64,000 bases of DNA, taken from Marmoricola sp. Leaf446 (GTDB taxonomy: Bacteria > Actinomycetota > Actinomycetes > Propionibacteriales > Nocardioidaceae). Below the pieces are notes generated by a model. It searched no databases and was not told the origin of the DNA. It was given only the letters and a program-made list of their open reading frames with translations. Positions 1 to 64,000 of the stretch are shown here, piece after piece (the stretch's first letter is position 1; each line of letters opens with the position of its first letter). Position numbers and translations under genes: made by a program. The stretch covers positions 1-64,000 of the forward strand of contig NZ_LMRF01000002.1 in assembly GCF_001424755.1 (NCBI RefSeq), in the 5' to 3' direction.

Positions 1-1
1 C

Positions 2-136
2 ATCACCGGCATCCGGTACACCAACAACCGGATCGCCAAGGGGTACTACGGCTACGGCCTGATTCGCAACGCCTCGGTCACGTGGACCGGCAACATCGAC
101 GACCGCACCGGAGCCTCGGTGACGCCCGGTTCCTGA
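2..136 (+). CDS. C-terminal end of a right-handed beta-helix protein (partial, 5' end outside window)
   Basis: An open frame enters from the left edge and stops at TGA 134-136 after 44 codons. The visible tail contains ITGIRYTNNRIAKGYYGYGL, an Asn-rich turn pattern typical of parallel beta-helix repeats. It aligns by eye with the last residues of the beta-helix lipoprotein at 26695-27534 (ITGNRLLRGTYGYAAI, then a short W-x-x-N-x-D-x-R-T-G tail), so the two are probably paralogues. Function is not known; such proteins are often extracellular polysaccharide-binding or lyase-like. Only the end can be judged. Confidence 0.6.
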   Translation: MTGIRYTNNRIAKGYYGYGLIRNASVTWTGNIDDRTGASVTPGS

Positions 137-162
137 CGCCGCTGCTCCACTAGTCTCGGGCG

Positions 163-1176
163 ATGCGTGACGACCTGGTCATCATCATCGTGACGTTCAA
201 CAGCGCTGCGGTGCTGGGGGACCTCCTCGACAGCCTCCCGGAGGCCTGCGAGGGGGTCCCCTTCCGCACGTACGTCGTCGACAACGACTCCCGTGACGGG
301 ACCGTCGAGCTGGCGCGGTCCCGCGGCGACTGCACGGTGGTGACCTCGCCCAACCACGGCTACGCCGCGGCGTACAACCTCGGCGTCGTCCGGAGCGGTG
401 CCTCGGCCGAGGTGCTGCTGCTGAACCCCGACACCAGGCTCGAGCCTCGCTGCGTCGCGACCATGAGGGATCGGTTGCGACGCTCCGGTGCCGGGATCGT
501 GGTGCCCACGCTGGAGGAGGCCGGTGGCTCGGTGGCCCGCTCCCTGCGCCGGCGGCCCACCCTGCTGAGGTCGATCGGGCTGGGTCGCTCCGGTGGTCCC
601 CGCGTGAGCGAGATCGTCCACGAGGAGCGTGACTACACCCGCGCCCATCCTGTCGACTGGGCCACCGGGGCGGTGGTGCTCGTCAGCGCCGAGTGCCGGG
701 CCCGGGTCGGACCCATGGACGAGGTCTTCTTCATGTACTCCGAGGAGACCGATTTCTGCCTGCGCGCTGGCGACGCCGGTCTCGAGACCTGGTTCGAGCC
801 ACGTGCCCGCGCACGGCACGAGGGTGCCGGGTCGGGCACGAGCCCGGAGCTCTACGCCATGCAGGCGCTGAACCGAGTGCGTCTCTACCGCAGGCGGCAC
901 CACCTCACTGCCAGTGCCGCCTACTACGGGCTCGTGCTCCTGCGCGAGCTCTGCTGGGCCCTGGCGGGCTCCCGCGACGCACGGTGCGCCGTGTGGGCCC
1001 TGCTCACCGTCAGCCGTCAGCCCGACCTGTTGCCGGTGCGGAGGCATCCGCTGGTGAGGCTGGACCCCTGGTGCCGGGAGCCGTCGGTCGACCCGAGCCC
1101 GCTGGACCCGCCGGCTGCTGCCCCACCCGCTGCCGGCGGAGGGCCCGGGCCCAGTCGTCCCAGGATCGGTGCGTGA
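163..1176 (+). CDS. Family 2 glycosyltransferase (rhamnosyltransferase-like)
   Basis: This 337-residue protein has the GT-A fold signature of family 2 inverting glycosyltransferases. The N-terminal nucleotide-binding strand is IIIVTFNSAAVL, followed by VVDNDSRDGT and the acceptor/metal region LLLNPDTRL near residue 87. A later MYSEETDFCLRA is the motif normally holding the catalytic base in WbbL-like transferases. It probably adds one sugar to a lipid-linked surface glycan on the cytoplasmic face. The last ~45 residues are Pro/Ala/Gly-rich and lie outside the catalytic fold; they overlap the convergent acyltransferase gene by 167 bp. No clear Shine-Dalgarno precedes ATG 163. The sugar and linkage cannot be read from sequence. 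Confidence 0.88.
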   Translation: MRDDLVIIIVTFNSAAVLGDLLDSLPEACEGVPFRTYVVDNDSRDGTVELARSRGDCTVVTSPNHGYAAAYNLGVVRSGASAEVLLLNPDTRLEPRCVATMRDRLRRSGAGIVVPTLEEAGGSVARSLRRRPTLLRSIGLGRSGGPRVSEIVHEERDYTRAHPVDWATGAVVLVSAECRARVGPMDEVFFMYSEETDFCLRAGDAGLETWFEPRARARHEGAGSGTSPELYAMQALNRVRLYRRRHHLTASAAYYGLVLLRELCWALAGSRDARCAVWALLTVSRQPDLLPVRRHPLVRLDPWCREPSVDPSPLDPPAAAPPAAGGGPGPSRPRIGA

Positions 1177-2239
1177 GGAACGGGCGCTCGCACACGAGGA
1201 AGAACACCCACGACGACGCGATCACGACCGGCAGCGCGGTGGCGAGGTAGGCCAGCAGGAGGGCGGGACCCGACACGGACCAGGTCGACACCGCAAAGTG
1301 CCACAGCAGCCAGATCACGGGCGCGTGGACGAGGTAGATGCTGTAGCTGAACTGCCCCGTCCACAGCAGCAGGGGCACGGACAGCACACGCCGGGCGAGG
1401 GTGGCGCGGCCCGCGTGCATCGCGGCCAGCAGGCAGGCGGTGGCAAGGCCCACCAGCATGTCGACCCAGAAATAGGCCCCGGTGACCGGCACCGGACCCA
1501 GCGCCAGGCACAGACCGATGAACGCCGTGCCCAGGACGGCGGCCGCTGCGGCGGCCCACCGGGCTGCTGCGTGCGACAGGAGCTGGGCCGCGGCGGAGCC
1601 GAGCACGAACAGCACGATGTACTGGGGGGTGAGGTCGAGGAACTTGCGGCCCAGGGGGAGGAGGTCGGCGAAGTAGTAGCCCACGACCACCACCGCGAGC
1701 ACGGTGAGCAGCTGCGGCACGACTCCGCAGCGCCGTCGAAGCAGCAGCAGGGCGGGGAACAGGAAGTAGATCTGCCACTCGACGGCGATCGACCAGAAGG
1801 CGCCGTTCGGCTTCGGGCTGTCGACGAGGTTCTGGAGCAGGAGCGCGTGGACCACGATCGCCTTGGGGCTCACCGCCGCCCCCGTGACCGACCGCGTCAC
1901 CAGTCCGTAGACGACGCAGGACAGCGCGAGCGCTGCCCAGTAGGTCGGCAGGATGCGCCACGCGCGGCGTCGCAGGAACTCGGTCGCGCCTCCGGCCGAG
2001 AGCGACCAGCCGCGTCGCGCCGGGCCCAGCGACAGGGAGAAGCCCGAGACCACGATGAACACCGAGACGGCCACGTGGCCGTACAACATCCACCCGGACC
2101 ACGCCGGGCCCGTGTTGGCGGGGTATCCCGGGTAGACCTGGAGCCAGCAGTGGTGCGCGACCACGAAGAGGGCCGCGACGGTACGCACGCCGTCGAGGAA
2201 GTCGATGCGCGGCGCGACGGCCGGGATCGTGGACCTCAT
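1010..2239 (-). CDS. Acyltransferase 3 family membrane O-acyltransferase
   Basis: This 409-residue integral membrane protein has the family opening RIDFLDGVRTVAALFVVAHHCW, with the conserved Arg-Ala/His pair of acyltransferase-3 (OafA/ExoZ) enzymes. About ten hydrophobic segments follow, including FWSIAVEWQIYFLFPALLLL. It likely transfers acetyl or another acyl group onto a surface sugar at the membrane. It is the last gene of the overlapping minus-strand operon: its ATG (2237-2239) overlaps the TGA of the flippase-glycosyltransferase gene by 4 bp. The final ~50 residues are a low-complexity Pro/Gly/Ala tail beyond the last membrane segment, and this tail overlaps the convergent glycosyltransferase. 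Confidence 0.88.
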   Translation of the reverse strand: MRSTIPAVAPRIDFLDGVRTVAALFVVAHHCWLQVYPGYPANTGPAWSGWMLYGHVAVSVFIVVSGFSLSLGPARRGWSLSAGGATEFLRRRAWRILPTYWAALALSCVVYGLVTRSVTGAAVSPKAIVVHALLLQNLVDSPKPNGAFWSIAVEWQIYFLFPALLLLRRRCGVVPQLLTVLAVVVVGYYFADLLPLGRKFLDLTPQYIVLFVLGSAAAQLLSHAAARWAAAAAAVLGTAFIGLCLALGPVPVTGAYFWVDMLVGLATACLLAAMHAGRATLARRVLSVPLLLWTGQFSYSIYLVHAPVIWLLWHFAVSTWSVSGPALLLAYLATALPVVIASSWVFFLVCERPFLTHRSWDDWARALRRQRVGQQPAGPAGSGRPTAPGTRGPASPADASAPATGRADG

Positions 2240-4995
2240 CGCCGGCCCGCCCCGCGCACGGCACGGCGCGCGTCACGCAACCGCTCACGCCACCGGAGCT
2301 GCGAGGCATCGAGGGCGCGCACCGCCGGCGAGGGCCGCAGGGTCAGGCTCTCGCGGTAGCGGAGCACGAGCTGGTCGGTGCACGCGTCGAGCCCGTGGTG
2401 CGCGACGACCTGCTCCCGACCTCGCGGACCGAGGTCGTCGTGGCGGCGTGCCAGCTGCCGCTGGACCTGCTCGGCGAGGTGGTGCACCGGGTCCGCCGGC
2501 CCGTGCGTCCCGAAGAAGCCCTGGGCGTCGAAGTGAGCACGGCTTGTCTCGTCGTGGGCCAGCGAGAAGCCGCCCGTGCCGAGGACCACGAGAGGCTTGG
2601 CGTGGGCGAGACCGCGCAGCGCGGACCCGCCCATGCCGAGCACGACGTCGGCCGCCGCGTAGGCAGGCCGCGGGTCCACCAGTGACCCGGTCGTCACGAC
2701 GGCCCGCCTCCCCAGCCGGCCGTTGGTGGCAGCGACCGACCGGGCCACCACCTCGGAGGCGTCGCCGTCGCCCACGACGACCAGGCGCAGCCGGGCGTCG
2801 TCGAGCAGCTCGACGGCCGCGATCGCGCAGAGGATGCCCTCGAGCTTCATCGACCGGTCGACACGCGAGACGATGCAGAGCACCACGTCGTCCGCCGTCA
2901 GTCCCCAGGCGTGGCGGAACCGGTCGCCCGCCTGGTCGTCGGGGCGGTCCAGGTCGGTGTCGACCGGCGGCGGCATGAACCAGACCGGGGCCCGATGACC
3001 GACCGCGGCCTCGCGCTGCATCTCCCTGGTCCCGACGAGCAGGGGTGTGCGTCGCGGCAGCCACGAGACGTTGTCCATCGTCCAGTTGGTGACCAGCGCA
3101 CTGCACCGGCGACGGGACGCCGAGACCGCCAACGTCGCCACCGGCCCGAGCCAGGGTGCGAAGACGTGGACGACGTCGGCCTCGTGGCGGTCGGCGATCG
3201 CAGCCACACGCCTCGCCTGGGCCGCCCAGGAGGGGTCCGACGGCAGCAGCTCGAGCTCCACGCCGACCTGCTCGGCGTACGGGACGACCGAGACGGGGAC
3301 CTCTTCGTCCACGGCGAACACGTGCACGCGGTGACCTCGTCGACGCAGGCGGACCGCAAGGTCGAGCGCATTGATGGGGCAGCCTCCCAGCGCGAGCCCC
3401 TCGAGACCGATCACGACGCTCATCGGTGACCCGTTCGGCTCCGGGGCCAGGACGGGGGAGGCGGGATCCACGCCGACCGGGCGCGTGGGCCGCGGAGCCG
3501 GCTCGTCCTGGTCGCCGACGGGTCGCAGCACCCCCAGGACCTCGCGCACGTCGCGCCGCAGGAGGGCTAGGTACAGCGCACCGGCGCCCGCGGCGGCCAG
3601 CCCGAGGGACCCCCACGGGGACTGGACCACGTGGTCCAGCGCCCAGGCGAGCCCGCCGGCCGCGGCGGAGGCGACCGCGGGCCGGAGCAGCGAGCGGGCC
3701 GCGGCGCTCACGTCGAACGCACAGGAGCGCCGCAGGGCCCCGAGGTAGAGGGGGGCGCCGACGGCCGTGATGGCGACCACGTGGGCCAGGGCGGCGCCGC
3801 GCAGGCCGTCGACCTGGATCCCGACCACGAGCAGCGGCACCAGGACGACGACCCAGGCCACCTGGACGAGCAGCAGCGAACGGGTCGCACCCAGGCTGAC
3901 GAGGACGTTGACGGCGAGCAGCGAGAAGGCGAAGACCGCGCCGTAGACGGCCAGCACCTGCAGTACCGGCCCGGCAGCGGCCCACCGCTGCCCGAAGACG
4001 GCCACGACGAGAGTGTGCGAGACAGCGATCGACCCTGCGCACACCGGCAGCGCGACGATCGCGACGAGGCGGACCGATCTCACCAGGTACACGGGCAGCT
4101 GCACGGGGTCGTCCCGAACCCGGGACACCGCCGGGACCACCACGCTGTTCAGCATCGAGCCGAGGATCGCCGTGGTCCAGCTCGCCATCGAGAAGGCGAT
4201 CATGTAGACGCCGACCTCGGCGGCGTCGAGGAGACGCCCGATGATGAGGTAGTCGGCGTTGAGCAGCGACCAGTTGACCAGGTTGGCCAGGGCGAGCGGG
4301 AGGCCGAAGGCCACGAGAGGTCGGACCAGGTGACGTTGCCAGCCCGGCCGGTAGCGACGCTGCAGCAGCGCGACCATCACGGCGCCGGTCACGACCTGAC
4401 CCACCACGCGGGACCACGCGAAGGCCGTGGCGCCGCCGCCGGACTGCGCCAGGACCAGCAGCACGGCGTTGGCCGGCACGAAGCCGGCGACCGTGGCCAG
4501 GAACAGGCGGTCCTGCCCGAGGTCGCGGGCGAGCTGAGCGCCCGGGACCGCGAAGAACCCGGTCAGCACCAGGCTGATCGCGAGTACCCGCACCGCCCCC
4601 GCCGCCTCGGGGACACCGACGGCCGAGGCGATCCCCGGTGCCCCGATCGCCATCGCCACCGCCAGGACGACGCTGACGGCCCACGAGATGGTGGTGACCG
4701 TGGGTGCGATGTCATCGATGTCGAAGCGCGAGCGCGCCACGGCCGAGGCCATCCCGAGCTCGGCGAGGCTGGTCACGACCATGAAGACCGCCAGCGCGAC
4801 GGCGAAGGCGCCGAACTCCTCGGGGGCCAGGAGGCGGGCGACCACGGCGGTGACCGCGATGTTGCCCAGACGGATCACGACGTTGCTGGCCGCGGCCCAC
4901 AGGGCACCGTGGCCCACGCGACGAGCAAGCTCCGGTCCAGCCGTCTCGGCGTCCCTCTCGGCAGCCGTCTCGGCGGCGGGATCGCGCAGGGTCAT
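2236..4995 (-). CDS. Wzx-type flippase fused to a GT4-like glycosyltransferase
   Basis: One uninterrupted 919-codon frame. Residues ~25-490 form a MOP/Wzx polysaccharide flippase with about 12-14 membrane segments, resembling the TuaB/WzxC group. After a Pro-rich linker, residues ~525-900 form a soluble glycosyltransferase: MSVVIGLEGLALGGCPINAL at its start, DVVHVFAPWLGP, the nucleotide-binding segment VLCIVSRVDRSMKLEGI, and a C-terminal Rossmann half. A separate start at the internal ATG 3423 is possible, but its upstream GGAG lies about 15 nt away, which is poor, and no stop separates the halves. If fused, one polypeptide would couple sugar addition to lipid-linked glycan export. It starts 1 nt after the upstream aminotransferase stop and overlaps the acyltransferase start. 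Confidence 0.82.
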   Translation of the reverse strand: MTLRDPAAETAAERDAETAGPELARRVGHGALWAAASNVVIRLGNIAVTAVVARLLAPEEFGAFAVALAVFMVVTSLAELGMASAVARSRFDIDDIAPTVTTISWAVSVVLAVAMAIGAPGIASAVGVPEAAGAVRVLAISLVLTGFFAVPGAQLARDLGQDRLFLATVAGFVPANAVLLVLAQSGGGATAFAWSRVVGQVVTGAVMVALLQRRYRPGWQRHLVRPLVAFGLPLALANLVNWSLLNADYLIIGRLLDAAEVGVYMIAFSMASWTTAILGSMLNSVVVPAVSRVRDDPVQLPVYLVRSVRLVAIVALPVCAGSIAVSHTLVVAVFGQRWAAAGPVLQVLAVYGAVFAFSLLAVNVLVSLGATRSLLLVQVAWVVVLVPLLVVGIQVDGLRGAALAHVVAITAVGAPLYLGALRRSCAFDVSAAARSLLRPAVASAAAGGLAWALDHVVQSPWGSLGLAAAGAGALYLALLRRDVREVLGVLRPVGDQDEPAPRPTRPVGVDPASPVLAPEPNGSPMSVVIGLEGLALGGCPINALDLAVRLRRRGHRVHVFAVDEEVPVSVVPYAEQVGVELELLPSDPSWAAQARRVAAIADRHEADVVHVFAPWLGPVATLAVSASRRRCSALVTNWTMDNVSWLPRRTPLLVGTREMQREAAVGHRAPVWFMPPPVDTDLDRPDDQAGDRFRHAWGLTADDVVLCIVSRVDRSMKLEGILCAIAAVELLDDARLRLVVVGDGDASEVVARSVAATNGRLGRRAVVTTGSLVDPRPAYAAADVVLGMGGSALRGLAHAKPLVVLGTGGFSLAHDETSRAHFDAQGFFGTHGPADPVHHLAEQVQRQLARRHDDLGPRGREQVVAHHGLDACTDQLVLRYRESLTLRPSPAVRALDASQLRWRERLRDARRAVRGAGRR

Positions 4996-4996
4996 G

Positions 4997-6112
4997 TCAT
5001 CGGCGCGGCCGGCGTACGGCCGTGCTCAGGGCGTCGACGACCCGTTCCTGCTGCTCGGTGCTCAGGTGGGGGAACATCGGGAGCGAGAGGATCTCGCCGG
5101 CCGCCTTCTCGGTCACGGGGAACGTGCCCGCTCGTAGGCCGAGGTGGGCGTAGGCACCGGTGAGGTGCACGGGGGTGGGGTAGTGGATGCCCGCGCCGAC
5201 GCCGGCGGCGATGAGCTCCTGCAGCACCCGGTCGCGCTCCTCCAGCCTGACCACGTAGAGGTGCCACACGTCGCGGTTCCCCAACATCGTGGTCGGGACT
5301 CGCACCCCGTCGACATCGGCGAGCATCGCGGTGTAGCGCTCGGCGGCGTCGCGTCGCAGCTGGTTCCACTTCTCCAGCCGGGCCAGCTTCGCGCGCAGCA
5401 CGACCGCCTGGACGGTGTCGAGACGGGAGTTCATGCCGATGACGTCGTGGACGTACTTCGTCGGCGACCCGTGGGCGCCGAGGACACGCACCCGTTGCGC
5501 GAGGTCGGCGTCGTCGGTGGTGACGGCACCCGCGTCGCCGGCGGCACCGAGGTTCTTCCCGGGGTAGAAGCTGGTCCCGGCCGCGGCGCCCAGGGTGCCC
5601 GCGCCCCTCCCGTGACGGGTCGCACCCTGTGACTGGGCGGCGTCCTCGACCACGGGGACCCCTGCGGCTCCGGTCGCCGGGAGCAGCAGGTCGACCGGGG
5701 CGACCTGGCCGAAGAGGTGCACCGGGACCACCGCGCCCGTGCGCGGGCCCAGGGCGGCCGTGGCGGCCCCGGGGTCGATGAGGAGGTGCTCCTCGTCGAC
5801 GTCGACGAGGACGGGCGTCGCCCCGGTGCGCGACACGGCCTCGGCCGTCGCGATGAAGGTGTTGGCCGGCAGGACCACCTCCTGCCCGGCCTCGACACCG
5901 CTCGCGCGCAGGGCCAGCTCGAGGGCGTCGGTGCCGTTGGCCACCCCCACGCAGTGCTGGGCGCCGCTGAACGCGGCGTACTCAGCCTCGAAGCGGGTGA
6001 CGTCCTCGCCGCCGACGAAGGCAGTCCGTTCGAAGACGCGATCGAGGCCCTCGCGGACCTCGTCGGCGATCTCGGCCTGCTGCGATGCCAGGTCGACCAG
6101 GGGGATGCTCAC
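4997..6112 (-). CDS. DegT/DnrJ/EryC1 PLP aminotransferase, WbpE-like
   Basis: I chose GTG 6112, giving 371 residues that begin VSIPLVDLASQQAEIADEV, the standard N-terminus of sugar aminotransferases of this family (compare IPFIDLxxQ in WbpE). The PLP lysine lies in SFYPGKNLGAAGDAGAV and the substrate/PLP loop is VGVANGTDALELAL. Such enzymes transaminate nucleotide-linked keto-sugars. The open frame runs further upstream, but that part is antisense-like shadow of the next gene. GTG overlaps the TGA of the PglD-like gene by 4 bp. With the Gfo/Idh enzyme at 8877-9941 and the WbpD-like acetyltransferase at 14942-15547 it could build a 3-acetamido-sugar acid. The exact substrate is inferred. Confidence 0.85.
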   Translation of the reverse strand: MSIPLVDLASQQAEIADEVREGLDRVFERTAFVGGEDVTRFEAEYAAFSGAQHCVGVANGTDALELALRASGVEAGQEVVLPANTFIATAEAVSRTGATPVLVDVDEEHLLIDPGAATAALGPRTGAVVPVHLFGQVAPVDLLLPATGAAGVPVVEDAAQSQGATRHGRGAGTLGAAAGTSFYPGKNLGAAGDAGAVTTDDADLAQRVRVLGAHGSPTKYVHDVIGMNSRLDTVQAVVLRAKLARLEKWNQLRRDAAERYTAMLADVDGVRVPTTMLGNRDVWHLYVVRLEERDRVLQELIAAGVGAGIHYPTPVHLTGAYAHLGLRAGTFPVTEKAAGEILSLPMFPHLSTEQQERVVDALSTAVRRPRR

Positions 6113-6774
6113 GCGCTCGACTCCTCGTGGCTGGAGGGAAGGGGACGAGCCGGGTTCCCGGCCCAGGTCTGGTGGTCCGGGAGGTCGACGAGCAGGGTGG
6201 ATCCCATGCCGAGCACGGAGTCCCTGCCGACCCGGGTCCGCTCGCGCACGCACGCGTTCATGCCCACGTAGCCGGCCTCCGCCACGTGCACCCCGCCGCC
6301 CAGGGAGACGCCCGCGCAGAGCGTGGCGAAGTCGTCGACGACGTCGTCGTGGGTCAGCGTGACGTGGGGCATCACCACGACGTGCTGCCCGAGCTCGACG
6401 TCGGTGGTGAGCACGGTCCCGGCGAGGACGATGCTCCCGGGCCCGACCAGACAGCCCGGCGGGACCTCGACCGAGGGGTGGACGACCGTGGCGAAGGCGT
6501 CCGGACGGACCCCGGACAGCAGCAGCCTGCGCACCAGGTCGCGCCGGGAGGACCCACGTCCGACACAGACCAGCCACCGCCCGCCGGGGTCGCGGAGCCC
6601 GTCGAGGCCGTGGGATCGCACCGGCACTCCCGCGACCGTGGTTCCCCACCGCGAGGGCGAGTCGTCGATGAGCGAGAGCCGCGGTGGCCGGGGCCCGGAG
6701 GTCAGCATCGCCACGACCTCGCGGGCGAGCCCGCTGGCCCCCACCAGGGTCAGCGGCGAGCCGTCATCGGTCAT
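6109..6774 (-). CDS. PglD/NeuD-like hexapeptide-repeat sugar acyltransferase
   Basis: This 221-residue protein has a Rossmann-like N-terminus (LTLVGASGLAREVVAML, residues ~8-24). A left-handed beta-helix of hexapeptide repeats follows (HPSVEVPPGCLVGPGSIVLA onward, residues ~98-200). This is the layout of PglD, NeuD and related O/N-acetyltransferases acting on nucleotide-activated amino sugars with acetyl-CoA. It is positioned between two aminotransferase genes, overlapping the upstream one by 11 bp and the downstream one by 4 bp, which fits N-acetylation of a freshly made amino sugar. The catalytic His is probably the one in VVMPHVTLTHDD, assigned by eye. Confidence 0.82.
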   Translation of the reverse strand: MTDDGSPLTLVGASGLAREVVAMLTSGPRPPRLSLIDDSPSRWGTTVAGVPVRSHGLDGLRDPGGRWLVCVGRGSSRRDLVRRLLLSGVRPDAFATVVHPSVEVPPGCLVGPGSIVLAGTVLTTDVELGQHVVVMPHVTLTHDDVVDDFATLCAGVSLGGGVHVAEAGYVGMNACVRERTRVGRDSVLGMGSTLLVDLPDHQTWAGNPARPLPSSHEESSA

Positions 6775-7888
6775 GGCGGAGCACCTCGAGGACGCGGGCC
6801 TGGTCGGACTCCGACATCTGGTGGAACAACGGCAGGATCAGGGTGCGGTCGGTCAGCAGGTCCGTGACCGGGAGGTGGGCACCGACGTGGGCGTGCGCCG
6901 GCTGCCGGTGGGCGGCCATGATGCCGCGCCGCGCCGAGATGTCGGCCTCGGCGAGCCGGGCCAGCAGCCCCTCGCGGTCGGTCGGGTAGTCGTCGCCCAC
7001 CTCGACCCAGTAGGACTGGAAGTTGCTGGTGCCGTGCTCGGGGTCGGTGACCGGGCGCAGGCCCGAGATCTCGTGGATCGCCTTGGCGTACGACGCGGCG
7101 AGCTCGCGACGTCGTGCCACGACCTCGGGGAGCCGTCCGAGCTGGACGATCCCGACCGCTGCCTGCAGGTCCGTCATCCGGAAGTTGAAGCCGACCTCGG
7201 CGTACTCCTCGGGCGACGCGAGGACGGTGGCGTGGCGTGCCGCGGCCGAGACGCTCATCGCGTGCTCGCGCAGCCGCCGCGCCCGCTCGGCCCAGTCGGC
7301 CCGCGACGTGGTGATCATCCCGCCCTCCCCGGTGGTGAGGATCTTGCGGGGGTGGAAGGACCACGCGGCGATGTCGGCACCGGCCCCGACGGGGCGACCG
7401 CGGTACGTCGCCCCGGCGGCGCAGGCGGCGTCCTCCAGCACCACGACGCCCCGGGGGTCGCACACCGCGCGGACCGCGTCGAGGTCGGCCGGCACGCCGC
7501 CCTGGTCGACCAGCACGACCGCGCGCGTGCGGTCGGTCAGAGCGGTCGCGACGGTCTCGGCGGTGAGGTTGCCGGTCACGGGGTCGACGTCCGCGAAGAC
7601 CGGACGGGCGCCGACGTAGGTGGCCGCGTTGGCGGTGGCGATGAAGGAGAACGAGGGGACGACGACGTCGTCGCCCTCGCCGACGCCCGCCACGAGCAGC
7701 CCCAGGTGCAGCGCCGCGGTGCAGCTCGACACGGCCACGGCGTGCTCGGCCTGCTGCTGCGCCGCGAAGAGGCGCTCGAACTCGGCCACGCGCGGCCCCT
7801 GTGCGACCCAGCCCGACTCGATCACGGCCGTCACGGCCTCGACTTCCGCCGACCCCAGCCAGGGCTGCATGACGTTGAGCCGGCTCAT
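6764..7888 (-). CDS. DegT/DnrJ/EryC1 PLP aminotransferase (ArnB/PseC type)
   Basis: ATG 7888 gives 374 residues starting MSRLNVMQPWLGSAEVEAV, a normal start for ArnB/PseC/GDP-perosamine synthase-like enzymes. The PLP lysine is in WSFHPRKILTTGEGGMI and the phosphate-binding region is VAVSSCTAALHLGLL. It should transaminate a 4-keto nucleotide sugar. The start codon overlaps the epimerase stop in an ATGA. It is a second, clearly different aminotransferase from the one at 4997-6112, so the glycan probably contains two amino sugars, or one di-amino sugar. Its neighbours PglD-like and epimerase fit a bacillosamine/perosamine-like branch. Confidence 0.85.
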   Translation of the reverse strand: MSRLNVMQPWLGSAEVEAVTAVIESGWVAQGPRVAEFERLFAAQQQAEHAVAVSSCTAALHLGLLVAGVGEGDDVVVPSFSFIATANAATYVGARPVFADVDPVTGNLTAETVATALTDRTRAVVLVDQGGVPADLDAVRAVCDPRGVVVLEDAACAAGATYRGRPVGAGADIAAWSFHPRKILTTGEGGMITTSRADWAERARRLREHAMSVSAAARHATVLASPEEYAEVGFNFRMTDLQAAVGIVQLGRLPEVVARRRELAASYAKAIHEISGLRPVTDPEHGTSNFQSYWVEVGDDYPTDREGLLARLAEADISARRGIMAAHRQPAHAHVGAHLPVTDLLTDRTLILPLFHQMSESDQARVLEVLRHDR

Positions 7889-8880
7889 GGTGCGGTCACC
7901 TGACGGCCGGCCGCGATCTCCTCGCGCAGTGGGCGCCACCACGCCACGAGCTCGCGCAGTCCCTGCTCCAGCGGGACCTGCGCCTCGAACCCGAGGTCGC
8001 GACGGGCCGCCGAGACGTCGGCGAGGCGACGTACGACGCCGTTGACGGCGCGCTCGGGGCCGTGCTCGACGGACAGGTCGGAGCCCATGACGCGCAGCAG
8101 TGTCTGCGCGAGCTCCAGCAGGCTGGTCTCCACGCCGCAGGCCACGTTGTAGACGCCCTCGGTCACCCCGCTCGCCGCAGCCAGGACGTTCGCTCGGGCG
8201 ATGTCGGTGGTGAAGGCGAAGTCCATGGTCTGCAGGCCGTCGCCGAAGATCAGCGGGGGGCGGCCGTCGGCGATGCGCTCCATCCAGCGCACGAGCACCT
8301 CGGTGTACAGCCCGTGGACGTCCATCCGGGGGCCGTAGACGTTGAAGTAGCGCAGCAGGACGTGGTCGAGACCGTGCATGGCCCGGAAGCTGCGCAGCAT
8401 GCCCTCGTTGAACGACTTGGCCGCGCCGTAGAAGGTGTCGTTGTCGTGGTGGTGGTGCCGCTCGTCGGTGGGGAAGTGCTCGGCCATCCCGTAGACCGAG
8501 GCGGACGACGCCGAGACGACCTTCTCGACTCCCTGCGCCACCGCGGCCTCGTAGACGTTGAAGGTGCCGTCGACGAGCACCTCCAGTGCCAACCGGGGCT
8601 CTTCGGCGCACTGGGTGATGCGGATGGCGGCCTGGTGGAAGACCAGGGTCTTGCCACGCGTCACGTCGTGGACGAGGTCGCGGTCCCGGATGTCCCCGTC
8701 GACCAGGTCCACGCGGCCGGACGCGAGCGCGTCGTCGAGGTTCGCTCGGCGGCCACGGACCAGGTTGTCCAGCACGTCGACGTGGCCGACCCCCGCGTCG
8801 AGGAGCTGGTCGACGAGCGTCGAGCCGATGGTGCCGGCGCCCCCGGTGACGAGGACGGTGGCGCCGCGCAGGTCGGTCAT
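7885..8880 (-). CDS. NAD-dependent sugar-nucleotide epimerase/dehydratase (extended SDR)
   Basis: The 331-residue product opens with MTDLRGATVLVTGGAGTIGS, the GxxGxxG NAD-binding loop. It carries the SDR catalytic triad in SASSASVYG and YGAAK (around residue 145). FNVYGPRMD and the C-terminal WWRPLREEI pattern resemble UDP-hexose 4-epimerases and the WbpP group. It converts a UDP- or dTDP-sugar for the surface glycan. Start ATG 8880 overlaps the TGA of the oxidoreductase gene by 4 bp and its stop overlaps the aminotransferase start, so these genes should be translationally coupled. A run of four His (residues ~158-161) precedes DNDTFYG. Confidence 0.87.
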   Translation of the reverse strand: MTDLRGATVLVTGGAGTIGSTLVDQLLDAGVGHVDVLDNLVRGRRANLDDALASGRVDLVDGDIRDRDLVHDVTRGKTLVFHQAAIRITQCAEEPRLALEVLVDGTFNVYEAAVAQGVEKVVSASSASVYGMAEHFPTDERHHHHDNDTFYGAAKSFNEGMLRSFRAMHGLDHVLLRYFNVYGPRMDVHGLYTEVLVRWMERIADGRPPLIFGDGLQTMDFAFTTDIARANVLAAASGVTEGVYNVACGVETSLLELAQTLLRVMGSDLSVEHGPERAVNGVVRRLADVSAARRDLGFEAQVPLEQGLRELVAWWRPLREEIAAGRQVTAP

Positions 8881-9941
8881 CGGGGGTCTCCTGGGAGGTC
8901 GGAGCCGGCGTCGACGAGGGCGCCGTGCGAGGCGAGGCTGGTGGCGGCAGCCTCCAGCACGGACAGCACACGCAGCCCGGCCCGGCCGTCGGTGCGGGCG
9001 GCCCGCTTGTCGGTGATGGCGGCCGCGAGCTCGGTCACCATCTGGCCGAGCGCCTCGCGCTCGGGCAGAGCAGGTGCCCACGTGTCACCGAGGCGGTAGG
9101 AGATCGTGGCGTCGCGGCGGTCCTGCGGTGAGGTGGTGATCTCCGGCAGGTCGACCCCGCGGTCGTAGACGCTGACGCGCTGCTGGGGGTTGAGGTCGTC
9201 CCACACCAGCGTGCGGCGCGAGCCGGCCACGACCATCTGGCGGATCTTGGTGGGGCTGAGCCAGTTGACGTGCACGTGTGCCATGGCCCCGCCCGCCAGG
9301 GGGAGGGTGAGGTAGCCGACGCACGAGCGTCCCGCTCCGAGCGGGTCCGCACCCTGCGCGGCCACGCCCGTGGGGCGGAGGCCGCCGGGCAGGATGAAGT
9401 CGAGGATGGACAGGTCGTGCGGCGCCAGGTCCCAGAAGACGTCGACGTCGGGCTGGATCAGGCCCAGGTTGATGCGCACCGAGTCGACGAAGAGGATCTC
9501 GCCGAGCTCCCCGGACTCGACCAGCTCGCGGATCTTCAGCACGGCCGGCGTGTAGCAGTAGGTGTGGTCGGCCATCAGCACCAGGTTGGACCGCTCGGCG
9601 AGCTCGACCATCTCGCGACCGTGCTCGACGCTGTCGGCGAGAGGCTTCTCGACCAGGACGTGCTTCCCGGCGGCGAGCGCCTGCATCGCGATGTCGCGGT
9701 GGGTTCGTGCCGGGGTGGCGACGGCGACGGCGTCGACGTCGTCACGCTCCAACAGTTGCTCGAGGGAGTCGGTGACCTCCACGTCGGACCGGCCGCCGGC
9801 CACCCGGCGAGCCCGGTCGAGGTCGAGGTCGCAGACCGAGCGCACCTCCCAGGCCTCGCTGGCCGCGAAGTTGCGGACCAGGTTGGGGCCCCAGTAGCCG
9901 GCGCCGACGACGGCGACGCCGAGCGCGTCATGGGTGTTCAT
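8877..9941 (-). CDS. Gfo/Idh/MocA family sugar oxidoreductase, WbpB/WlbA-like
   Basis: The 354-residue product has an N-terminal dinucleotide fold (VAVVGAGYWGPNLVRNF) and the family's EKPLADS motif. AHVHVNWLSPTKIRQM in the C-terminal sheet domain is typical of WlbA/WbpB-type 3-dehydrogenases of UDP-GlcNAcA. ATG 9941 is preceded by a good ribosome site (AGGGAG about 6 nt upstream), so this is the first gene of the seven-gene operon. Known pathway: WbpB oxidises C3, WbpE transaminates and WbpD acetylates; all three homologues occur in this window. A WbpA-type 6-dehydrogenase is not visible here. Confidence 0.85.
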   Translation of the reverse strand: MNTHDALGVAVVGAGYWGPNLVRNFAASEAWEVRSVCDLDLDRARRVAGGRSDVEVTDSLEQLLERDDVDAVAVATPARTHRDIAMQALAAGKHVLVEKPLADSVEHGREMVELAERSNLVLMADHTYCYTPAVLKIRELVESGELGEILFVDSVRINLGLIQPDVDVFWDLAPHDLSILDFILPGGLRPTGVAAQGADPLGAGRSCVGYLTLPLAGGAMAHVHVNWLSPTKIRQMVVAGSRRTLVWDDLNPQQRVSVYDRGVDLPEITTSPQDRRDATISYRLGDTWAPALPEREALGQMVTELAAAITDKRAARTDGRAGLRVLSVLEAAATSLASHGALVDAGSDLPGDPR

Positions 9942-10030
9942 CGAGATCTCCCTAGGTGGGGTGCGCGCTCGCGATCCTCCGTCATGGACGCGCCGCGGTC
10001 GACCTGACGGGACGAACGTCCTGGAGCGGT

Positions 10031-13000
10031 CTAGTTGTCGGGACGGAAGACGATGTCGGCGAAGTAGTTGGTCGCGCGGTAGGACCCCGTGGGGAACCCG
10101 CCGCCGGCGCCGTAGCGGTAGCGACCGTTGGTCGTCGACGGTGCGGTCAGCGGGCCGGCTGTCCAGGGACCGGCGAAGAACTGCGGTGTGACGGAGTAGT
10201 TGCCCTGGGGGGCGTAGTAGCTCACGACGTAGGTCTGTCCTGCCGCGAGCTGCACGGCGCTGGGGAAGTTGACGCGCTGCCACCCCGAGGCGCTCTCGCC
10301 GACGTAGGTCGCGGTCGCGAGCCGGGTGCCGGAGGCGGTCCACAGCGACGCCGTGTGGGTGCCACCGTTGCCCGGGCCCTTGTAGAACCTCGCGCCCGTG
10401 GCGGCGCCGGACACCGAGGGGGTGAAGGCCGTGCCGATCTCGATGGCTGCGGTGTCGCCCGACGACGCCGTGGCCGGGAGCAGGTCACCGAAGAGCGTCG
10501 CCGTGGGTGCTGCGAGGGCCTCCGTGCTGAACGTCCACGTGACCGGGTCGAGACTCGCGCCCTCGCTCGAGACGAGCCCGCTTGCGGTGACGGAGAAGCC
10601 TGCGCCTGGCGCGAGCGCTGAGTCCGGCTTGAACGCCAGCGTCTTCTTGTCCTCCGAGAGCGCCGTGCTCCCGGCGACGGGGGTGGCGCCCTGCTTCAGG
10701 GTCATGGTGGCCCCGGTTGCGAGCGGCACGTTGAACGACAGCGAGGGATTGGTCGACAGGGGCACCGAGGTGGCACCGGCGAGCGGGGTCCGGGAGACGA
10801 CCTCGAGCGGCGTACGGTCCGCGACGAACTGCACGTCGACGAAGTAGCTGCTCGCCTGGAACGACTGGGTCGGGAAGCTCGACGCGGTGCCGTAGGCGTA
10901 GCGGCCGTTGCCACCGGACGGGGCGGTCAGGTTGCCGTTGACCAGCGGGCTGTTGAAGAACTTCGGCGTCGAGGCGTAGTGGCCTTGCGGCGCGAAGTAG
11001 CTGACGACGTACGTCGTGCCGGCCTTCACGGCGACCGGCGTCCCGAGCCTCGCCGTCTGCCACCCGCTGGGGGTCTCGCTGGGGAACGACACCGAGGCCA
11101 GGCGCGTGCCGTCGGAGGACCACAGTGACCCCACGTGGGTGCCGCCGTTGCCGGAGCCCTTGTAGAAGCGGATCCCCGTCACCGTGCCGTTCTTGGCCGG
11201 CGTGAACGCCGTGCCGACCTGGATCGGCGAGGAGTCGTTGACGGCCTCGTTGGTCGGCACCTGGTTGCTGAAGAGCGTCTCGGCGACCGCCGGATCGTTG
11301 GTGCTCGTGGTGAAGGTCCAGGTCTGGTCTGCCAGTGACACGCCCTGAACCGAGGTGATGCCACTGACGGTCGCCCGCAGCGAGGTGCCGGCCGGCAGGG
11401 TGGCCGAGGGCCTGAAGACGAGCCCGGTGCCGTCGAGGTTGGGCTGCACCGACCCGTCGATCGGGGTGCTGCCCGCGGTCACGGACATGGACCACCCGGC
11501 GGCGAGGGCGTCGTTGAACCAGATACGCACCGAGGTGTCGCGGGGGACGTCGGCCGCACCGGGCGCGGGGTCCTGTCCGGTGACGCTCATCGAGGCCGGG
11601 AGGCGGTCGAAGACGGGGTCGACGAAGTAGTTCGTCGAGGTGGCCCTCGAGGGGAACGAGTTGGAGTAGTTGTAGACACCGGCCGACGGCCCGACGACCA
11701 GGGGGCCGCGCGAGAGGTCGCTGGTCGAGAAGCCGCTGGCGGTGACGGGGTAGGAACCCGAGGTCGAGCGGTACGACACGACGTAGTCGGTGTTCTTGTT
11801 GATCTGGACCGGATCTGCGAAGGACAGCCTCTGCCACCCGGCGGCCGACTCGCCGGTGAACGTGCCGGAGGCCAGGACCTGGCCGCTGGAGGACCACAGG
11901 GTGCCGACGTGGGTGCCGGTGTTGGCCGCCGCCTTGTAGAACTGCAGGCCCGTCACGAGCCCGTCACGCGTCGTGCTGAACCGGGTGCCGACGGTCACCG
12001 GCACGGTCTCACCGGTGTCGAGCACGGCGGGCTGGGTGGCGTCGTCGAACAACGTGCAGGGACACACCCCCGCAGCAGCGGCAGGCTTGGCGGTGGTGAA
12101 CGTCCACGAACCACCGTCGGAGACGGAGTTGCCGTAGGTGTCGGTACCGGAGACCACGACGGAGTGACGCGCTCCTGGCGCCAGCGCCTGGGACGGCACG
12201 AAGGTGACGGTCCGCGACGCTTCGTCGTAGGTGGTGGAGCCCGGCACCGTGGTGCCGCCCGGGTCCTTGACGGCGACCGCCGCGGTGCCCGGGGCGAGCT
12301 GCTTGGTGAAGGTCGCGCTGACGCGGGAACCGGTCGGCACGCTGGTGGCTCCCGGGACCGGGGAGGCGCCGCTCACGACCAGGGGTGCCTGGGCCGCGGT
12401 CTTGAACAAGACGTCGACGGCGTAGGTGGTGCTCTGGAAGCTGCGGTTGGGGAACGTGCCCGCGGTGCCGTAGACCCCGCCGGGCGTCTTGCCGTAACCG
12501 CCCTCGACCCTCAGGGGAGTGGCGTCGATGCCGAACTCGGCCAGGGCGTAGGTGTCGGCGGAGTAGCCACCCTTGGGAGCGGTGTAGGAGACCACGTAGG
12601 TGGCTCCGGCGCTCACGGTGACCGGCGTGGAGAAGGTGGCCTGCTGCCAGCCGGTGGCGGACTCGGCGCCGAAGGTGACCGTGGCGAGGCGGGTGCCGCT
12701 CGCTGACCACAGGGAGCCGACGTGGGTGCCGGTGTTGGTGCTTGCCTTGTAGAAGCGGACGCCGGTGACGGCTCCGTCGGTGGTGGGTGAGAAGCGCAGT
12801 CCGAGCTCGACCGGGCTGGTGTCGCTGGCCGAGGGGTTGGTGGGGACGTCGCTGCCGTAGACGCTGCACGGGCACGAGACGTCGAAGGACCGCGTGGCGA
12901 CCGCGCCGGTGTTCGCGCTGTCGTCGGTGGCGCGGACCCGCACCGGCGTGGGCCCGGTGCCGTGCTGGACGTAGCTGTAGGTCCACGCGGTCGTCCCGGT

Positions 13001-14782
13001 GGCCGGGTGCCAGGTCGCGCCGTCGTCGGTCGACACCTCGATGCCCGCCACCATGCCGGTCGCGTCGGTCGCCGTGCCGGTCAGTGTCACCTTCGTCCCG
13101 TTGCTCGTGCGGGTCCCGGCGTCGGGGGAGGTGATGCTGACGACGGGGCCGGTGGTGTCCGAGGAGGCCGTCGCCGGGACCAGGCCGGCCGCGAGGGTGG
13201 TCGGCTGTGCCGACATGTCGGCGAGGAGGTTGACCTGGGCCTGCTGCATCCGCTGGTCGGCGGGCTCCGGGGCGAACGGCGTGTCGTGGGTCGCGTCGAG
13301 GCCCCACGTCCACTGGACCGTGCCAGCACCGAACACGAGCGCCCCGGACGGGGCACGGTAGAGCGTCGTGGAGTGGGTGGTCGTCCCGGGCTTGGTGACC
13401 TTGCCGTAGTCGGTGAGCATCTCCGGCGCTGCGCCCGTCGTGCTGGAGAGCCGGATCAGTCCTGCGGGCCGGCGCCCGTTGTCGACGTCCTCGTCGGACT
13501 CGTAGCCGATGGTGTGGGGCGCGAGGGTCGCGGTGGCGCCTGGCGCGAGAGTGGCGACGCTGGTGTTGCGCCAGAGCCGGTTCTTGCCGAGGGCGGCCGG
13601 GACCTGCATCGCCAGGTCGGTGTAGTTGGAGCGGTACATCGTGCCGGTCAGGGCGTTCTCGGGAAGACCACCGCCCTGAGCGGTGGAGGCGAAGCGTGGG
13701 TCGCGCCAGGTGCCGGTCCACTCCGAGGAGGGGTCGATCTTGCTGTCCGACCACGTCTCCTTGTAGGAGACGAGGGTGCGGTAGGGAGTCTTGCCGGTGT
13801 CGATGGACGGCTCGTAGCGGGTGCGCCAGTAGACCTCGTTGCCGCTGAGGAACTGCAGGTTGACGCCGGCGTCGCGGGCGGCTTCGACGTTCTTGCGCTG
13901 GGTGCCGCTCCAGTACTCGTCGTGGCCGAGGGAGAGGAACACCTTGTGGTTCTTCAGCAGCGCCCCGGAACGGTCGGTGTCGACTCCGGCGATGTAGCTG
14001 GTGTCGTAGCCGTTCTTCTCCAGGAACCGCATCGCGGGGTACTCGTTGGCGAAGAAGAAGTCACGGCCCCCGATGCCGTCACGGGTCAGCACCGGCCGGT
14101 TGTAGCTGACCTTGAAGGCGCGGCCGTACTGGCTGCCCTGGTAGAAGTTGGAGCCGCCGTAGGTGTTGTACGCCTGCCAGGTCGGGTCGGAGGTCTGGAA
14201 GACCACGTCGGACCGACTGGTGTCGTCGCGAACGATGAAGGTGATGTGGCTCGATGCCCCGGTGTCGGTGCGCTCGAGCAGGGCGATGTAGACGCCCGAG
14301 ACGGCCGTGGACGGCACGGACCAGGACGCGGAGACGCCCCAGTTCCCGCAGTCGTAGAGCAGGGTCGCCGTGTCGTTCACGCACTGGGGCTGGGACTGCG
14401 GGAGGGACGCCGAGGGCTTGACGTCGGCGATCTTGCGGGCGCCGAGGCCGCCGTAGTAGCCCAGTCGGTAGATCGCCACCGTGTAGGCCTTGGCGGAGGT
14501 GTCGATCTTGAAGTCGATCGTCCCGCCCACGTTGGTGCTGATGTCGGTCGAGAAGCCCTGGATGGTGTTGCTGCCGGAGCCGTCGACGTCCCACTCCGAC
14601 GGAGGGCTGCCGGGCTTGCTGTTCTCGCAGGAGATGGCGTTGCCGCTCGGACCGCAGGGATCTCCGGCCGCCTCGGCAGGCATGGTCGACACCAGGGTGA
14701 GCAGGCCGAGCACCAGGGCCACGACGCAGGCGCGCGCGACGTGGTTCCTGGTAGGGGTGGGGCGGACGGGAAGCGCGACCAT
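10031..14782 (-). CDS. Giant secreted DUF4082 / N,N-dimethylformamidase-like multidomain protein
   Basis: The 1583-residue secreted protein starts at ATG 14782, with AGGA about 10 nt upstream, followed by a signal peptide (hydrophobic run ACVVALVLGLLTLVST, cleavage near AEA-A). Residues ~55-530 resemble the large-subunit fold of N,N-dimethylformamidase (HDEYWSGTQR, SGNEVYWRTRYE). An Ig-like domain with SITSPDAGT follows, then four DUF4082 units of ~150 residues. Each carries GVRFYK...GTHVGSLWSASGTRLA or a close variant, and three Big_5-like Ig domains alternate with them (PVPGATSVP, PAPGAADVP, PLAGATSVP). This suggests an adhesive or carbohydrate-binding stalk with an enzyme-like head on the cell surface. 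Catalysis is unproven. It sits between the glycan operon and a WbpD-like gene. A start at 14848 is less likely. Confidence 0.8.
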   Translation of the reverse strand: MVALPVRPTPTRNHVARACVVALVLGLLTLVSTMPAEAAGDPCGPSGNAISCENSKPGSPPSEWDVDGSGSNTIQGFSTDISTNVGGTIDFKIDTSAKAYTVAIYRLGYYGGLGARKIADVKPSASLPQSQPQCVNDTATLLYDCGNWGVSASWSVPSTAVSGVYIALLERTDTGASSHITFIVRDDTSRSDVVFQTSDPTWQAYNTYGGSNFYQGSQYGRAFKVSYNRPVLTRDGIGGRDFFFANEYPAMRFLEKNGYDTSYIAGVDTDRSGALLKNHKVFLSLGHDEYWSGTQRKNVEAARDAGVNLQFLSGNEVYWRTRYEPSIDTGKTPYRTLVSYKETWSDSKIDPSSEWTGTWRDPRFASTAQGGGLPENALTGTMYRSNYTDLAMQVPAALGKNRLWRNTSVATLAPGATATLAPHTIGYESDEDVDNGRRPAGLIRLSSTTGAAPEMLTDYGKVTKPGTTTHSTTLYRAPSGALVFGAGTVQWTWGLDATHDTPFAPEPADQRMQQAQVNLLADMSAQPTTLAAGLVPATASSDTTGPVVSITSPDAGTRTSNGTKVTLTGTATDATGMVAGIEVSTDDGATWHPATGTTAWTYSYVQHGTGPTPVRVRATDDSANTGAVATRSFDVSCPCSVYGSDVPTNPSASDTSPVELGLRFSPTTDGAVTGVRFYKASTNTGTHVGSLWSASGTRLATVTFGAESATGWQQATFSTPVTVSAGATYVVSYTAPKGGYSADTYALAEFGIDATPLRVEGGYGKTPGGVYGTAGTFPNRSFQSTTYAVDVLFKTAAQAPLVVSGASPVPGATSVPTGSRVSATFTKQLAPGTAAVAVKDPGGTTVPGSTTYDEASRTVTFVPSQALAPGARHSVVVSGTDTYGNSVSDGGSWTFTTAKPAAAAGVCPCTLFDDATQPAVLDTGETVPVTVGTRFSTTRDGLVTGLQFYKAAANTGTHVGTLWSSSGQVLASGTFTGESAAGWQRLSFADPVQINKNTDYVVSYRSTSGSYPVTASGFSTSDLSRGPLVVGPSAGVYNYSNSFPSRATSTNYFVDPVFDRLPASMSVTGQDPAPGAADVPRDTSVRIWFNDALAAGWSMSVTAGSTPIDGSVQPNLDGTGLVFRPSATLPAGTSLRATVSGITSVQGVSLADQTWTFTTSTNDPAVAETLFSNQVPTNEAVNDSSPIQVGTAFTPAKNGTVTGIRFYKGSGNGGTHVGSLWSSDGTRLASVSFPSETPSGWQTARLGTPVAVKAGTTYVVSYFAPQGHYASTPKFFNSPLVNGNLTAPSGGNGRYAYGTASSFPTQSFQASSYFVDVQFVADRTPLEVVSRTPLAGATSVPLSTNPSLSFNVPLATGATMTLKQGATPVAGSTALSEDKKTLAFKPDSALAPGAGFSVTASGLVSSEGASLDPVTWTFSTEALAAPTATLFGDLLPATASSGDTAAIEIGTAFTPSVSGAATGARFYKGPGNGGTHTASLWTASGTRLATATYVGESASGWQRVNFPSAVQLAAGQTYVVSYYAPQGNYSVTPQFFAGPWTAGPLTAPSTTNGRYRYGAGGGFPTGSYRATNYFADIVFRPDN

Positions 14783-14941
14783 GGGTTCCTGCTCCTGCTC
14801 AAGGGCGGACGTTGCGGATCCGAGGTCCCGCTGTGCAGGATTGAACACGCGCCGACCTGCGTTCGTCGCGGCCCGTGACGCAGCGGTCTAGAACGATGCG
14901 AGCGCCCGTTCCGAGGGATGGACGCACAAGGGGGGACATTC

Positions 14942-15547
14942 GTGGACACACGCCTGCAAGTCGCCGCGACGGCCGATGTGGACGACCGTGCCGTGGTCGG
15001 GTCGGGCACGCGCGTGTGGCACCTCGCGCAGGTCCGGGAGCACGCGCGCATCGGCAGCGAGTGCATCATCGGCAGGGGTGCCTACATCGGGCCGGGCGTG
15101 GTGCTGGGCGATCGCGTGAAGGTCCAGAACCTCGCCCTCGTCTACGAGCCCGCGGTCGTCGAGGACGGTGCGTTCATCGGTCCTGCTGTGGTGTTCACGA
15201 ACGACTACTTCCCGCGCGCGGTCACGCCGGGGGGCGAGCTGAAGACCGGTGACGACTGGGAGGCGGTCGGGGTCACCGTTCGTCACGGTGCCTCGATCGG
15301 AGCGCGTGCGGTGTGCGTCGCCCCGGTGACGGTGGGGCGGTGGGCGTTGGTCGCCGCCGGCGCGGTGGTCACCCAGGACGTGCCGGACCACGCGCTGGTC
15401 GCGGGTGTGCCCGCACGCCGTGTCGGGTGGGTCGGACGAGCAGGCGTGCCCCTCGAGGACCTCGGTGGGGGACGCCACAGGTGCCCCCGCACCGGTGAGG
15501 TCTACCGCACCGACGGCGAGGCCCTCGCTCCCGAGACGGTCGACTAG
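14942..15547 (+). CDS. WbpD/WlbB-like UDP-amino-sugar N-acetyltransferase
   Basis: The left-handed beta-helix acetyltransferase carries AVVGSGTRVWHLAQVREHARIG, then GRGAYIGPGVVLG, and FTNDYFPRA around residue 88. This combination is characteristic of WbpD/WlbB, which acetylate the 3-amino group of UDP-GlcNAc(3NH2)A with acetyl-CoA. I chose GTG 14942 (201 residues) because AAGGGGGGA lies 5-7 nt upstream; ATG 14918 would add eight residues but has GAGGG abutting it. It ends by sharing a CTAG with the convergent glycosyltransferase. Together with the WbpB-like and WbpE-like genes it completes three steps of that pathway, although it is separated from them and on the other strand. Confidence 0.85.
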   Translation: MDTRLQVAATADVDDRAVVGSGTRVWHLAQVREHARIGSECIIGRGAYIGPGVVLGDRVKVQNLALVYEPAVVEDGAFIGPAVVFTNDYFPRAVTPGGELKTGDDWEAVGVTVRHGASIGARAVCVAPVTVGRWALVAAGAVVTQDVPDHALVAGVPARRVGWVGRAGVPLEDLGGGRHRCPRTGEVYRTDGEALAPETVD

Positions 15548-16425
15548 CCGACCCGGGAGCTGTCGTCGCGCTCCCAGGTGGCGAAGTCGCCGGCAACGAT
15601 GGCCGCCCGCGCCCGCCTGCGGGCCACGAGGGTCACGCCGAGGAAGACCGCCAGGCGCGGGAGCAACAGGGGTTCCCCCCGGGCCAGGCGCACCAGGGTG
15701 GACAGGGAGGTGGCGGCACCGTGGCCGCGGACCCCGGCGTCGTCGGCCTGCCGGTTGCCGGTGACGACGCGGGCGCGTCGACGGAGCAGGTCCTCGGTGG
15801 TGCGCGGTGCGCGGACCAGGACCACGGCCTCCTCGACCACGGTGCGCTCGGACGGGGAGAAGGCCTCGGAGACCGCGAGGTCGTCGCTCATCACGCGGGG
15901 CAGGGCGTCGACGCGCTCCTGCCCGGACCGGGAGAGAGCGACGACGCCGCGACCGAAGAGGCCGTCGCGCACCTGCGGGAGGCGTTCCCAGACGTCGTAG
16001 TAGCAGCGCACGAGCAGGCTGCTCCGACTGCGTTCGACGACCCGACGGGGCCCGGCGGCGTGCACCCCGCCGCGGCTCACGGCGTGCACCAGGCGGACGA
16101 CGCTCGGCCCGTCCACCTCGACGTCGGCGTCGAGGTGGAGGCGGGGGAAGACCGTGGCCACGGCGTTGCCGGCCGCCACCGCGGCGGACTTGGAGGCCTC
16201 GGCGACCTCGACGACCCGGACGTCGGGCCGTGCCGCGGCGAAGCGACGGGCGACCCCGGCAGTATCGTCCGTGCAGCCGTTGCAGACGACCACCACCTCG
16301 AGCCGCAGGTCGTCCGGGAGGTCGCGGTGCACCGCCGCAAGGGTCCGGCCGAGCACGGCCTCTTCGTCGTGAGCGGGGATGACGACGCTCGCAAGGGGCG
16401 TCGTCGGTGCCGGCGACTGCGACAT
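15544..16425 (-). CDS. Family 2 glycosyltransferase
   Basis: The 293-residue GT-A protein has ASVVIPAHDEEAVLGRTL at the N-terminus, VVCNGCTDDTAGVARRF, and the metal-binding DxD in LHLDADVEV (near residue 103). A VMSDDLAVSEAF segment follows. It resembles small GT2 enzymes that act on lipid-linked or carotenoid-type acceptors, but no acceptor can be inferred. ATG 16425 has a strong GGGAGGA ribosome site 4-5 nt upstream. The C-terminus has a hydrophobic stretch (LLLPRLAVFLGVTLVA) that could touch the membrane. Its TAG stop and that of the convergent WbpD-like gene share the palindrome CTAG. Confidence 0.82.
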   Translation of the reverse strand: MSQSPAPTTPLASVVIPAHDEEAVLGRTLAAVHRDLPDDLRLEVVVVCNGCTDDTAGVARRFAAARPDVRVVEVAEASKSAAVAAGNAVATVFPRLHLDADVEVDGPSVVRLVHAVSRGGVHAAGPRRVVERSRSSLLVRCYYDVWERLPQVRDGLFGRGVVALSRSGQERVDALPRVMSDDLAVSEAFSPSERTVVEEAVVLVRAPRTTEDLLRRRARVVTGNRQADDAGVRGHGAATSLSTLVRLARGEPLLLPRLAVFLGVTLVARRRARAAIVAGDFATWERDDSSRVG

Positions 16426-16495
16426 GGGTCCTCCCGGGGGCCGGGGCCGATTCTGTGGGGTGCGGCACCCAGGGTCAACGTCGAGGACCCGGCTG

Positions 16496-17302
16496 CTACA
16501 CCCCGTGCTCGCGCAGCCACGCGAAGTCGGCGCGGTGCTCGTCGGCGCCGCCGGGGGTCTCGCAGACGACCGGTGCCCCGGCGCGTCGTACGACGTCGGC
16601 GAACTCGTCGGGCGGCAGCTGGCCGGCCCCGAAGTTGGCGTGCCGGTCGGCACCGGAGTCGAAGGCGTCGCGGCTGTCGTTGGCGTGCACGAGGTCGAGC
16701 CGCCCGGTGATGGCGAGCACCTTCTCCACCGCCGTACCCAGCTCGATCCCGCCGGCCCAGGCGTGGCAGGTGTCGAGGCAGAAGCCGACCTGCTCGGCGC
16801 CCTCGGCCGCGCTCACCGCCTCCCACACGCCCGCGATGCGGTCGAGGTGGCGCGCCATGGCGTTGTCCCCGCCCGCGGTGTTCTCGATGAGCAGCGGGAT
16901 CTCCAGGTCGGTGGCCTCGACGGCCTTGCGCCAGTTGTCGAAGCCCTTCTCGGGGTCGTCGGTCTTGCCGACGTGGCCCCCGTGCACGACCAGCCCCTTG
17001 GCCCCGATCTCCGCCGCGGCGCTGAGGTGCTGCTGGAGCAGCTTGCGGCTGGGGATGCGGATCCGGTTGTTGGTGGTGGCCACGTTGACGATGTAGGGCG
17101 CGTGGACGTAGAGGTCGACCCCCGCCGCCTCGGCCTCGGCGCGCAGCCCCGCGGCGCCGCCGGGGTGCCGGATCTCGGGCCCCTTGTAGCCCTGCGGGTC
17201 GCCGAGGAAGAACTGCACCAGCGTGGTCCCGCGGGCCTGCGCCTCCCCCACGGGATCGGTCTGGTCGACGTGGGCGCCGATGGCGATCTGGCTGGTGCTC
17301 AT
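16496..17302 (-). CDS. nfo: Endonuclease IV (AP endonuclease family 2)
   Basis: The 268-residue TIM-barrel DNA repair enzyme hydrolyses the phosphodiester 5' of abasic sites in base-excision repair. All metal-site motifs are visible: YVHAPYIVN, LVVHGGHVG, LLIENTAGG, GFCLDTCHAW and the final HANDSRDAFDSGADRHANFG with its zinc ligands. Length is typical for the family (~250-300). It stands alone between the glycan genes and a secreted protein and does not look operonic; the gap to the glycosyltransferase start is about 70 bp. Confidence 0.93.
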   Translation of the reverse strand: MSTSQIAIGAHVDQTDPVGEAQARGTTLVQFFLGDPQGYKGPEIRHPGGAAGLRAEAEAAGVDLYVHAPYIVNVATTNNRIRIPSRKLLQQHLSAAAEIGAKGLVVHGGHVGKTDDPEKGFDNWRKAVEATDLEIPLLIENTAGGDNAMARHLDRIAGVWEAVSAAEGAEQVGFCLDTCHAWAGGIELGTAVEKVLAITGRLDLVHANDSRDAFDSGADRHANFGAGQLPPDEFADVVRRAGAPVVCETPGGADEHRADFAWLREHGV

Positions 17303-17335
17303 GCTCCGCAGCCTACGAGCGGGCCGCGGTGGGGC

Positions 17336-18925
17336 TCAGGGGCAGCCGCCCGCCAGCGTGCTCGCCCGCAGGGCGGCGCCGTTGGTGGTCTGGCGACCGG
17401 TCGTCGGGGCGTACGCGCGCTGCCAGTCCGACATGACCATGGTGTGGTTCATCTCCTGCGTGCCGTTGCCCACCATGCTCAGCCGCAGGGTGAGGGGCAC
17501 GTCGCTGACCGCGTTGGCGTCGCGCACCGTCCCCACCGGCTTCCCGGCGAAGAACCAGGTGATGTGGTCGCGCTGCACCTCCACGGCCAGGGCGGGGGCG
17601 CCGTTGACGAGGCTGGGGACGGTGCGGGCGCCGGTCCACTGGCGGGTGCCGGCCTTGGCGCCGAACAGCAGCGTGCTCCCGTGGGCCCGGACCTCGCCGA
17701 GGGTGATGTTGCGGCGGCCGCAGGCGTAGTCGGCGGCGAGCGCGGGGACCAGCTCGAGGCGTACGGCGTAGTCGCGGGCCGACGTCTCGGGGCTCTTCAT
17801 CCGCAGCCGCGCCTGCCAGCGGCCGTAGGGCCGGGCGTTGCCCACGGCCGTCGCGACCGTGGTGCCGAAGTCGCCGGCGCCGGCGCGGTAGGCCGCCTTG
17901 CTGTCCAGGGTGAGCTGGCCGTTGTGCTTGCTGGCGCGGCCGCTGCCCGTGGTCTGCTCGGTCCAGCCGCCGGAGGTGGCGTTGCGGGGAGCGTCCGACA
18001 GGCTCTCGCCGTTCTCCCAGGCGTAGTCGAACAGCATCGCTCCCCACCCGTTGGCGCCGTTGGCCGTCGCGGTGCCGCCGCTGGCCGAGCCCGAGGGCGA
18101 GGTCGCCGCGAGCGAGGGCTCGACGGTGAGGCCGGAGCCGCCCGCGGTGAGGTCGAGGGGTTCCAGGGCGCCACCGGCCGAGGCCACGCGCACGTACGTC
18201 GGGTGGCTGGCCGACCACCCCACCCGGTGGGCGCCCGAGGTGACGGCCTCCTGGCGCACCCGCAGCACGTGGGTGCCCGCGGGCAGGGTCACGCCCCCGA
18301 CGGAGCCCTGGCCGCCCGGCTGGACGCTGGTCGTGCCGAGGTCCTCCCAGCGGCCGGCCGAGACACGGCGCTGCAGGGTGAGCGTCCGGCCGACGAACAC
18401 GGGCGTCCCGCTGACGTAGGAGCGGCCCGGGATGTCGGGGCTGGTGTCGACGGAGACGGTGAAGGGGGCTCCCGCCCGCGGGGTCCCGGCGACCGACACG
18501 GTCGCGCCCTGGACCTTGGACTTCAGCAGGACCGACGGTGTGACGGCGCCCGCGGCGACCACGCGGTAGCGGATGTTCCACATGTCCGGCGCCGGCACCT
18601 GGAAGCGGAAGCTGCCGTCGGCGGCGGTGGCGCCGGAGAAGTTCTTGACCGCGAACCAGCTGTCGCCGGGCCGGCCCATGTGCTGCTGCAGCGAGATGGC
18701 ACGGCGTCCGGTGGCCGGGAGCCGGCCGCTGAACGTCATCGCCTGTCCCCCCACGAACGTCTTCGGGGAGTAGTCGAGCGACGCCGTCTGGGCCGCCTGC
18801 ACCACTGCCGCGGCGGGGACGGGGCTGGACGGGCGGGGCAGGGACACCGCGGTGGCGGCCGTCGGCGCGAGCGCCAGGGCGACGGCTCCGGCCAGCAGGC
18901 CGGTGGTCAGGGTGCGTCGGGACAT
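17336..18925 (-). CDS. Secreted protein with GH16-like C-terminal domain, catalytic motif not seen
   Basis: ATG 18925 has CCGGAG eight bases upstream and gives 529 residues. A Sec signal peptide comes first (MSRRTLTTGLLAGAVALALA, cleavage near ATA-V). Residues ~45-290 are beta-rich, Ig-like repeats (SLDYSPKTFVGGQAMTFSGR; VSVAGTPRAGAPFTVSVDTS). Residues ~330-525 resemble the jelly-roll of family-16 glucanases (YGRWQARLRMKSPETSARDY, ITWFFAGKPVGTV, MVMSDWQRAYAP). The expected E-x-D-x-x-E active-site motif is absent at the corresponding strand, so it may bind rather than cut glycans. This assignment rests on pattern only. The gene runs away from rpsF. Confidence 0.6.
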   Translation of the reverse strand: MSRRTLTTGLLAGAVALALAPTAATAVSLPRPSSPVPAAAVVQAAQTASLDYSPKTFVGGQAMTFSGRLPATGRRAISLQQHMGRPGDSWFAVKNFSGATAADGSFRFQVPAPDMWNIRYRVVAAGAVTPSVLLKSKVQGATVSVAGTPRAGAPFTVSVDTSPDIPGRSYVSGTPVFVGRTLTLQRRVSAGRWEDLGTTSVQPGGQGSVGGVTLPAGTHVLRVRQEAVTSGAHRVGWSASHPTYVRVASAGGALEPLDLTAGGSGLTVEPSLAATSPSGSASGGTATANGANGWGAMLFDYAWENGESLSDAPRNATSGGWTEQTTGSGRASKHNGQLTLDSKAAYRAGAGDFGTTVATAVGNARPYGRWQARLRMKSPETSARDYAVRLELVPALAADYACGRRNITLGEVRAHGSTLLFGAKAGTRQWTGARTVPSLVNGAPALAVEVQRDHITWFFAGKPVGTVRDANAVSDVPLTLRLSMVGNGTQEMNHTMVMSDWQRAYAPTTGRQTTNGAALRASTLAGGCP

Positions 18926-19169
18926 CGGGGGCTCCGGAGGACGAGAGGGACTGCCGACAGCCACTATGACCCGGGATTGTCCGCTTCGGGGCTTTTCGGG
19001 GGGACAGCCCGCAGACCGGGCACTGCCTGTGGACGACGATTTCCGCCCGGGCGTGGACCCGCGTTAACCTTGCGCGTCGTCCTCCCCCGATGGGAGTGCC
19101 GACACCGCACAGCCCTCCTGTCACGGAAACGCCGTGGCCGCCCTTAGTCCGAAGGAGGTGGAGAACGCT
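18926..19169 (+). promoter_or_regulatory. rpsF operon leader and promoter region
   Basis: This 244-bp divergent gap precedes rpsF. It contains a TAACCT hexamer near 19065 that could be a -10, without a convincing -35. A one-mismatch DnaA box (TGTGGACGA, 19028-19036) lies upstream. In the transcribed leader, CCG triplets in GCCGACACCG near 19098 recall the S6:S18-binding leader motif known upstream of rpsF in other bacteria, but I cannot fold it here. A strong GAAGGAGGTG ribosome site at 19151-19160 fixes the rpsF start. Confidence 0.35.
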
Positions 19170-19460
19170 ATGCGTACCTACGAACTCATGGTCATCCTCG
19201 ATCCCAACCTCGAGGAGCGCACCGTCGCCCCGTCGCTCGACACGTACCTCAACGTCGTCCGCAACGACGGTGGGTCCGTGGACAACGTCGACGTCTGGGG
19301 ACGTCGTCGTCTCGCCTACGAGATCGACAAGAACGCCGAAGGCATCTACGCCGTGGTGTCGCTGCAGGCCGAGCCTGCGACCGTCAAGGAGCTCGACCGT
19401 CAGCTCACGCTGAACGAGTCGGTGCTGCGCACCAAGGTCCTGCGGCCCGACGCACGCTGA
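19170..19460 (+). CDS. rpsF: 30S ribosomal protein S6
   Basis: The 96-residue product [19 protein letters not shown] and the segment [18 protein letters not shown] are the classic S6 ferredoxin-like fold, full length for the family. S6 binds S18 and 16S rRNA on the 30S platform. GAAGGAGGTG lies nine bases upstream of ATG 19170; an in-frame GTG at 19134 is not needed. It is first in rpsF-ssb-rpsR-rplI, the conserved bacterial order. Confidence 0.97.
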
Positions 19461-19510
19461 CCCAGCACCACCCCGCTGCACCCCGCTGATCCGGAACCCA
19501 GGGAGACCAC

Positions 19511-20155
19511 ATGGCAGGCGAGACAGTCATCACCGTCGTCGGCAACCTCGTCGACGACCCCGAGCTGCGATTCACCCCCTCGGGTGCCGCGGTCGCCAAC
19601 TTCCGGATCGCCTCGACGCCGCGCACCTTCGACCGGCAGACCAACGAGTGGAAGGACGGCGACGCGCTGTTCCTGTCCTGCTCGGTCTGGCGGCAGGCGG
19701 CGGAGAACGTCGCGGAGTCCCTCACCAAGGGGATGCGCGTCGTCATCCAGGGCCGGCTCAAGCAGCGGTCCTACGAGGACCGTGAGGGCCAGAAGCGCAC
19801 GGTCGTCGAGCTCGAGGTCGAGGAGGTCGGCCCCAGCCTGAAGTACGCCACGGCCAAGATCGCGCGCGTCCAGCGCAGCGGTGGCGGCGGTGGCTACGGC
19901 GGGGGCGGCCAGGGCGGCCAGGGCGGCGACGACCCGTGGGCCTCCAACCCCGGCCAGGGCGGGCAGGCGGCTCCGGCCGGCGGCCAGTCCGGCCAGGGCG
20001 GCCAGGGCGGCTACGGCGGCGGTCAGCCGCGTGGCGGCTCCGGCGGCTCGGGCAACCAGGGCGGCGGCTCCTGGGGCGGTCAGCAGGGTGGCTCCGGTGG
20101 GGGTCAGCCGCAGAACGACCCCTGGGCCTCCTCCGGCGACGAGCCCCCCTTCTGA
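19511..20155 (+). CDS. ssb: Single-stranded DNA-binding protein
   Basis: The 214-residue SSB has an OB fold over residues 1-~110 ([57 protein letters not shown]). A Gly/Gln-rich linker spans ~118-205, and the acidic tip ends DEPPF, the actinobacterial form of the DDIPF tail that recruits repair and replication proteins. It coats single-stranded DNA at forks. GGGAGA precedes ATG 19511. It sits between rpsF and rpsR as usual. Confidence 0.97.
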
Positions 20156-20256
20156 TCCACACGCACCACCCGAACCACCGATCCGAACCCGTCCATCACC
20201 CCCATTCCGGTCACAGTCACCACGCTGGACCGGGCTCTTGAGAGGAGAGCTCCACA

Positions 20257-20493
20257 ATGGCCAAGGCAGTGATGCGCAAGCCCAAGAAGAAGGTTTGCCA
20301 GTTCTGCAAGGAGAAGGTGTCCTACGTCGACTACAAGGACACCACCCTGCTTCGCAAGTTCATCTCCGACCGCGGCAAGATCCGCGCGCGTCGGGTCACC
20401 GGCAACTGCGTGCAGCACCAGCGCGACGTCGCCACGGCCGTCAAGAACGCCCGCGAGGTCGCTCTGCTGCCCTACACGTCCACCGCGCGCTGA
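20257..20493 (+). CDS. rpsR: 30S ribosomal protein S18
   Basis: The 78-residue basic protein has [19 protein letters not shown], then [20 protein letters not shown], the S18 core that packs against S6. It keeps three cysteines (CQFC and TGNC), which suggests the zinc-binding C+ paralogue type rather than a Cys-free form. GAGAGGAGAG upstream is a good ribosome site. It lies in the ssb-rplI operon. Confidence 0.96.
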
Positions 20494-20509
20494 GGAAGGA
20501 GACCCGGAG

Positions 20510-20953
20510 ATGAAGCTCATCCTGACCCAGGAGGTCACCGGTCTCGGTGCTGCAGGCGACGTGGTCGAGGTCAAGGACGGCTACGGCCGCAACTACCTCA
20601 TCCCCCGTGGCTTCGGCATCCGCTGGACCCGTGGCGGCGAGAAGACCATCGAGTCGATCAAGAAGGCGCGCGAGGCCCGCTCGGTCCGCGACGTCGACCA
20701 CGCCAAGCAGGTCAAGGCCACGCTCGAGGGCTCGACCTACAACGTCGCCGTCCGTGCCGGCGACGGCGGCCGGCTCTTCGGTGCCGTCACCGCCGCCGAC
20801 ATCGCCTCGGCGATCACCCAGGCCGGCGGCGAGGTCGACAAGCGCACGATCGTGGTCACCAACCCGATCAAGTCGCTCGGCGCCCACACCGTCACGGTGA
20901 AGGTGCACGACGACGTCGAGGCGCAGGTCAACCTCAACGTGGTCCCCGCGTGA
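20510..20953 (+). CDS. rplI: 50S ribosomal protein L9
   Basis: The 147-residue product [34 protein letters not shown] is the invariant L9 N-terminal domain. It is followed by the long connecting helix and the C-terminal rRNA-binding domain ([19 protein letters not shown]). L9 binds 23S rRNA near the L1 stalk and helps maintain reading frame. AAGGAGA lies upstream, 16 bp after rpsR. It is the last gene of the operon. Confidence 0.97.
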
Positions 20954-20982
20954 CCCTGCCTGAGACCGCCTGACCCAGGCGC

Positions 20983-21603
20983 TCAGCCAGTCCGACGGCC
21001 GTCCCCCTCCTCGCGAGGGCGGGCGGCCGTCGTCGTGCGTCCGGACGCGCCCGCCTCGCCCTCCCCGCCGAGCCAGGGCCGGCGGTGCACCGCGAACAGC
21101 GACCACACCAGCGCCACGTCGACCAGCAGCACGAGCAGGGCCGTGACCGGCCCGAGACCCTCGACCCCGCCCCCGAGCACCACCACGGGCAGCAGCGCGA
21201 GCACGGTGAGCCCGGTGACCAGGAGCGCGAACCGCCGCGCCACCCGGCGCTCGTCGTGCTCCTGGGCCGCGCGGGCCACCTGCCGCGCCAGCAGCAGGCA
21301 GAAGGCCAGCTGCGGCAGCGAGGCCGCCCACTCGCCCGACGCGTCGAGCAGGTGCCGCAGCTGCGGCAGCCACAGCGGGACGCTCACCAGCCCGGCGACC
21401 ACGGCGGCCGTGCGTGCCGCGGCGAAGCGCGGCTCGACCCGGGCCAGGGCGAGCACGCCCCAGAGCACCAGGGCCCAGCCCACGGGGTCGGCCAGCAGGT
21501 CGTAGCGCGCCCACGACGGCGAGGGGTCCGGCGGCCACGTGGCGCTCGCGAACACCACCAGCAGGCCCAGCGCGACCCGCTGCAGCGGCGACGGCGTCGT
21601 CAT
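20983..21603 (-). CDS. Uncharacterised membrane protein
   Basis: The 206-residue product has about five to six hydrophobic segments (VALGLLVVFASATW, GWALVLWGVLALARV, AAVVAGLVSVPLWLP, LPQLAFCLLLARQVA, FALLVTGLTVLALLPVVVL, VTALLVLLVDVALVWSLF). It ends in a charged Gly/Arg/Glu-rich cytoplasmic tail that overlaps the rplI terminator hairpin. I do not recognise a family. It converges on rplI and diverges from the SDR gene. Confidence 0.7.
   Translation of the reverse strand: MTTPSPLQRVALGLLVVFASATWPPDPSPSWARYDLLADPVGWALVLWGVLALARVEPRFAAARTAAVVAGLVSVPLWLPQLRHLLDASGEWAASLPQLAFCLLLARQVARAAQEHDERRVARRFALLVTGLTVLALLPVVVLGGGVEGLGPVTALLVLLVDVALVWSLFAVHRRPWLGGEGEAGASGRTTTAARPREEGDGRRTG
20994..21031. terminator. 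Probable bidirectional terminator hairpin after rplI
   Basis: Perfect eight-base arms GACGGCCG (20994-21001) and CGGCCGTC (21024-21031) enclose a second stem, CCCTC/GAGGG. It lies 40 bp after the rplI stop and within the last codons of the convergent membrane-protein gene. There is no long U-tract, as is common in high-GC actinobacteria. Confidence 0.55.
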
Positions 21604-21691
21604 GGGCGCCAGGGTCTCACCCCGGTCTCACCGGTCGCCCGCCACCATGGGGACGGGCAGGCCGCCGGTGCCGGCCCGGGAGGTGGCTCTG

Positions 21692-22381
21692 GTGGACCTG
21701 CAGGACGCACGGGTGCTGGTGGCGGGCGCGTCGGGGGCGCTGGGGGGCCAGCTGGTCGACCTGCTGCACGAGCGCGGCGCGAGGGTGGTCGCGGCCGGCC
21801 GCGACGCCGACCGCACCGCGGCGGTGGCCGCGCGTGTCGGGACCGAGCCGCTGCTCTTCGACGCCGTCGACACCGACTCCTGCAGGGCCACCGTCACCGC
21901 GGCGGCCGATCAGCTCGGCGGCCTCGACGCGCTGGTGGTCTGCGTCGGGGTCGCGGGCTTCGGACCCGCGGTGGAGGCCGACGACGCGGTGGTCGAGGAG
22001 CTGTTCGCGGTCGACGTCCTCGGCCCGATGGCCCTGGTGCGGGCCGCCTCGGCGGCGATGGGCGACCGCGGGACGGTCGTGGTGCTCTCGGCGATCCTGG
22101 CCGACCTGCCGACGGCGCGGATGGCGGAGTACTCCGCGGCCAAGAGCGCGCTGGCGACCTGGCTGGAGGTGCTCCGGCGCGAGGAGCGCCGCCGGCTCAC
22201 CGTCATCGACGTGCGCCCGCCGCACCTGGACACCGGCCTCGACGGCCGGGCGCTCGCCGGGGAGCCGCCGAGGCTGCCGGCGCCGTTCCCGTCGGCCGAG
22301 GTCGTGACCGCGGTCGTCGAGGCGATGGAGGCCGACAGGCGCGAGGTCGTCTTCGAGGACGGCGCGCTGGTGGTGCGCTGA
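21692..22381 (+). CDS. Short-chain dehydrogenase/reductase
   Basis: GTG 21692, eight bases after GGGAGG, gives 229 residues starting VDLQDARVLVAGASGALGG, the SDR NAD(P)-binding loop close to the N-terminus as expected. Catalytic Ser is in VVLSAILADLP, and Tyr-x3-Lys is YSAAK near residue 150. The short C-terminus (DVRPPHLDTGL) resembles minimal classical SDRs. Upstream in-frame ATGs (21539, 21646) would add residues without family support. Substrate unknown; no operon partner is evident. Confidence 0.82.
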   Translation: MDLQDARVLVAGASGALGGQLVDLLHERGARVVAAGRDADRTAAVAARVGTEPLLFDAVDTDSCRATVTAAADQLGGLDALVVCVGVAGFGPAVEADDAVVEELFAVDVLGPMALVRAASAAMGDRGTVVVLSAILADLPTARMAEYSAAKSALATWLEVLRREERRRLTVIDVRPPHLDTGLDGRALAGEPPRLPAPFPSAEVVTAVVEAMEADRREVVFEDGALVVR

Positions 22382-22425
22382 GCGGCCCCGACCCCGACCC
22401 CGACTTCCATCCGAGGGAGGGCCGG

Positions 22426-23781
22426 TCAGGCGCCCAGGCGCAGCCATGCATCGCCGCGGGCACGCAGCAGCAGGGTGGCGGCCCGGCCGCCCATGAACAG
22501 CACCCCGAAGGCGACCCAGAGCCAGGTCAGCCCCCGGTCGCCGACCACGAGGGCGACCGGGGCGAAGAGCGCCAGGGTCACCAGCTGGGCCCAGGCGAGG
22601 TAGACCGCGTCGCCGGCGCCGATCAGCACGCCGTCGAGCACGAAGACGATCCCGGCGAGCGGCTGCGCGAGGGCGGCGACGAGCAGCACCGGCACGAGCA
22701 GCTCCAGCACGCCCGGGTCGCTGGTGAACAGCCCGCCCAGGAACGGCGACAGCCCGGCCAGCGCGACCCCGGTCACCACGCCGCTGGCCCAGCCCCAGCG
22801 CTCCATCCGGCGGGTGACGGCCCGGGCTCCGGCGGCGTCTCCGGCGCCCAGGTAGCGACCGGTGATGGCCTGGGCCGCGATCGCGACGGCGTCGAGGGTG
22901 AAGGCCAGGAAGGTCCAGATGGTGAGCGCGAGCTGCATGGTGGCGAGGTCGGCGTCGCCCCGGCGCGCGGCGGCGTACGTCATCACGAGCAGGGAGGCGC
23001 GCAGCATCAGGGTCCGCAGGACGAGCGGTACGCCGGCCCGGCCGGCCGCCCGGATGCCGGTGAGGTCGGGCCGCAGCGTGGCCCGCGTCCGCCGGGCGCC
23101 CCGCACCACGACCCAGACCAGGGCGGTCGCGGCGCCGAGCTGGGCGAGCAGCGTGCCCCAGGCCGACCCGGCCAGCCCGAGTCCCTCCCACGCCCCGACG
23201 CCGTAGACGAGCACCAGGTTGAGCACGACGTTGGCGCCGTTGGCGGCGACCGCCACCAGGAGCGGCGTACGGGTGTCCTGGAGGCCGCGCAGCACCCCGG
23301 TGGCGGCCAGCATCAGCAGCAGCGGCACGGCGCCCAGGAGCGCGATCCGGAGGTAGACCACGGCCTGGTCCTCCACCAGCGTGCCGGGGCCGAACAGGCG
23401 CACCAGCGGGCGGGTGAGCGGCACCGTGACGACGCTCGCGAGCAGCCCGAGCCCGGCGGCCAGCCACAGCCCGTCGACGCCCTGGGTGAGTGCCTCGCGG
23501 GTGCGGCCGGCGCCGACCTGGCGGGCGACCGAGGCGGTGGTGCCGTAGGCCAGGAAGATGCACAGGCTGACCAGCGTGCCCATCACGGCCGAGGCGATGC
23601 CGAGGGCGGCCAGCTCGGGGGTGCCGAGGTGGCCCACGATGGCGCTGTCGGCGAGCAGGAACGTCGGCTCCGCGACCAGGGCGAGGAACGCCGGGACGGC
23701 CAGCCGGAGGATCTCGCGATCGTGCTCCCTGCCCACCCGTGTCACCGGGGTGAGGCTACTAACACGCGCGAGGCGCGACAC
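22426..23781 (-). CDS. MATE-family efflux transporter, DinF-like
   Basis: The 451-residue protein has twelve membrane segments and the MATE/DinF signature ILRLAVPAFLALVAEPTFLLADSAIVGHLG. Repeated Gly/Pro-rich helices follow, ending GRAATLLLRARGDAWLRLGA. It probably exports drugs or metabolites by Na+ or H+ antiport. The GTG at 23781 has no strong ribosome site; GTG 23745 (13 codons in) would put the first conserved residues nearer the start and is a realistic alternative. A MATE gene between rplI and dnaB is a common actinobacterial arrangement. Confidence 0.88.
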   Translation of the reverse strand: MSRLARVSSLTPVTRVGREHDREILRLAVPAFLALVAEPTFLLADSAIVGHLGTPELAALGIASAVMGTLVSLCIFLAYGTTASVARQVGAGRTREALTQGVDGLWLAAGLGLLASVVTVPLTRPLVRLFGPGTLVEDQAVVYLRIALLGAVPLLLMLAATGVLRGLQDTRTPLLVAVAANGANVVLNLVLVYGVGAWEGLGLAGSAWGTLLAQLGAATALVWVVVRGARRTRATLRPDLTGIRAAGRAGVPLVLRTLMLRASLLVMTYAAARRGDADLATMQLALTIWTFLAFTLDAVAIAAQAITGRYLGAGDAAGARAVTRRMERWGWASGVVTGVALAGLSPFLGGLFTSDPGVLELLVPVLLVAALAQPLAGIVFVLDGVLIGAGDAVYLAWAQLVTLALFAPVALVVGDRGLTWLWVAFGVLFMGGRAATLLLRARGDAWLRLGA

Positions 23782-23819
23782 GCCACCCCCGACCGGGGTG
23801 GGCCTGTCCGTTTCAGCCG

Positions 23820-24135
23820 TTCTGCCTGTGCATAACTCACCCGTTCTGTGGGTTCAGCGCAGGTCAGGCCGGTGGTAGGGCCCGGCTCCACGCGTCGTCC
23901 AGATGACGTCCAGGTAAATGGACCACCGACGATCTTCTTCTGTCCACAGCCTGAGGATCTGCGAAAGCCCAGGTCACAGGCCATGTGACCGTTCAAAGTT
24001 TTTCGTCCTCCACAGGTGTCTCCCCAGGTCGTCCCCAGATCCGGCGGCGAGTTCCACACCATGCACAGGGTTGTCCACAGGTGCCTGTGGACAACGGGCT
24101 TGGTCACGGCTCCGGGAGCGTCGTACTGTCCACCA
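23820..24135. promoter_or_regulatory. DnaA-box cluster upstream of dnaB
   Basis: The gap between the MATE gene and dnaB is about 525 bp and noticeably less GC-rich. At 24071-24079 and 24086-24094 two exact actinobacterial DnaA boxes (TTGTCCACA and its complement) face each other as 11-bp inverted arms with a 2-bp centre. Weaker matches are CTGTCCACA (23940-23948), TGTGCATAA (23827-23835), TCCTCCACA (24006-24014) and CTGTCCACC (24126-24134). A short AT run (AAAGTTTTTCG) lies near 23996. Probably a DnaA-controlled dnaB promoter or DnaA-titration site. Confidence 0.65.
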
Positions 24136-24307
24136 CTCGGCGTCCCCCAGCACCTCCCGCCCCCGCCCGCAGCAGCACCGCGTGCGGCCCGTCGGAGAGC
24201 TGTCGGTGGGGCCGCCTAACGTCTCGCTCGGCGGTCCGGGTCCAGCAGGCGGCGACGCGGGCGACCCACCGGCACGGCACCGGCGAGGCGATCAGGAGGG
24301 AGCGCGG

Positions 24308-25783
24308 ATGAGCACCACCGAGAGCGGCTTCGACGGGGGGCCCACGACGCTGGGCACCGCGATGGGTGGCTGGGGCTCCGACACCTTCGCGCCGTTCCCG
24401 ACCGACTCCTTCGGTGGCGGCCACCCCGGCGGCCCCGACGGTGGCCAGGGCGGCAACCAGGAGCACTGGTCGGGCCGGATGCCCCCGCAGGACCTCCACG
24501 CCGAGCAGAGCGTGCTCGGCTCGATGCTGATGTCCAAGGACGCGATCGGCGACGTCAACGAGGAGATCGGCGGTGCCGACTTCTACAAGCCGGCCCACGA
24601 GATGATCTACGACGTCGTCGTCGACCTCTACGGCCGCGGCGAGCCGGCCGACCCGGTGACGGTCAAGGCCGAGCTGGAGCGGCGCGGCCAGCTCGAGCGG
24701 GTCGGCGGGGCGACCTACCTGTTCACCCTCGAGTCGAGCGTCCCGATCGCGGCCAACGCCGGCTACTACGCCTCGATCGTGCGCGAGAAGGCGATCCTGC
24801 GGAAGCTGGTCGACGCCGGCACCCGCATCGCCCAGATGGGCTACGCCGGCGAGGGCGAGATCGACTCGGTCGTCGACGTCGCCCAGCAGGAGATCTACGC
24901 GATCGGGGAGAAGCGGGCCCAGGAGGACTACGCCCCGCTCTCGGCGATCATGGAGGCCACCCTCGACGAGATCGAGGCGATCTCGGCCAACGACGGCACC
25001 ACCAGCGGCGTCCCCACCGGCTTCGCCGACCTCGACGAGCTGTGCAACGGCTTCTCCGGCGGCCAGATGGTGATCGTCGCCGCGCGTCCCGCGATGGGCA
25101 AGTCGACGCTCGCCCTCGACTTCTGCCGCGCCGCGTCGATCCACAACAACCTGACCAGCTGCTTCTTCAGCCTCGAGATGTCCAAGAGCGAGATCACGAT
25201 GCGGCTGCTCTCGGCCGAGGCCAAGATCCCGCTCAACCACATCCGCAAGGGTCCGATGAGCGAGGACGACTGGGCCAAGCTGGTCCCCAAGATGGGTCAG
25301 GTCTCCGGGGCGCCGATGTTCATCGACGACAGCCCCAACATGACGATGATGGAGATCCGGGCCAAGGCGCGGCGGCTCAAGCAGCGCCACGACCTCAAGC
25401 TCATCGTCATCGACTACCTCCAGCTGATGAGCTCGGGCAAGAAGGTCGAGTCCCGCCAGGTCGAGGTCTCGGAGTTCTCCCGGCAGATCAAGCTGCTGGC
25501 CAAGGAGCTCGACGTGCCCGTCATCGCGCTCTCGCAGCTCAACCGTGGTCCCGAGCAGCGCGCCGACAAGCGTCCGATGATGTCCGACCTGCGTGAGTCC
25601 GGATCGATCGAGCAGGACGCCGACATCGTGATGCTGCTCCACCGCGAGGACGCCTACGAGAAGGAGTCCACCCGCGCCGGCGAGGCCGACATCATCGTGG
25701 CCAAGCACCGCAACGGCCCCACCCGCGACGTGGTCGTGTCCTTCCAGGGCCACTACTCGCGGTTCGTCGACATGGCCCACTGA
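24308..25783 (+). CDS. dnaB: Replicative DNA helicase DnaB
   Basis: The 491-residue protein starts at ATG 24308 after AGGAGGGAG. A ~55-residue Gly/Pro-rich N-terminal extension precedes the N-domain (PPQDLHAEQSVLGSMLMSKD, residues ~59-160). The RecA-like helicase core carries Walker A in AARPAMGKSTLAL (~258-270), LIVIDYLQLMSS as Walker B, SQLNRGPEQRADKRPMMSDL, and an Arg finger near ADIVMLLHREDAY. It is the ring helicase that unwinds DNA at the fork. No intein interrupts the Walker A or downstream motifs, unlike some mycobacterial dnaB genes. Confidence 0.97.
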   Translation: MSTTESGFDGGPTTLGTAMGGWGSDTFAPFPTDSFGGGHPGGPDGGQGGNQEHWSGRMPPQDLHAEQSVLGSMLMSKDAIGDVNEEIGGADFYKPAHEMIYDVVVDLYGRGEPADPVTVKAELERRGQLERVGGATYLFTLESSVPIAANAGYYASIVREKAILRKLVDAGTRIAQMGYAGEGEIDSVVDVAQQEIYAIGEKRAQEDYAPLSAIMEATLDEIEAISANDGTTSGVPTGFADLDELCNGFSGGQMVIVAARPAMGKSTLALDFCRAASIHNNLTSCFFSLEMSKSEITMRLLSAEAKIPLNHIRKGPMSEDDWAKLVPKMGQVSGAPMFIDDSPNMTMMEIRAKARRLKQRHDLKLIVIDYLQLMSSGKKVESRQVEVSEFSRQIKLLAKELDVPVIALSQLNRGPEQRADKRPMMSDLRESGSIEQDADIVMLLHREDAYEKESTRAGEADIIVAKHRNGPTRDVVVSFQGHYSRFVDMAH

Positions 25784-25809
25784 CCCGGAGGGCTTTGTAG
25801 AGTCCGCGC

Positions 25810-26691
25810 ATGACCGCCCCCTCCCGGATCCGCAACGTCGTGGAGAAGGTGTCGTGGGGTCTGCGAGCCACCGGCCCCCTGGCGGCAGTCCGAGGCGTGG
25901 GGAGGCTCGCGGTCCTGCGGGCCGTCCGACCCCGACGCGCCCTGGTCCACAGCCGCTCGGGGTTCGACCTGGAGTTCGGTGCCCGGCAGGTCCCGACGGC
26001 TCTGGTGGCCTTCGGCGACGTCATCGACCCCGAATACCCCTTCCTGCGCTCGGTCGTGCGGCCGGGAGCGGTCGTGGTCGACGTGGGAGCTGCCATCGGA
26101 CAGTTCACGGTGTACGCCGGCCGCGTGCTCGGCGCCACCGTGCACGCCTTCGAGCCGGTGGAGGCCAACCTGGTCAGCCTGCGGGCCAACGTGCGACGCA
26201 ACGGTCTGGCCGACCGCGTGCGCATCCACGAGCTCGCCTTGAGCGACCACGCGGGCGAGGCGGACTTCGACACCTCTGGCGACACCTTCAGGGCCGGCTT
26301 CGCGCGCGGGTCCACGCCGGGCCAGCCGGTGCGCGTCGCCCGGCTGGACGAGGCGCTCGAGCGTCTCGGGGTGGGACACGTCGACGTGCTCAAGATCAAC
26401 GTCGCCGGGCACGAGCCAGGGGTGATCGACGGTGCCGAGGTGTTGCTCGAGCGTCGCGCGGCCGACGTCCTGGTGCTGCTCATCGGCACGGGTTCCTTCG
26501 ACCGCTACCGCCGGATCTCGAGCCTGGGGTACGTCTTCTGCTTCTACGACCCCGCGACCGACACCGTGCACCGGATCCGTCACCTCGACGAGCGAATGCT
26601 GGCCGAGCGTCCTTTCCCGGCCCGGCACGTGCTGGCCCTGGCTCCCGCAGCGGTCGACCGCCTGCTCGGCGGCGGGCGGCGGGTGCGCTGA
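25810..26691 (+). CDS. FkbM-family SAM-dependent methyltransferase
   Basis: The 293-residue protein has a Rossmann methyltransferase core: VVVDVGAAIGQFTVYAGRVL (SAM loop, residues ~95-115), HAFEPVEANLVSLRANV, and VDVLKINVAGHEPGVIDGA. The last is the conserved FkbM acceptor-side motif (usually KIDxEGxE; here KINVAGHE, with Asn and Ala substitutions). FkbM proteins O-methylate sugars or polyketides. It follows dnaB by ~25 bp but is functionally unrelated. The altered acidic positions in the KIN-AGHE motif could affect activity. Confidence 0.85.
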   Translation: MTAPSRIRNVVEKVSWGLRATGPLAAVRGVGRLAVLRAVRPRRALVHSRSGFDLEFGARQVPTALVAFGDVIDPEYPFLRSVVRPGAVVVDVGAAIGQFTVYAGRVLGATVHAFEPVEANLVSLRANVRRNGLADRVRIHELALSDHAGEADFDTSGDTFRAGFARGSTPGQPVRVARLDEALERLGVGHVDVLKINVAGHEPGVIDGAEVLLERRAADVLVLLIGTGSFDRYRRISSLGYVFCFYDPATDTVHRIRHLDERMLAERPFPARHVLALAPAAVDRLLGGGRRVR

Positions 26692-26694
26692 GGG

Positions 26695-27534
26695 TCAGGG
26701 CTCGGCCGGGCGTCCTGTCCTGAGGTCGGTGTTGTCGACCCAGGTCGGCCTGGCGCGGGTGATCGCGGCGTACCCGTAGGTGCCGCGCAGCAGCCTGTTG
26801 CCGGTGATCTCGACGTCCTCGATGGGGCTCGAGCTGAACTGACCGTCGGCGTAGACGGTGTAACCGCCGCCGAGCAGGACGTTGTCCCGGACCCGGACCC
26901 TCGATATCGGGCCCGACAGGTTGTTGATCATGACCGCCGCCGTCTGGCCCCGGTCGGAGAGGTCGATCGTCGATCGCTCGACGACGACGTCGGTCTGGCC
27001 GCCGTCCATCTGCACACCGTCGTAGTGGGGGTCCCCCGGCGCCACCAGGTCGTGCACCCACGACTGGCGGAGCACGGTCCCGCTGCCCGGTACGACGCCG
27101 TTCTCCACCCCGTGGATGTCGAGCCGCTCGAGCAGGGGTGACCCCCCGACGATGCCGGCGGACCCCGCAGACCCGCTGCGGCCGCGGCCGTCGATCTCGG
27201 AGTCCCGGATCACGACACCGTCGACGTCGTCGGCGACGGTGATGGCGAAGTAGCCGTCGGCGATCACGCGGGTGTCCTCGACGGTGACGTCGGAGGCCTC
27301 GATGGTGACCACACCCCGGACCTCGAGTCCTCGCACGACCTGTCCCGGGGTGTCGACCACGATGCTCCCCGACGGCTCGAGCGTGGTTCCGGCGGGCACC
27401 CCGGTCGTCGTCGGGCCCCCGAGGGCGGTGCTCGGACGATCGCGCGGCGCGTCGGCGCGGGAGCTTCCCGGCGTGCACCCGGAGACGGCGAGGACGAGGA
27501 CCGTGACGGCCGCCGGGACGGCGGGACGGGGCAT
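26695..27534 (-). CDS. Right-handed parallel beta-helix lipoprotein
   Basis: ATG 27534 (GGGAGG about 8 nt upstream) gives 279 residues. The lipoprotein signal peptide AVTVLVLAVSGC puts the lipidated Cys at residue 20, so it should be anchored outside the membrane. After a Thr/Pro/Gly spacer, residues ~60-265 show repeating short beta-strands (GVVTIEASDVTVEDTRVIAD, DGVVIRDSEIDG, RVRVRDNVLLGGGYTVYADG) typical of pectate-lyase-like helices. HYDGVQMDGG may form a functional face. Substrate unknown. The C-terminus matches the partial gene at 2-136. It converges on the FkbM gene with a 3-bp gap. Confidence 0.75.
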   Translation of the reverse strand: MPRPAVPAAVTVLVLAVSGCTPGSSRADAPRDRPSTALGGPTTTGVPAGTTLEPSGSIVVDTPGQVVRGLEVRGVVTIEASDVTVEDTRVIADGYFAITVADDVDGVVIRDSEIDGRGRSGSAGSAGIVGGSPLLERLDIHGVENGVVPGSGTVLRQSWVHDLVAPGDPHYDGVQMDGGQTDVVVERSTIDLSDRGQTAAVMINNLSGPISRVRVRDNVLLGGGYTVYADGQFSSSPIEDVEITGNRLLRGTYGYAAITRARPTWVDNTDLRTGRPAEP

Positions 27535-27867
27535 GGCGTCCGCCTCCCGACGTGGTCTCGCGCTCGTGTGTGCGCACGATATCCCGGAACGGTGCAGGGA
27601 CCCGGCCTGGCGGAACAGCCGGTGTGGACGGAGTGCGGCCTCACGAGGCTCACTTCGCGATCCGGGGCAGGGTCGGCGCTCGACGTGGCCTACCAGGTTG
27701 CCCCTCGCAACCGATGCCGTTGACGGGGTCAACCAGGCGCCGGGCCGGGGCGGCTTACGGCGTACTCCGGTAGGGCGGGCCTGGCAGGATGGCGCCGCAG
27801 GACGGGCACTCGGCCGCGTCCGCACGAGGTGACCGGGTGCCGTCGGGGCGTCCGCGAGGAGGACCCC
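27535..27867. other. Divergent intergenic region with two stem-loops before terC
   Basis: This 333-bp gap lies between the beta-helix gene and terC. Two perfect small inverted repeats lie 135-170 bp before terC: GGTTGC/GCAACC (27696-27712, 5-nt loop) and GTTGAC/GTCAAC (27719-27733, 3-nt loop). They could be operators or leader hairpins. I looked for the manganese riboswitch often found before terC-like genes and did not recognise its conserved loops. The rest shows no gene that I can support. Confidence 0.35.
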
Positions 27868-29079
27868 ATGAGCGTGCCCACCTGGGTGTGGATCGCGACC
27901 GTCGTCGGCATCGTGGGGATGCTGCTCTTCGACTTCGTCTTCCACGTGCGCAAGGCCCACGTGCCGACCCTCAAGGAGGCGTCGGTCTGGTCGGCGCTCT
28001 ACGTCGGCATCGCGATCGTCTTCGGCCTGGGCGTGCTGATCTTCGGCGGCGGCACCATGGGCGGGGAGTACTTCGCCGGCTACATCACCGAGAAGGCGCT
28101 CTCGGTCGACAACCTGTTCGTCTTCCTCATCATCATGGGCAGCTTCCGCGTGCCCCGCGAGGACCAGCAGAAGGTGCTGCTGTTCGGCATCGTGTTCGCG
28201 CTGATCGCGCGCACCGGCTTCATCTTCCTGGGCGCGACCCTGATCAACCAGTTCGCCTGGGTGTTCTACCTCTTCGGCCTGATCCTCATCATGACCGCCG
28301 GCAACATGCTCAAGGGCGAGGTCAGCGACGAGGAGAGCCACGAGGACCAGAACTTCGTCGTCAAGATCGCCAAGAAGTTCATCCGCACCTCCGACGAGTA
28401 CGACGGCGACAAGCTCACCACCGTCGTGGACGGCAAGAAGATGCTGACCCCGATGGTGCTCGTCATGGTGGCCATCGGCGGCACCGACATCCTCTTCGCC
28501 CTCGACTCGATCCCGGCGATCTTCGGCCTGACCCAGAACACCTTCATCGTCTTCACCGCGACGGCGTTCTCGCTGCTCGGCCTGCGTCAGCTGTTCTTCC
28601 TCATCGAGGGCCTGCTGGAGCGCCTGATCTACCTCTCCTACGGCCTCGCCGCGATCCTGGCCTTCATCGGCGTGAAGCTGATCATCCACGCGCTGCACGA
28701 GAACAACGTGCCGTTCATCAACAACGGCGAGCACGTCGACGTGGTCGAGATCAGCACCGGCCTCTCGCTCGGCGTCATCATCGGCGTCCTGGTCATCACC
28801 GTCGTGGCCTCGCTGACCTCCAAGAAGGGCCGGGCCAAGACCGCGGTCGGCAACGCCAAGCGCCACGCCCGCGACTACATGGACCTCGGCTACACCCAGG
28901 ACGAGGCCGAGCGCGAGCGGATCTACGGCCTGCTGGTCAAGGAGATCGAGCAGATCCGGGCCCAGGGCGAGAAGGGCAAGGCGCTGGCCCGCGACGACGA
29001 CAACCTGATGGAGCTCTTCGAGGCCGCCAAGAAGCGGCACACCGAGACCGTCGGCGAGGAGTCGGCCTCCCGGTTGTAG
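27868..29079 (+). CDS. TerC/Alx-family integral membrane protein
   Basis: ATG 27868 with GAGGAGGACC upstream gives 403 residues. The family signature is clear: EYFAGYITEKALSVDNLFVF with acidic residues in the membrane, and GTDILFALDSIPAIFGLTQN. There are about nine membrane segments and a charged C-terminal tail (KRHARDYMDLGYTQDEAERE). Known members (Alx, MeeF/MeeY) export manganese or metallate-protein maturation cofactors; tellurite resistance is the historical name. I infer manganese export or metal supply to exported proteins. The acidic pairs in both repeats are intact. Confidence 0.92.
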   Translation: MSVPTWVWIATVVGIVGMLLFDFVFHVRKAHVPTLKEASVWSALYVGIAIVFGLGVLIFGGGTMGGEYFAGYITEKALSVDNLFVFLIIMGSFRVPREDQQKVLLFGIVFALIARTGFIFLGATLINQFAWVFYLFGLILIMTAGNMLKGEVSDEESHEDQNFVVKIAKKFIRTSDEYDGDKLTTVVDGKKMLTPMVLVMVAIGGTDILFALDSIPAIFGLTQNTFIVFTATAFSLLGLRQLFFLIEGLLERLIYLSYGLAAILAFIGVKLIIHALHENNVPFINNGEHVDVVEISTGLSLGVIIGVLVITVVASLTSKKGRAKTAVGNAKRHARDYMDLGYTQDEAERERIYGLLVKEIEQIRAQGEKGKALARDDDNLMELFEAAKKRHTETVGEESASRL

Positions 29080-29123
29080 GCCGGAGGTAGTTGAGCCCTG
29101 CACCGTCTGGGTACGACGTGGGC

Positions 29124-29555
29124 ATGGCACTCATCTCCAGCAACGGCTATGCCCACGTCCGACTCACCGTCACCGACATCGAGCGGTCCAAGAAGTTCTA
29201 CGACGAGCTCTTCGGCTGGCCCAAGGCGATCGACTCCTCCGCGTCGGTCGACGAGCCCGGCGTGACCGAGGACCCCGAGCAGTTCTACGGCGGCGTCGTC
29301 TACCAGACCCCGCAGGGCACGCTCTTCGGCCTGCGCCCGGTCGGCGGGCAGACCTTCGACTCCACCACGACCGGCCTCGACCACGTCAGCTTCACCGTCG
29401 GCTCCCGCGACGACCTCGTCGCCGCGGCGACGGCGTTCGACGAGGCCGGGATCGTCCACGGCGAGGTCATCGACCTCACCGACGCGGGCCTGGCGATCCT
29501 GTCCTTCCAGGACCCCGACGACATCAACATCGAGCTCACCGCGCCCCTGGCCTGA
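29124..29555 (+). CDS. Glyoxalase/VOC-superfamily protein
   Basis: The 143-residue product MALISSNGYAHVRLTVTDIE, then KFYDELFGWP and GLDHVSFTVGSRDDLVAAA, shows the two beta-alpha-beta3 modules of the vicinal-oxygen-chelate fold. Candidate metal ligands are His13 (AHVRL), a His in LDHVSF and the Glu in NIELTAP. Members include glyoxalases, dioxygenases and drug-binding proteins; substrate cannot be named. ATG 29124 lacks a clear ribosome site, though it is only 45 bp after terC. Confidence 0.8.
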   Translation: MALISSNGYAHVRLTVTDIERSKKFYDELFGWPKAIDSSASVDEPGVTEDPEQFYGGVVYQTPQGTLFGLRPVGGQTFDSTTTGLDHVSFTVGSRDDLVAAATAFDEAGIVHGEVIDLTDAGLAILSFQDPDDINIELTAPLA

Positions 29556-29598
29556 GCGGCCCGCGGGGTGCGTTGTGCGCCCCTGCGATGATCGCGGC

Positions 29599-31083
29599 GT
29601 GACCGACGAGACCACGCCCGGGCGCGCCCCGCTGGCCGGCTGGGCGGCGGGGTCGCTGGTCTTCGGGTCGTCCGCGGCGGTGCTCGTCGTCGAGCTGGTC
29701 GCGCTGCGGCTGCTGGCGCCCTACCTCGGGCTGACCCTGGAGACCAACACCCTGGTGATCGGGGTGGCACTGGCCGCCATCGCGCTGGGGTCCTGGCTCG
29801 GCGGCCGCTCCGCCGACGTGGTGCAGCCGCGTCGGACGCTCGCGCCGCTGCTCGCCGTGTCGGGGGCCGCCGTCGCGGTGACGCCGTTCGCGGTGCGCGC
29901 GGCGGGGTCGCTGGCCGACGGCGGCCTGCTGCTGCTGGTGGCCGGGCTGACGATCATCGTGCCCGGCGCGCTGCTCTCGGCCGTGACGCCGATGGTGACC
30001 AAGCTGGTGCTGACCTCGCTCGACGAGACCGGCAGCGTGGTCGGCCGGCTCTCGGGCATCGGCACGGCCGGCGCGATCTTCGGCACCGTCGTCACCGGGT
30101 TCGTGCTGATCTCGACGGTGCCCGTCACCTGGATCATGGTCGGCCTCGGCGCCGCGCTGGTCGTCACGGCGGCCGTCGTCGAGGTGGGCGTGCGCCGCCG
30201 CGTGCCGGTGGTGCCCGCGGTCGTGGTGCTGCTCGCCGGCGTGGTGGGCGTCCTTGTCCCCGGGGGCTGCGACGCCGAGACGACCTACCACTGCGCGCAG
30301 GTGAGCGCCGACCCCGACCGCGAGGGCGGCCGGCTGCTCGTGCTCGACGGGCTGCGGCACTCCTACGTCGACCTCGACGACCCCACGCACCTGGAGTTCA
30401 GCTACACCCAGGGCCTGGCCGGCGTCGTGGCCGGGTCCTACGACGCGGGCGAGCCGTTGGCGGCGTACCACCTCGGCGCGGGCGGCCTCACCTTCCCGCG
30501 CTACCTCGCCGCCACCCGCCCCGGCAGCCGCAGCGTGGTCTCCGAGATCGACCCGGGCGTGGTCCGGGTGGACACCGAGCGGCTCGGGGTGCGCACCGGG
30601 CCCGACCTCGAGGTGCGGGTCGAGGACGGCCGCCGCGGCATCACCCGCGTCGGCACCGACTCGCGCGACCTGGTCGTCGGCGACGCGTTCGGCGGCGTCA
30701 GCGTGCCGTGGCACCTGACCACGACCGAGGCCGTTGAGGAGGTGCGCCGCGTGCTCCGCCCGGACGGGGTGTACGTCGCCAACCTCATCGACTACGAGCC
30801 GCTGGCCTTCGCCCGGGCCGAGCTGCGGACGCTGCGGGGCGTCTTCGACCACGTCGCGCTGGCCGCCGACCCCTACACGCTCTCGGGCCGCGGCGGCGGC
30901 AACCTGCTGGCGATCGCCTCGGACGCGCCGCTCGACCTGCCGGCCGTCGAGGCCGGCTTCGAGGACCAGGACCTGCCCTGGGACGTCGTCGACGGCGACG
31001 CCCTGACCGCCTGGATCGGCGACGCCCGCGCGCTCACCGACGACGACGCCCCGGTCGACCAGCTGCTCACGCCGTACGCCTGA
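29599..31083 (+). CDS. Membrane-fused spermidine-synthase-like protein
   Basis: GTG 29599 gives 494 residues. Residues ~10-225 contain seven or so membrane helices (SLVFGSSAAVLVVELVALRLLAPYLG, the start typical of membrane-integrated spermidine synthases). Residues ~230-490 form a methyltransferase-like domain (YHLGAGGLTFPRYLAATRPG, VVSEIDPGVVRVDTERLG, LVVGDAFGGVSVPWHLTT). Known homologues are often annotated as polyamine aminopropyltransferases, but activity is seldom shown. No polyamine pathway genes lie nearby. Probably an integral-membrane transferase of unknown acceptor. Confidence 0.8.
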   Translation: MTDETTPGRAPLAGWAAGSLVFGSSAAVLVVELVALRLLAPYLGLTLETNTLVIGVALAAIALGSWLGGRSADVVQPRRTLAPLLAVSGAAVAVTPFAVRAAGSLADGGLLLLVAGLTIIVPGALLSAVTPMVTKLVLTSLDETGSVVGRLSGIGTAGAIFGTVVTGFVLISTVPVTWIMVGLGAALVVTAAVVEVGVRRRVPVVPAVVVLLAGVVGVLVPGGCDAETTYHCAQVSADPDREGGRLLVLDGLRHSYVDLDDPTHLEFSYTQGLAGVVAGSYDAGEPLAAYHLGAGGLTFPRYLAATRPGSRSVVSEIDPGVVRVDTERLGVRTGPDLEVRVEDGRRGITRVGTDSRDLVVGDAFGGVSVPWHLTTTEAVEEVRRVLRPDGVYVANLIDYEPLAFARAELRTLRGVFDHVALAADPYTLSGRGGGNLLAIASDAPLDLPAVEAGFEDQDLPWDVVDGDALTAWIGDARALTDDDAPVDQLLTPYA

Positions 31084-31102
31084 ACCCACCCCAGGAGGAC
31101 CC

Positions 31103-31972
31103 ATGACCCGGACCGCGCTCGTGCTCGGCGGTGGCGGCGTCACCGGCATCGCCTGGGAGCTCGGCCTGCTGCACGGCCTGGCCGAGGCGGGCGTCGACCT
31201 CACCACCGCCGACCTCGTCGTGGGCACCAGCGCCGGCTCGGTCGTCGGCGCCCAGGTGACGACGCAGGCGACGAGCGGGCGCACCCTCGCCGACCTGTAC
31301 GCCGGCCAGCTGCGGCCCGCCACCGGGGAGCTGGCCGCCGACCTGGGCCTCGGGACGCTGCTGCGGATGGCGCCGGCGATGCTGCTGCCCGGCAGCAGTC
31401 GCACCAAGCGGCGCCGGGTCGCCGTGATGGCGGTCCGGGCGCACCCGCCGGCGGGCCCCGGGGAGGCCGAGCCGCGCGTCGAGGTGATCCGGGGCCGGTT
31501 GCGCACCGCCGACGGCGACCTCGACTGGCCCGACCGCGACCTCGTGGTCACCGCCGTCGCCGCCGACACCGGCGAGCTGGTGCGCTTCACCCGCGGGTCC
31601 GGGGCCGACCTGACGCGCGCCGTCGCGGCGAGCTGCGCCGTGCCCCTGGTCTGGCCGCCGGTCGAGGTGCAGGGGCGCCTGCACGTCGACGGCGGGGTGC
31701 GCTCGACCGCCAACGCCGACCTCGCCGCGGGCGCGGACCGGGTGGTGGTGCTGGCCCCGATCCCGCGGGCGCTGAGCCGGGCCACGTCGGTCGCGGCGCA
31801 GCTGGAGCGCGTCGCGCCCGAGCGCAGCGTCGTGGTCAGCCCCGACGCGGCCGCGCGGGCCGACATCGGCCGCAACGTGCTCGACCCCGCCAAGCGCGCC
31901 GACGCCGCCCGCGCCGGGCTGCGCCAGGCCGCGGCCGAGGTGGCGCGGGTGGCCGAGGTCTGGGGCCGGTGA
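31103..31972 (+). CDS. Patatin-like phospholipase
   Basis: The 289-residue protein has the patatin oxyanion loop GGGGVTGIAWELGLLHG and the nucleophile elbow VGTSAGS (Ser near residue 48). The catalytic Asp is in LHVDGGVRSTANADL. It should be a serine/aspartate-dyad lipid acyl hydrolase, cytosolic since no signal peptide is visible. AGGAGGACCC precedes ATG 31103. It is followed 4 bp later by a small membrane protein gene and is probably cotranscribed with the spermidine-synthase-like gene 19 bp upstream. Confidence 0.88.
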   Translation: MTRTALVLGGGGVTGIAWELGLLHGLAEAGVDLTTADLVVGTSAGSVVGAQVTTQATSGRTLADLYAGQLRPATGELAADLGLGTLLRMAPAMLLPGSSRTKRRRVAVMAVRAHPPAGPGEAEPRVEVIRGRLRTADGDLDWPDRDLVVTAVAADTGELVRFTRGSGADLTRAVAASCAVPLVWPPVEVQGRLHVDGGVRSTANADLAAGADRVVVLAPIPRALSRATSVAAQLERVAPERSVVVSPDAAARADIGRNVLDPAKRADAARAGLRQAAAEVARVAEVWGR

Positions 31973-31976
31973 GCCG

Positions 31977-32387
31977 GTGAGCTGGGAGGCCGCCCTGCTG
32001 GCGGCGACCGGGGTGCACCTGGGGTTCCAGGTGACGGTCTCGACGCTGGCCTACCCCGCGCTCGCGGCGGTGCCGCGCGCCCGGTGGGCCCCGGCGCACG
32101 ACGCCCACTCGCGGCGGATCGTGCCCCTGGTCGTCGGGGTGTACGCCGCGGTGCTGGTCACCTGCGTCGGCGTGCTGCTCGCCGACCGGTCGTGGGCCAC
32201 CGGCCTGGCGGTGCTGGGCAACGCGGTCGCGCTCGGGCTGACGGCGGTGGCGGCGGCGCCGATCCACGGCCGGCTCGGCCGGGGCTGGGACGCGGCGCTG
32301 CTGCGACGGCTGCTGCTCGTCGACCGTGGACGCACCGCGGCCGCCGCGGTCGCCCTCGTCGGGGCGGTCGCGGCGGCCGGGTGGTGA
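31977..32387 (+). CDS. Small four-helix membrane protein
   Basis: The 136-residue product has four hydrophobic segments (ALLAATGVHLGFQVTVSTLAYP, IVPLVVGVYAAVLVTCVGVLL, GLAVLGNAVALGLTAVAAAP, TAAAAVALVGAVAAAGW). His residues occur in segment 1 and the first loop (HLGFQ, PAHDAHSRR). I do not recognise a named family with confidence. GTG 31977 follows the patatin stop by 4 bp, so it is probably translationally coupled. Confidence 0.7.
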   Translation: MSWEAALLAATGVHLGFQVTVSTLAYPALAAVPRARWAPAHDAHSRRIVPLVVGVYAAVLVTCVGVLLADRSWATGLAVLGNAVALGLTAVAAAPIHGRLGRGWDAALLRRLLLVDRGRTAAAAVALVGAVAAAGW

Positions 32388-32412
32388 TGCTGGCGGTGCC
32401 GGTGCGCTGGGG

Positions 32413-32688
32413 TCAGCGGCGGACGGCGCCCTTGTTCTTGCCTACGGTGGCCTCGGCCACGCCGATCAGCAGGAAGGCGGCGATGACGGCGACGATGAAC
32501 CCGATGATGTTGAGCTCGAAGATCTCGCCGGTGCCCAGGAAGCTGGCCACGAGGCCGCCGATGAGCGCGCCCGCGACGCCGAGCAGCAGGGTGCCGACGA
32601 TGCCGAGCGCCTGGCGGCCGGGCTTGATGAGACGGGCGATGGCGCCGATGATCAGGCCGACGACGAGCAGGCCGATGATGTTGAACAT
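32413..32688 (-). CDS. GlsB/YeaQ/YmgE-family stress-response membrane protein
   Basis: The 91-residue product has three hydrophobic Gly-rich helices: MFNIIGLLVVGLIIGAIARL, then KPGRQALGIVGTLLLGVAGA, and a C-terminal INIIGF-like helix. This is the transglycosylase-associated/YeaQ pattern, including the conserved Arg-Leu-Ile/Lys-Pro-Gly loop. These proteins are induced by stress and have unknown biochemistry. GGGAGGGAC precedes ATG 32688. Confidence 0.9.
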   Translation of the reverse strand: MFNIIGLLVVGLIIGAIARLIKPGRQALGIVGTLLLGVAGALIGGLVASFLGTGEIFELNIIGFIVAVIAAFLLIGVAEATVGKNKGAVRR

Positions 32689-32803
32689 GTGAAGTCCCTC
32701 CCTCGAGGTGCTGGAACGTCAACGTACCCACCCTGCGAGCCCTCGGACCGGCGCCGGGCGTGAGCCCGGTCTCCCGACTTGGCGCGGTCCGGACACTGGC
32801 GAC

Positions 32804-33574
32804 ATGGCACGGGTGCAGCAGCGCAGCCCGGTCCGACGGCTGCTGGTCGTCGCGACCGCGCTGCTGGTCGTCGCGGTGCTGGTCGTGACGCTGCTCGCGG
32901 CGCTCGGGCGCCCCTCGATGCTCCCGGGCCTCGCCGACTGCACCGCCACCGTGGGCGACGACGAGGTCGACCTCACCACCGCGCAGGCCCAGCGGGCCGC
33001 GACCGTGGCGGCGCGGGCGATGCGCCTCGACCTGCGGATGCGCACCACGGCGGAGGCGGTGGCCGGCGAGCTGGACCTCAGCGACGACGACGCGGTCGTG
33101 GTCGCCCAGGCCCTCAAGGGCCGCGCCTGGCACGCCCTGAGCTGCACCCACGGCGGCGGGGCCGCGGCCGAGCCCGACGAGCTCGACGGGCGGGGGCTGA
33201 CGGGCCGCGCGGCCGCCGTCCGCGAGGACCTCGACGAGGCCTTCGGCGAGCAGCGCCTCGGTGGGTTCGCGCCCGGCGGGGTGAGCGACGGCCACATGCC
33301 GGGGTCGGCGCACTACGAGGGCCGAGCGGTCGACGTCTTCTTCCGCCCCGTGACCCGGGCCCAGAAGGTGCGCGGCTGGGCGGTCGCGCACTACCTCGTC
33401 GCCCACGCCGACCGGCTCGCGGTCGAGACCGTCATCTTCGACGGCCGCATCTGGACCGCGCGGCGGGCGCTCCAGGGATGGCGGGACTACAGCCCCGACA
33501 CCTCCGGCCGGTCGGCCGAGGTCGCCGCCGTGCTCGAGCACCGCGACCACGTGCACGTCGACGTCGCCGACTGA
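32804..33574 (+). CDS. Membrane-anchored M15-like (ARB_07466 C-terminal-like) protein
   Basis: The 256-residue product has one N-terminal membrane helix (LLVVATALLVVAVLVVTLLAAL). A helical linker and a C-terminal domain (residues ~150-256) follow, with MPGSAHYEGRAVDVFFRP and HRDHVHVDVAD. These match the H-x-x-G-x-A-x-D and H-x-H metal sites of D,D-carboxypeptidase-like M15 folds. It could process or bind peptidoglycan on the outer face. Catalytic Glu is not obvious, so activity is uncertain. ATG 32804 is chosen because the frame upstream has no support. Confidence 0.75.
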   Translation: MARVQQRSPVRRLLVVATALLVVAVLVVTLLAALGRPSMLPGLADCTATVGDDEVDLTTAQAQRAATVAARAMRLDLRMRTTAEAVAGELDLSDDDAVVVAQALKGRAWHALSCTHGGGAAAEPDELDGRGLTGRAAAVREDLDEAFGEQRLGGFAPGGVSDGHMPGSAHYEGRAVDVFFRPVTRAQKVRGWAVAHYLVAHADRLAVETVIFDGRIWTARRALQGWRDYSPDTSGRSAEVAAVLEHRDHVHVDVAD

Positions 33575-33584
33575 GTCTCGGGCC

Positions 33585-35414
33585 CTACCCGGCCGGCGCG
33601 TGCAGCCGGGCCAGCCGGGCGCCGAGCAGGTCGCGGCGGTGGGCGTTGCCGTGCAGGGCGACGTAGGCGTCGCCGAAGGCGAGGAGCAGCGCGTCGTCGA
33701 GGCGGCGCACGGCGCCCGGGGGGTAGCGGTAGTCCATCCGGGCCGCGATCACGGTCTCGTCGACCTCGCGCAGCGTCTGGGCCAGGTCGGCGAGGGTCAG
33801 CAGGCCGAGCTCGTGGGTGAGGCCGGCGATCCAGGCGTAGTGGTCGGTGCGCGACCAGCCGGCCTCGGCGTACTGCCCGGCCAGGAACGCCGCCAGCTCG
33901 CGCGGCTCGATGCCGGCGCGTGGGTCGGTGGCGGCCTCCTCGACCTGCGGGTCCGAGGGGCCCGTACGCCGCGCCGGCGCGCGCAGCGTGTCGCGGATGG
34001 TGGAGAACTCCCGGTCGGCGAGCTCGAGCAGGCCGGCGGCGAGGGTGAACCGGCGGTCGAAGTCGTGGGCGTGCTCCTCGGGGATCGAGCCCTTGTAGCG
34101 GATGTCGTGCTCGAACTCCGCCCACGCGTGCTGCAGCACGGTGCGGATCTGCACCTGCGCCGTCAGCCCGACCAGGGGTTCCAGGCCGGCGGGCACCGGG
34201 CGGTCGGGGTCGAGCGCGACCTGGAGGTGACGGCTGGCGTAGCCGAAGCGGCCCTCCTGCGCGGTCTCCTGGCCCATGTCGCGGTCGTCGCGCACCAGCA
34301 GCTGCTCGCGGAGCAGGTCGGCCACGGTGTCGACGTCGCCGTGGACGTAGGTGATGACGCGCAGCCCGATCGTGTCCGCGATCTGGCGCGCCGCGTCGGG
34401 GTAGAGCGGCTCGCCGTCGACGCCGAGCCGGCGCGCCTTCTCCGCGAACGACGCCACCGTCTTGGTGCGTCCGGTGACGGTCAGGTAGTTGATGCCGGCG
34501 TCGTCGAGGATGCCGGTCACCAGCGCCAGGAACTCCTCGCCGGCACGCACCAGGCCGGGGTGGCGCAGGGCGTACTCCCGGACCGCACCCACCGGGTCGG
34601 GCGGGGGCGGGGAGGCGTCCCGGGGGCCGCGGCGCGGTCGCGGCGTCGGCTGGTGGTCCTCGGGCAGCCGGGGGGTGACGATCATCCCGGTCGCGGCGTC
34701 GCCGTAGGAGGTGATCTCGTCGGGCCGGCGGGCGGCGAAGAGCGCGACGTAGGCGCACACCACGGCGTCGACCTGGTCCTCCACGACGCGCAGCTCGCTC
34801 TTGCGGGCGGCGTGCTGCACCTGGCGGCGCAGCGCCGTCCAGCCGGCACCGTCCTCGCCGGCGGCCCAGGTGCCGGGGCCGGTGAGCAGCAGCGCCGGGT
34901 CCGCGCCGCCGAGTCCCTCCAGCAGCCCCATCAGCACGAGGAGCTCGCCGCGCAGCTGCTCGAGGTCGCGGCCCTGCTTGTTCTTGTACTTCAGCGTCCG
35001 GCCCAGCCGGAACAGCGAGATGGTCGCGGCGTGCGGGTAGACCTCGATCGCCGCGCGCGGGGAGTGGGCGTGCGGGTCGAGGTCGAGCCCGAGCTGCCCG
35101 GCCAGGGCGCCGCCACGGGTGCCGTCGGCGAACTCGCGCTTGCCGGTGTTGCTGGGGTGGGCGCCCGCGTCGAACCGGGCGAAGTCGGCGTTCAGCGCGC
35201 GCTCGGCGGGCCGGTTGCCGGTCGGGTTGGTGACCACGAGCGGGGCGTCGAACGCGACGGTGCACGGCCCGTCGGCGTACGGCGCGAGCAGCGCGAGGAT
35301 CTCCTCGTCGGTGCGCACCGCCGCCAGCTGCACCAGCCGACCCTCGTTGTCGAGGACGGCGACACCGGTGGGCTGCCGACGTCCCCAGGCCAGGTCGACA
35401 CCGATGTGGAACAT
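33585..35414 (-). CDS. DUF429 nuclease-like domain fused to a RelA/SpoT synthetase-like domain
   Basis: This 609-residue protein combines two domains. Residues 1-~235 are DUF429, an RNase-H-like fold, with carboxylates in the expected places: Asp7 (GVDLAW), Asp56 (AFDAPL), Glu124 (IEVYPH), Asp213/216 (EDQVDAVVCAY). After a Pro-rich linker (~245-275), residues ~280-450 are a RelA/SpoT nucleotidyl-transfer domain: RTKTVASFAEKARR (316-329), IADTIGLRV (Asp347), GYASRH (391-396), QVQIRTVLQHAWAEFEHDIR (420-439). The position usually holding catalytic Glu before QIRT is Gln420 here. A helical tail (~450-609) follows. It may make or sense (p)ppGpp-like nucleotides or be a degenerate regulator. It stands alone, convergent with the M15-like gene. 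Confidence 0.8.
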   Translation of the reverse strand: MFHIGVDLAWGRRQPTGVAVLDNEGRLVQLAAVRTDEEILALLAPYADGPCTVAFDAPLVVTNPTGNRPAERALNADFARFDAGAHPSNTGKREFADGTRGGALAGQLGLDLDPHAHSPRAAIEVYPHAATISLFRLGRTLKYKNKQGRDLEQLRGELLVLMGLLEGLGGADPALLLTGPGTWAAGEDGAGWTALRRQVQHAARKSELRVVEDQVDAVVCAYVALFAARRPDEITSYGDAATGMIVTPRLPEDHQPTPRPRRGPRDASPPPPDPVGAVREYALRHPGLVRAGEEFLALVTGILDDAGINYLTVTGRTKTVASFAEKARRLGVDGEPLYPDAARQIADTIGLRVITYVHGDVDTVADLLREQLLVRDDRDMGQETAQEGRFGYASRHLQVALDPDRPVPAGLEPLVGLTAQVQIRTVLQHAWAEFEHDIRYKGSIPEEHAHDFDRRFTLAAGLLELADREFSTIRDTLRAPARRTGPSDPQVEEAATDPRAGIEPRELAAFLAGQYAEAGWSRTDHYAWIAGLTHELGLLTLADLAQTLREVDETVIAARMDYRYPPGAVRRLDDALLLAFGDAYVALHGNAHRRDLLGARLARLHAPAG

Positions 35415-35446
35415 GGCCCCAGCCTCGCACCTGTCACGCTGGGCCG

Positions 35447-35857
35447 GTGACCACCCCGAGCACCACCCTGCGCGAGCTCGCCGACGAGCGCTTCGTCTCG
35501 CTGACCACCTTCCGCCGCACCGGGGAGGGCGTGGCCACCCCGGTCTGGCTGGTGCCCGACGGCGCCGAGGGCCTGGCGGTGTGGACGCCGGCCGGCAGCG
35601 GCAAGGTCAAGCGGCTGCGCCGCGACGGCCGGGTGACGCTGCGTCCCTGCGACCGGCGCGGGCGCGTGGCCGAGGGCGCGCCCACCGTCGAGGCGCGCGC
35701 GAGCGTCAGCGACGACCCGACGCGGGTGGCGGACGTGGAGCGCCGGCTGCGCGAGCGCTACCGCTGGGAGTTCCGGGTCTTCGGCCTCGTGGAGCGGATT
35801 GCGCGCAGGGGCCGCGAGCCCGAGCGGGTCGCGCTGGCGATCGTCCCCGCCGCCTGA
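35447..35857 (+). CDS. PPOX-class F420-dependent oxidoreductase-like protein
   Basis: The 136-residue split-barrel protein: FVSLTTFRRTGEGVATPVWL followed by VWTPAGSGKVKRLRRDGRVTLRPC. This is the common actinobacterial F420/flavin-binding pattern with conserved G-K-x-K-R. It ends AIVPAA. It probably reduces a small substrate with F420H2, or binds biliverdin/heme-like ligands; not resolved. GTG 35447 lies 32 bp from the divergent DUF429 start. Confidence 0.85.
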   Translation: MTTPSTTLRELADERFVSLTTFRRTGEGVATPVWLVPDGAEGLAVWTPAGSGKVKRLRRDGRVTLRPCDRRGRVAEGAPTVEARASVSDDPTRVADVERRLRERYRWEFRVFGLVERIARRGREPERVALAIVPAA

Positions 35858-35860
35858 GGC

Positions 35861-37408
35861 TCAGGTCATGCCGTGCTGCGCCAGCGGGTGCAGCAGCTCC
35901 CGCTCCTCGTAGGAGAGGTGGGAGAGCAGCACGTCGGTGAGCAGGTCGACGGTGCCGGAGAGCGTCTCCAGGGCGGGGCTCGTGCCCGACCCCGCGGCCG
36001 AGACCAGGCCGACCAGCGCGCGGTCGACGTCCTCGAGCACCCCGGCGATCACCTCGTGCTCCTCGTGGAGCCGGTCGAGCACCGGCCCGACCGCGGCGTC
36101 GCTCCGCCGCAGGTGGGTGAAGACGCTGCGGTCCTCCAGGGTGTGGTGGCCGGTCACGATCCGGCAGTAGGACTCGCAGTAGGCGCCCAGCGTCCAGTTG
36201 TTCTGCCGCATCGTCATCGTGTTGACCACCGACCGCGCCTGCCCGACCTGCAGCAGCCCGCGCCGCACCTGGTCGACGACGTCGCGCAGCTGGCCCAGCT
36301 CGGCCCGCAGCGCGTCGTGCACGTCGACGAGGTGCTGCGGGTGGGCCTGCTGCGCCGAGGAGTACGCCGCTCCCGCCGGCACCGGGTAGGTCGGCCGGGT
36401 GCCCTCGTCCCAGGGCAGCCGACCGGCGTGCCGCGTCGTCGGCGGCGGGGTGGGCACGACCTGGACGGTCTCGCCGGTCGAGCTGCCCCGCTCGTCGACC
36501 GACGGGGCCGAGGCGGTCCCGCCCGCCCGGAGCGCCCGCTCCTCGGTCACCAGCGCGCGCACGGCCGGCGCCACCTCGAGAGCGAAGCGGCGGACGTCGT
36601 CGGCGTCGTCGGTGCCGAGCACGAACCCGCTGATCCCCTCGTCGAGCGCCAGCCCGGCGAGCTGCTCGACCCAGTCGCGGACGCCGCCGTCGAGGAAGCC
36701 GGTGCCGGTGCCGAAGCGGCCGGAGAGGTTGTACATCCGCACGATCGCCTCGGGACCGCGGCCGTTGGCGGTGGCCTGCTCATCGATGCGGGCGTTCATG
36801 GCCGCCAGCGCGGGTGGGTCGGCGTACCCCATCGAGGGGATCCAGGCGTCCGCGACGTCGGCGGTGACCCGCAGCATCCGGGGGCCGTAGGCGCCGAGCC
36901 AGATCGGCACGTCGTGCGCGGGGCGCGGGCCGCCGTGCAGGCCGCGGACGCGGTAGTGCTCGCCCTCCTCCCGCACGGTGCCCCCGGCCCACACCGTCCG
37001 GACGATGCGGACGGCCTCGAGGAGCGCGTCCACCGCCTCGCCCGGCGTACGCCGCGGTCCGCCGGCCGCCACCACTGCGTCCCAGAACGCACCGGTGCCC
37101 AGGCCCAGCTCGACCCGGCCGCCGCTGAGCAGGTCGAGGCTGGCCACCGAGCGGGCCAGCACCACGGGCGGGCGCAGCGGCAGGTTGGCGACGTTCGGCG
37201 CGACGGTGATGCTGCGCGTCCGCGCCGCGACCACCGACAGCAGCGTCCAGGCGTCGAGGTGGCGGGCTTGGTAGGGGTGGTCCTGCACCGAGACCAGGTC
37301 GAGCCCGCTGACGTCGGCGAGCAGCGCGAGCTTCAGGGTCTGCTCGCGGCGGGCGGCGTCGGGGCTGGGGAAGATCCCGAAGCGGAGCTCGTGGCCGAGG
37401 TCGGGCAC
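35861..37408 (-). CDS. LLM-class flavin oxidoreductase fused to a hemerythrin domain
   Basis: The 515-residue protein has an N-terminal luciferase-like monooxygenase barrel (residues ~8-300: ELRFGIFPSPDAARREQTLK, SVQDHPYQARHLDAWTLLSV, GRVELGLGTGAFWDAVVAAG). A linker rich in Pro/Thr (~305-340) follows, and a C-terminal hemerythrin four-helix bundle (~345-515). Candidate iron ligands are VDVHDALR, GHHTLED, HEEHEVIAG and HLSYEERELLHP. LLM enzymes use F420 or FMN; hemerythrin binds O2 or senses redox. A fusion could couple O2/NO sensing to flavin chemistry. It overlaps no neighbour and ends 4 bp from the convergent PPOX gene. Confidence 0.85.
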   Translation of the reverse strand: MPDLGHELRFGIFPSPDAARREQTLKLALLADVSGLDLVSVQDHPYQARHLDAWTLLSVVAARTRSITVAPNVANLPLRPPVVLARSVASLDLLSGGRVELGLGTGAFWDAVVAAGGPRRTPGEAVDALLEAVRIVRTVWAGGTVREEGEHYRVRGLHGGPRPAHDVPIWLGAYGPRMLRVTADVADAWIPSMGYADPPALAAMNARIDEQATANGRGPEAIVRMYNLSGRFGTGTGFLDGGVRDWVEQLAGLALDEGISGFVLGTDDADDVRRFALEVAPAVRALVTEERALRAGGTASAPSVDERGSSTGETVQVVPTPPPTTRHAGRLPWDEGTRPTYPVPAGAAYSSAQQAHPQHLVDVHDALRAELGQLRDVVDQVRRGLLQVGQARSVVNTMTMRQNNWTLGAYCESYCRIVTGHHTLEDRSVFTHLRRSDAAVGPVLDRLHEEHEVIAGVLEDVDRALVGLVSAAGSGTSPALETLSGTVDLLTDVLLSHLSYEERELLHPLAQHGMT

Positions 37409-37412
37409 GGGG

Positions 37413-37841
37413 TCAGGGCTGCGGGAACAGCGCGGTCAGCGCAGCGGAGGCGTCGCGCAGCGCCGGGCCGAGCCCGTCCGCGACGGCGGTGTCGACCCCG
37501 GCGTACCGCAGCCCGACGACGGCCGCGGTGGCCAGCGCCACCACCATGCCGAGGGAGGCGAGCACGGTGCCGGCGGTGCCGGGACGGCTGGCCCGGGCCA
37601 GCCCGACCACGGAGGCGACCAGCGCCACCGCGGCGAGCACGACGGCGAGGCCCAGGTGCAGCGAGAAGGGGGAGAGCAGCGCTGCGGCGGTCCCCGCGAC
37701 GAACGCGAGGACCGCCGCGGCGGAGGTGCGTGAGGTGGTGGCCGGTGAGGCCTCGAAGAGGCCGTCGAGCCGCGTGCGCGCGCCCGGCTCCTCGTCGGCG
37801 ACGTCGAGGTCGAGCGGCCGGCCGAGGTGCTGGGTGGTCAT
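37413..37841 (-). CDS. Uncharacterised small membrane protein
   Basis: The 142-residue product has a charged N-terminus (~40 residues, GRPLDLDVADEEPGARTRLD) and three hydrophobic segments (AAVLAFVAGTAAALLSPFSL, LAVVLAAVALVASVVGLA, VLASLGMVVALATAAVVGLRY). A short polar tail follows. It resembles DUF4190-like actinobacterial membrane proteins but I cannot assign a family. It ends only 4 bp before the LLM-hemerythrin start and may be cotranscribed with it. Confidence 0.65.
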   Translation of the reverse strand: MTTQHLGRPLDLDVADEEPGARTRLDGLFEASPATTSRTSAAAVLAFVAGTAAALLSPFSLHLGLAVVLAAVALVASVVGLARASRPGTAGTVLASLGMVVALATAAVVGLRYAGVDTAVADGLGPALRDASAALTALFPQP

Positions 37842-37862
37842 GCGCCCGAGCGTAGGCGCAGC

Positions 37863-38354
37863 TCAGCCCCGGAGCGTGCCTCCGAACCACTGTGTCGTCC
37901 ACGCGGTGGTGACGTGGACGCGGCTGCCGCTGCGGGGGGAGTGCAGCAGCTGCGCGCGGCCGTCCTTCCAGCCCAGGAAGATCGCGGCGTGGTAGACCCG
38001 GCCGCCGTTGTGGAAGAACATCAGGTCGCCGCGGCGCATGTTGCTCTTGGCGATGCGACGGGTGTGGGCGGCCTGCTGGCCCGACGTGCGCGGCACCGAG
38101 ATGCCGGCCTTGCGGTAGCTGTAGTAGATGAGGCCGGAGCAGTCGAAGGCGCTGGGGCCGGTGGCGCCGTAGCGGTAGGGGTCACCCTTCTGGTTCAGGG
38201 CGACGTTGGTGGCGTTGCGGACCTTGGTGGTCGTGGCGGCGGAGGCGTCCCCCGCCGGGCCGGCCAGCACGAGGCCGGCGGCGAGCACCATCATCAGGAG
38301 CAGGTGGGCGAGGGCGCGGGGGTGGTGCAGGCGCGGCAGGGCGTGCGAGGACAT
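37863..38354 (-). CDS. NlpC/P60-family peptidoglycan hydrolase
   Basis: ATG 38354 gives 163 residues: a signal peptide (HLLLMMVLAAGLVLAGPAGDASA) and an NlpC/P60 domain. The nucleophile Cys is in SAFDCSGLIYYSYRKAGI, the catalytic His in VYHAAIFLGW, and the third residue is probably the His of LLHSPR. It cleaves peptide stems in the wall. GGGAAAGG precedes the ATG; GTG 38369 is a weaker alternative. The upstream leader carries a probable c-di-AMP riboswitch, the standard control of actinobacterial wall hydrolases. Confidence 0.9.
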   Translation of the reverse strand: MSSHALPRLHHPRALAHLLLMMVLAAGLVLAGPAGDASAATTTKVRNATNVALNQKGDPYRYGATGPSAFDCSGLIYYSYRKAGISVPRTSGQQAAHTRRIAKSNMRRGDLMFFHNGGRVYHAAIFLGWKDGRAQLLHSPRSGSRVHVTTAWTTQWFGGTLRG

Positions 38355-38404
38355 GAGGACCTTTCCCACGCCTGTGAGGTGAGCTGTCGGGTTGGAGCTG
38401 GAAA

Positions 38405-38550
38405 GTGCTCCGCCGCCTCACGGCGACTTCACCCCGAGCACCCGACGCCTGGTTGGCGACGGCTGCGTGGAACGTGTGGTTCCCCCACTCCTGCCCATGA
38501 CTGACGGAGGGTCTCCCCCGGACGGGCAGGACTCGGCGAATCCCGGGGGA
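38405..38550 (-). promoter_or_regulatory. Probable ydaO/yuaA-type c-di-AMP riboswitch
   Basis: Read on the minus strand, GAGTCCTGCCC pairs with GGGCAGGAG (complement of 38488-38496). This is followed by GGGGGAACCAC (complement of 38476-38486) and CGGGGTGAAG (complement of 38427-38436), then a short GTCGCC/GGCGG arm. GGGGAACC and GGGGTGAA in this order after a stem are the hallmark of the ydaO class. It ends about 50 nt before the NlpC/P60 start. In this class c-di-AMP usually turns expression off. No separate terminator hairpin was resolved. Base pairing was judged by eye. Confidence 0.75.
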
Positions 38551-38587
38551 GAGGTGCGATGGCCAGACGAGAGTAGTGCCCTTTGGT

Positions 38588-39091
38588 TTAAAGGTCCACG
38601 GTTTCCGACGTGCCGGCCGGACGACCTCCGGTGATGCGGGTCTTGACGAAGGACAGGGCGCTGGCGACGCGGCCGCCGCCGGGGCTGTCCCAGTACTGCG
38701 CGGAGTCGGTCTCGACGTGCAGCAGCCCGACCTCCGGGGAGTCCTTGCCGTCGGGGAACCACGCCGCGACCATCGGGTTCCACAGCTCCTCGACCTTGGC
38801 GCGGTCCGAGCGCACGTCGCCGTGCCCGGCCACCGAGAGCCAGGTCGAGCCGTCGGCGAAGGCGAGGTTGACCCGCTTCTCGGCCCGGATGTTGTCGGCG
38901 TGGTGGCTGGTGGTGTCGATGAAGAACCACACGTCGCCCTCGTCGGTGACCTCCTGCGGGGTCATCGGGTGCGACTGCAGCCGCCCCTCGTCGCCGACCG
39001 AGGTCAGCATGCAGAACCGGTCGCCGCGCATCATCTCCACGACCTTCTCCTGCTGCAGTGCCTGCTCGTCGTGCTCGGTCCGGTCGCTCAT
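38588..39091 (-). CDS. Pyridoxamine 5'-phosphate oxidase-like (general stress protein 26 type)
   Basis: The 167-residue split-barrel protein: VVEMMRGDRFCMLTSVGDEG, VWFFIDTTSHHADNIRAEKR and AGHGDVRSDRAKVEELWNP are the pattern of GSP26-like FMN-binding proteins. ATG 39091 is preceded by GGGAGGGACC. It probably binds FMN or FAD; physiological role unclear. It is transcribed toward the NlpC/P60 leader; only about 40 bp separates its stop from the riboswitch. Confidence 0.87.
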   Translation of the reverse strand: MSDRTEHDEQALQQEKVVEMMRGDRFCMLTSVGDEGRLQSHPMTPQEVTDEGDVWFFIDTTSHHADNIRAEKRVNLAFADGSTWLSVAGHGDVRSDRAKVEELWNPMVAAWFPDGKDSPEVGLLHVETDSAQYWDSPGGGRVASALSFVKTRITGGRPAGTSETVDL

Positions 39092-39207
39092 GGGGGTCCC
39101 TCCCGGGGTCGGTGACCGACGGGGTCGGTCGGCTGCGGTACGGCGTACCCGGTCCACGCTAGCCAGCGCGACCACGCCCGGGCGGCCCGTCCGATCGGAG
39201 GGGGACT

Positions 39208-39223
39208 CGTGACGGGGGTCACG
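39208..39223. promoter_or_regulatory. CRP/GlxR-like palindrome before the alcohol dehydrogenase operon
   Basis: CGTGACGGGGGTCACG is a perfect 6+6 inverted repeat with a 4-bp centre, two mismatches from the TGTGA-N6-TCACA consensus of CRP/GlxR regulators. A possible -10 (TAGCCT) follows 3 bp later. It lies about 135 bp upstream of the iron alcohol dehydrogenase start. No other gene lies in 39092-39358. Confidence 0.35.
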
Positions 39224-39358
39224 CCTAGCCTGTGGGCGGGCCCGGCCCGGGACGGACCCGACCGGCCGGGCGAGCCCACCGACCGGACGCTGACCGAGCA
39301 CTCCCGCCGGCGCCGGGTGCGGGGGTAGCCTCGGCGCCACCTCAGATTGGACGCAGTC

Positions 39359-40579
39359 GTGAGCCTCCTCGCCAGCACCGCCGACCTCGGTCCCGGGGTG
39401 CCGCGCGACCCCGACGGCGACGCCGCGCTCGGTGCGGTGGTGAAGTTCCACGCCCCCGAGGTCGTCTTCGGCGTGGGTGCGCTGGCCGAGGCCGGCTTCG
39501 CGGCCGCCCGACTGGGTGCCCGGCGCCCGCTGGTCGTCACCGACCCGGGCGTGATCGAGGCCGGGTGGGTCGACCTGCTGCTCGGCCACCTCCGGGACGC
39601 GCGCCTGGACCCCCAGGTCTGGCACGACCTCACCCCCAACCCCAAGGACCACGAGGTCCGGGCCGCCCACGCGTGGTACGTCGACCGCGGCTGCGACGTC
39701 ATCATCGCGATCGGCGGCGGCTCGGCCATCGACGCGGCCAAGGGCGTCGCGATCCTGTCCAGCAACGACGGCGACATCCTGGACTACGCCGGCGTCGACC
39801 AGGTGACGCGGCCGATCCCGCCGATGCTGATGATCCCGAGCACCTCGGGCACCGGCGCCGACGTCTCGCAGTTCTGCATCGTCACCGACACCGAGCGCTC
39901 GGTGAAGATCACCGTGATGGGCCGGGCGCTGGTGCCCGACATCTCGCTGACCGACCCGCGGCTGCTGACCACGATGCCCGAGGCGCTCAACGCCGCGACC
40001 GGCCTCGACGCGCTCACCCACGGCATCGAGTCCTACGTCTCGCTGGCCCACAACCCGCTGGCCGACATCCACGCGCTGTCCTCGGTGCGGCTGGTGTGCG
40101 GCCACCTGCGCACCACCATCACCAGCCCCGGCGAGGAGCGCGCCCGCGCCAAGATGGCGCAGGCCAGCCTGCAGGCAGGGCTGGCCTTCACCAACGCGAT
40201 CCTCGGCGCGACCCACGCGATGAGCCACCAGGTCGGGGGCCTGCTCGACGCCCCGCACGGGGTGGTCAACGGGGTGCTGCTGCCCCACGTGATCCGCTAC
40301 AACGCCCGGGCCACGCCCGACCGGTTCGTCGCGCTCGCCCAGGCGGCCGGCCTCGAGGTCGGCTCGGCCCCCGGCGAGGAGGCCGCCGAGATGCTGGCCG
40401 CCCACGTGCGCCGGCTGGCCGACGACGTGGGGGTGCCGCGCGGGCTCGCCGACCTCGGCGTCACCGCGGCCGACGTGCGCCAGATGGCGCACACCGCCCT
40501 CGACGACGCCTGCCTGACCACCAACCCCCGCGAGGCCGACGAGGCCGACGTCCACCGGTTGTTCATGGACGCCCTGTGA
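39359..40579 (+). CDS. Iron-containing alcohol dehydrogenase
   Basis: GTG 39359 gives 406 residues (an in-frame TTG at 39347 is less likely). NAD-binding signature: IIAIGGGSAIDAAKGVA. Metal-site motifs: GLDALTHGIESYVS and ATHAMSHQVGGLLDAPHGVVN, which hold the Asp and three His iron ligands of group III dehydrogenases such as 1,3-propanediol or lactaldehyde dehydrogenases. It is followed 13 bp later by the histidine kinase and is likely cotranscribed with it, suggesting that it is part of the alcohol-response regulon. Substrate uncertain. Confidence 0.88.
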   Translation: MSLLASTADLGPGVPRDPDGDAALGAVVKFHAPEVVFGVGALAEAGFAAARLGARRPLVVTDPGVIEAGWVDLLLGHLRDARLDPQVWHDLTPNPKDHEVRAAHAWYVDRGCDVIIAIGGGSAIDAAKGVAILSSNDGDILDYAGVDQVTRPIPPMLMIPSTSGTGADVSQFCIVTDTERSVKITVMGRALVPDISLTDPRLLTTMPEALNAATGLDALTHGIESYVSLAHNPLADIHALSSVRLVCGHLRTTITSPGEERARAKMAQASLQAGLAFTNAILGATHAMSHQVGGLLDAPHGVVNGVLLPHVIRYNARATPDRFVALAQAAGLEVGSAPGEEAAEMLAAHVRRLADDVGVPRGLADLGVTAADVRQMAHTALDDACLTTNPREADEADVHRLFMDAL

Positions 40580-40592
40580 GCGGGGTCGGGCC

Positions 40593-42023
40593 GTGACCCC
40601 CGCCCGCCCGAGGCGGTCCCGACCCGACCTGGCGCGGCTGACCGGGGTCCGGTCGGGCAAGGGGTCCTACTACCGCGCCTACGTCGCCTCCGACGAGCGG
40701 GTGCAGCGGGCGGTCGTGGCGATGGACTCGATCTCGCGGGCGCTGGTCCGCACCGTCGAGGGGCCGCGCGGCCTGCTCGAGGAGGTGCTGCGCGCCGCCG
40801 CGGCCCACCTCGACGCGCACTGGACGCTGCTGGCCCTGGCCGACGACAGCCTCACCGGGGCCCGGCCGCGGTTCCTGGCCTGTGGCACCGACGGGGTCGT
40901 GGTCGACGACGCACGGTCGCTGCCGGCCGACCTGCGCGAGGTGCTGGCGGCGCTGCGGACGGGTCGGCACCCCGAGGCCCGCGACGACGACGCCTGGGTC
41001 TGGGTGCCGATGACCCTCGACGGCCGGCGCATCGGCAGCCTGGTGGCCCGCCACGGCCTGGAGGCGCCGCCGGAGGCCGGCGACCTGTCGGTGCTGCGCA
41101 TCCTGGCCAACCAGGCGGCGGTGTCGCTGCACACCTCCGAGCAGTACCAGGCCGGGCTGACCCTGCACCGGCGCGCCCAGCAGCTCTACGACGAGGCCAC
41201 GGCGCAGAGCCGCGACCTCGCGGTGCGCACCGAGGAGCTCCGGGCCACCCAGGAGCGGCTGCAGGTCGCCCGGCAGCGCGAGCTGCTCGACACCGAGCGG
41301 CACCGGATCGCGCGCGAGCTGCACGACAGCGTGGCGCAGTACGTCCTCTCCGCCGGCATGTCGGTCGAGATCGCGCGCGGCGACGCCGAGGCGCTGGGGG
41401 ATCCGGCCGCCTCCGTGGTGGCGGCGCTGGCCACGGCCAAGACCCTGTCGGGCGAGGCGGTCGAGCAGCTGCGGCGGGCGATCTTCGCCCTCCACCAGCC
41501 CCACGGCGAGGAGGTGGCGACCCTGCCCGAGCTCGCCCGCGAGGTCGCGGCCCACCACCGCGGCCGGCTCGAGGTCAGCGTCCGCACCCACGGCCGGGTG
41601 CGGCCGCTGCAGGCCCACGCCGACCACGAGCTGGCCCGGGCCATCGGGGAGGCGCTGTTCAACGTGGTCAGCCACGCCGGCGCGCGCCGCGCCGCGGTGC
41701 TGCTGCGCTACCGCGACGACGAGCTGCTGGTCTCGGTCTCCGACGACGGGTCCGGCGACCCGTCGGCGCTGCGGCGGCTGCTCGAGCTGGAGCGGTGCGG
41801 CACCGCCGACGGGCGCCACCGCGGGCTGGCCAACATCGAGTCGCGCATCGTGGACCTGGGCGGCGGCCTGGCCTTTCGCCGTGCCCGCATCGGCGGCATC
41901 CGCGTCGAGCTGCGGCTGCCGCTGGACCCCGACGAGACCGACGCGGTGGTGCCCGCCGGTGCCACGGTCACCGAGCTGGGCCGCACCCCGCGGCCGTCCC
42001 CGCCCCACGAGGAGGTCTCATGA
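40593..42023 (+). CDS. GAF-domain sensor histidine kinase (MnoS/MadS-like)
   Basis: The 476-residue soluble kinase has a GAF-like sensing region at ~50-200 (RTVEGPRGLLEEVLRAAAAH onward), then a coiled segment. A HisKA_3 dimerisation helix follows with the phospho-acceptor in RHRIARELHDSVAQYVLSAG (His near 246), and a HATPase_c domain (GEALFNVVSHAGARRAAVLL, VSDDGSG, GLANIESRI). No membrane segment is present, so it senses a cytoplasmic signal. Its stop overlaps the response regulator ATG by 4 bp. Context next to two iron alcohol dehydrogenases resembles the mycobacterial MnoS/MnoR methanol system; naming is by context. Confidence 0.87.
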   Translation: MTPARPRRSRPDLARLTGVRSGKGSYYRAYVASDERVQRAVVAMDSISRALVRTVEGPRGLLEEVLRAAAAHLDAHWTLLALADDSLTGARPRFLACGTDGVVVDDARSLPADLREVLAALRTGRHPEARDDDAWVWVPMTLDGRRIGSLVARHGLEAPPEAGDLSVLRILANQAAVSLHTSEQYQAGLTLHRRAQQLYDEATAQSRDLAVRTEELRATQERLQVARQRELLDTERHRIARELHDSVAQYVLSAGMSVEIARGDAEALGDPAASVVAALATAKTLSGEAVEQLRRAIFALHQPHGEEVATLPELAREVAAHHRGRLEVSVRTHGRVRPLQAHADHELARAIGEALFNVVSHAGARRAAVLLRYRDDELLVSVSDDGSGDPSALRRLLELERCGTADGRHRGLANIESRIVDLGGGLAFRRARIGGIRVELRLPLDPDETDAVVPAGATVTELGRTPRPSPPHEEVS

Positions 42024-42715
42024 TCGGCACCCCGGTCCGCCCCGACCACGACGAGCCCGGCACCGCGACGGCCGGCCAGGTCGCGATCCTGCTCGTGGAC
42101 GACCACGCGATCGTGCGCCAGGGGCTCACGACCATCCTGCAGCGCGAGCCCGACCTCGTCGTGGTGGCCGAGGCGTCGTCGTCGGCCGAGGCCAAGACCG
42201 CCGTGGAGCGCACCCGGCCCGACATCGTGCTGATGGACCTCAAGCTCTCCTCGTCCTCCGACAGCGAGGGCATCGAGCTGTGCGGCGACCTCACCCGGGC
42301 CCACCCGGACCTGGGCGTGCTGGTGCTGACGACCTTCCTCGACGACCAGCTGGTGCTGCGCGCCATCCGTGCCGGGGCCAAGGGCTACGTCGTCAAGGAC
42401 GTCGACACCTCGGCGCTGATCCAGGCCATCCGCGACGTCTCCCGCGGCGGGAGCGCCTTCGACGCCCGCTCGGCCGCGGCCATGGTGCGCGGGCTGAACG
42501 CCCCGCCCGTCGACGACTCGGCGCGGCTGACCCAGCGCGAGGAGGAGGTGCTCGTGCTGCTCGCCCACGGCATGTCCAACCGGGACATCGGGCGCGAGCT
42601 GTTCATCTCCGAGACCACCGCGAAGTTCCACGTCGGCAACATCCTGCGCAAGCTCGGGGTCTCCAGCCGGGCCGAGGCGGTCTACGAGGGCGGCAAGCTC
42701 GGCCTGCTGGGCTGA
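42020..42715 (+). CDS. NarL/LuxR-family response regulator (MnoR/MadR-like)
   Basis: The 231-residue protein has a receiver (VAILLVDDHAIVRQGLTTIL; phospho-acceptor Asp in DIVLMDLKLSSSS; Lys in GYVVKDVD). A C-terminal LuxR helix-turn-helix follows (LTQREEEVLVLLAHGMSNRD, FISETTAKFHVGNILRKLGV). AGGAGG precedes ATG 42020, which overlaps the kinase stop. It should activate transcription of the surrounding alcohol-oxidation genes when phosphorylated. The receiver insertion SSSSDSEG (residues ~76-83) is slightly longer than usual. Confidence 0.9.
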   Translation: MIGTPVRPDHDEPGTATAGQVAILLVDDHAIVRQGLTTILQREPDLVVVAEASSSAEAKTAVERTRPDIVLMDLKLSSSSDSEGIELCGDLTRAHPDLGVLVLTTFLDDQLVLRAIRAGAKGYVVKDVDTSALIQAIRDVSRGGSAFDARSAAAMVRGLNAPPVDDSARLTQREEEVLVLLAHGMSNRDIGRELFISETTAKFHVGNILRKLGVSSRAEAVYEGGKLGLLG

Positions 42716-42748
42716 GGGGTCCGGGACGGTGCGTGGCAGGGTGACGGC

Positions 42749-44044
42749 ATGACTCCAGCTCCTGGGCAGACGCTCACGGTCCACCTGGCCTACGGCGAGT
42801 CCGGCCTCGACGTCGAGCTGCCGGCCGACCGCACCACCGTGGTCGAGCCGACCTACGTCGAGGCGGCCGACGACCAGCGCGGCCTGCTGCGTCGCGCCCT
42901 GCGCGAGCCCGTGGCCGGCACGCCACTGCGCGAGCTGGTGAGCAAGGGTCAGACGGTGGCGATCTCGATGTGCGACGGCACCCGCCCGCAGCCCCGCCAC
43001 CTGATGATCCCCGCCGTGCTCGACGAGCTCGAGGGCGTCGTCGACCTCGACGACGTGGTCGTGCTGGTCGCGACCGGCACCCACCGTGGGAACACCGACG
43101 AGGAGATCAGGGCCATGCTCGGCGACGTCGCCGACCAGGTGCGCGTGGTCAACCACGACGCCCGCGACGACGCCTCGCTGGTGTGGCTCGGCCGGCACGG
43201 ACGCGGCGTACCGGTGTTCCTGAACCGCGAGTGGGTGGAGGCCGACGTCCGCATCACCACCGGCTTCGTCGAGCCGCACTTCTTCGCCGGCTTCAGCGGT
43301 GGGCCCAAGCTGGTCGCCCCCGGTCTGGCGGGGCTCGAGACGGTCCTGACGCTGCACGACGCCGCCCGCATCGGCGACCCGCGCGCCACTTGGGCGGTGA
43401 TCGAGGGCAACCCGGTCCACGACGACATCCGCGCGGTCGTCGCGGCCGTCGGTGGTGTCGACTTCGGGCTCGACGTGGTGCTCAACCGCGAGCAGCGGAT
43501 CGTGCAGGCCTTCGGTGGCTCGCTCCCGGAGATGCACGCCGCGGCGCGCGAGGCCTCGCAGCGCCTGGCGATGCAGCCGGTGCCGTCGCTGTTCGACGTC
43601 GTGGTGACGACCAACGCGGGCTACCCGCTCGACCAGAACCTCTACCAGGCGGTGAAGGGGATGTCGGCCGGCATGACCGTCGTGCGCCCCGGCGGGACCA
43701 TCGTGTGCGCCGCCGAGTGCCGCGACGGCTTCCCCGACCACGGCTCCTACCGCGAGGTGCTCGCCTCGGAGTCCTCCCCGGAGGCGCTGCTGGCCACCAT
43801 CGCCGCGCGCGAGCGCACCGTCCCCGACCAGTGGCAGGTGCAGGTGCAGGCCAAGGTGCAGGCCCACGCCGACGTGGTCGTGCACTCGGCGTACCTCTCC
43901 GCGCCCGACCTCGCCACCGCCCACCTCGGCCACACCGACGACGTCGCCGAGACCGTGCTGCGCGCCCTCCACGACGCCGGCCCCGACTCGCGCGTCTGCG
44001 TTCTGCCCGAGGGTCCCCAGACGATCCCGTACGTCGCGGGGTAG
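42749..44044 (+). CDS. LarA-like (nickel-pincer lactate racemase family, DUF2088) protein
   Basis: The 431-residue product keeps the residues that define LarA, with its spacing. His112 is in ATGTHRGNTDEE and His177 in TGFVEPHFFAGFSGGPK. Lys187, ten residues later, would bind the pincer nucleotide, and His203, sixteen further, would be the nickel ligand (TVLTLHDAARIGD). In LarA these are His108, His174, Lys184 and His200. The cofactor is made by LarB/LarC/LarE, none of which is in the window. It could racemise or epimerise a 2-hydroxy acid, or have another hydride-transfer role in alcohol metabolism. It sits 33 bp after the response regulator. Confidence 0.85.
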   Translation: MTPAPGQTLTVHLAYGESGLDVELPADRTTVVEPTYVEAADDQRGLLRRALREPVAGTPLRELVSKGQTVAISMCDGTRPQPRHLMIPAVLDELEGVVDLDDVVVLVATGTHRGNTDEEIRAMLGDVADQVRVVNHDARDDASLVWLGRHGRGVPVFLNREWVEADVRITTGFVEPHFFAGFSGGPKLVAPGLAGLETVLTLHDAARIGDPRATWAVIEGNPVHDDIRAVVAAVGGVDFGLDVVLNREQRIVQAFGGSLPEMHAAAREASQRLAMQPVPSLFDVVVTTNAGYPLDQNLYQAVKGMSAGMTVVRPGGTIVCAAECRDGFPDHGSYREVLASESSPEALLATIAARERTVPDQWQVQVQAKVQAHADVVVHSAYLSAPDLATAHLGHTDDVAETVLRALHDAGPDSRVCVLPEGPQTIPYVAG

Positions 44045-44053
44045 CGCTTCTGG

Positions 44054-44073
44054 TTCCCCGGACGTCCGGGGAA
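44054..44073. repeat. Perfect 20-bp palindrome between convergent larA-like and mftM-like genes
   Basis: TTCCCCGGACGTCCGGGGAA is an exact palindrome in the 118-bp gap between two convergent genes, 10 bp after the LarA-like stop. It could fold as a terminator hairpin for both strands (tight ACGT loop, no U-run) or be an operator. The remainder of the gap shows nothing else. Confidence 0.6.
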
Positions 44074-44162
44074 TCTGGTGCTGGGCGGGTGTTGCGACGC
44101 CTGCCAAGGTGAGGGAAAGGCTGCCGAGTCGCCGCCGGAGGTGAGCCTCGCGGGGTCGTCGC

Positions 44163-45110
44163 TCACCCGGTCTCGACGACGAGCCAGCCGCCGTGGTGCT
44201 CGTGGACCTCGTACGGCAGGCCGGTCGACTGGCCCCAGGCGCGGAGGTGGTCGAGGGTGACGGTGCGGACGTGGCCCCAGGTCTCGTCGGCGACGTCCTC
44301 CAGGGGCACGGCGACCACGACCCGGCGCCGGGCCAGCCGGACCGCCTCGGCCACCACCCGGTCGCCGTGCGCGGGGTCGAGGTGCTCGAGCAGGTGCAGC
44401 GCCAGCACGGTGTCGGCGCTGCGGTCGGGGGCGGGTAAGCGGGCCGCGTCGGCCACCCGCGTCTCCAGCCGTACGCCGAGCAGGGGCGCCGTCGTGGCCA
44501 GCAGCCGCATCGTCCCGGCCGACACGTCCGAGGCCGTCACCCGGCGCCCCCCGCCGGCCAGGCGCAGCGACAGGAAGCCGAAGCAGGACCCCAGCTCCAG
44601 CACCGACCCGTCGGCCAGCAGCCGCTCGGCGTGGTCGTAGACCGGCGCGTAGCCCGCGATCGTGCCGTGACCCGACGCGGTGACCGCGGTCGACGCCGAC
44701 CCGTCGCCGGCGACCTCGCGCGCGATCGCCACCAGGCTGTTGCGGTAGAACAGCAGCCAGCTCTCCAGCGGGTCGCTCGTGGCGCTGCGGACCACGCCGG
44801 TGAAGACGCGTTCGAACAGCTCGGTGCCGCGCAGCCAGCCGGGGGTGAACAGCTCGTCGGCGAGCAGCCCGGCGAGGTCGTCGTCGATCCTCGACGCCGG
44901 CACCCAGTGGTCGACGTGCACCCGCATCCCGACGTGCCTGACGTCGAAGTGCTCGGTGCGCACGCTGTCGCGGCTCCACTGCCGCAGCGCCCCGACGGCG
45001 CGGACACGCACCAGGTCGTCGACGTACCAGCCGCCGGGTCCCGCCGGCCCGAGCGGGTCGATCGGCGGCAGCGTCGCCCCGCCGGGCTCGCCGACGTGGG
45101 CCGCGCTCAT
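44163..45110 (-). CDS. mftM: SAM-dependent methyltransferase, MftM-like
   Basis: The 315-residue protein has a class I methyltransferase fold in the C-terminal half: VLELGSCFGFLSLRLAGGGR (SAM loop, ~170), VTASDVSAGTMRLLATTAP, TVLALHLLEHLDPAHGDRVV. The N-terminal ~150 residues (GGWYVDDLVRVRAVGALRQW, HFDVRHVGMRVHVDHWVPAS) are unusual for general methyltransferases. They fit, as I recall the family, the mycofactocin oligosaccharide methyltransferase MftM, which methylates the glycan attached to mycofactocin. Location beside a methanol:NDMA-type dehydrogenase supports this. ATG 45110 overlaps the VWA stop by 4 bp. Identification by context and pattern, not alignment. Confidence 0.7.
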   Translation of the reverse strand: MSAAHVGEPGGATLPPIDPLGPAGPGGWYVDDLVRVRAVGALRQWSRDSVRTEHFDVRHVGMRVHVDHWVPASRIDDDLAGLLADELFTPGWLRGTELFERVFTGVVRSATSDPLESWLLFYRNSLVAIAREVAGDGSASTAVTASGHGTIAGYAPVYDHAERLLADGSVLELGSCFGFLSLRLAGGGRRVTASDVSAGTMRLLATTAPLLGVRLETRVADAARLPAPDRSADTVLALHLLEHLDPAHGDRVVAEAVRLARRRVVVAVPLEDVADETWGHVRTVTLDHLRAWGQSTGLPYEVHEHHGGWLVVETG

Positions 45111-46648
45111 CGCGACCCGGGCGTGGCCGCGATGGTGGCCCGGTCGAGGCCGCTGAGGTTGCGGACGACCTGGACGCGGCTGCAGTACTCCTCGTACGCC
45201 GGCAGGTCGCACCGCCCCAGCCCCCAGGAGTAGCGCGGCTCGGGCGTCAGCCACACCGTCTCCCGCGCCCGCCGGCTCAGCTCGGCGAAGGCGGGCAGGC
45301 CGGGGTCGCGCCCGTTGCTGCGCCCGTCGCCGAGCACCACCAGCGTCGTACGCCGGTTGACCGCGGACCCGAAGCGCTCCAGGAACTCGCCGAACGCGTG
45401 GCCGTAGTCGGAGTCGGCGTCGACGTCGAGCACCCCGTTGGCCGGCAGCCCGGCCAGCACCAGCGAGAGCGCCTCCTCGGTGCGGTGCTCGGCGAAGAGG
45501 TCGGTGATCTCGACGAGGTCGGAGACGAAGGCGAAGGTGCGCACCGAGGAGGTGATCGACTGCAGCGAGTGCACGAGGTGGAGCGTGAAGCGGGCCGCCG
45601 AGCGCACCGACAGCGAGACGTCGCACAGCACCAGCAGCCGCGGCCGGTCCTCGACCTTGCTGACGGTGACGGGGCGGAAGGGCACCCCGTCGTACTTCAT
45701 GTTGGCCCGCATCGTCCGGGCGCCGTCGACGGTGCCCCGGGCGGCGGCCTTGCGGCGGGGGCGGGGGGCGCCGTGCAGGCTCTTGACCAGACGCCGGATC
45801 GCCTCCTCCAGCTGCGCGCGCTCGGTCTCGTCGATGGTCTCGGCCTGGGCCTGCTCGAACTCGCGCTCCTCCAGCTCGCGCTCCATCGACATCAGCTGCT
45901 CGAGGTGCTGCTTGAGCTTCTCGGGCAGCTGCTCCAGGAACGGCGCGAGCGCCTGGCGCAGCGCCTCGAGCGTCTCGGCCTCGCGCACCTCGTCGACCAG
46001 CGAGTCGTCGGGCGCGGTCTCGTCGAGCCACGCGAGCAGCGCCATCTCCTGCGCCACCGAGAGCTCGGTCTCCAGCTGCATGCCGGGCTTGCTCACCAGG
46101 TCGCCCGGGTTGCCGGGGTTGTGCATCCGACTGGTGCTGATCTGCACGCGCGCGGCCTCGCCGGCACTGCCCTCGGTGTCGTTGGAGAGCACGATCTCGT
46201 CGGTCAGCGCCGCGATGTCGATCTTGTTGGCCTCCTGGTGCAGGTTGTACTGCTGGGCCATGTCCTCGGGGCGGAAGAACTCCTTGATGTCGTCGGGCTT
46301 GCCGTGCGAGTGGCCGTCCTCCGGCACGTCGCCCGGCTCCTCGGAGAGCGTGAACTGCTCCAGCTCGCCCTCGTCGGAGAGGTCGTCGTGGGAGTGGCCG
46401 TGGGCGCTGTCGTCCTCGGGCGGCACCACCGCCTGCAGCCCGAAGAACCGGTCGAAGACGGTCTCGAAGGTGGCCAGGTCGCGCCGGTCCTTGACCAGGC
46501 TGACCGCGAGCGCCGACCTCAGCACGGTGCGGTCCTCGAGGACGCTCGGCTGCGCGACGGCGTGCATCGCGTCGACCGCCTCGGCGGTGCTGACCCGCAG
46601 CCCGTGCAGCCGCAGCAGCCGGATGAAGCGGTGGACCGCGCCCTCCAC
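45107..46648 (-). CDS. CoxE-like VWA-domain protein with His-rich acidic region
   Basis: The 513-residue product has an N-terminal helical region, an acidic segment (~95-160) with AHGHSHDDLS and EDGHSHGKPDD, and a coiled-coil stretch (~230-300). A C-terminal VWA/CoxE domain follows with the MIDAS motif CDVSLSVRS (~345) and VVLGDGRSNG. VWA proteins act with MoxR ATPases to insert metals or remodel enzymes (CoxE-CoxD, CbbO-CbbQ, NorD-NorQ). GTG 46648 is served by AGGAGG that overlaps the TAG of the upstream ATPase gene, so the two are coupled. It likely matures the adjacent metal-dependent dehydrogenase. Confidence 0.85.
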   Translation of the reverse strand: MEGAVHRFIRLLRLHGLRVSTAEAVDAMHAVAQPSVLEDRTVLRSALAVSLVKDRRDLATFETVFDRFFGLQAVVPPEDDSAHGHSHDDLSDEGELEQFTLSEEPGDVPEDGHSHGKPDDIKEFFRPEDMAQQYNLHQEANKIDIAALTDEIVLSNDTEGSAGEAARVQISTSRMHNPGNPGDLVSKPGMQLETELSVAQEMALLAWLDETAPDDSLVDEVREAETLEALRQALAPFLEQLPEKLKQHLEQLMSMERELEEREFEQAQAETIDETERAQLEEAIRRLVKSLHGAPRPRRKAAARGTVDGARTMRANMKYDGVPFRPVTVSKVEDRPRLLVLCDVSLSVRSAARFTLHLVHSLQSITSSVRTFAFVSDLVEITDLFAEHRTEEALSLVLAGLPANGVLDVDADSDYGHAFGEFLERFGSAVNRRTTLVVLGDGRSNGRDPGLPAFAELSRRARETVWLTPEPRYSWGLGRCDLPAYEEYCSRVQVVRNLSGLDRATIAATPGSR

Positions 46649-46657
46649 GCCGTCCTC

Positions 46658-47905
46658 CTAGACCGGGCGCTTGCGCGCCGACCGGGCGGCGAAGGAGCGC
46701 TGGCCCTGGGCGGCGCTGACCCGCTTGCCCTCGCCGGCGCGGCCGTCGTCGGAGCTGCCGCCGACCCCGCCGTAGGCGCCGTCGTGGCGCCCGGGCCGGT
46801 CCTTGGCGGCCCGCTTGGCCCGGCCGTCGACGTCGCCGTCGTCGAGCGGGGCGGCGGGGGCCCGCGGCGGCGCCTCGGGCTCGTCGTGGTCGTGGTCCCC
46901 GTCGTGCCCGTGGCCGTGCCCGTGCCCGTGACCGTGGCCGTGCCCACCGAGGCTGTCGGGGACGGTGCGGTTGGGGTCGACCAGGTGGGGGATGGCCCGG
47001 CGCGCCTTGTCGAGGTCGCGCTCGTACTTCACGACGACGTTGAGCGTGGAGGTCAGCACGTCGGCGGTGAGCTCCTCGACGCCGAGCACGGCCAGGGTGC
47101 GGGCCCAGTCGACGGTCTCGGAGATGCTCGGCGCCTTGCGCAGCTCCAGCTCGCGCAGGCCGCGCACGATGTCGACCAGCCGGACGGCGAGGCTCTCCGC
47201 GAGCCCGGTGTCCTTGGAGCGGATGATCGCCAGCTCGCGCTCGGCGGCGGGGTAGTCGAGGAACAGGTGCAGGCAGCGGCGCTTCAGCGCCGCGGACAGG
47301 TCGCGGGTGTTGTTGGAGGTCAGGACGACGTACGGCAGGTGCTTGGCGCGGACGGTGCCGATCTCGGGGATGGAGATCTGGTACTCCGAGAGCAGCTCGA
47401 GCAGCACCGCCTCGAGCGCCTCGTCGGCGCGGTCGACCTCGTCGATGAGCAGCACCACGGGGTCCTCGGAGGAGATCGCCTCCAGCAGCGGGCGGGGGGC
47501 GAGGAAGCGCTCGGAGAAGAAGACGCTGTCCTGGCGGCTGATCCGGTCCACGGCCTCGGTGAGGTCGGCGGCGTCCTCGACGACCTGGCCGATCTTCTCG
47601 CGCAGGATCTGGGTGTACAGCATCTGCTTGCCGTAGTCCCACTCGTAGAGCGCCTTGGTCTCGTCCTGGCCCTCGTAGCACTGCAGCCGCAGCAGCCGGC
47701 GGCCGGTGACCGCGGCCAGGCTGGCCGCGAGCTGGGTCTTGCCGACGCCGGCGGGGCCCTCGAGCAGCACCGGCTTGTCGAGCCGGGTCTGCAGGAAGAC
47801 CGTGGTGGCGAGGCGCTCGTCGGCGAAGTAGCCCGCGTCGGCGAAGCGCTCGAGAGTGTCGGTGACGCTCGCGAAGTCGGCGGCGGGGGCGGCGGTGTCG
47901 GCCAC
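46658..47905 (-). CDS. MoxR-type AAA ATPase with His-Gly metal-binding tail
   Basis: GTG 47905 (AAAGGA about five bases upstream) gives 415 residues. AAA core: LLEGPAGVGKTQLAASLAA (Walker A, ~50), VVLLIDEVDRADEALEAVLL (Walker B, ~155), VVLTSNNTRDLSAALKRRC (sensor 1 and Arg finger). After residue ~320 the chain becomes disordered, with a run of His-Gly dipeptides (GHGHGHGHGHGHGHDGDHDH) and then Lys/Arg-rich sequence to the end. MoxR ATPases with a VWA partner act as metal-cofactor chaperones. The His tract probably binds Fe, Ni or Zn. It lies 90 bp downstream of the methanol dehydrogenase-like gene. Confidence 0.87.
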   Translation of the reverse strand: MADTAAPAADFASVTDTLERFADAGYFADERLATTVFLQTRLDKPVLLEGPAGVGKTQLAASLAAVTGRRLLRLQCYEGQDETKALYEWDYGKQMLYTQILREKIGQVVEDAADLTEAVDRISRQDSVFFSERFLAPRPLLEAISSEDPVVLLIDEVDRADEALEAVLLELLSEYQISIPEIGTVRAKHLPYVVLTSNNTRDLSAALKRRCLHLFLDYPAAERELAIIRSKDTGLAESLAVRLVDIVRGLRELELRKAPSISETVDWARTLAVLGVEELTADVLTSTLNVVVKYERDLDKARRAIPHLVDPNRTVPDSLGGHGHGHGHGHGHGHDGDHDHDEPEAPPRAPAAPLDDGDVDGRAKRAAKDRPGRHDGAYGGVGGSSDDGRAGEGKRVSAAQGQRSFAARSARKRPV

Positions 47906-47950
47906 GGGGGTCCTTTGCGCGTACGTCGGGGTGGGGGTGCTGGTGGTCGG

Positions 47951-47981
47951 TCGGGCCCACCCGGCGGGTGGGTGGACCCGA
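47951..47981. terminator. Stem-loop between the dehydrogenase and AAA ATPase genes
   Basis: CCCACCC (47956-47962) and GGGTGGG (47966-47972) pair with a GGC loop, and an outer TCGGG/CCCGA extends the stem. It lies about 15 bp past the dehydrogenase stop on the minus strand, with no U-tract. It could attenuate read-through so that the dehydrogenase is made in excess over its chaperones, or stabilise the 3' end. Confidence 0.5.
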
Positions 47982-47994
47982 CCGACGAGGGGGG

Positions 47995-49287
47995 TCAGGC
48001 GAGCAGGTCGTCCAGGTCGCCGTTCATGCAGTGGTCCACCACGGGGCGGACCGTCTCGAAGGTGCACTCCTTGGCGTTGCCCGGCGTGCAGGCGTCGCCC
48101 AGGACGTGGTTGGTGATGCGGTCCACGTCGGCGTCGTCGCCGGTGATCACCTTGGAGTCCTCGTAGAACTTGGTCGGGCCGGTGCCCAGGCGGTTCTTGG
48201 AGTAGGTGTCGCTGGTGATCTCGGTGAAGCGCTCGGTGATCCCGACGTCGCGCAGCAGCCTGATCGAGGCGGCCAGCGCGGCCTCGGCGGCCTGCACGTC
48301 GGTCATGCCGTGGGTGTCGATGTCCATCGCCCGGGCGATGTCGGCGAAGCGCTTGTACTGCGCCGGCATGTTGAAGGCCCACACCCGCGGCAGCGCGATG
48401 GCGTTGTTGAGCCCGTGGTGGGTGTCGTAGAACGCCGACACCGCGTGGCTGATGGAGTGGATGATGCCGAGGCCGCCGGAGTTGAAGGCCTGGGCGGCGA
48501 TGTACTGCGCGTACATCATCCCCTCGCGACCGGCGAGGTCCTGGCCGTTCCACACCGCCGCGCGCAGGTGCTGGTTGGTGAGCTTGATGGCGTGCAGGGC
48601 GTTGCCCAGCGAGGGCTGGAAGTCCAGCCGCGAGACGTAGGGCTCGGAGGCGTGGGCGAGCACGTCGAAGCCGCACTGGGCGGTGTAGTCGACCGGGCAG
48701 TCGAAGTAGAGCACCGGGTCGTCGATGGCCAGGCTGGTCACCGAGGCGTCGTCGAAGGCGACGTACTTGTGCGGGTTCTCGGGGTCGGTCGTGGTGTCGG
48801 TGATGACGTAGGCCCACGAGGTCTCCGAGCCGGTGCCGGCCGTGGTGGAGACCGCGATGTGCGGCGGGTTCTTCGGGTTCTCGGACATGTTGAAGCCCTC
48901 GAACTCGTTGACGTTGCGGCCGTCGTGGGCCACCGAGACGCGGGCGCCCTTGCAGGCGTCGTGCGAGGAGCCACCGCCGATGGAGACGAAGGAGTCGCAG
49001 GCGTTCTCCTGGTAGAGCGCCACCGAGTCCATGACGTTGTAGTCCTTGGGGTTGGACTCGACCTTGTCGTAGACCACGACCTCGAGGCCGTGGTAGCGCA
49101 TCGACTCCACGATCTTGTTCACGATGTCGGTGCCGCGCAGGCCCGAGGTCATCACCAGCGTCTTCTTGAAGCCCAGCTTGAGGGCCTCCGGGCCGATCAT
49201 CTCGTGGGCGCCGGGACCCATCAGGGCGCGCGGGAACGGGTGGAACTCCTTGATCGGGAACGGCTTGAGCAGCTCGTCTACCTGCAT
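47995..49287 (-). CDS. mno: Methanol:NDMA oxidoreductase-like iron/zinc alcohol dehydrogenase
   Basis: The 430-residue product starts MQVDELLKPFPIKEFHPFPR (AGGAGG nine bases upstream). KEFHPFPRAL, VESNPKDYNVMDSVALYQEN, SIGGGSSHDACKGARVSVAH, PPHIAVSTTAGTGSETSWAY and IIHSISHAVSAFYDTHHGLN match, from memory, the actinobacterial methanol:NDMA oxidoreductases (Mno/Mdo) closely. The Asp/His metal ligands (FDVLAHASE; HSISHAVSAFYDTHH) are present. This group holds NAD(P)H very tightly; re-oxidation depends on mycofactocin in vivo or the artificial acceptor NDMA. It oxidises methanol or other short alcohols, and starts the minus-strand mno-AAA-VWA-mftM group. Confidence 0.9.
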   Translation of the reverse strand: MQVDELLKPFPIKEFHPFPRALMGPGAHEMIGPEALKLGFKKTLVMTSGLRGTDIVNKIVESMRYHGLEVVVYDKVESNPKDYNVMDSVALYQENACDSFVSIGGGSSHDACKGARVSVAHDGRNVNEFEGFNMSENPKNPPHIAVSTTAGTGSETSWAYVITDTTTDPENPHKYVAFDDASVTSLAIDDPVLYFDCPVDYTAQCGFDVLAHASEPYVSRLDFQPSLGNALHAIKLTNQHLRAAVWNGQDLAGREGMMYAQYIAAQAFNSGGLGIIHSISHAVSAFYDTHHGLNNAIALPRVWAFNMPAQYKRFADIARAMDIDTHGMTDVQAAEAALAASIRLLRDVGITERFTEITSDTYSKNRLGTGPTKFYEDSKVITGDDADVDRITNHVLGDACTPGNAKECTFETVRPVVDHCMNGDLDDLLA

Positions 49288-49500
49288 GGGGGGATGCCTC
49301 CTGGCTGGGTGCGGATCCCGGGGCGACGGAGCGACCGGGGGCTGACGTCGCGACGCTAGGCGTGGCAGTGACGCACGGCACAGACGAGGATCGACAAACC
49401 CTGCGTACGCCCGTGCCCGCGCCCGCCACCCGGGCGTCGTCCACCTGCCCGACCGGACGGGAAGGCCGCGGGGGTGGGCCCGGGGGGTTACGGTCACCGG

Positions 49501-50742
49501 GTGGTGACGTTCAGGGAGGGACGTCGGCCGCGTGACCGTGCACGCCGCTTCGTGGAGCGCGTGGACCCGGTGCGTGTAGTCGACCTCGTGCAGACGGTGA
49601 AGACGGCGCTGGCCGGTGGGCTGGCCTGGTGGATGGCCGGGGTCTTCGACCTCGACCAGGCGTTCCTGGCCCCCTGGGCCGCGGTGCTGGTGGTCCACGA
49701 GACCGTCTACAAGACCGTCTCGCGCGGCTCCCAGCAGGTGGCCGCGACCTTCTTCGCGGTGTTCCTGGCGTTCGGCCTGGGCATCACCATCGGCACCGGC
49801 CCCTGGTCGATCGGCCTGGTGATCCTCGTGGGCTACCTCATCGGCCAGCTGCGCTGGGTCAAGGAGGAGGCCGGCACCATCGCCACCACCGGGCTGGTGG
49901 TGATCGCGACCGGGTCGATCGCCCAGACCGACCTGCTGGCCAGCCGGCTCATCGACACCGCGCTCGGCGTCGCGGTGGGCCTGGCCGTCAACCTGGTGGT
50001 GTGGCCGCCGCTGCGCGACCGCGCCGCGTGGTCGCAGGCCGAGCACCTGCCCGGCGAGTTGGGCGCGGTGCTGCGCGACGTCGCCGGCGGCATCGGCGCC
50101 GACCTCGACCCCCACGACGTCAAGGCCTGGATCCGCGCCATCCGCAAGGTCGACGTCCACATCGACCAGGCCTGGCGATTGCTGTGGCAGGCCAAGGAGA
50201 GCGGGCGGATGAACCCCCGGCGCTCCCAGCCCACCGGCGTCCGCGAGCTGCGCAAGGTGCTCCACCAGCTCGAGCAGGCCGTGGCCGACTCGCTGAGCAT
50301 GGCGCGCACCGTCGCCCGCAGCGCCGAGAACCGCACCGACTGGGACGAGTCGTTCCGCGAGCGCTGGCGCGAGGTCGCCCGCGGCACGGCCGACGCCGTG
50401 GACGCCGAGGACGTGCCCCGCCTCGAGGAGCTCGGCGAGGAGCTCGCCCGGATGACCGAGGACTTCTCGCAGTCCTCGCTCGAGCCCGAGGTGTGGCGCG
50501 AGTACGGCGGCCTGCTGATGAACCTGCGCAACGTCCACGACGCCCTCACCGCGGCGGTGCAGTGGAACCACGAGGCGACCCCGGACAAGCGCCGCAGCAA
50601 GCGGTTCGACGACCCGCGGGAGATGCTGCGGCGCGAGCGGCAGGCCGGCGAGAGCCGCCGCCGTTTGTCGGCCGCGCGCGGCGGGTACTCCGCCGAGGGT
50701 GAGCGCACCCCGGAGCACACCCAGGAACGCACCCAGGGCTGA
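49501..50742 (+). CDS. FUSC/aromatic-acid-exporter-family membrane protein
   Basis: GTG 49501 (or 49504) gives ~413 residues. Residues ~20-170 hold six membrane helices (VKTALAGGLAWWMAGVFDLD, FLAPWAAVLVVHETVYKTVS, LASRLIDTALGVAVGLAVNL), the FUSC/ArAE half-module. Residues ~190-390 form a cytoplasmic helical domain with many charged coiled segments (VDVHIDQAWRLLWQAKESGR). These proteins export aromatic or weak acids. It is divergent from the methanol dehydrogenase gene; the 213-bp gap must hold both promoters, though I could not pick boxes with confidence. Confidence 0.8.
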   Translation: MVTFREGRRPRDRARRFVERVDPVRVVDLVQTVKTALAGGLAWWMAGVFDLDQAFLAPWAAVLVVHETVYKTVSRGSQQVAATFFAVFLAFGLGITIGTGPWSIGLVILVGYLIGQLRWVKEEAGTIATTGLVVIATGSIAQTDLLASRLIDTALGVAVGLAVNLVVWPPLRDRAAWSQAEHLPGELGAVLRDVAGGIGADLDPHDVKAWIRAIRKVDVHIDQAWRLLWQAKESGRMNPRRSQPTGVRELRKVLHQLEQAVADSLSMARTVARSAENRTDWDESFRERWREVARGTADAVDAEDVPRLEELGEELARMTEDFSQSSLEPEVWREYGGLLMNLRNVHDALTAAVQWNHEATPDKRRSKRFDDPREMLRRERQAGESRRRLSAARGGYSAEGERTPEHTQERTQG

Positions 50743-50756
50743 GGTCGACTAGGGCC

Positions 50757-52271
50757 GTGGCGCAGCAGACCACGCGGTGGCTCTTCGGCGACCAGCTCGG
50801 TCCCCACTTCGCCGAGGACCACGACGGCGACTTCGTGATGATCGAGTCGCGGCGGGTCTTCGCCCGCAAGCGCTACCACCGGGCCAAGGCCCACCTGATC
50901 CTCTCGGCGATGCGTCACCGGGCGGCCGAGCTCGGCGACCGGGTCCGCTACGTGCAGTCCGGCACCTACGTCGAGGGGCTCGGTCGGCGCACCCGCGACC
51001 TCCAGGTGGTCGCCCCCACGTCGTACGCCGCACGGGGGCTGGTCGACCGGCTCGTCGAGGACCCCGACCGTCCCCGCGACATCGAGCGGCTGCCCGCCCG
51101 CGGCTTCGTCACCACCCAGGAGGACTTCGCCGGGTGGGCCGAGGGCCGCGACGGCAAGCGGCTGCTGATGGAGGACTTCTACCGCGACGCGCGGCGGCGC
51201 CACGGCGTGCTGCTTGAGGGCTCCTCGGCCGACCCCGAGGGCGGCCGGTGGAACCTCGACCACGAGAACCGCGAGCCCCCGCCGAAGGGCGCCACCACCC
51301 TCGGCGTCGACCCGCCGCCGTGGCCCGAGGAGGACGAGATCGACGCGCAGGTGCGCGCCGACCTCGACCGCTGGGAGGCCGACGGCGACGTGTCCTTCAT
51401 CGGCCGTGACGGTCCGCGGCTGTTCGCGGCGACGCACGCCGAGGCCGAGTCGGTGCTCGACCACTTCCTGTCCCACCGGCTGGCGACCTTCGGCGCCCAC
51501 GAGGACGCGATCCTCGAGGGCGACCCGTGGATGTCGCACTCGGTGCTGTCGGCGCCGATGAACCTCGGGCTGCTCGACCCGCTGGACGTCGTACGCCGGG
51601 CGGAGGAGGTCTACCGCTCCGGTGACGCCCCGCTCGCCTCCGTGGAGGGGTTCGTCCGGCAGGTGATGGGCTGGCGCGACTACGTCTGGCACCTCTACTG
51701 GCACCTCGGCCCCGACTACCGCACCCGCAACCACCTGCAGCACCGGCGCCGGCTGCCCGACTGGTTCGCCCAGCTCGACGGCGCGGCCACCCGCGCGCGC
51801 TGCCTGTCCCACACCCTCGACGGCGTCGCCGAGCGCGGCTGGGTGCACCACATCCCGCGGCTGATGGTGCTCGGCTCCTACGGCCTGCAGCGCGGCTGGG
51901 CGCCGCAGGAGCTGACCGACTGGTTTCACCGCGCCTTCGTCGACGGCTACGACTGGGTGATGGTGCCCAACGTGGTCGGGATGTCGCAGCACGCCGACGG
52001 CGGGGTGCTGGCCACCAAGCCCTACACCTCCGGCGGCGCCTACATCAACAAGATGTCCGACCACTGCGGCTCCTGCGAGCTCAAGCCGACCGTCCGGGTG
52101 GGCGAGGACGCCTGTCCCTTCACGGCCGGCTACTGGTGGTTCCTCGACCGCCACCGCGAGGAGCTCGCCACCAACCACCGGATGGCCCGGCCCGTCCAGG
52201 GCCTGGGTCGCCTCAAGGACCTCGCCGAGCTGGTCGAGCAGGAGGAGTCCCGGGGCTCCGACCCGCCCTAG
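50757..52271 (+). CDS. FeS-BCP cryptochrome/(6-4) photolyase-related protein
   Basis: The 504-residue flavoprotein opens with RWLFGDQLGPHF (FeS-BCP antenna domain). Its C-terminal FAD domain includes GFVRQVMGWRDYVWHLYW, MVLGSYGLQRGW and DGYDWVMVPNVVGMSQHADG. Cysteines in RCLSHTLDG, DHCGSCELK and EDACPF supply four ligands for the [4Fe-4S] cluster characteristic of PhrB-type prokaryotic (6-4) photolyases. It repairs UV (6-4) photoproducts using light. Length matches the family (~500). GTG 50757 starts 14 bp after the exporter stop. Confidence 0.93.
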   Translation: MAQQTTRWLFGDQLGPHFAEDHDGDFVMIESRRVFARKRYHRAKAHLILSAMRHRAAELGDRVRYVQSGTYVEGLGRRTRDLQVVAPTSYAARGLVDRLVEDPDRPRDIERLPARGFVTTQEDFAGWAEGRDGKRLLMEDFYRDARRRHGVLLEGSSADPEGGRWNLDHENREPPPKGATTLGVDPPPWPEEDEIDAQVRADLDRWEADGDVSFIGRDGPRLFAATHAEAESVLDHFLSHRLATFGAHEDAILEGDPWMSHSVLSAPMNLGLLDPLDVVRRAEEVYRSGDAPLASVEGFVRQVMGWRDYVWHLYWHLGPDYRTRNHLQHRRRLPDWFAQLDGAATRARCLSHTLDGVAERGWVHHIPRLMVLGSYGLQRGWAPQELTDWFHRAFVDGYDWVMVPNVVGMSQHADGGVLATKPYTSGGAYINKMSDHCGSCELKPTVRVGEDACPFTAGYWWFLDRHREELATNHRMARPVQGLGRLKDLAELVEQEESRGSDPP

Positions 52272-52274
52272 CCC

Positions 52275-52402
52275 CCGACCGGGCAGTCGTCGTACGCGTC
52301 AGGACGCCGACCGGGCAGTCGTCGTACGCGTCAGGACGCCGACCGGGCAGTTGTGCTCACCCAGGAGTCGCCGACCGGGCAGGGGTGCAGCCGGCTGCCA
52401 GC
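52275..52402. repeat. Four 32-bp tandem repeats, plus an inverted partial copy
   Basis: The core CCGACCGGGCAG recurs at 52275, 52307, 52339 and 52371, exactly 32 bp apart. Copies 1 and 2 are identical across the whole unit, including TCGTCGTACGCGTCAGGACG; copies 3 and 4 keep only about the first 12 bases. An inverted match, TGCCCGCTCGG (52408-52418), lies just after. It fills the 151-bp gap between convergent photolyase and TspO-like genes. It may serve as a multi-hairpin terminator or be a minisatellite. There are no spacers, so it is not CRISPR. Confidence 0.85.
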
Positions 52403-52422
52403 AGAAGTGCCCGCTCGGCGGT

Positions 52423-53211
52423 CTAGGGGTGCGCGACCGTGCCCGACCGGCGGGCCTGGACGACCGCGCCGACCGTGACGATCGCTGCTGCGAGGGCGGC
52501 GACGGCGGTGGCGGTGGACTCCGGGGTGGACTGGGTGCGGCCGACGGCGATCCAGGCCAGGCCCCAGGCGCTGGCGGCGGCGACCGACCAGCGGGCACCG
52601 AGGCGGCGGGCGAGCACGACGCCGAGGACCGCGACCACGGCGAGCACGACCACCGCGGCGGTCTCGGCCACGACCGTCGACGGCTCGACGCCGCTGTCGA
52701 CCAGCGCGGCGGTGACGTTGGCGCAGACCGCGACGCAGACCCAGCCGAGGTAGAGCCCGAACGTGCCGTCGACGACCACCCGCTCGGCGAGGCCGCGGGC
52801 GGGACGGGCGGTGAGCCGCCGCACGAGCAGGCCGAGCACGACCACCAGCGCGAGGATGACCACGACGCTGACCCAGATCCAGCCCTGCTGGGTGACGAGC
52901 AGCCAGGTCGCGTTGAGCACCATCGAGGCGGCGGCCAGCCAGCCGATCGAGCGCAGCCGCGGGTCGGTGGCGCGACCGGGCAGCCACTGCCAGACGGTGT
53001 ACGCCGCGAGGCCGGCGTACACGACCGACCAGATCGAGAACGCCGGGCCGTCCGGGGCCAGCAGCGTGGCGTCCGCCGACAGCGCGCCACCCGAGGACTC
53101 GGCGACGCGGGTGCCGAGCACACCGACGCCGACGAGGGTGCCGAGCACGCAGAACACCTCGGCGAGGGTGGTCACGACCTGGCGGGTGCGGTCCTGGGTG
53201 GTGGCGCTCAC
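52423..53211 (-). CDS. TspO/MBR-like (tryptophan-rich sensory) membrane protein
   Basis: GTG 53211 gives 262 residues with about eight membrane segments. The first half includes DGPAFSIWSVVYAGLAAYTV, NATWLLVTQQGWIWVSVVVI and GTFGLYLGWVCVAVCANVTA. The order and the Trp/Tyr positions recall the TspO-related family (FxIWxxIY, WxxY, LxxxW). TspO proteins bind porphyrins and cholesterol-like ligands. It is longer than a minimal five-helix TspO. No strong ribosome site was found. Confidence 0.65.
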   Translation of the reverse strand: MSATTQDRTRQVVTTLAEVFCVLGTLVGVGVLGTRVAESSGGALSADATLLAPDGPAFSIWSVVYAGLAAYTVWQWLPGRATDPRLRSIGWLAAASMVLNATWLLVTQQGWIWVSVVVILALVVVLGLLVRRLTARPARGLAERVVVDGTFGLYLGWVCVAVCANVTAALVDSGVEPSTVVAETAAVVVLAVVAVLGVVLARRLGARWSVAAASAWGLAWIAVGRTQSTPESTATAVAALAAAIVTVGAVVQARRSGTVAHP

Positions 53212-53263
53212 GGGGCCATGGTGACGCACCGGTGGTGGGGGCACGCTGGCTACGGTGACCGGC

Positions 53264-54238
53264 ATGAGCCCCCTGCCGCTCCCGGTCGCCCGGGGCATCG
53301 ACACCGCCCTCGACAAGGCCGTCGTGCCCGGCTTCACCCGCCTCGGTCCCGCCGTACGCCGGCGGCTGCCGACCTGGCCCGAGGACCCGCGACCCGGCGC
53401 CCTCGCCGGTCGCACCGCGGCCGTCACCGGTGCCACGTCCGGCCTGGGCCTGGCCACCGCCGAGGGGCTGGCCCGGCTCGGTGCCCACGTCCGGCTGGTC
53501 GTCCGCGACACCGACAAGGGCGAGCGGGTACGCTGGCAGCTGCTGCGCGACGTGCCCGGCGCGACCGCGACGGTCGACCGCTGCGACGTCGCCGACCTCG
53601 AGGACGTACGCCGGTTCGTGGCCGACCTCGACGTGGACCGTCTCGACGTGCTGGTCCACAACGCCGGCGCCCTGCCTGCCGAGCGCACCGAGTCGCCGCA
53701 GGGCCACGAGCTCACCATGGCCGTCCACGTCCTGGGCCCGGTGCTGATGACCGAGCTGCTGCGCAACCGGCTGGCCGGGCACGACGCCCGGGTCGTGATG
53801 GTCACCTCGGGCGGGATGTACGCCCAGCCGCTGCGGGCCGACGACCCGGCGTACACCTGCGGCTCCTACTCCGGCACCACCGCCTACGCCCGCTCCAAGC
53901 GCGCCCAGGTCGAGCTGCTGCCCGTGCTGGCCAGCCGCTGGGCGGGGCAGCAGATCGGCGCCCACGCCACCCACCCCGGCTGGGCCGACACCCCCGGCGT
54001 GGTCGACTCGCTGCCCGGCTTCCACCGCGTCGCCGGCCCGCTGCTGCGCGACGCGGCGCAGGGTGCCGACACCACCGTCTGGCTGGCCGCCACCGAGCCC
54101 ACGCCCCCGTCGGGGCGCCTCTGGCACGACCGCCGCGCCCGCTCGCCGCACCTGCTCCCGCGGCGCACGCGCACGAGCCCGGCCGAGCGCGACCGGATGT
54201 GGTCCTGGGTGCGTGACGCCACCGCGCTCGGGTCCTAG
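53264..54238 (+). CDS. SDR-family oxidoreductase
   Basis: ATG 53264 gives 324 residues. GRTAAVTGATSGLGLATAEG is the NAD(P) loop (~45). Further features are DRCDVADLEDVRRFV, LVHNAGALPAERTES (NAG motif), catalytic Ser in VVMVTSGGMYAQ, and Tyr-x3-Lys in TAYARSKRAQVEL. The late GWADTPGVVDSLPGFHRV resembles DHRS12/retinol dehydrogenase-type SDRs. A redox role on a lipid or steroid-like substrate is possible. It is divergent from the TspO-like gene by about 50 bp. Confidence 0.88.
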   Translation: MSPLPLPVARGIDTALDKAVVPGFTRLGPAVRRRLPTWPEDPRPGALAGRTAAVTGATSGLGLATAEGLARLGAHVRLVVRDTDKGERVRWQLLRDVPGATATVDRCDVADLEDVRRFVADLDVDRLDVLVHNAGALPAERTESPQGHELTMAVHVLGPVLMTELLRNRLAGHDARVVMVTSGGMYAQPLRADDPAYTCGSYSGTTAYARSKRAQVELLPVLASRWAGQQIGAHATHPGWADTPGVVDSLPGFHRVAGPLLRDAAQGADTTVWLAATEPTPPSGRLWHDRRARSPHLLPRRTRTSPAERDRMWSWVRDATALGS

Positions 54239-54247
54239 CGTGGGCGG

Positions 54248-54718
54248 GTGGACGACAGTCGGAGCGAGACCCGGGCGGAGCGCTCGGACCGCAACTGGGG
54301 CGAGCTGGTCCAGGAGCTGCGGGTGGCGCAGACCGGGGTGCAGGTCCTCGCCGGCTTCCTGCTGACGCTGCCGTTCACCGCCCGCTTCGGCGACCTCGAC
54401 GGCCCTCACCGGCTGACCTACCTGGTGGCCTTCAGCCTGGCCGTGCTCACGGTGTGCCTGCTCACCGCGCCCGTCGTGCTTCACCGGTTCCTCTTCGCCC
54501 GCGGCGCCAAGGACGTCCTCGTGGTCGCCGGAGCGCGCTTCGCCGCCCTGGGTCTCGCCACGATGGGGCTGACCCTGGTGGCGGTGGTCGACCTCATCTT
54601 CGGCGTCGTGGTCGGCAGCGGGGCCGGGCACGTCGCGGCGGCCCTCGCGCTGCTGGTGTACGCCGGGGTCTGGGTCGCGCTGCCGACCGCGCTGCTGCGT
54701 CGGGCCGAGCGGGCCTAG
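54248..54718 (+). CDS. DUF6328-family membrane protein
   Basis: The 156-residue product has an N-terminal charged segment (SETRAERSDRNWGELVQELR) and four membrane helices (VLAGFLLTLPFTARF, LTYLVAFSLAVLTVCLLTAP, ALGLATMGLTLVAVVDLIFG, HVAAALALLVYAGVWVALPT). ELRVAQTGVQVLAGFLLTLP is the recognisable family signature. Function is unknown. GTG 54248 begins 9 bp after the SDR stop. The stop shares CTAG with the convergent YihY gene. Confidence 0.8.
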   Translation: MDDSRSETRAERSDRNWGELVQELRVAQTGVQVLAGFLLTLPFTARFGDLDGPHRLTYLVAFSLAVLTVCLLTAPVVLHRFLFARGAKDVLVVAGARFAALGLATMGLTLVAVVDLIFGVVVGSGAGHVAAALALLVYAGVWVALPTALLRRAERA

Positions 54719-55695
54719 ACCTGGTCGACGACCACGCCGTGCGGCCGGCCCGGGTCGTCGTAGGCCGGGTCGGGGTGCCCGGCTCGCACGGCCTCGAGCT
54801 GGGCGCACACGGCCGTGCCGAAGAACAGCCCCATCGCCGAGAGCAGCGACCACAGCAGCAGCGCGAACACCCCGGCGAGCGGGCCGTAGATGTCGCCGAA
54901 GGACGGGCTCAGCTCGACGTAGAGCGCCAGGCCCGCCGTGGTGAGCAGGTTGAGCACGACGGCGATGCCCGAGCCCAGCGCCAGCCACGACAGCCCGGGC
55001 TGGCGACGGCGCGGCGCGTGGTCGAGGACGACGGCGATGGTGAGCACGAGCAGTGCGATGCCCACGGGCCAGCGGATCCAGTCGAAGGTGTCGGTCAGGG
55101 TGTCGCCCCAGCCGTACTCGGTCGCCATCGCGTCGGCGAACGCGCTGCCCGCCACGAGCAGCAGGAAGCCGAGGCCGACCGGGCCGGCGAGCAGCAGCGT
55201 CATGATCGCGGCGCGGCCGTACTTCCACTGCGCCGGCCGGTCGCGCTTGATGCCGTAGATGCGGTTGGTGCCGCGCTCGACCTGCGCCATCGCGGTGGTC
55301 ATCGAGAACAGCGCGAAGACCAGGCCGAACCACAGCGCCACCTCGCCGGCCTGCTCGCTGGTGCTGCTGCCGCTGACGGCGGAGACCATCGCGTCACCGC
55401 TGCCGCTGCCGGGCGAGATGGCGTCGATGACCGCGGCCAACACCCGGGCCGGCTTCTCCTCGTCGATGTCGGCGGCCAGCCCGGTCAGCGCCAGCAGGAA
55501 CGGCACCACCGCGAGCGACCCCTGCAGCGCGAGCGCGCGGGAGCTGGAGAACCCGTCGCCGAAGCGGAAGCGCACGAACGAGTCGACCGCCAGCCGGCGT
55601 ACGCCGAGGCGTCGGACCGTGTGCCAGGCGTCCTCGGCGTCGAGCTCGTCGCCGTCCATCTCGGTGGTCACCGGGACGGTGCGGGCGGTGGTCAC
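54715..55695 (-). CDS. YihY/BrkB-family inner-membrane protein
   Basis: The 326-residue product has six helices. FRFGDGFSSSRALALQGSLAV is the N-terminal motif of YihY/virulence factor BrkB proteins; later GPLAGVFALLLWSLLSAMGL and FFGTAVCAQLEAV complete the pattern. Often mislabelled RNase BN; more likely a transporter or envelope protein. The first ~15 residues are variable, so GTG/ATG choice is soft. Its TAG lies in the same CTAG as the DUF6328 stop. Confidence 0.87.
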   Translation of the reverse strand: MTTARTVPVTTEMDGDELDAEDAWHTVRRLGVRRLAVDSFVRFRFGDGFSSSRALALQGSLAVVPFLLALTGLAADIDEEKPARVLAAVIDAISPGSGSGDAMVSAVSGSSTSEQAGEVALWFGLVFALFSMTTAMAQVERGTNRIYGIKRDRPAQWKYGRAAIMTLLLAGPVGLGFLLLVAGSAFADAMATEYGWGDTLTDTFDWIRWPVGIALLVLTIAVVLDHAPRRRQPGLSWLALGSGIAVVLNLLTTAGLALYVELSPSFGDIYGPLAGVFALLLWSLLSAMGLFFGTAVCAQLEAVRAGHPDPAYDDPGRPHGVVVDQV

Positions 55696-55784
55696 CGGCG
55701 CAGTCTAGGGGCGCGGCGGTCCGGGCGCGGGTGGACGGCACGGGGTGGCCCCACCGGCAGCACGGCGGGTGGCACAGTGGCCGC

Positions 55785-57416
55785 GTGCACCACACCGACT
55801 GGCTGCTGACCCAGGCCGAGCGCGGCAACCCCGACACCCGGCTGGACGACGTCCACCCGGGGCAGGTGGCGTGGTCGGAGGGCAACGAGGTGCGGCCGCT
55901 GGTGCACGGGGCGACGTACTTCGCCGAGCTCTACGAGCGGCTCGAGGAGACCCGCCGCGGCGACGTCGTCTTCCTGACCGACTGGCAGGGCGACGCCGAC
56001 GAGCGGCTCACCGGCGAGCCCGGCAGCGAGGTGGTCGAGGTGCTCGGCCGCGCCGACGAGCGCGGCGTCGACGTGCGCGGCCTGATCTGGCGCTCGCACT
56101 GGGAGCGGCTGAACTTCAACGCCGCCGAGAACCGCCTGCTCGGCCGCCAGCTGCAGGCCCGCGGCGCCGAGGTGCTGCTCGACATGCGGGTGCGCTCGGG
56201 CGGCTCGCACCACCAGAAGCTCGTCGTGATCCGCTACCGCGACCGTCCCGAGCGCGACGTGGCCTACGTCGGGGGCATCGACCTGTGCCACTCGCGGCGC
56301 GACGACATCCACCACCAGGGCGACCCGCAGGCGCTCGACCTGGCCGACGAGTACGGCGCGACCCCGCCCTGGCACGACGTGCAGGCGGCCATCACCGGCC
56401 CGGCCGTGCACGACGTCGAGACGGTCTTCCGCGAGCGCTGGGAGGACCCCACGCCGCTGACCCGCCACCCCGTCTACTGGCTGCAGGACAAGCTGTTCCG
56501 GCTCGACATGACGCCGGACGCCCTGCCCGAGCAGACCCCGCCGCCGCCCCCGGTGCCGGGGTCGGACCACCACGTGCAGCTGCTGCGGACCTATCCCAAC
56601 CTGCGCCACGGCCGCGACTACCCGTTCGCGCGCGGGGGCGAGCGCAGCGTCGCCCGGGGCTACTCCAAGGCGGTCTCGCGGGCGCGCCGGCTGGTCTACG
56701 TCGAGGACCAGTACCTGTGGGGCGAGCAGGTCGGTGACGTCTTCGTCGAGGCGCTGCAGCGCAACAAGGACCTCTTCGTGGTCGCGGTGGTGCCGATCCA
56801 CACCGACCAGGACAGCTTCGTCGCGCGGGTGCCGCAGATGCTCGGCCGGTCACGGGCGATGCGCGAGATGACCGAGGCGGCGCCGGGTCGGGTCGCGATC
56901 TACGGCATCGAGAACCACCAGGGCACGCCGGTCTACGTCCACGCCAAGGTCTGCGTCATGGACGACACCTGGGCCACGGTCGGGTCCGACAACTTCAACC
57001 GGCGGTCGTGGACGCACGACTCCGAGCTCTCGGCCGTCGTCGTCGACCCCTCTGCGCCCGACCACAGCCCCTATGCCCGGCGGCTGCGGCTGACCCTGGC
57101 CGCCGAGCACCTCGACCGGCCCGCGGTGGTCGACCCGCAGGACCCGAGCCGCCCCGACGAGCTGCTCGAGGTGATGGCCGACTGCATCGAGCCGGCCGAC
57201 TTCTTCGCGGCGTACGCCGAGTCGGCCGACCGCCTGGACGCCTGGCACGCCGCCGGCAAGCCGGGCGAGCGCCCCCCGGGTCGGCTGCGACGACTGGTGC
57301 CGCCCGAGCTCGACCCGCTCCAGCGGGCGCTGTCGGTGCTGCCCTACACCCACCTGCACGACCCCGACGGTCGCCCGGGTCCGCTGCGCCGGCTGGGACG
57401 GCTCGGCGGGTTCTAG
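55785..57416 (+). CDS. Phospholipase D-family protein
   Basis: The 543-residue product (GTG 55785) has two HKD motifs: GSHHQKLVVIRYR (~145) and YVHAKVCVMDDTWATVGSDN (~385). Both keep His and Lys, and the second keeps the downstream Ser/Asn. Early DDVHPGQVAWSEGNEVRPLV and EDQYLWGEQVGDVFVEALQR are typical of bacterial PLDs acting on phospholipids or head groups. No signal peptide is seen, so it is cytosolic or membrane-associated. The final ~80 residues are a low-similarity extension (RRLVPPELDPLQRALSVLPY). Confidence 0.88.
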   Translation: MHHTDWLLTQAERGNPDTRLDDVHPGQVAWSEGNEVRPLVHGATYFAELYERLEETRRGDVVFLTDWQGDADERLTGEPGSEVVEVLGRADERGVDVRGLIWRSHWERLNFNAAENRLLGRQLQARGAEVLLDMRVRSGGSHHQKLVVIRYRDRPERDVAYVGGIDLCHSRRDDIHHQGDPQALDLADEYGATPPWHDVQAAITGPAVHDVETVFRERWEDPTPLTRHPVYWLQDKLFRLDMTPDALPEQTPPPPPVPGSDHHVQLLRTYPNLRHGRDYPFARGGERSVARGYSKAVSRARRLVYVEDQYLWGEQVGDVFVEALQRNKDLFVVAVVPIHTDQDSFVARVPQMLGRSRAMREMTEAAPGRVAIYGIENHQGTPVYVHAKVCVMDDTWATVGSDNFNRRSWTHDSELSAVVVDPSAPDHSPYARRLRLTLAAEHLDRPAVVDPQDPSRPDELLEVMADCIEPADFFAAYAESADRLDAWHAAGKPGERPPGRLRRLVPPELDPLQRALSVLPYTHLHDPDGRPGPLRRLGRLGGF

Positions 57417-57423
57417 CCCCGTC

Positions 57424-59793
<2,370 letters not shown>

Positions 59794-59832
59794 CGCGCGA
59801 GGCTAGTCCAGGACACCGACAGCCGGCAGGGG

Positions 59833-61104
59833 TCAGGCGGTGCGCACGGCGGTGGTCACGCGGTAGCGCACGAACGCCGGGAACGCGACGGCCGCCAGCA
59901 CGGTGCCGACCACGACCAGCAGCCCGCCGCCGGCCGCCGTGGCGGCCGCGCCGATGCTGACCGCGACCGCCCCGTGGGCGACGTCGGCCACGCGGGGACC
60001 GCCGACGACCACGACGGTGAAGACGCCCTGCAGCCGGCCTCGGACGGCGTCGGAGGCCGCGCTCTGCAGCATGCTGGTGCGGAACGCGGCCGAGGCCATG
60101 TCGGCCGCCCCGCCGACGACCAGCATCAGCACGGCGGCCACCAGCATCGGCGTACGCCACGTGTCGGCCAGGCCGACGGCCGCGCCGAAGCCCACCATGG
60201 CCAGGCCCCACACCACGACGCAGGCCAGCACGGCGACGCCCTGCCGCTCGACCCGCGACACCCAGCCGGAGAACACCCCGCCCAGCACGGCCCCGATCGG
60301 GATGCCGGCGAACAGCAGCGCGAAGACCAGCCCGCCGCCCTCGGGGCCGCCGAGGTCGACGTGGGCGATCTCGGGGAACAGCGCCCGCGGCATGCCGAAG
60401 ACCATCGCGATGATGTCGACGAGGAACGACATCAGCAGCACCGGCTGGCCCTTGAGGTAGGCCAGGCCGTCCCAGACCGCCGACAGCCCGAGGCTCCCGG
60501 TGACCCCCTCGACCGGCAGCGGCGGCAGCAGCGCCACCGCCGCCAGCGTGGGGACCAGCGTGAGGGTGTCGAGCAGGTAGAGCCAGGAGAACCCGAACAC
60601 CGGGATCAGCGCCCCGGCGACCAGCGGGCCGCCGATCGCGCCCGCCTGCATCACCGTCATGTTGAGCGAGTTGGCCGCGGGCAGCAGCGGCAGCGGCAGC
60701 AGGCGCGGCAGCACCGCGCTGCGGGTCGGCTGGTTGACCGCGAAGAACGCCTGCTGCACCGAGAACAGCCCGAGCAGCAGCCACACGTTGCCGGCGCCGC
60801 TCCAATCCTGCAGCCAGAACAGGGCGCTGGTGCCGATCATCCCAAGCGTGGTCGCGATCAGCAGCGTCCGCCGGTCGAGCACGTCGGCCAGGGCGCCGCC
60901 CCAGAGCCCGAAGACGACCAGCGGGACGAGGCCGAAGACGCCGGTCAGCCCGACGTACGCCGAGGAGCCGGTCAGCTGGTAGATCTGCGCCGGCACCGCC
61001 ACGACGGTCAGCTGGGCGCCGACGACGGTGACGATGTTGGCGATCCACAGCCGCCGGAAGTGCGGGTCGCGCAGCGGCCGGGTGTCGGCCAGGACCGACC
61101 TCAC
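59833..61104 (-). CDS. MFS transporter (enterobactin-exporter-like)
   Basis: GTG 61104 gives 423 residues with 12 helices. LRDPHFRRLWIANIVTVVGA and the loop WGGALADVLDRRTLLIATTL (the MFS A-motif, G-x-L-A-D-R) are typical of the EntS/MFS_3 group. It likely exports a siderophore or drug. The start overlaps the hemerythrin stop in GTGA, so those two are coupled. The UvrA2-like gene follows on the same strand and could be part of the same resistance unit. Confidence 0.88.
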   Translation of the reverse strand: MRSVLADTRPLRDPHFRRLWIANIVTVVGAQLTVVAVPAQIYQLTGSSAYVGLTGVFGLVPLVVFGLWGGALADVLDRRTLLIATTLGMIGTSALFWLQDWSGAGNVWLLLGLFSVQQAFFAVNQPTRSAVLPRLLPLPLLPAANSLNMTVMQAGAIGGPLVAGALIPVFGFSWLYLLDTLTLVPTLAAVALLPPLPVEGVTGSLGLSAVWDGLAYLKGQPVLLMSFLVDIIAMVFGMPRALFPEIAHVDLGGPEGGGLVFALLFAGIPIGAVLGGVFSGWVSRVERQGVAVLACVVVWGLAMVGFGAAVGLADTWRTPMLVAAVLMLVVGGAADMASAAFRTSMLQSAASDAVRGRLQGVFTVVVVGGPRVADVAHGAVAVSIGAAATAAGGGLLVVVGTVLAAVAFPAFVRYRVTTAVRTA

Positions 61105-61619
61105 CCGGCGAGCAGCGACCGCACCTGCTCGAGGCTCCCGCACCCGGAGTCGAGCAGCTCGTTGCGGCGGGTCGCCCAGGCCTCGCCGAGGCGGGCGCGG
61201 TCGGCGTCGGCGACGTCGGAGCGGGCCGGGTTGAGGATGTCGCGCTCCTCCTCGTCGAGGTGGTGCAGCAGCGTCTCGCTCAGCTCGTGCAGGGCGTGGC
61301 TGGCGTCCTCGTCGTACAGGTCGGTCGCCTCGAGCAGCGGGAGCAGCGCCTCGTAGATCTCGCGGTGCTCCTCCTCGCCGTGCTCGGCCTCGTGCTCGTC
61401 GATCGCGTCCTTGCGCCGGAGCTCGGGGTAGACGTGGCTCTCCTCGGCCTCCCCGTGGGCGACCAGCAGCGCCGACAGCTGCCCGCGCAGCGCGTCGCGG
61501 TCGTTCTGGTCGTTGCGCAGCTCCCGCAGCAACGTCTCGAACGCACGGTGGTCGTCGAGGATCAGGTCGACCACGTCGCCGGTCGTCGGGCGGGTGGTCT
61601 CGGGCAGCTCGTTCGTCAT
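61101..61619 (-). CDS. Hemerythrin HHE-domain protein
   Basis: The 172-residue protein has a single hemerythrin-like bundle: LILDDHRAFETLLREL, AHGEAEESHVYPELRRK, EHGEEEHREIYEALL and HHLDEEERDILNP carry the His and Glu iron ligands. It may bind O2, NO or iron, or protect against oxidants. It is the first gene of a short group with the MFS transporter (4-bp overlap). A ~465-bp repeat-rich gap lies upstream. Confidence 0.9.
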   Translation of the reverse strand: MTNELPETTRPTTGDVVDLILDDHRAFETLLRELRNDQNDRDALRGQLSALLVAHGEAEESHVYPELRRKDAIDEHEAEHGEEEHREIYEALLPLLEATDLYDEDASHALHELSETLLHHLDEEERDILNPARSDVADADRARLGEAWATRRNELLDSGCGSLEQVRSLLAG

Positions 61620-62086
61620 GCCCCCGACTCTAGGCACGAGCGGGGTGGGGTGGGCGACGTACGTCGGGTGGTGGGTCCGCGCGCTGGCCCTTCGAGACAG
61701 GACTCCGTCCTTCCTCAGGGACCCGGGGCGAGGGTCGGGGTCGGGCCTGATCACGGAAGATCTGGGTCACCTGGTGACTCGGATCTTCCGCGTCGGCGTG
61801 CTGCCGGTCGCTCGGGTCCCTGAGGAGGTCGCGCAGCGACCGTCTCGAAGGGGGCGGGGCGGCGTACGTCGGGAGGTGGCTGAGCGGAGGATCGCAGTCA
61901 TCTGGTGACCGGGATCCTCCGTCGTACCGGGTGGCCCTTCGAGACAGGACTCCGTCCGGCCTCAGGGACCTGGTGCGGGGCGGGCCTTCCTCCGGGGCCC
62001 GAGCCGCGGGCACCACGACGGGGCCGCTGTCCGCGGGTGCGGCCGATCGGGTGACAGGGAGCCGCAGGTGCGGCTAGGTTGCGGGC
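61620..62086. repeat. Intergenic mosaic of nested inverted repeats
   Basis: No gene is evident. Element R, GGCCCTTCGAGACAGGACTC then a CCTCAGGGACC end, occurs direct at 61686-61723 and 61933-61970, and inverted at 61815-61853. Element H is a stem-loop with arms CGGAAGATC/GATCTTCCG (61754-61790) and CGGAGGATC/GATCCTCCG (61885-61921); both share an inner GTCAC-CTG-GTGAC-like core. CGTACGTCGGG recurs near 61658 and 61863. The spacing suggests a mobile or recombining intergenic repeat family. A promoter for the HTH-TOBE gene may lie in 61971-62086, but none is clear. Confidence 0.8.
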
Positions 62087-62497
62087 GTGGCGACGTACCG
62101 GATCAAGCAGGCGGCCGAGCTGCTCGGCGTCAGCGACGACACCGTGAGGCGGTGGGCCGAGTCGGGGCGGCTGCACCCCACCACCGACGGCGCGGGCCGG
62201 CAGGTGGTCGACGGGGTCGAGCTGGCCGAGGTGGCGCAGCAGCTGGCGGCGTCGGGGGAGCACCCCGAGCCCGGTCCCGTGGTGTCGGCGTCGGCGCGCA
62301 ACCGGTTCGTCGGGCTGGTGACGCGCGTGGTGCGCGACACCGTGATGGCCCAGGTCGAGATCCAGGCCGGCCCACACCGCGTCGTGTCCCTGATGAGCCG
62401 GGAGGCCGCGGACGAGCTGCGGCTCGAGCCGGGCGTCCTGGCCATCGCGGCGGTCAAGTCCACCAACGTCGTCGTCGAGCTCCCGGAGGCCCCGTGA
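62087..62497 (+). CDS. HTH-TOBE molybdate-responsive/binding protein
   Basis: The 136-residue product has an excisionase/MerR-like helix-turn-helix (YRIKQAAELLGVSDDTVRRW, residues ~4-40) and a TOBE/Mop domain (ASARNRFVGLVTRVVRDTVM to the end). TOBE domains bind molybdate or tungstate. The combination beside modA suggests a molybdate-responsive regulator, or an intracellular molybdate store with a DNA-binding domain. GTG 62087. Its stop overlaps the modA GTG by 4 bp (GTGA), so it is the first gene of the mod operon. Confidence 0.88.
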   Translation: MATYRIKQAAELLGVSDDTVRRWAESGRLHPTTDGAGRQVVDGVELAEVAQQLAASGEHPEPGPVVSASARNRFVGLVTRVVRDTVMAQVEIQAGPHRVVSLMSREAADELRLEPGVLAIAAVKSTNVVVELPEAP

Positions 62498-63303
62498 ACC
62501 TGCACCTGCACCTGCCCGTGAGGACCGCCCTCGCCGGCGCCCTGGTCGGCACGCTGCTCCTGTCCGGCTGCGGCAGCAGCGGCGACGGCGGCTCGGGCGC
62601 CAGCGGCGACGAGCCGAGCGCCTCGGGCGAGAAGGTGACGCTGCGGGTGCTCGCAGCGGCCTCGCTGACCGAGACCTTCACCGCGCTCGGCGAGCAGTTC
62701 GAGGCCGACAACCCGGGAACCACGGTGCAGCTCTCCTTCGGTCCCAGCTCCGGCCTGGCCGAGCAGGTCACCAGCGGGGCCCCGGCCGACGTGTTCGCCG
62801 CCGCGAGCCCGAAGACGATGCAGACCGTCGTCGACGCCGGTGACGCGCAGGACCCGCAGGACTTCACCACCAACGAGGCCGAGATCGCCGTGCCCGCCGA
62901 CAACCCCGGTGACGTCGACTCCCTGGACGACCTCGCGAAGGAGTCGGTCAAGGTCGCGGTCTGCGACCCCGAGGTGCCGTGCGGCGTGCTGGCCGTCGAC
63001 GTCTTCGACTCGGCCGGGCTCGACGTCACGCCGGTCACCGAGGAGGAGGACGTCAAGGCGGTGCTGACCAAGGTCACCCTGGGCGAGGTCGACGCCGGCC
63101 TGGTCTACGTCACCGACGTGCAGGCCGCGGGCGACGACGTCGAGGGCGTCGAGGTGCCCGAGGAGGACGCGGCCACCACGACGTACCCCATCGCCGCGCT
63201 CGAGCGGTCCGAGAACGCCGAGCAGGCCCAGGCCTTCGTCGACCTGGTGCGCTCGGAGGTGGGCCGGAAGGCGCTGGAGGACGCGGGCTTCGGCCTCCCG
63301 TGA
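62494..63303 (+). CDS. modA: Molybdate ABC transporter substrate-binding lipoprotein
   Basis: The 269-residue product has a lipoprotein signal ending in LLLSGC (Cys near residue 25) and a Gly/Ser/Ala spacer. The mature ModA fold starts VLAAASLTETFTALGEQFEA and continues LSFGPSSGLAEQVTSGAPADVFAAAS, the molybdate-binding motif region, then AAVxV-like strands. It captures molybdate (or tungstate) outside the membrane. The start overlaps the HTH-TOBE stop, and its stop overlaps the modB GTG. Confidence 0.93.
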   Translation: MNLHLHLPVRTALAGALVGTLLLSGCGSSGDGGSGASGDEPSASGEKVTLRVLAAASLTETFTALGEQFEADNPGTTVQLSFGPSSGLAEQVTSGAPADVFAAASPKTMQTVVDAGDAQDPQDFTTNEAEIAVPADNPGDVDSLDDLAKESVKVAVCDPEVPCGVLAVDVFDSAGLDVTPVTEEEDVKAVLTKVTLGEVDAGLVYVTDVQAAGDDVEGVEVPEEDAATTTYPIAALERSENAEQAQAFVDLVRSEVGRKALEDAGFGLP

Positions 63304-64000
63304 GGTCGGGCTCGACGAGGCCGCCGAGGCGGGCTCCGGGACGTCACCGCGACCGTGTCCCCTGGCCGCTGGGGGTCCCGGCCGCGCTGGCCGTGCTGCT
63401 GCTGCTCGTGCCGCTGGCCGGGCTGCTCGTCCGCGCCCCGTGGGAGGGCCTGCCCCGGATCCTGCTGACGCCGGAGGTGCGGGAGGCACTGCGCCTGTCG
63501 CTGGTCTGCGCCAGCCTGGCCACGCTGGTCTCGGTCGTGCTGGGGGTACCGCTGGCCTACGTGCTCGCGCGCTCGCAGGCCCCCGGCGTACGCCTGCTGC
63601 GGGCGCTGGTGACGCTGCCGCTCGTGCTGCCGCCGGTCGTGGGTGGCGTGGCGCTGCTGCTGGCCTTCGGCCGCAACGGGATCGTCGGGCGCCACCTCGA
63701 CGCGTGGTTCGGCCTCACGATCCCGTTCAGCACGCCGGCGGTGGTGGTCGCCGAGACGTTCGTGGCGATGCCGTTCCTGGTGGTGGCGGTCGAGGGCGCG
63801 CTGCGCACCGCCGACCGGGGGTACGACGAGGCCGCCGCCACCCTCGGCGCCTCGCGGATGACGGTGTTCCTGCGGGTGACGCTGCCCATCATCCGCCCGG
63901 CCCTGGTCGCCGGGGCGGTGCTGTGCTGGGCCCGGGCGCTGGGGGAGTTCGGTGCCACCGCGACCTTCGCCGGCAACTTCGAGGGCACCACCCGCACCAT
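63300..64000 (+). CDS. modB: Molybdate ABC transporter permease (partial, runs off the window)
   Basis: An open frame from GTG 63300 continues to the window end without a stop (233 codons plus two bases). It has several hydrophobic segments (LAVLLLLVPLAGLLV, LALVCASLATLVSVV-like, VTLPLVLPPVVGGVALLLAF). The permease EAA motif is YDEAAATLGASRMTVFLRVT, followed by LGEFGATATFAGN near the end. This is the ModB pattern. It forms the membrane channel with ModC, which should follow downstream. GTGA overlap with modA indicates coupling. Confidence 0.92.
   Translation, partial: MRSGSTRPPRRAPGRHRDRVPWPLGVPAALAVLLLLVPLAGLLVRAPWEGLPRILLTPEVREALRLSLVCASLATLVSVVLGVPLAYVLARSQAPGVRLLRALVTLPLVLPPVVGGVALLLAFGRNGIVGRHLDAWFGLTIPFSTPAVVVAETFVAMPFLVVAVEGALRTADRGYDEAAATLGASRMTVFLRVTLPIIRPALVAGAVLCWARALGEFGATATFAGNFEGTTRT

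Follow-up and report, generated by a model that had tools for sequence, protein, structure and literature searches.

The 64,000-nucleotide stretch of Marmoricola sp. Leaf446 analysed here (the window) carries a locus that is a relative of the published mno (mdo) cluster MSMEG_6236-6242 of M. smegmatis with its MnoSR system. We regard it as probably an alcohol-responsive regulon of the MnoSR/MadSR type, in which a dehydrogenase, its maturation pair, the methyltransferase MftM and cofactor synthesis would be switched on together. Because of its relationship to MSMEG_6236-6242 the locus is mostly known, and what is new is a predicted MadR box located upstream of mno, of the iron-type alcohol dehydrogenase gene (ADH1) and of the mycofactocin (mft) genes. 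Gene content, the palindrome and the distribution of the palindrome are direct readings of the DNA, and they suggest that one alcohol sensor may turn on both enzyme and cofactor.

Eight ORFs with high third-position GC occupy positions 39359–49287, and their order, overlaps and gaps are as given in the preliminary description (Table 1). The kinase and regulator ORFs overlap by 4 bp, as do the VWA and MftM ORFs, while the ATPase and VWA ORFs are 9 bp apart. The two operons are convergent, with 118 bp between larA and mftM. Gene identities were judged by NCBIfam bit scores against the curated cut-offs.

Table 1. Genes and predicted MadR boxes of the alcohol oxidation locus in the window
Feature	Coordinates	Strand	Basis
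Predicted MadR box, ADH-madS-madR-larA operon, GCCCGTCCGATCGGAGGGGG	39185..39204		13.6 bits
Iron-type (group III) alcohol dehydrogenase, ErcA/DhaT-like (ADH1, the "second ADH")	39359..40579	+	NCBIfam, PDB relatives
MadS/MnoS-family sensor histidine kinase, predicted soluble, GAF-type N-terminal region	40593..42023	+	NF047786
MadR/MnoR-family response regulator, LuxR-type	42020..42715	+	NF047785, 332 bits (cut-off 300)
LarA-type nickel-pincer 2-hydroxyacid (lactate) racemase, lineage-specific	42749..44044	+	NF033504, 526 bits (cut-off 460)
MftM, mycofactocin oligosaccharide methyltransferase	44163..45110	-	NF041255, 327 bits (cut-off 200)
MadC-like VWA-domain (CoxE-type) protein	45107..46648	-	Pfam VWA_CoxE
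MadB-like MoxR-type AAA ATPase, His-rich C-terminal tail	46658..47905	-	Pfam AAA_5
Mno/Mdo, NDMA-dependent (mycofactocin-associated) methanol/alcohol dehydrogenase	47995..49287	-	TIGR04266
Predicted MadR box, mno-madB-madC-mftM operon, ACCTGCCCGACCGGACGGGA	49443..49462		20.5 bits

Mno scored 671.6 bits with TIGR04266 (cut-off 625), and its SNPKDYN segment matches the mycofactocin-linked hot spot of Haft 2011. The mycofactocin genes are present in the same genome, with mftB, mftC (648 bits), mftD, mftE, mftF and mftR over their cut-offs and mftA recognised by its C-terminal IDGMCGVY; a genome lacking them, which would have spoken against the preliminary description, is ruled out. As that description had it, mftA-F lie outside the window, at about 526.1–532.9 kb of G000:C1. 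Since mft sits elsewhere in the genome, the module is not self-contained, contrary to what had been proposed, though mft has the same predicted operator. Among 236 genomes of the class, MftC was over the cut-off in 72, Mno in 7 and MftM in the same 7, a coincidence suggesting that methylated mycofactocin serves Mno and not mycofactocin enzymes in general.

The ATPase and the VWA protein matched the MadB (368 bits, cut-off 475) and MadC (293 bits, cut-off 600) models best, both below the cut-off, but since their domain make-up and gene order agree they were named MadB/C-like. Known MoxR/VWA pairs include CoxD/CoxE, NorQ/NorD and CbbQ/CbbO. As in these, the AAA ATPase precedes a VWA_CoxE protein and the pair adjoins its presumed client enzyme; unlike in these, the client is a group III alcohol dehydrogenase and the MadB protein has a His-rich tail. 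The His-rich stretch, found in all 75 relatives examined, gives new support to the idea that the pair may insert metal, in which case MadB and MadC would help load or activate the metal site of Mno.

Gene content was counted in the 68 of 80 related loci that extend at least 9 kb downstream of mno. The MoxR-VWA pair is kept beside mno in 67 of the 68 loci and ADH-kinase-regulator in 51. Since 42 of the 68 named loci hold MadB, MadC, MftM, MadR, MadS and ADH together, and one more adds LarA to these, the grouping is not due to chance, and the co-occurrence of the Mno-type dehydrogenase, the MoxR/VWA pair, the two-component system and MftM, predicted beforehand, is strong across Actinobacteria. 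In G006 Mno and MftM are present, and a search of this genome for MadS and the iron-type ADH found neither. The mft genes lie within 10 kb of mno in 45 of the 67 named relatives whose upstream flank reaches 9 kb or more; this is the unbiased figure, the count of 51/73 for mftC being inflated by six short-flank loci included for their visible mftC. Among these 51 loci, mftC is divergent from mno in 46 and in the same direction in 5 (L047, L051, L052, L062, and L067).

As in MSMEG_6236-6242, genes for Mno, the AAA ATPase, a further protein, the iron-type ADH, the kinase, MftM (MSMEG_6237) and the regulator are clustered; the M. smegmatis cluster is reported to be induced by ethanol and activated by the two-component system, which acts at a palindrome upstream of mno (PMC6529628, PMC11303327, PMC7174638, PMC11778925). 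There, MnoS phosphorylates MnoR, which binds the palindrome 137 bp upstream of mno, and the mno gene itself is required on ethanol. Unlike the M. smegmatis arrangement of one operon plus mftM, the locus described here consists of two convergent operons and contains an extra larA. Each of the two operons and the far-off mft genes have a predicted box, whereas in M. smegmatis the MnoR consensus is reported to occur once, at mno (PMC11303327). According to the same report, the mnoSR mutation affected only 8 genes under carbon starvation, namely the mno operon and three others, with no mft gene, and the main text of that study contains neither "mycofactocin" nor "mft" (PMC11303327). The M. smegmatis reports thus argue against the generality of the inclusion of mft in the MadR regulon. 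In M. smegmatis the orthologues are required not just for methanol but also for ethanol and 1,3-propanediol (PMC6529628, PMC11303327), so that the earlier "methanol" label, although right about the Mno-type alcohol dehydrogenase, was too narrow.

A 20-bp palindrome, ACCTGTCCGATCGGACAGGT, was found upstream of mno and of ADH1. With a matrix trained without the window, the two outward promoters of the window rank 1 (mno) and 2 (ADH) in the 64 kb. In three leave-clade-out trainings the mno site always ranked 1; the ADH site ranked 2 in two of them and fell outside the top four in the third, which used Nocardioidaceae mno promoters only. The mno box precedes the start codon by about 156 bp, and we infer that it corresponds to the published MnoR consensus palindrome of M. 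smegmatis. The box exceeds the 99% level of shuffles in 79 of 83 mno and 31 of 55 ADH upstream regions, and is carried at mno by 54 of the 55 named loci with MadS and MadR. It also precedes mftM where this gene has its own promoter (L139, L037, L038, and L034) and ADH in loci without mno (L133, L141, and L142). On the NBB4 plasmid (L140), where the match to MadR covers just its first 131 of 231 residues, no box was found in the 25 kb scanned. Among the 97 sequences searched, one locus only has a box-bearing CbiM-type transporter gene next to mno, apart from a partial match on L142.

Away from mno and ADH starts, sites of at least 10 bits occur about once per 29 kb. One site of 23.5 bits, stronger than the mft site of the same genome, lies inside an Fpg/Nei-type DNA glycosylase gene of Leaf446 and is probably due to chance. 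A degenerate 20-base pattern was rejected as a genome-wide marker because it is unspecific: it occurs at 51 places in 43 of the 236 genomes, and 47 of these places are in genomes without Mno over the cut-off.

MadS (514 bits with NF047786, cut-off 500) and MadR both exceed their cut-offs in the same locus as mno. MadS has no hydrophobic segment above 1.16 on the Kyte-Doolittle scale, and GAF was detected in 9 of the 16 family members scanned; the MadS alignment leaves out one member (L068). In the mechanism we propose, MadS, as a soluble kinase encoded with an iron-type ADH, would phosphorylate MadR, which would bind the palindrome before both outward-facing operons and activate mno-madB-madC-mftM and ADH-madS-madR-larA. 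Since the palindrome is also present in the mft promoter, next to a separate MftR operator, here and in most of the tested mno-bearing genomes that have mft elsewhere, MadR would raise mycofactocin synthesis too. Mno would then oxidise short alcohols with bound NAD, and MftM-methylated mycofactocin would take the electrons from Mno.

The role of ADH1 had been described as not established, but the literature describes its counterpart MSMEG_6239 as a putative 1,3-propanediol dehydrogenase that MnoSR controls (PMC11303327, PMC11778925). We give an even chance to ADH1 being a purely catabolic dehydrogenase for 1,3-propanediol or another diol, co-regulated with mno and having no sensing role. The naming of MSMEG_6239 and the lack of growth of the mnoSR mutant on 1,3-propanediol (PMC11303327) are in line with this, as are the nearest solved structures, which are propanediol oxidoreductases (the best PDB relative being 1,3-propanediol oxidoreductase 3bfj), and the metal-ligand positions, which are intact in ADH1 and in 19 of 20 aligned family members. 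However, two Rhodococcus plasmid homologues, only one of which is in the 20-member alignment, have lost all four metal ligands and are under purifying selection, with MadR and the box kept. In addition, all 7 ADHs of at least 48% identity in the 236 class genomes have an adjacent MadS-type kinase, including that of G023, whose contig has no mno, and the best NCBIfam model by 147 bits is ErcA (NF041833), named as a regulatory protein, though at 474.5 bits ADH1 is below its cut-off of 550. Among the 52 named loci with MadS and MadR, ADH is beside the sensor kinase in 51, the remaining locus ending within the kinase region. Since ADH genes of this kind remain next to madS or madR in loci that lack mno, ADH1 may belong to the sensor.

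A precedent is found in pseudomonads, where ErcA/YiaY, encoded beside the hybrid histidine kinase PP_2683/ErcS, is reported to be required, together with AgmR/ErbR, for switching on an alcohol-oxidation cluster (PMC12997753). Both systems have a cytoplasmic iron-type ADH beside a histidine kinase, plus a LuxR-type regulator, whereas the pseudomonad system controls PQQ enzymes and pqq genes and its kinase is hybrid (PMC12997753). Since ADH1, in this comparison by model scores, is below the ErcA cut-off, it was not filed as ErcA but only as possibly working like one. We tentatively propose, as a possibility held with some doubt, that ADH1, rather than being chiefly catabolic, acts as the alcohol-sensing subunit for MadS: its binding or turnover of substrate would set the kinase activity, and MadR would then switch on Mno, the metal-loading pair, the methyltransferase and cofactor biosynthesis in one step.

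LarA has its partners elsewhere in the genome (LarC1, 190 bits, cut-off 90; LarB, 271 bits, cut-off 175). Counted as a module member in the preliminary description, it is not core but lineage-specific, being found in 1 of the 68 named loci and in five Nocardioidaceae loci in all; among nine LarA-bearing Nocardioidaceae genomes, it is inside the locus in five. LarA has slightly less than an even chance of being a passenger at a permissive convergent junction, unrelated to alcohol oxidation. It is missing from the other 67 named loci, and other unrelated genes fill the same gap in other species; furthermore, the LarA of G288 adjoins an alpha-galactosidase-type gene and that of G265 stands without the other seven genes alongside, save a distant kinase-regulator pair. 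Against a passenger, five genomes from two genera keep larA 33–98 bp downstream of madR and co-directional with it; 6 of 120 genomes have both Mno and LarA, against the 0.75 predicted by independence; and the gap downstream of madR holds in 16 named loci a GPR1/FUN34/YaaH acetate-transporter-type gene, i.e. another gene for an acid product. As an accessory enzyme, LarA could convert between the lactate enantiomers that arise from 1,2-propanediol.

The mft promoters were scored with an input of 10 + 5 + 69 genomes, from which G006 (contig end) and G102, G200, G224 and G157 (no mftA or too short) were dropped. Of the 9 mno-bearing genomes that could be scored and have mft elsewhere, 8 carry a box of at least 10 bits in the mft promoter, the exception being G222, which has none there; the same holds for 0 of the 65 scorable genomes with mft but no mno (Fisher 6e-10, with relatedness ignored). 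The 8/9 result was unchanged in the three leave-clade-out trainings (that run shows 66 mno-free genomes, one short stretch having been retained; 65 were used). All 5 genomes with mft beside mno also have the box, but since four of them recur as named contigs in the matrix training set (L043, L045, L054, and L108), this set was discounted as evidence. The mft site of Leaf446 itself is weak (11.3 bits) and is identical in two close relatives.

MftR is reported to regulate the mft operon by way of a palindrome 5' of mftA, with the consensus T-N2-GGCA-N5-TGCC-N2-A; MftR responds to long-chain acyl-CoA and is the one mft regulator named in the literature examined (PMC8728441). As in that operon, mftR adjoins mftABCDEF in Leaf446 and an MftR-like operator is present; unlike in it, a second, unrelated palindrome lies upstream of mft, only in mno-bearing genomes. 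In the Leaf446 mft promoter the MftR consensus is best matched at a short distance downstream of the box, and six genomes (G000, G299, G307, G139, G078, and G239) have a separate match, with at most one mismatch, on the downstream side of the box; the box, which differs in sequence, was therefore rejected as the MftR operator. It is unlikely that the palindrome belongs to MftR or another regulator, with the mno copy reflecting that regulator: MftR control of mft and the presence of the box at 11 of the 16 mno loci that lack MadSR within 9 kb would fit, but the box is absent from mft-bearing genomes without mno, and it fronts ADH-madSR, ADH-madR and ADH-madS-like units with neither mno nor mft beside them. 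We therefore infer that MadR is the protein binding the box at mft.

M. smegmatis is reported to produce more mycofactocin on ethanol (PMC11778925), and a MadR box at mft would provide a direct and testable route from alcohol to cofactor. The metal-free ADH homologues beside MadR offer a clean test of a dehydrogenase turned sensor. If ADH1 does act in this way, Actinobacteria, with mycofactocin, and pseudomonads, with PQQ, would share a dehydrogenase-kinase logic that ties cofactor supply to alcohol.

All eight genes named in the preliminary description are present in the order claimed there; a plus-strand operon (ADH-madS-madR-larA) converges with a minus-strand one (mno-madB-madC-mftM). Mno, MadS, MadR, LarA and MftM passed curated NCBIfam cut-offs; the best NCBIfam matches of MadB (a MoxR-type AAA ATPase), MadC (a VWA-domain protein) and the second, iron-type ADH (ErcA model) were all under the cut-off. 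As had been stated, mftA-F lie outside the window; together with mftR and a mycofactocin-coupled SDR they are located on another contig. The locus is of a known cluster type, the counterpart of MSMEG_6236-6242 of M. smegmatis. Ethanol is reported to raise expression of that cluster and growth on ethanol to need MSMEG_6242 (Mno) (PMC6529628); MnoS and MnoR are the counterparts of MadS and MadR, and it is reported that MnoS phosphorylates MnoR, that MnoR binds upstream of mno, and that mnoSR mutants fail to grow on 1,3-propanediol and ethanol (PMC11303327). MSMEG_6239, in the mno operon, is described as a putative 1,3-propanediol dehydrogenase, and mycofactocin as methylated by MftM (PMC11778925, citing Ellerhorst 2022 for the latter). 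Elsewhere in the window, a single ORF fuses a luciferase-like oxidoreductase domain to a hemerythrin domain, and a tRNA-Val call by ARAGORN is probably a false positive (Table).

The co-conservation across Actinobacteria expected from the preliminary description was found for the genes other than larA. An Mno alignment scan of named genomes left 80 loci, and gene counts were restricted to the 68 that extend 9 kb or more beyond the downstream side of mno: MadB and MadC were present in 67, MftM in 56, and MadS and MadR in 52, accompanied by the ADH in 51, the sequence of the one exception ending at the kinase. In the class sample of 236 genomes, Mno was over the cut-off in 7, of which 6 have MadS; in the seventh (G006, with Mno and MftM), neither MadS nor the ADH was found; its mno contig is 6.2 kb long. 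Since MftM occurs in exactly these 7 genomes, whereas MftC occurs in 72 (all 7 included), MftM tracks Mno rather than mycofactocin as such, although it was not found in the flanks covered of some named loci (Geodermatophilus, Klenkia and several Pseudonocardia).

One 20-bp palindrome, a predicted MadR site with the consensus ACCTGTCCGATCGGACAGGT, recurs upstream of mno and of the ADH. Using a matrix trained without the window sequence, 79/83 mno regions and 31/55 ADH regions scored above the 99% shuffle level, and the two best sites of the window lay upstream of these two genes (Table). In three leave-clade-out trainings the window mno site always ranked first, and the ADH site ranked second in two and fell outside the top four in the third. 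The box precedes mno in 54 of the 55 named loci that have both MadS and MadR and in 11 of 16 lacking both within 9 kb. Sites of at least 10 bits occur elsewhere about once per 29 kb, and matches to a degenerate box pattern fell mostly in genomes without mno. A palindrome within a DNA glycosylase gene elsewhere in the genome outscores the mno site and is probably due to chance.

Table. Coordinates of predicted MadR boxes and other features (L, compared stretches; G, compared genomes; G000, the genome of the window)
Stretch	Position	Feature	Box (bits)
Window	49443-49462	Top box of the 64-kb window, upstream of mno	20.5
Window	39185-39204	Second-best box of the window, upstream of ADH	13.6
Window	35861-37408	Single ORF, luciferase-like (LLM class) oxidoreductase and hemerythrin domains	
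Window	51491-51590	ARAGORN tRNA-Val call, minus strand, within photolyase-related ORF 50757-52271	
L159 (G000:C6 ~525.2 kb)	1500-1519	MadR-box-like palindrome within Fpg/Nei-type DNA glycosylase gene	23.5
L036 (G139)	11167-11922	CbiM-type cobalt/ECF transporter gene adjoining second mno copy; box just upstream (11946)	18.9
L003	15105-16945	AAA ATPase just downstream of own mft operon, opposite strand	
L140	1-15000	M. chubuense NBB4 plasmid locus	
L141	11890-14274	Rhodococcus plasmid ADH homologue, MadR-type regulator and PepSY-domain gene	26.0 or 20.3
L142	11959-14304	As L141	26.0 or 20.3

All 7 homologues of the second ADH with at least 48% identity in the class sample adjoin a MadS-type kinase, and in G023 ADH and kinase (the latter under the MadS cut-off) share a contig without mno. 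A plasmid search gave four records with an ADH of at least 56% identity, one carrying the whole locus. On the M. chubuense NBB4 plasmid, ADH and MadS adjoin and face an alkene/methane-monooxygenase-type (soluble di-iron) operon that also encodes an NDMA-dependent ADH and GroEL; the MadR match covers only the first 131 residues (the receiver part), and no box was found in 25 kb. The two Rhodococcus plasmids carry ADH and MadR genes behind a strong box, and MadS was not found within 12 kb on either. Their ADHs are altered (D to E, H to N, H to Q and H to Y) at four positions which we take to bind the metal in group III ADHs, yet both reading frames are intact, with dN/dS between the two of 0.046/0.298. 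This pattern fits proteins that act in sensing or as scaffolds, a role suggested for pseudomonad ErcA/YiaY together with its kinase (PMC12997753). The intact ADH of the window may still be an enzyme as well.

All 75 MadB relatives examined contain 5 or more His within some 20-residue stretch (7 or more in 71/75); the His motif of MadC is shorter, reaching at least 5 in 20 in 8/74. These stretches support metal handling without pointing to a particular metal. A further AAA ATPase near the own mft operon has a weak MadB/GvpN-type score. MSMEG_6236-6242 are reported to be lowered by excess zinc and in a zur mutant (PMC7174638), and a cobalt-transport cluster of M. smegmatis to be lowered on glucose after MnoSR removal (PMC11303327). 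A CbiM-type transporter gene with its own box adjoins an mno copy in G139, and the regulon may include a metal importer in certain species.

LarA was found in 9 of 120 genomes of Nocardioidaceae, the family to which the window belongs, all 9 with larC, and larB adjoins larC in the own genome. In five (G000, G239, G299, G307 and G276) larA lies inside the locus; among the other four, it lies elsewhere in the two looked at, and no mno was found in the remaining pair at E 1e-150. In 16 named loci the convergent gap occupied by larA here contains a gene of acetate-transporter type (family search on three). As R. jostii without EgaA, a mycofactocin-associated dehydrogenase, is reported to grow less well on L-1,2-propanediol (PMC11166783), lactate formed from 1,2-propanediol could plausibly be a substrate of LarA. 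We found no report of LarA in an mno locus in the open-access literature searched.

In the 20-kb stretch that contains the own mft operon, the highest-scoring box (11.3 bits) falls between mftR and mftA, adjoining an MftR-like operator but differing from it; the published MftR motif is GGCA-N5-TGCC (PMC8728441). We compared mft promoters of mno-bearing genomes from two samples with those of mft-bearing genomes without mno. A box of at least 10 bits was present in 5/5 genomes where mft adjoins mno and in 8 of the 9 scorable ones with mft elsewhere (all but G222), the 9 representing few lineages (four congeneric with the window's genome, one Nocardioides and four from a different family), versus 0/65 scorable genomes without mno (Fisher 6e-10, relatedness ignored). 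Matrices trained on other clades left this unchanged, and in four loci where mftM has its own promoter (L139, L037, L038 and L034) a box is found there too, that of L034 being common to mftA. However, the own site is weak and, together with the site in the glycosylase gene, the background frequency and the degenerate-pattern matches, this counts against assigning the mft box to MadR, as do a single MnoR site reported in M. smegmatis and the absence of mft from those named among the 8 genes affected in its mnoSR mutant under carbon starvation (PMC11303327). We found no description of mft being controlled by MnoR/MadR in the open-access literature searched. Since mftC is located no more than 10 kb upstream of mno, mostly divergently, in 45 of the 67 named relatives with enough flank, the own mft genes seem to have parted from mno, with the box kept.
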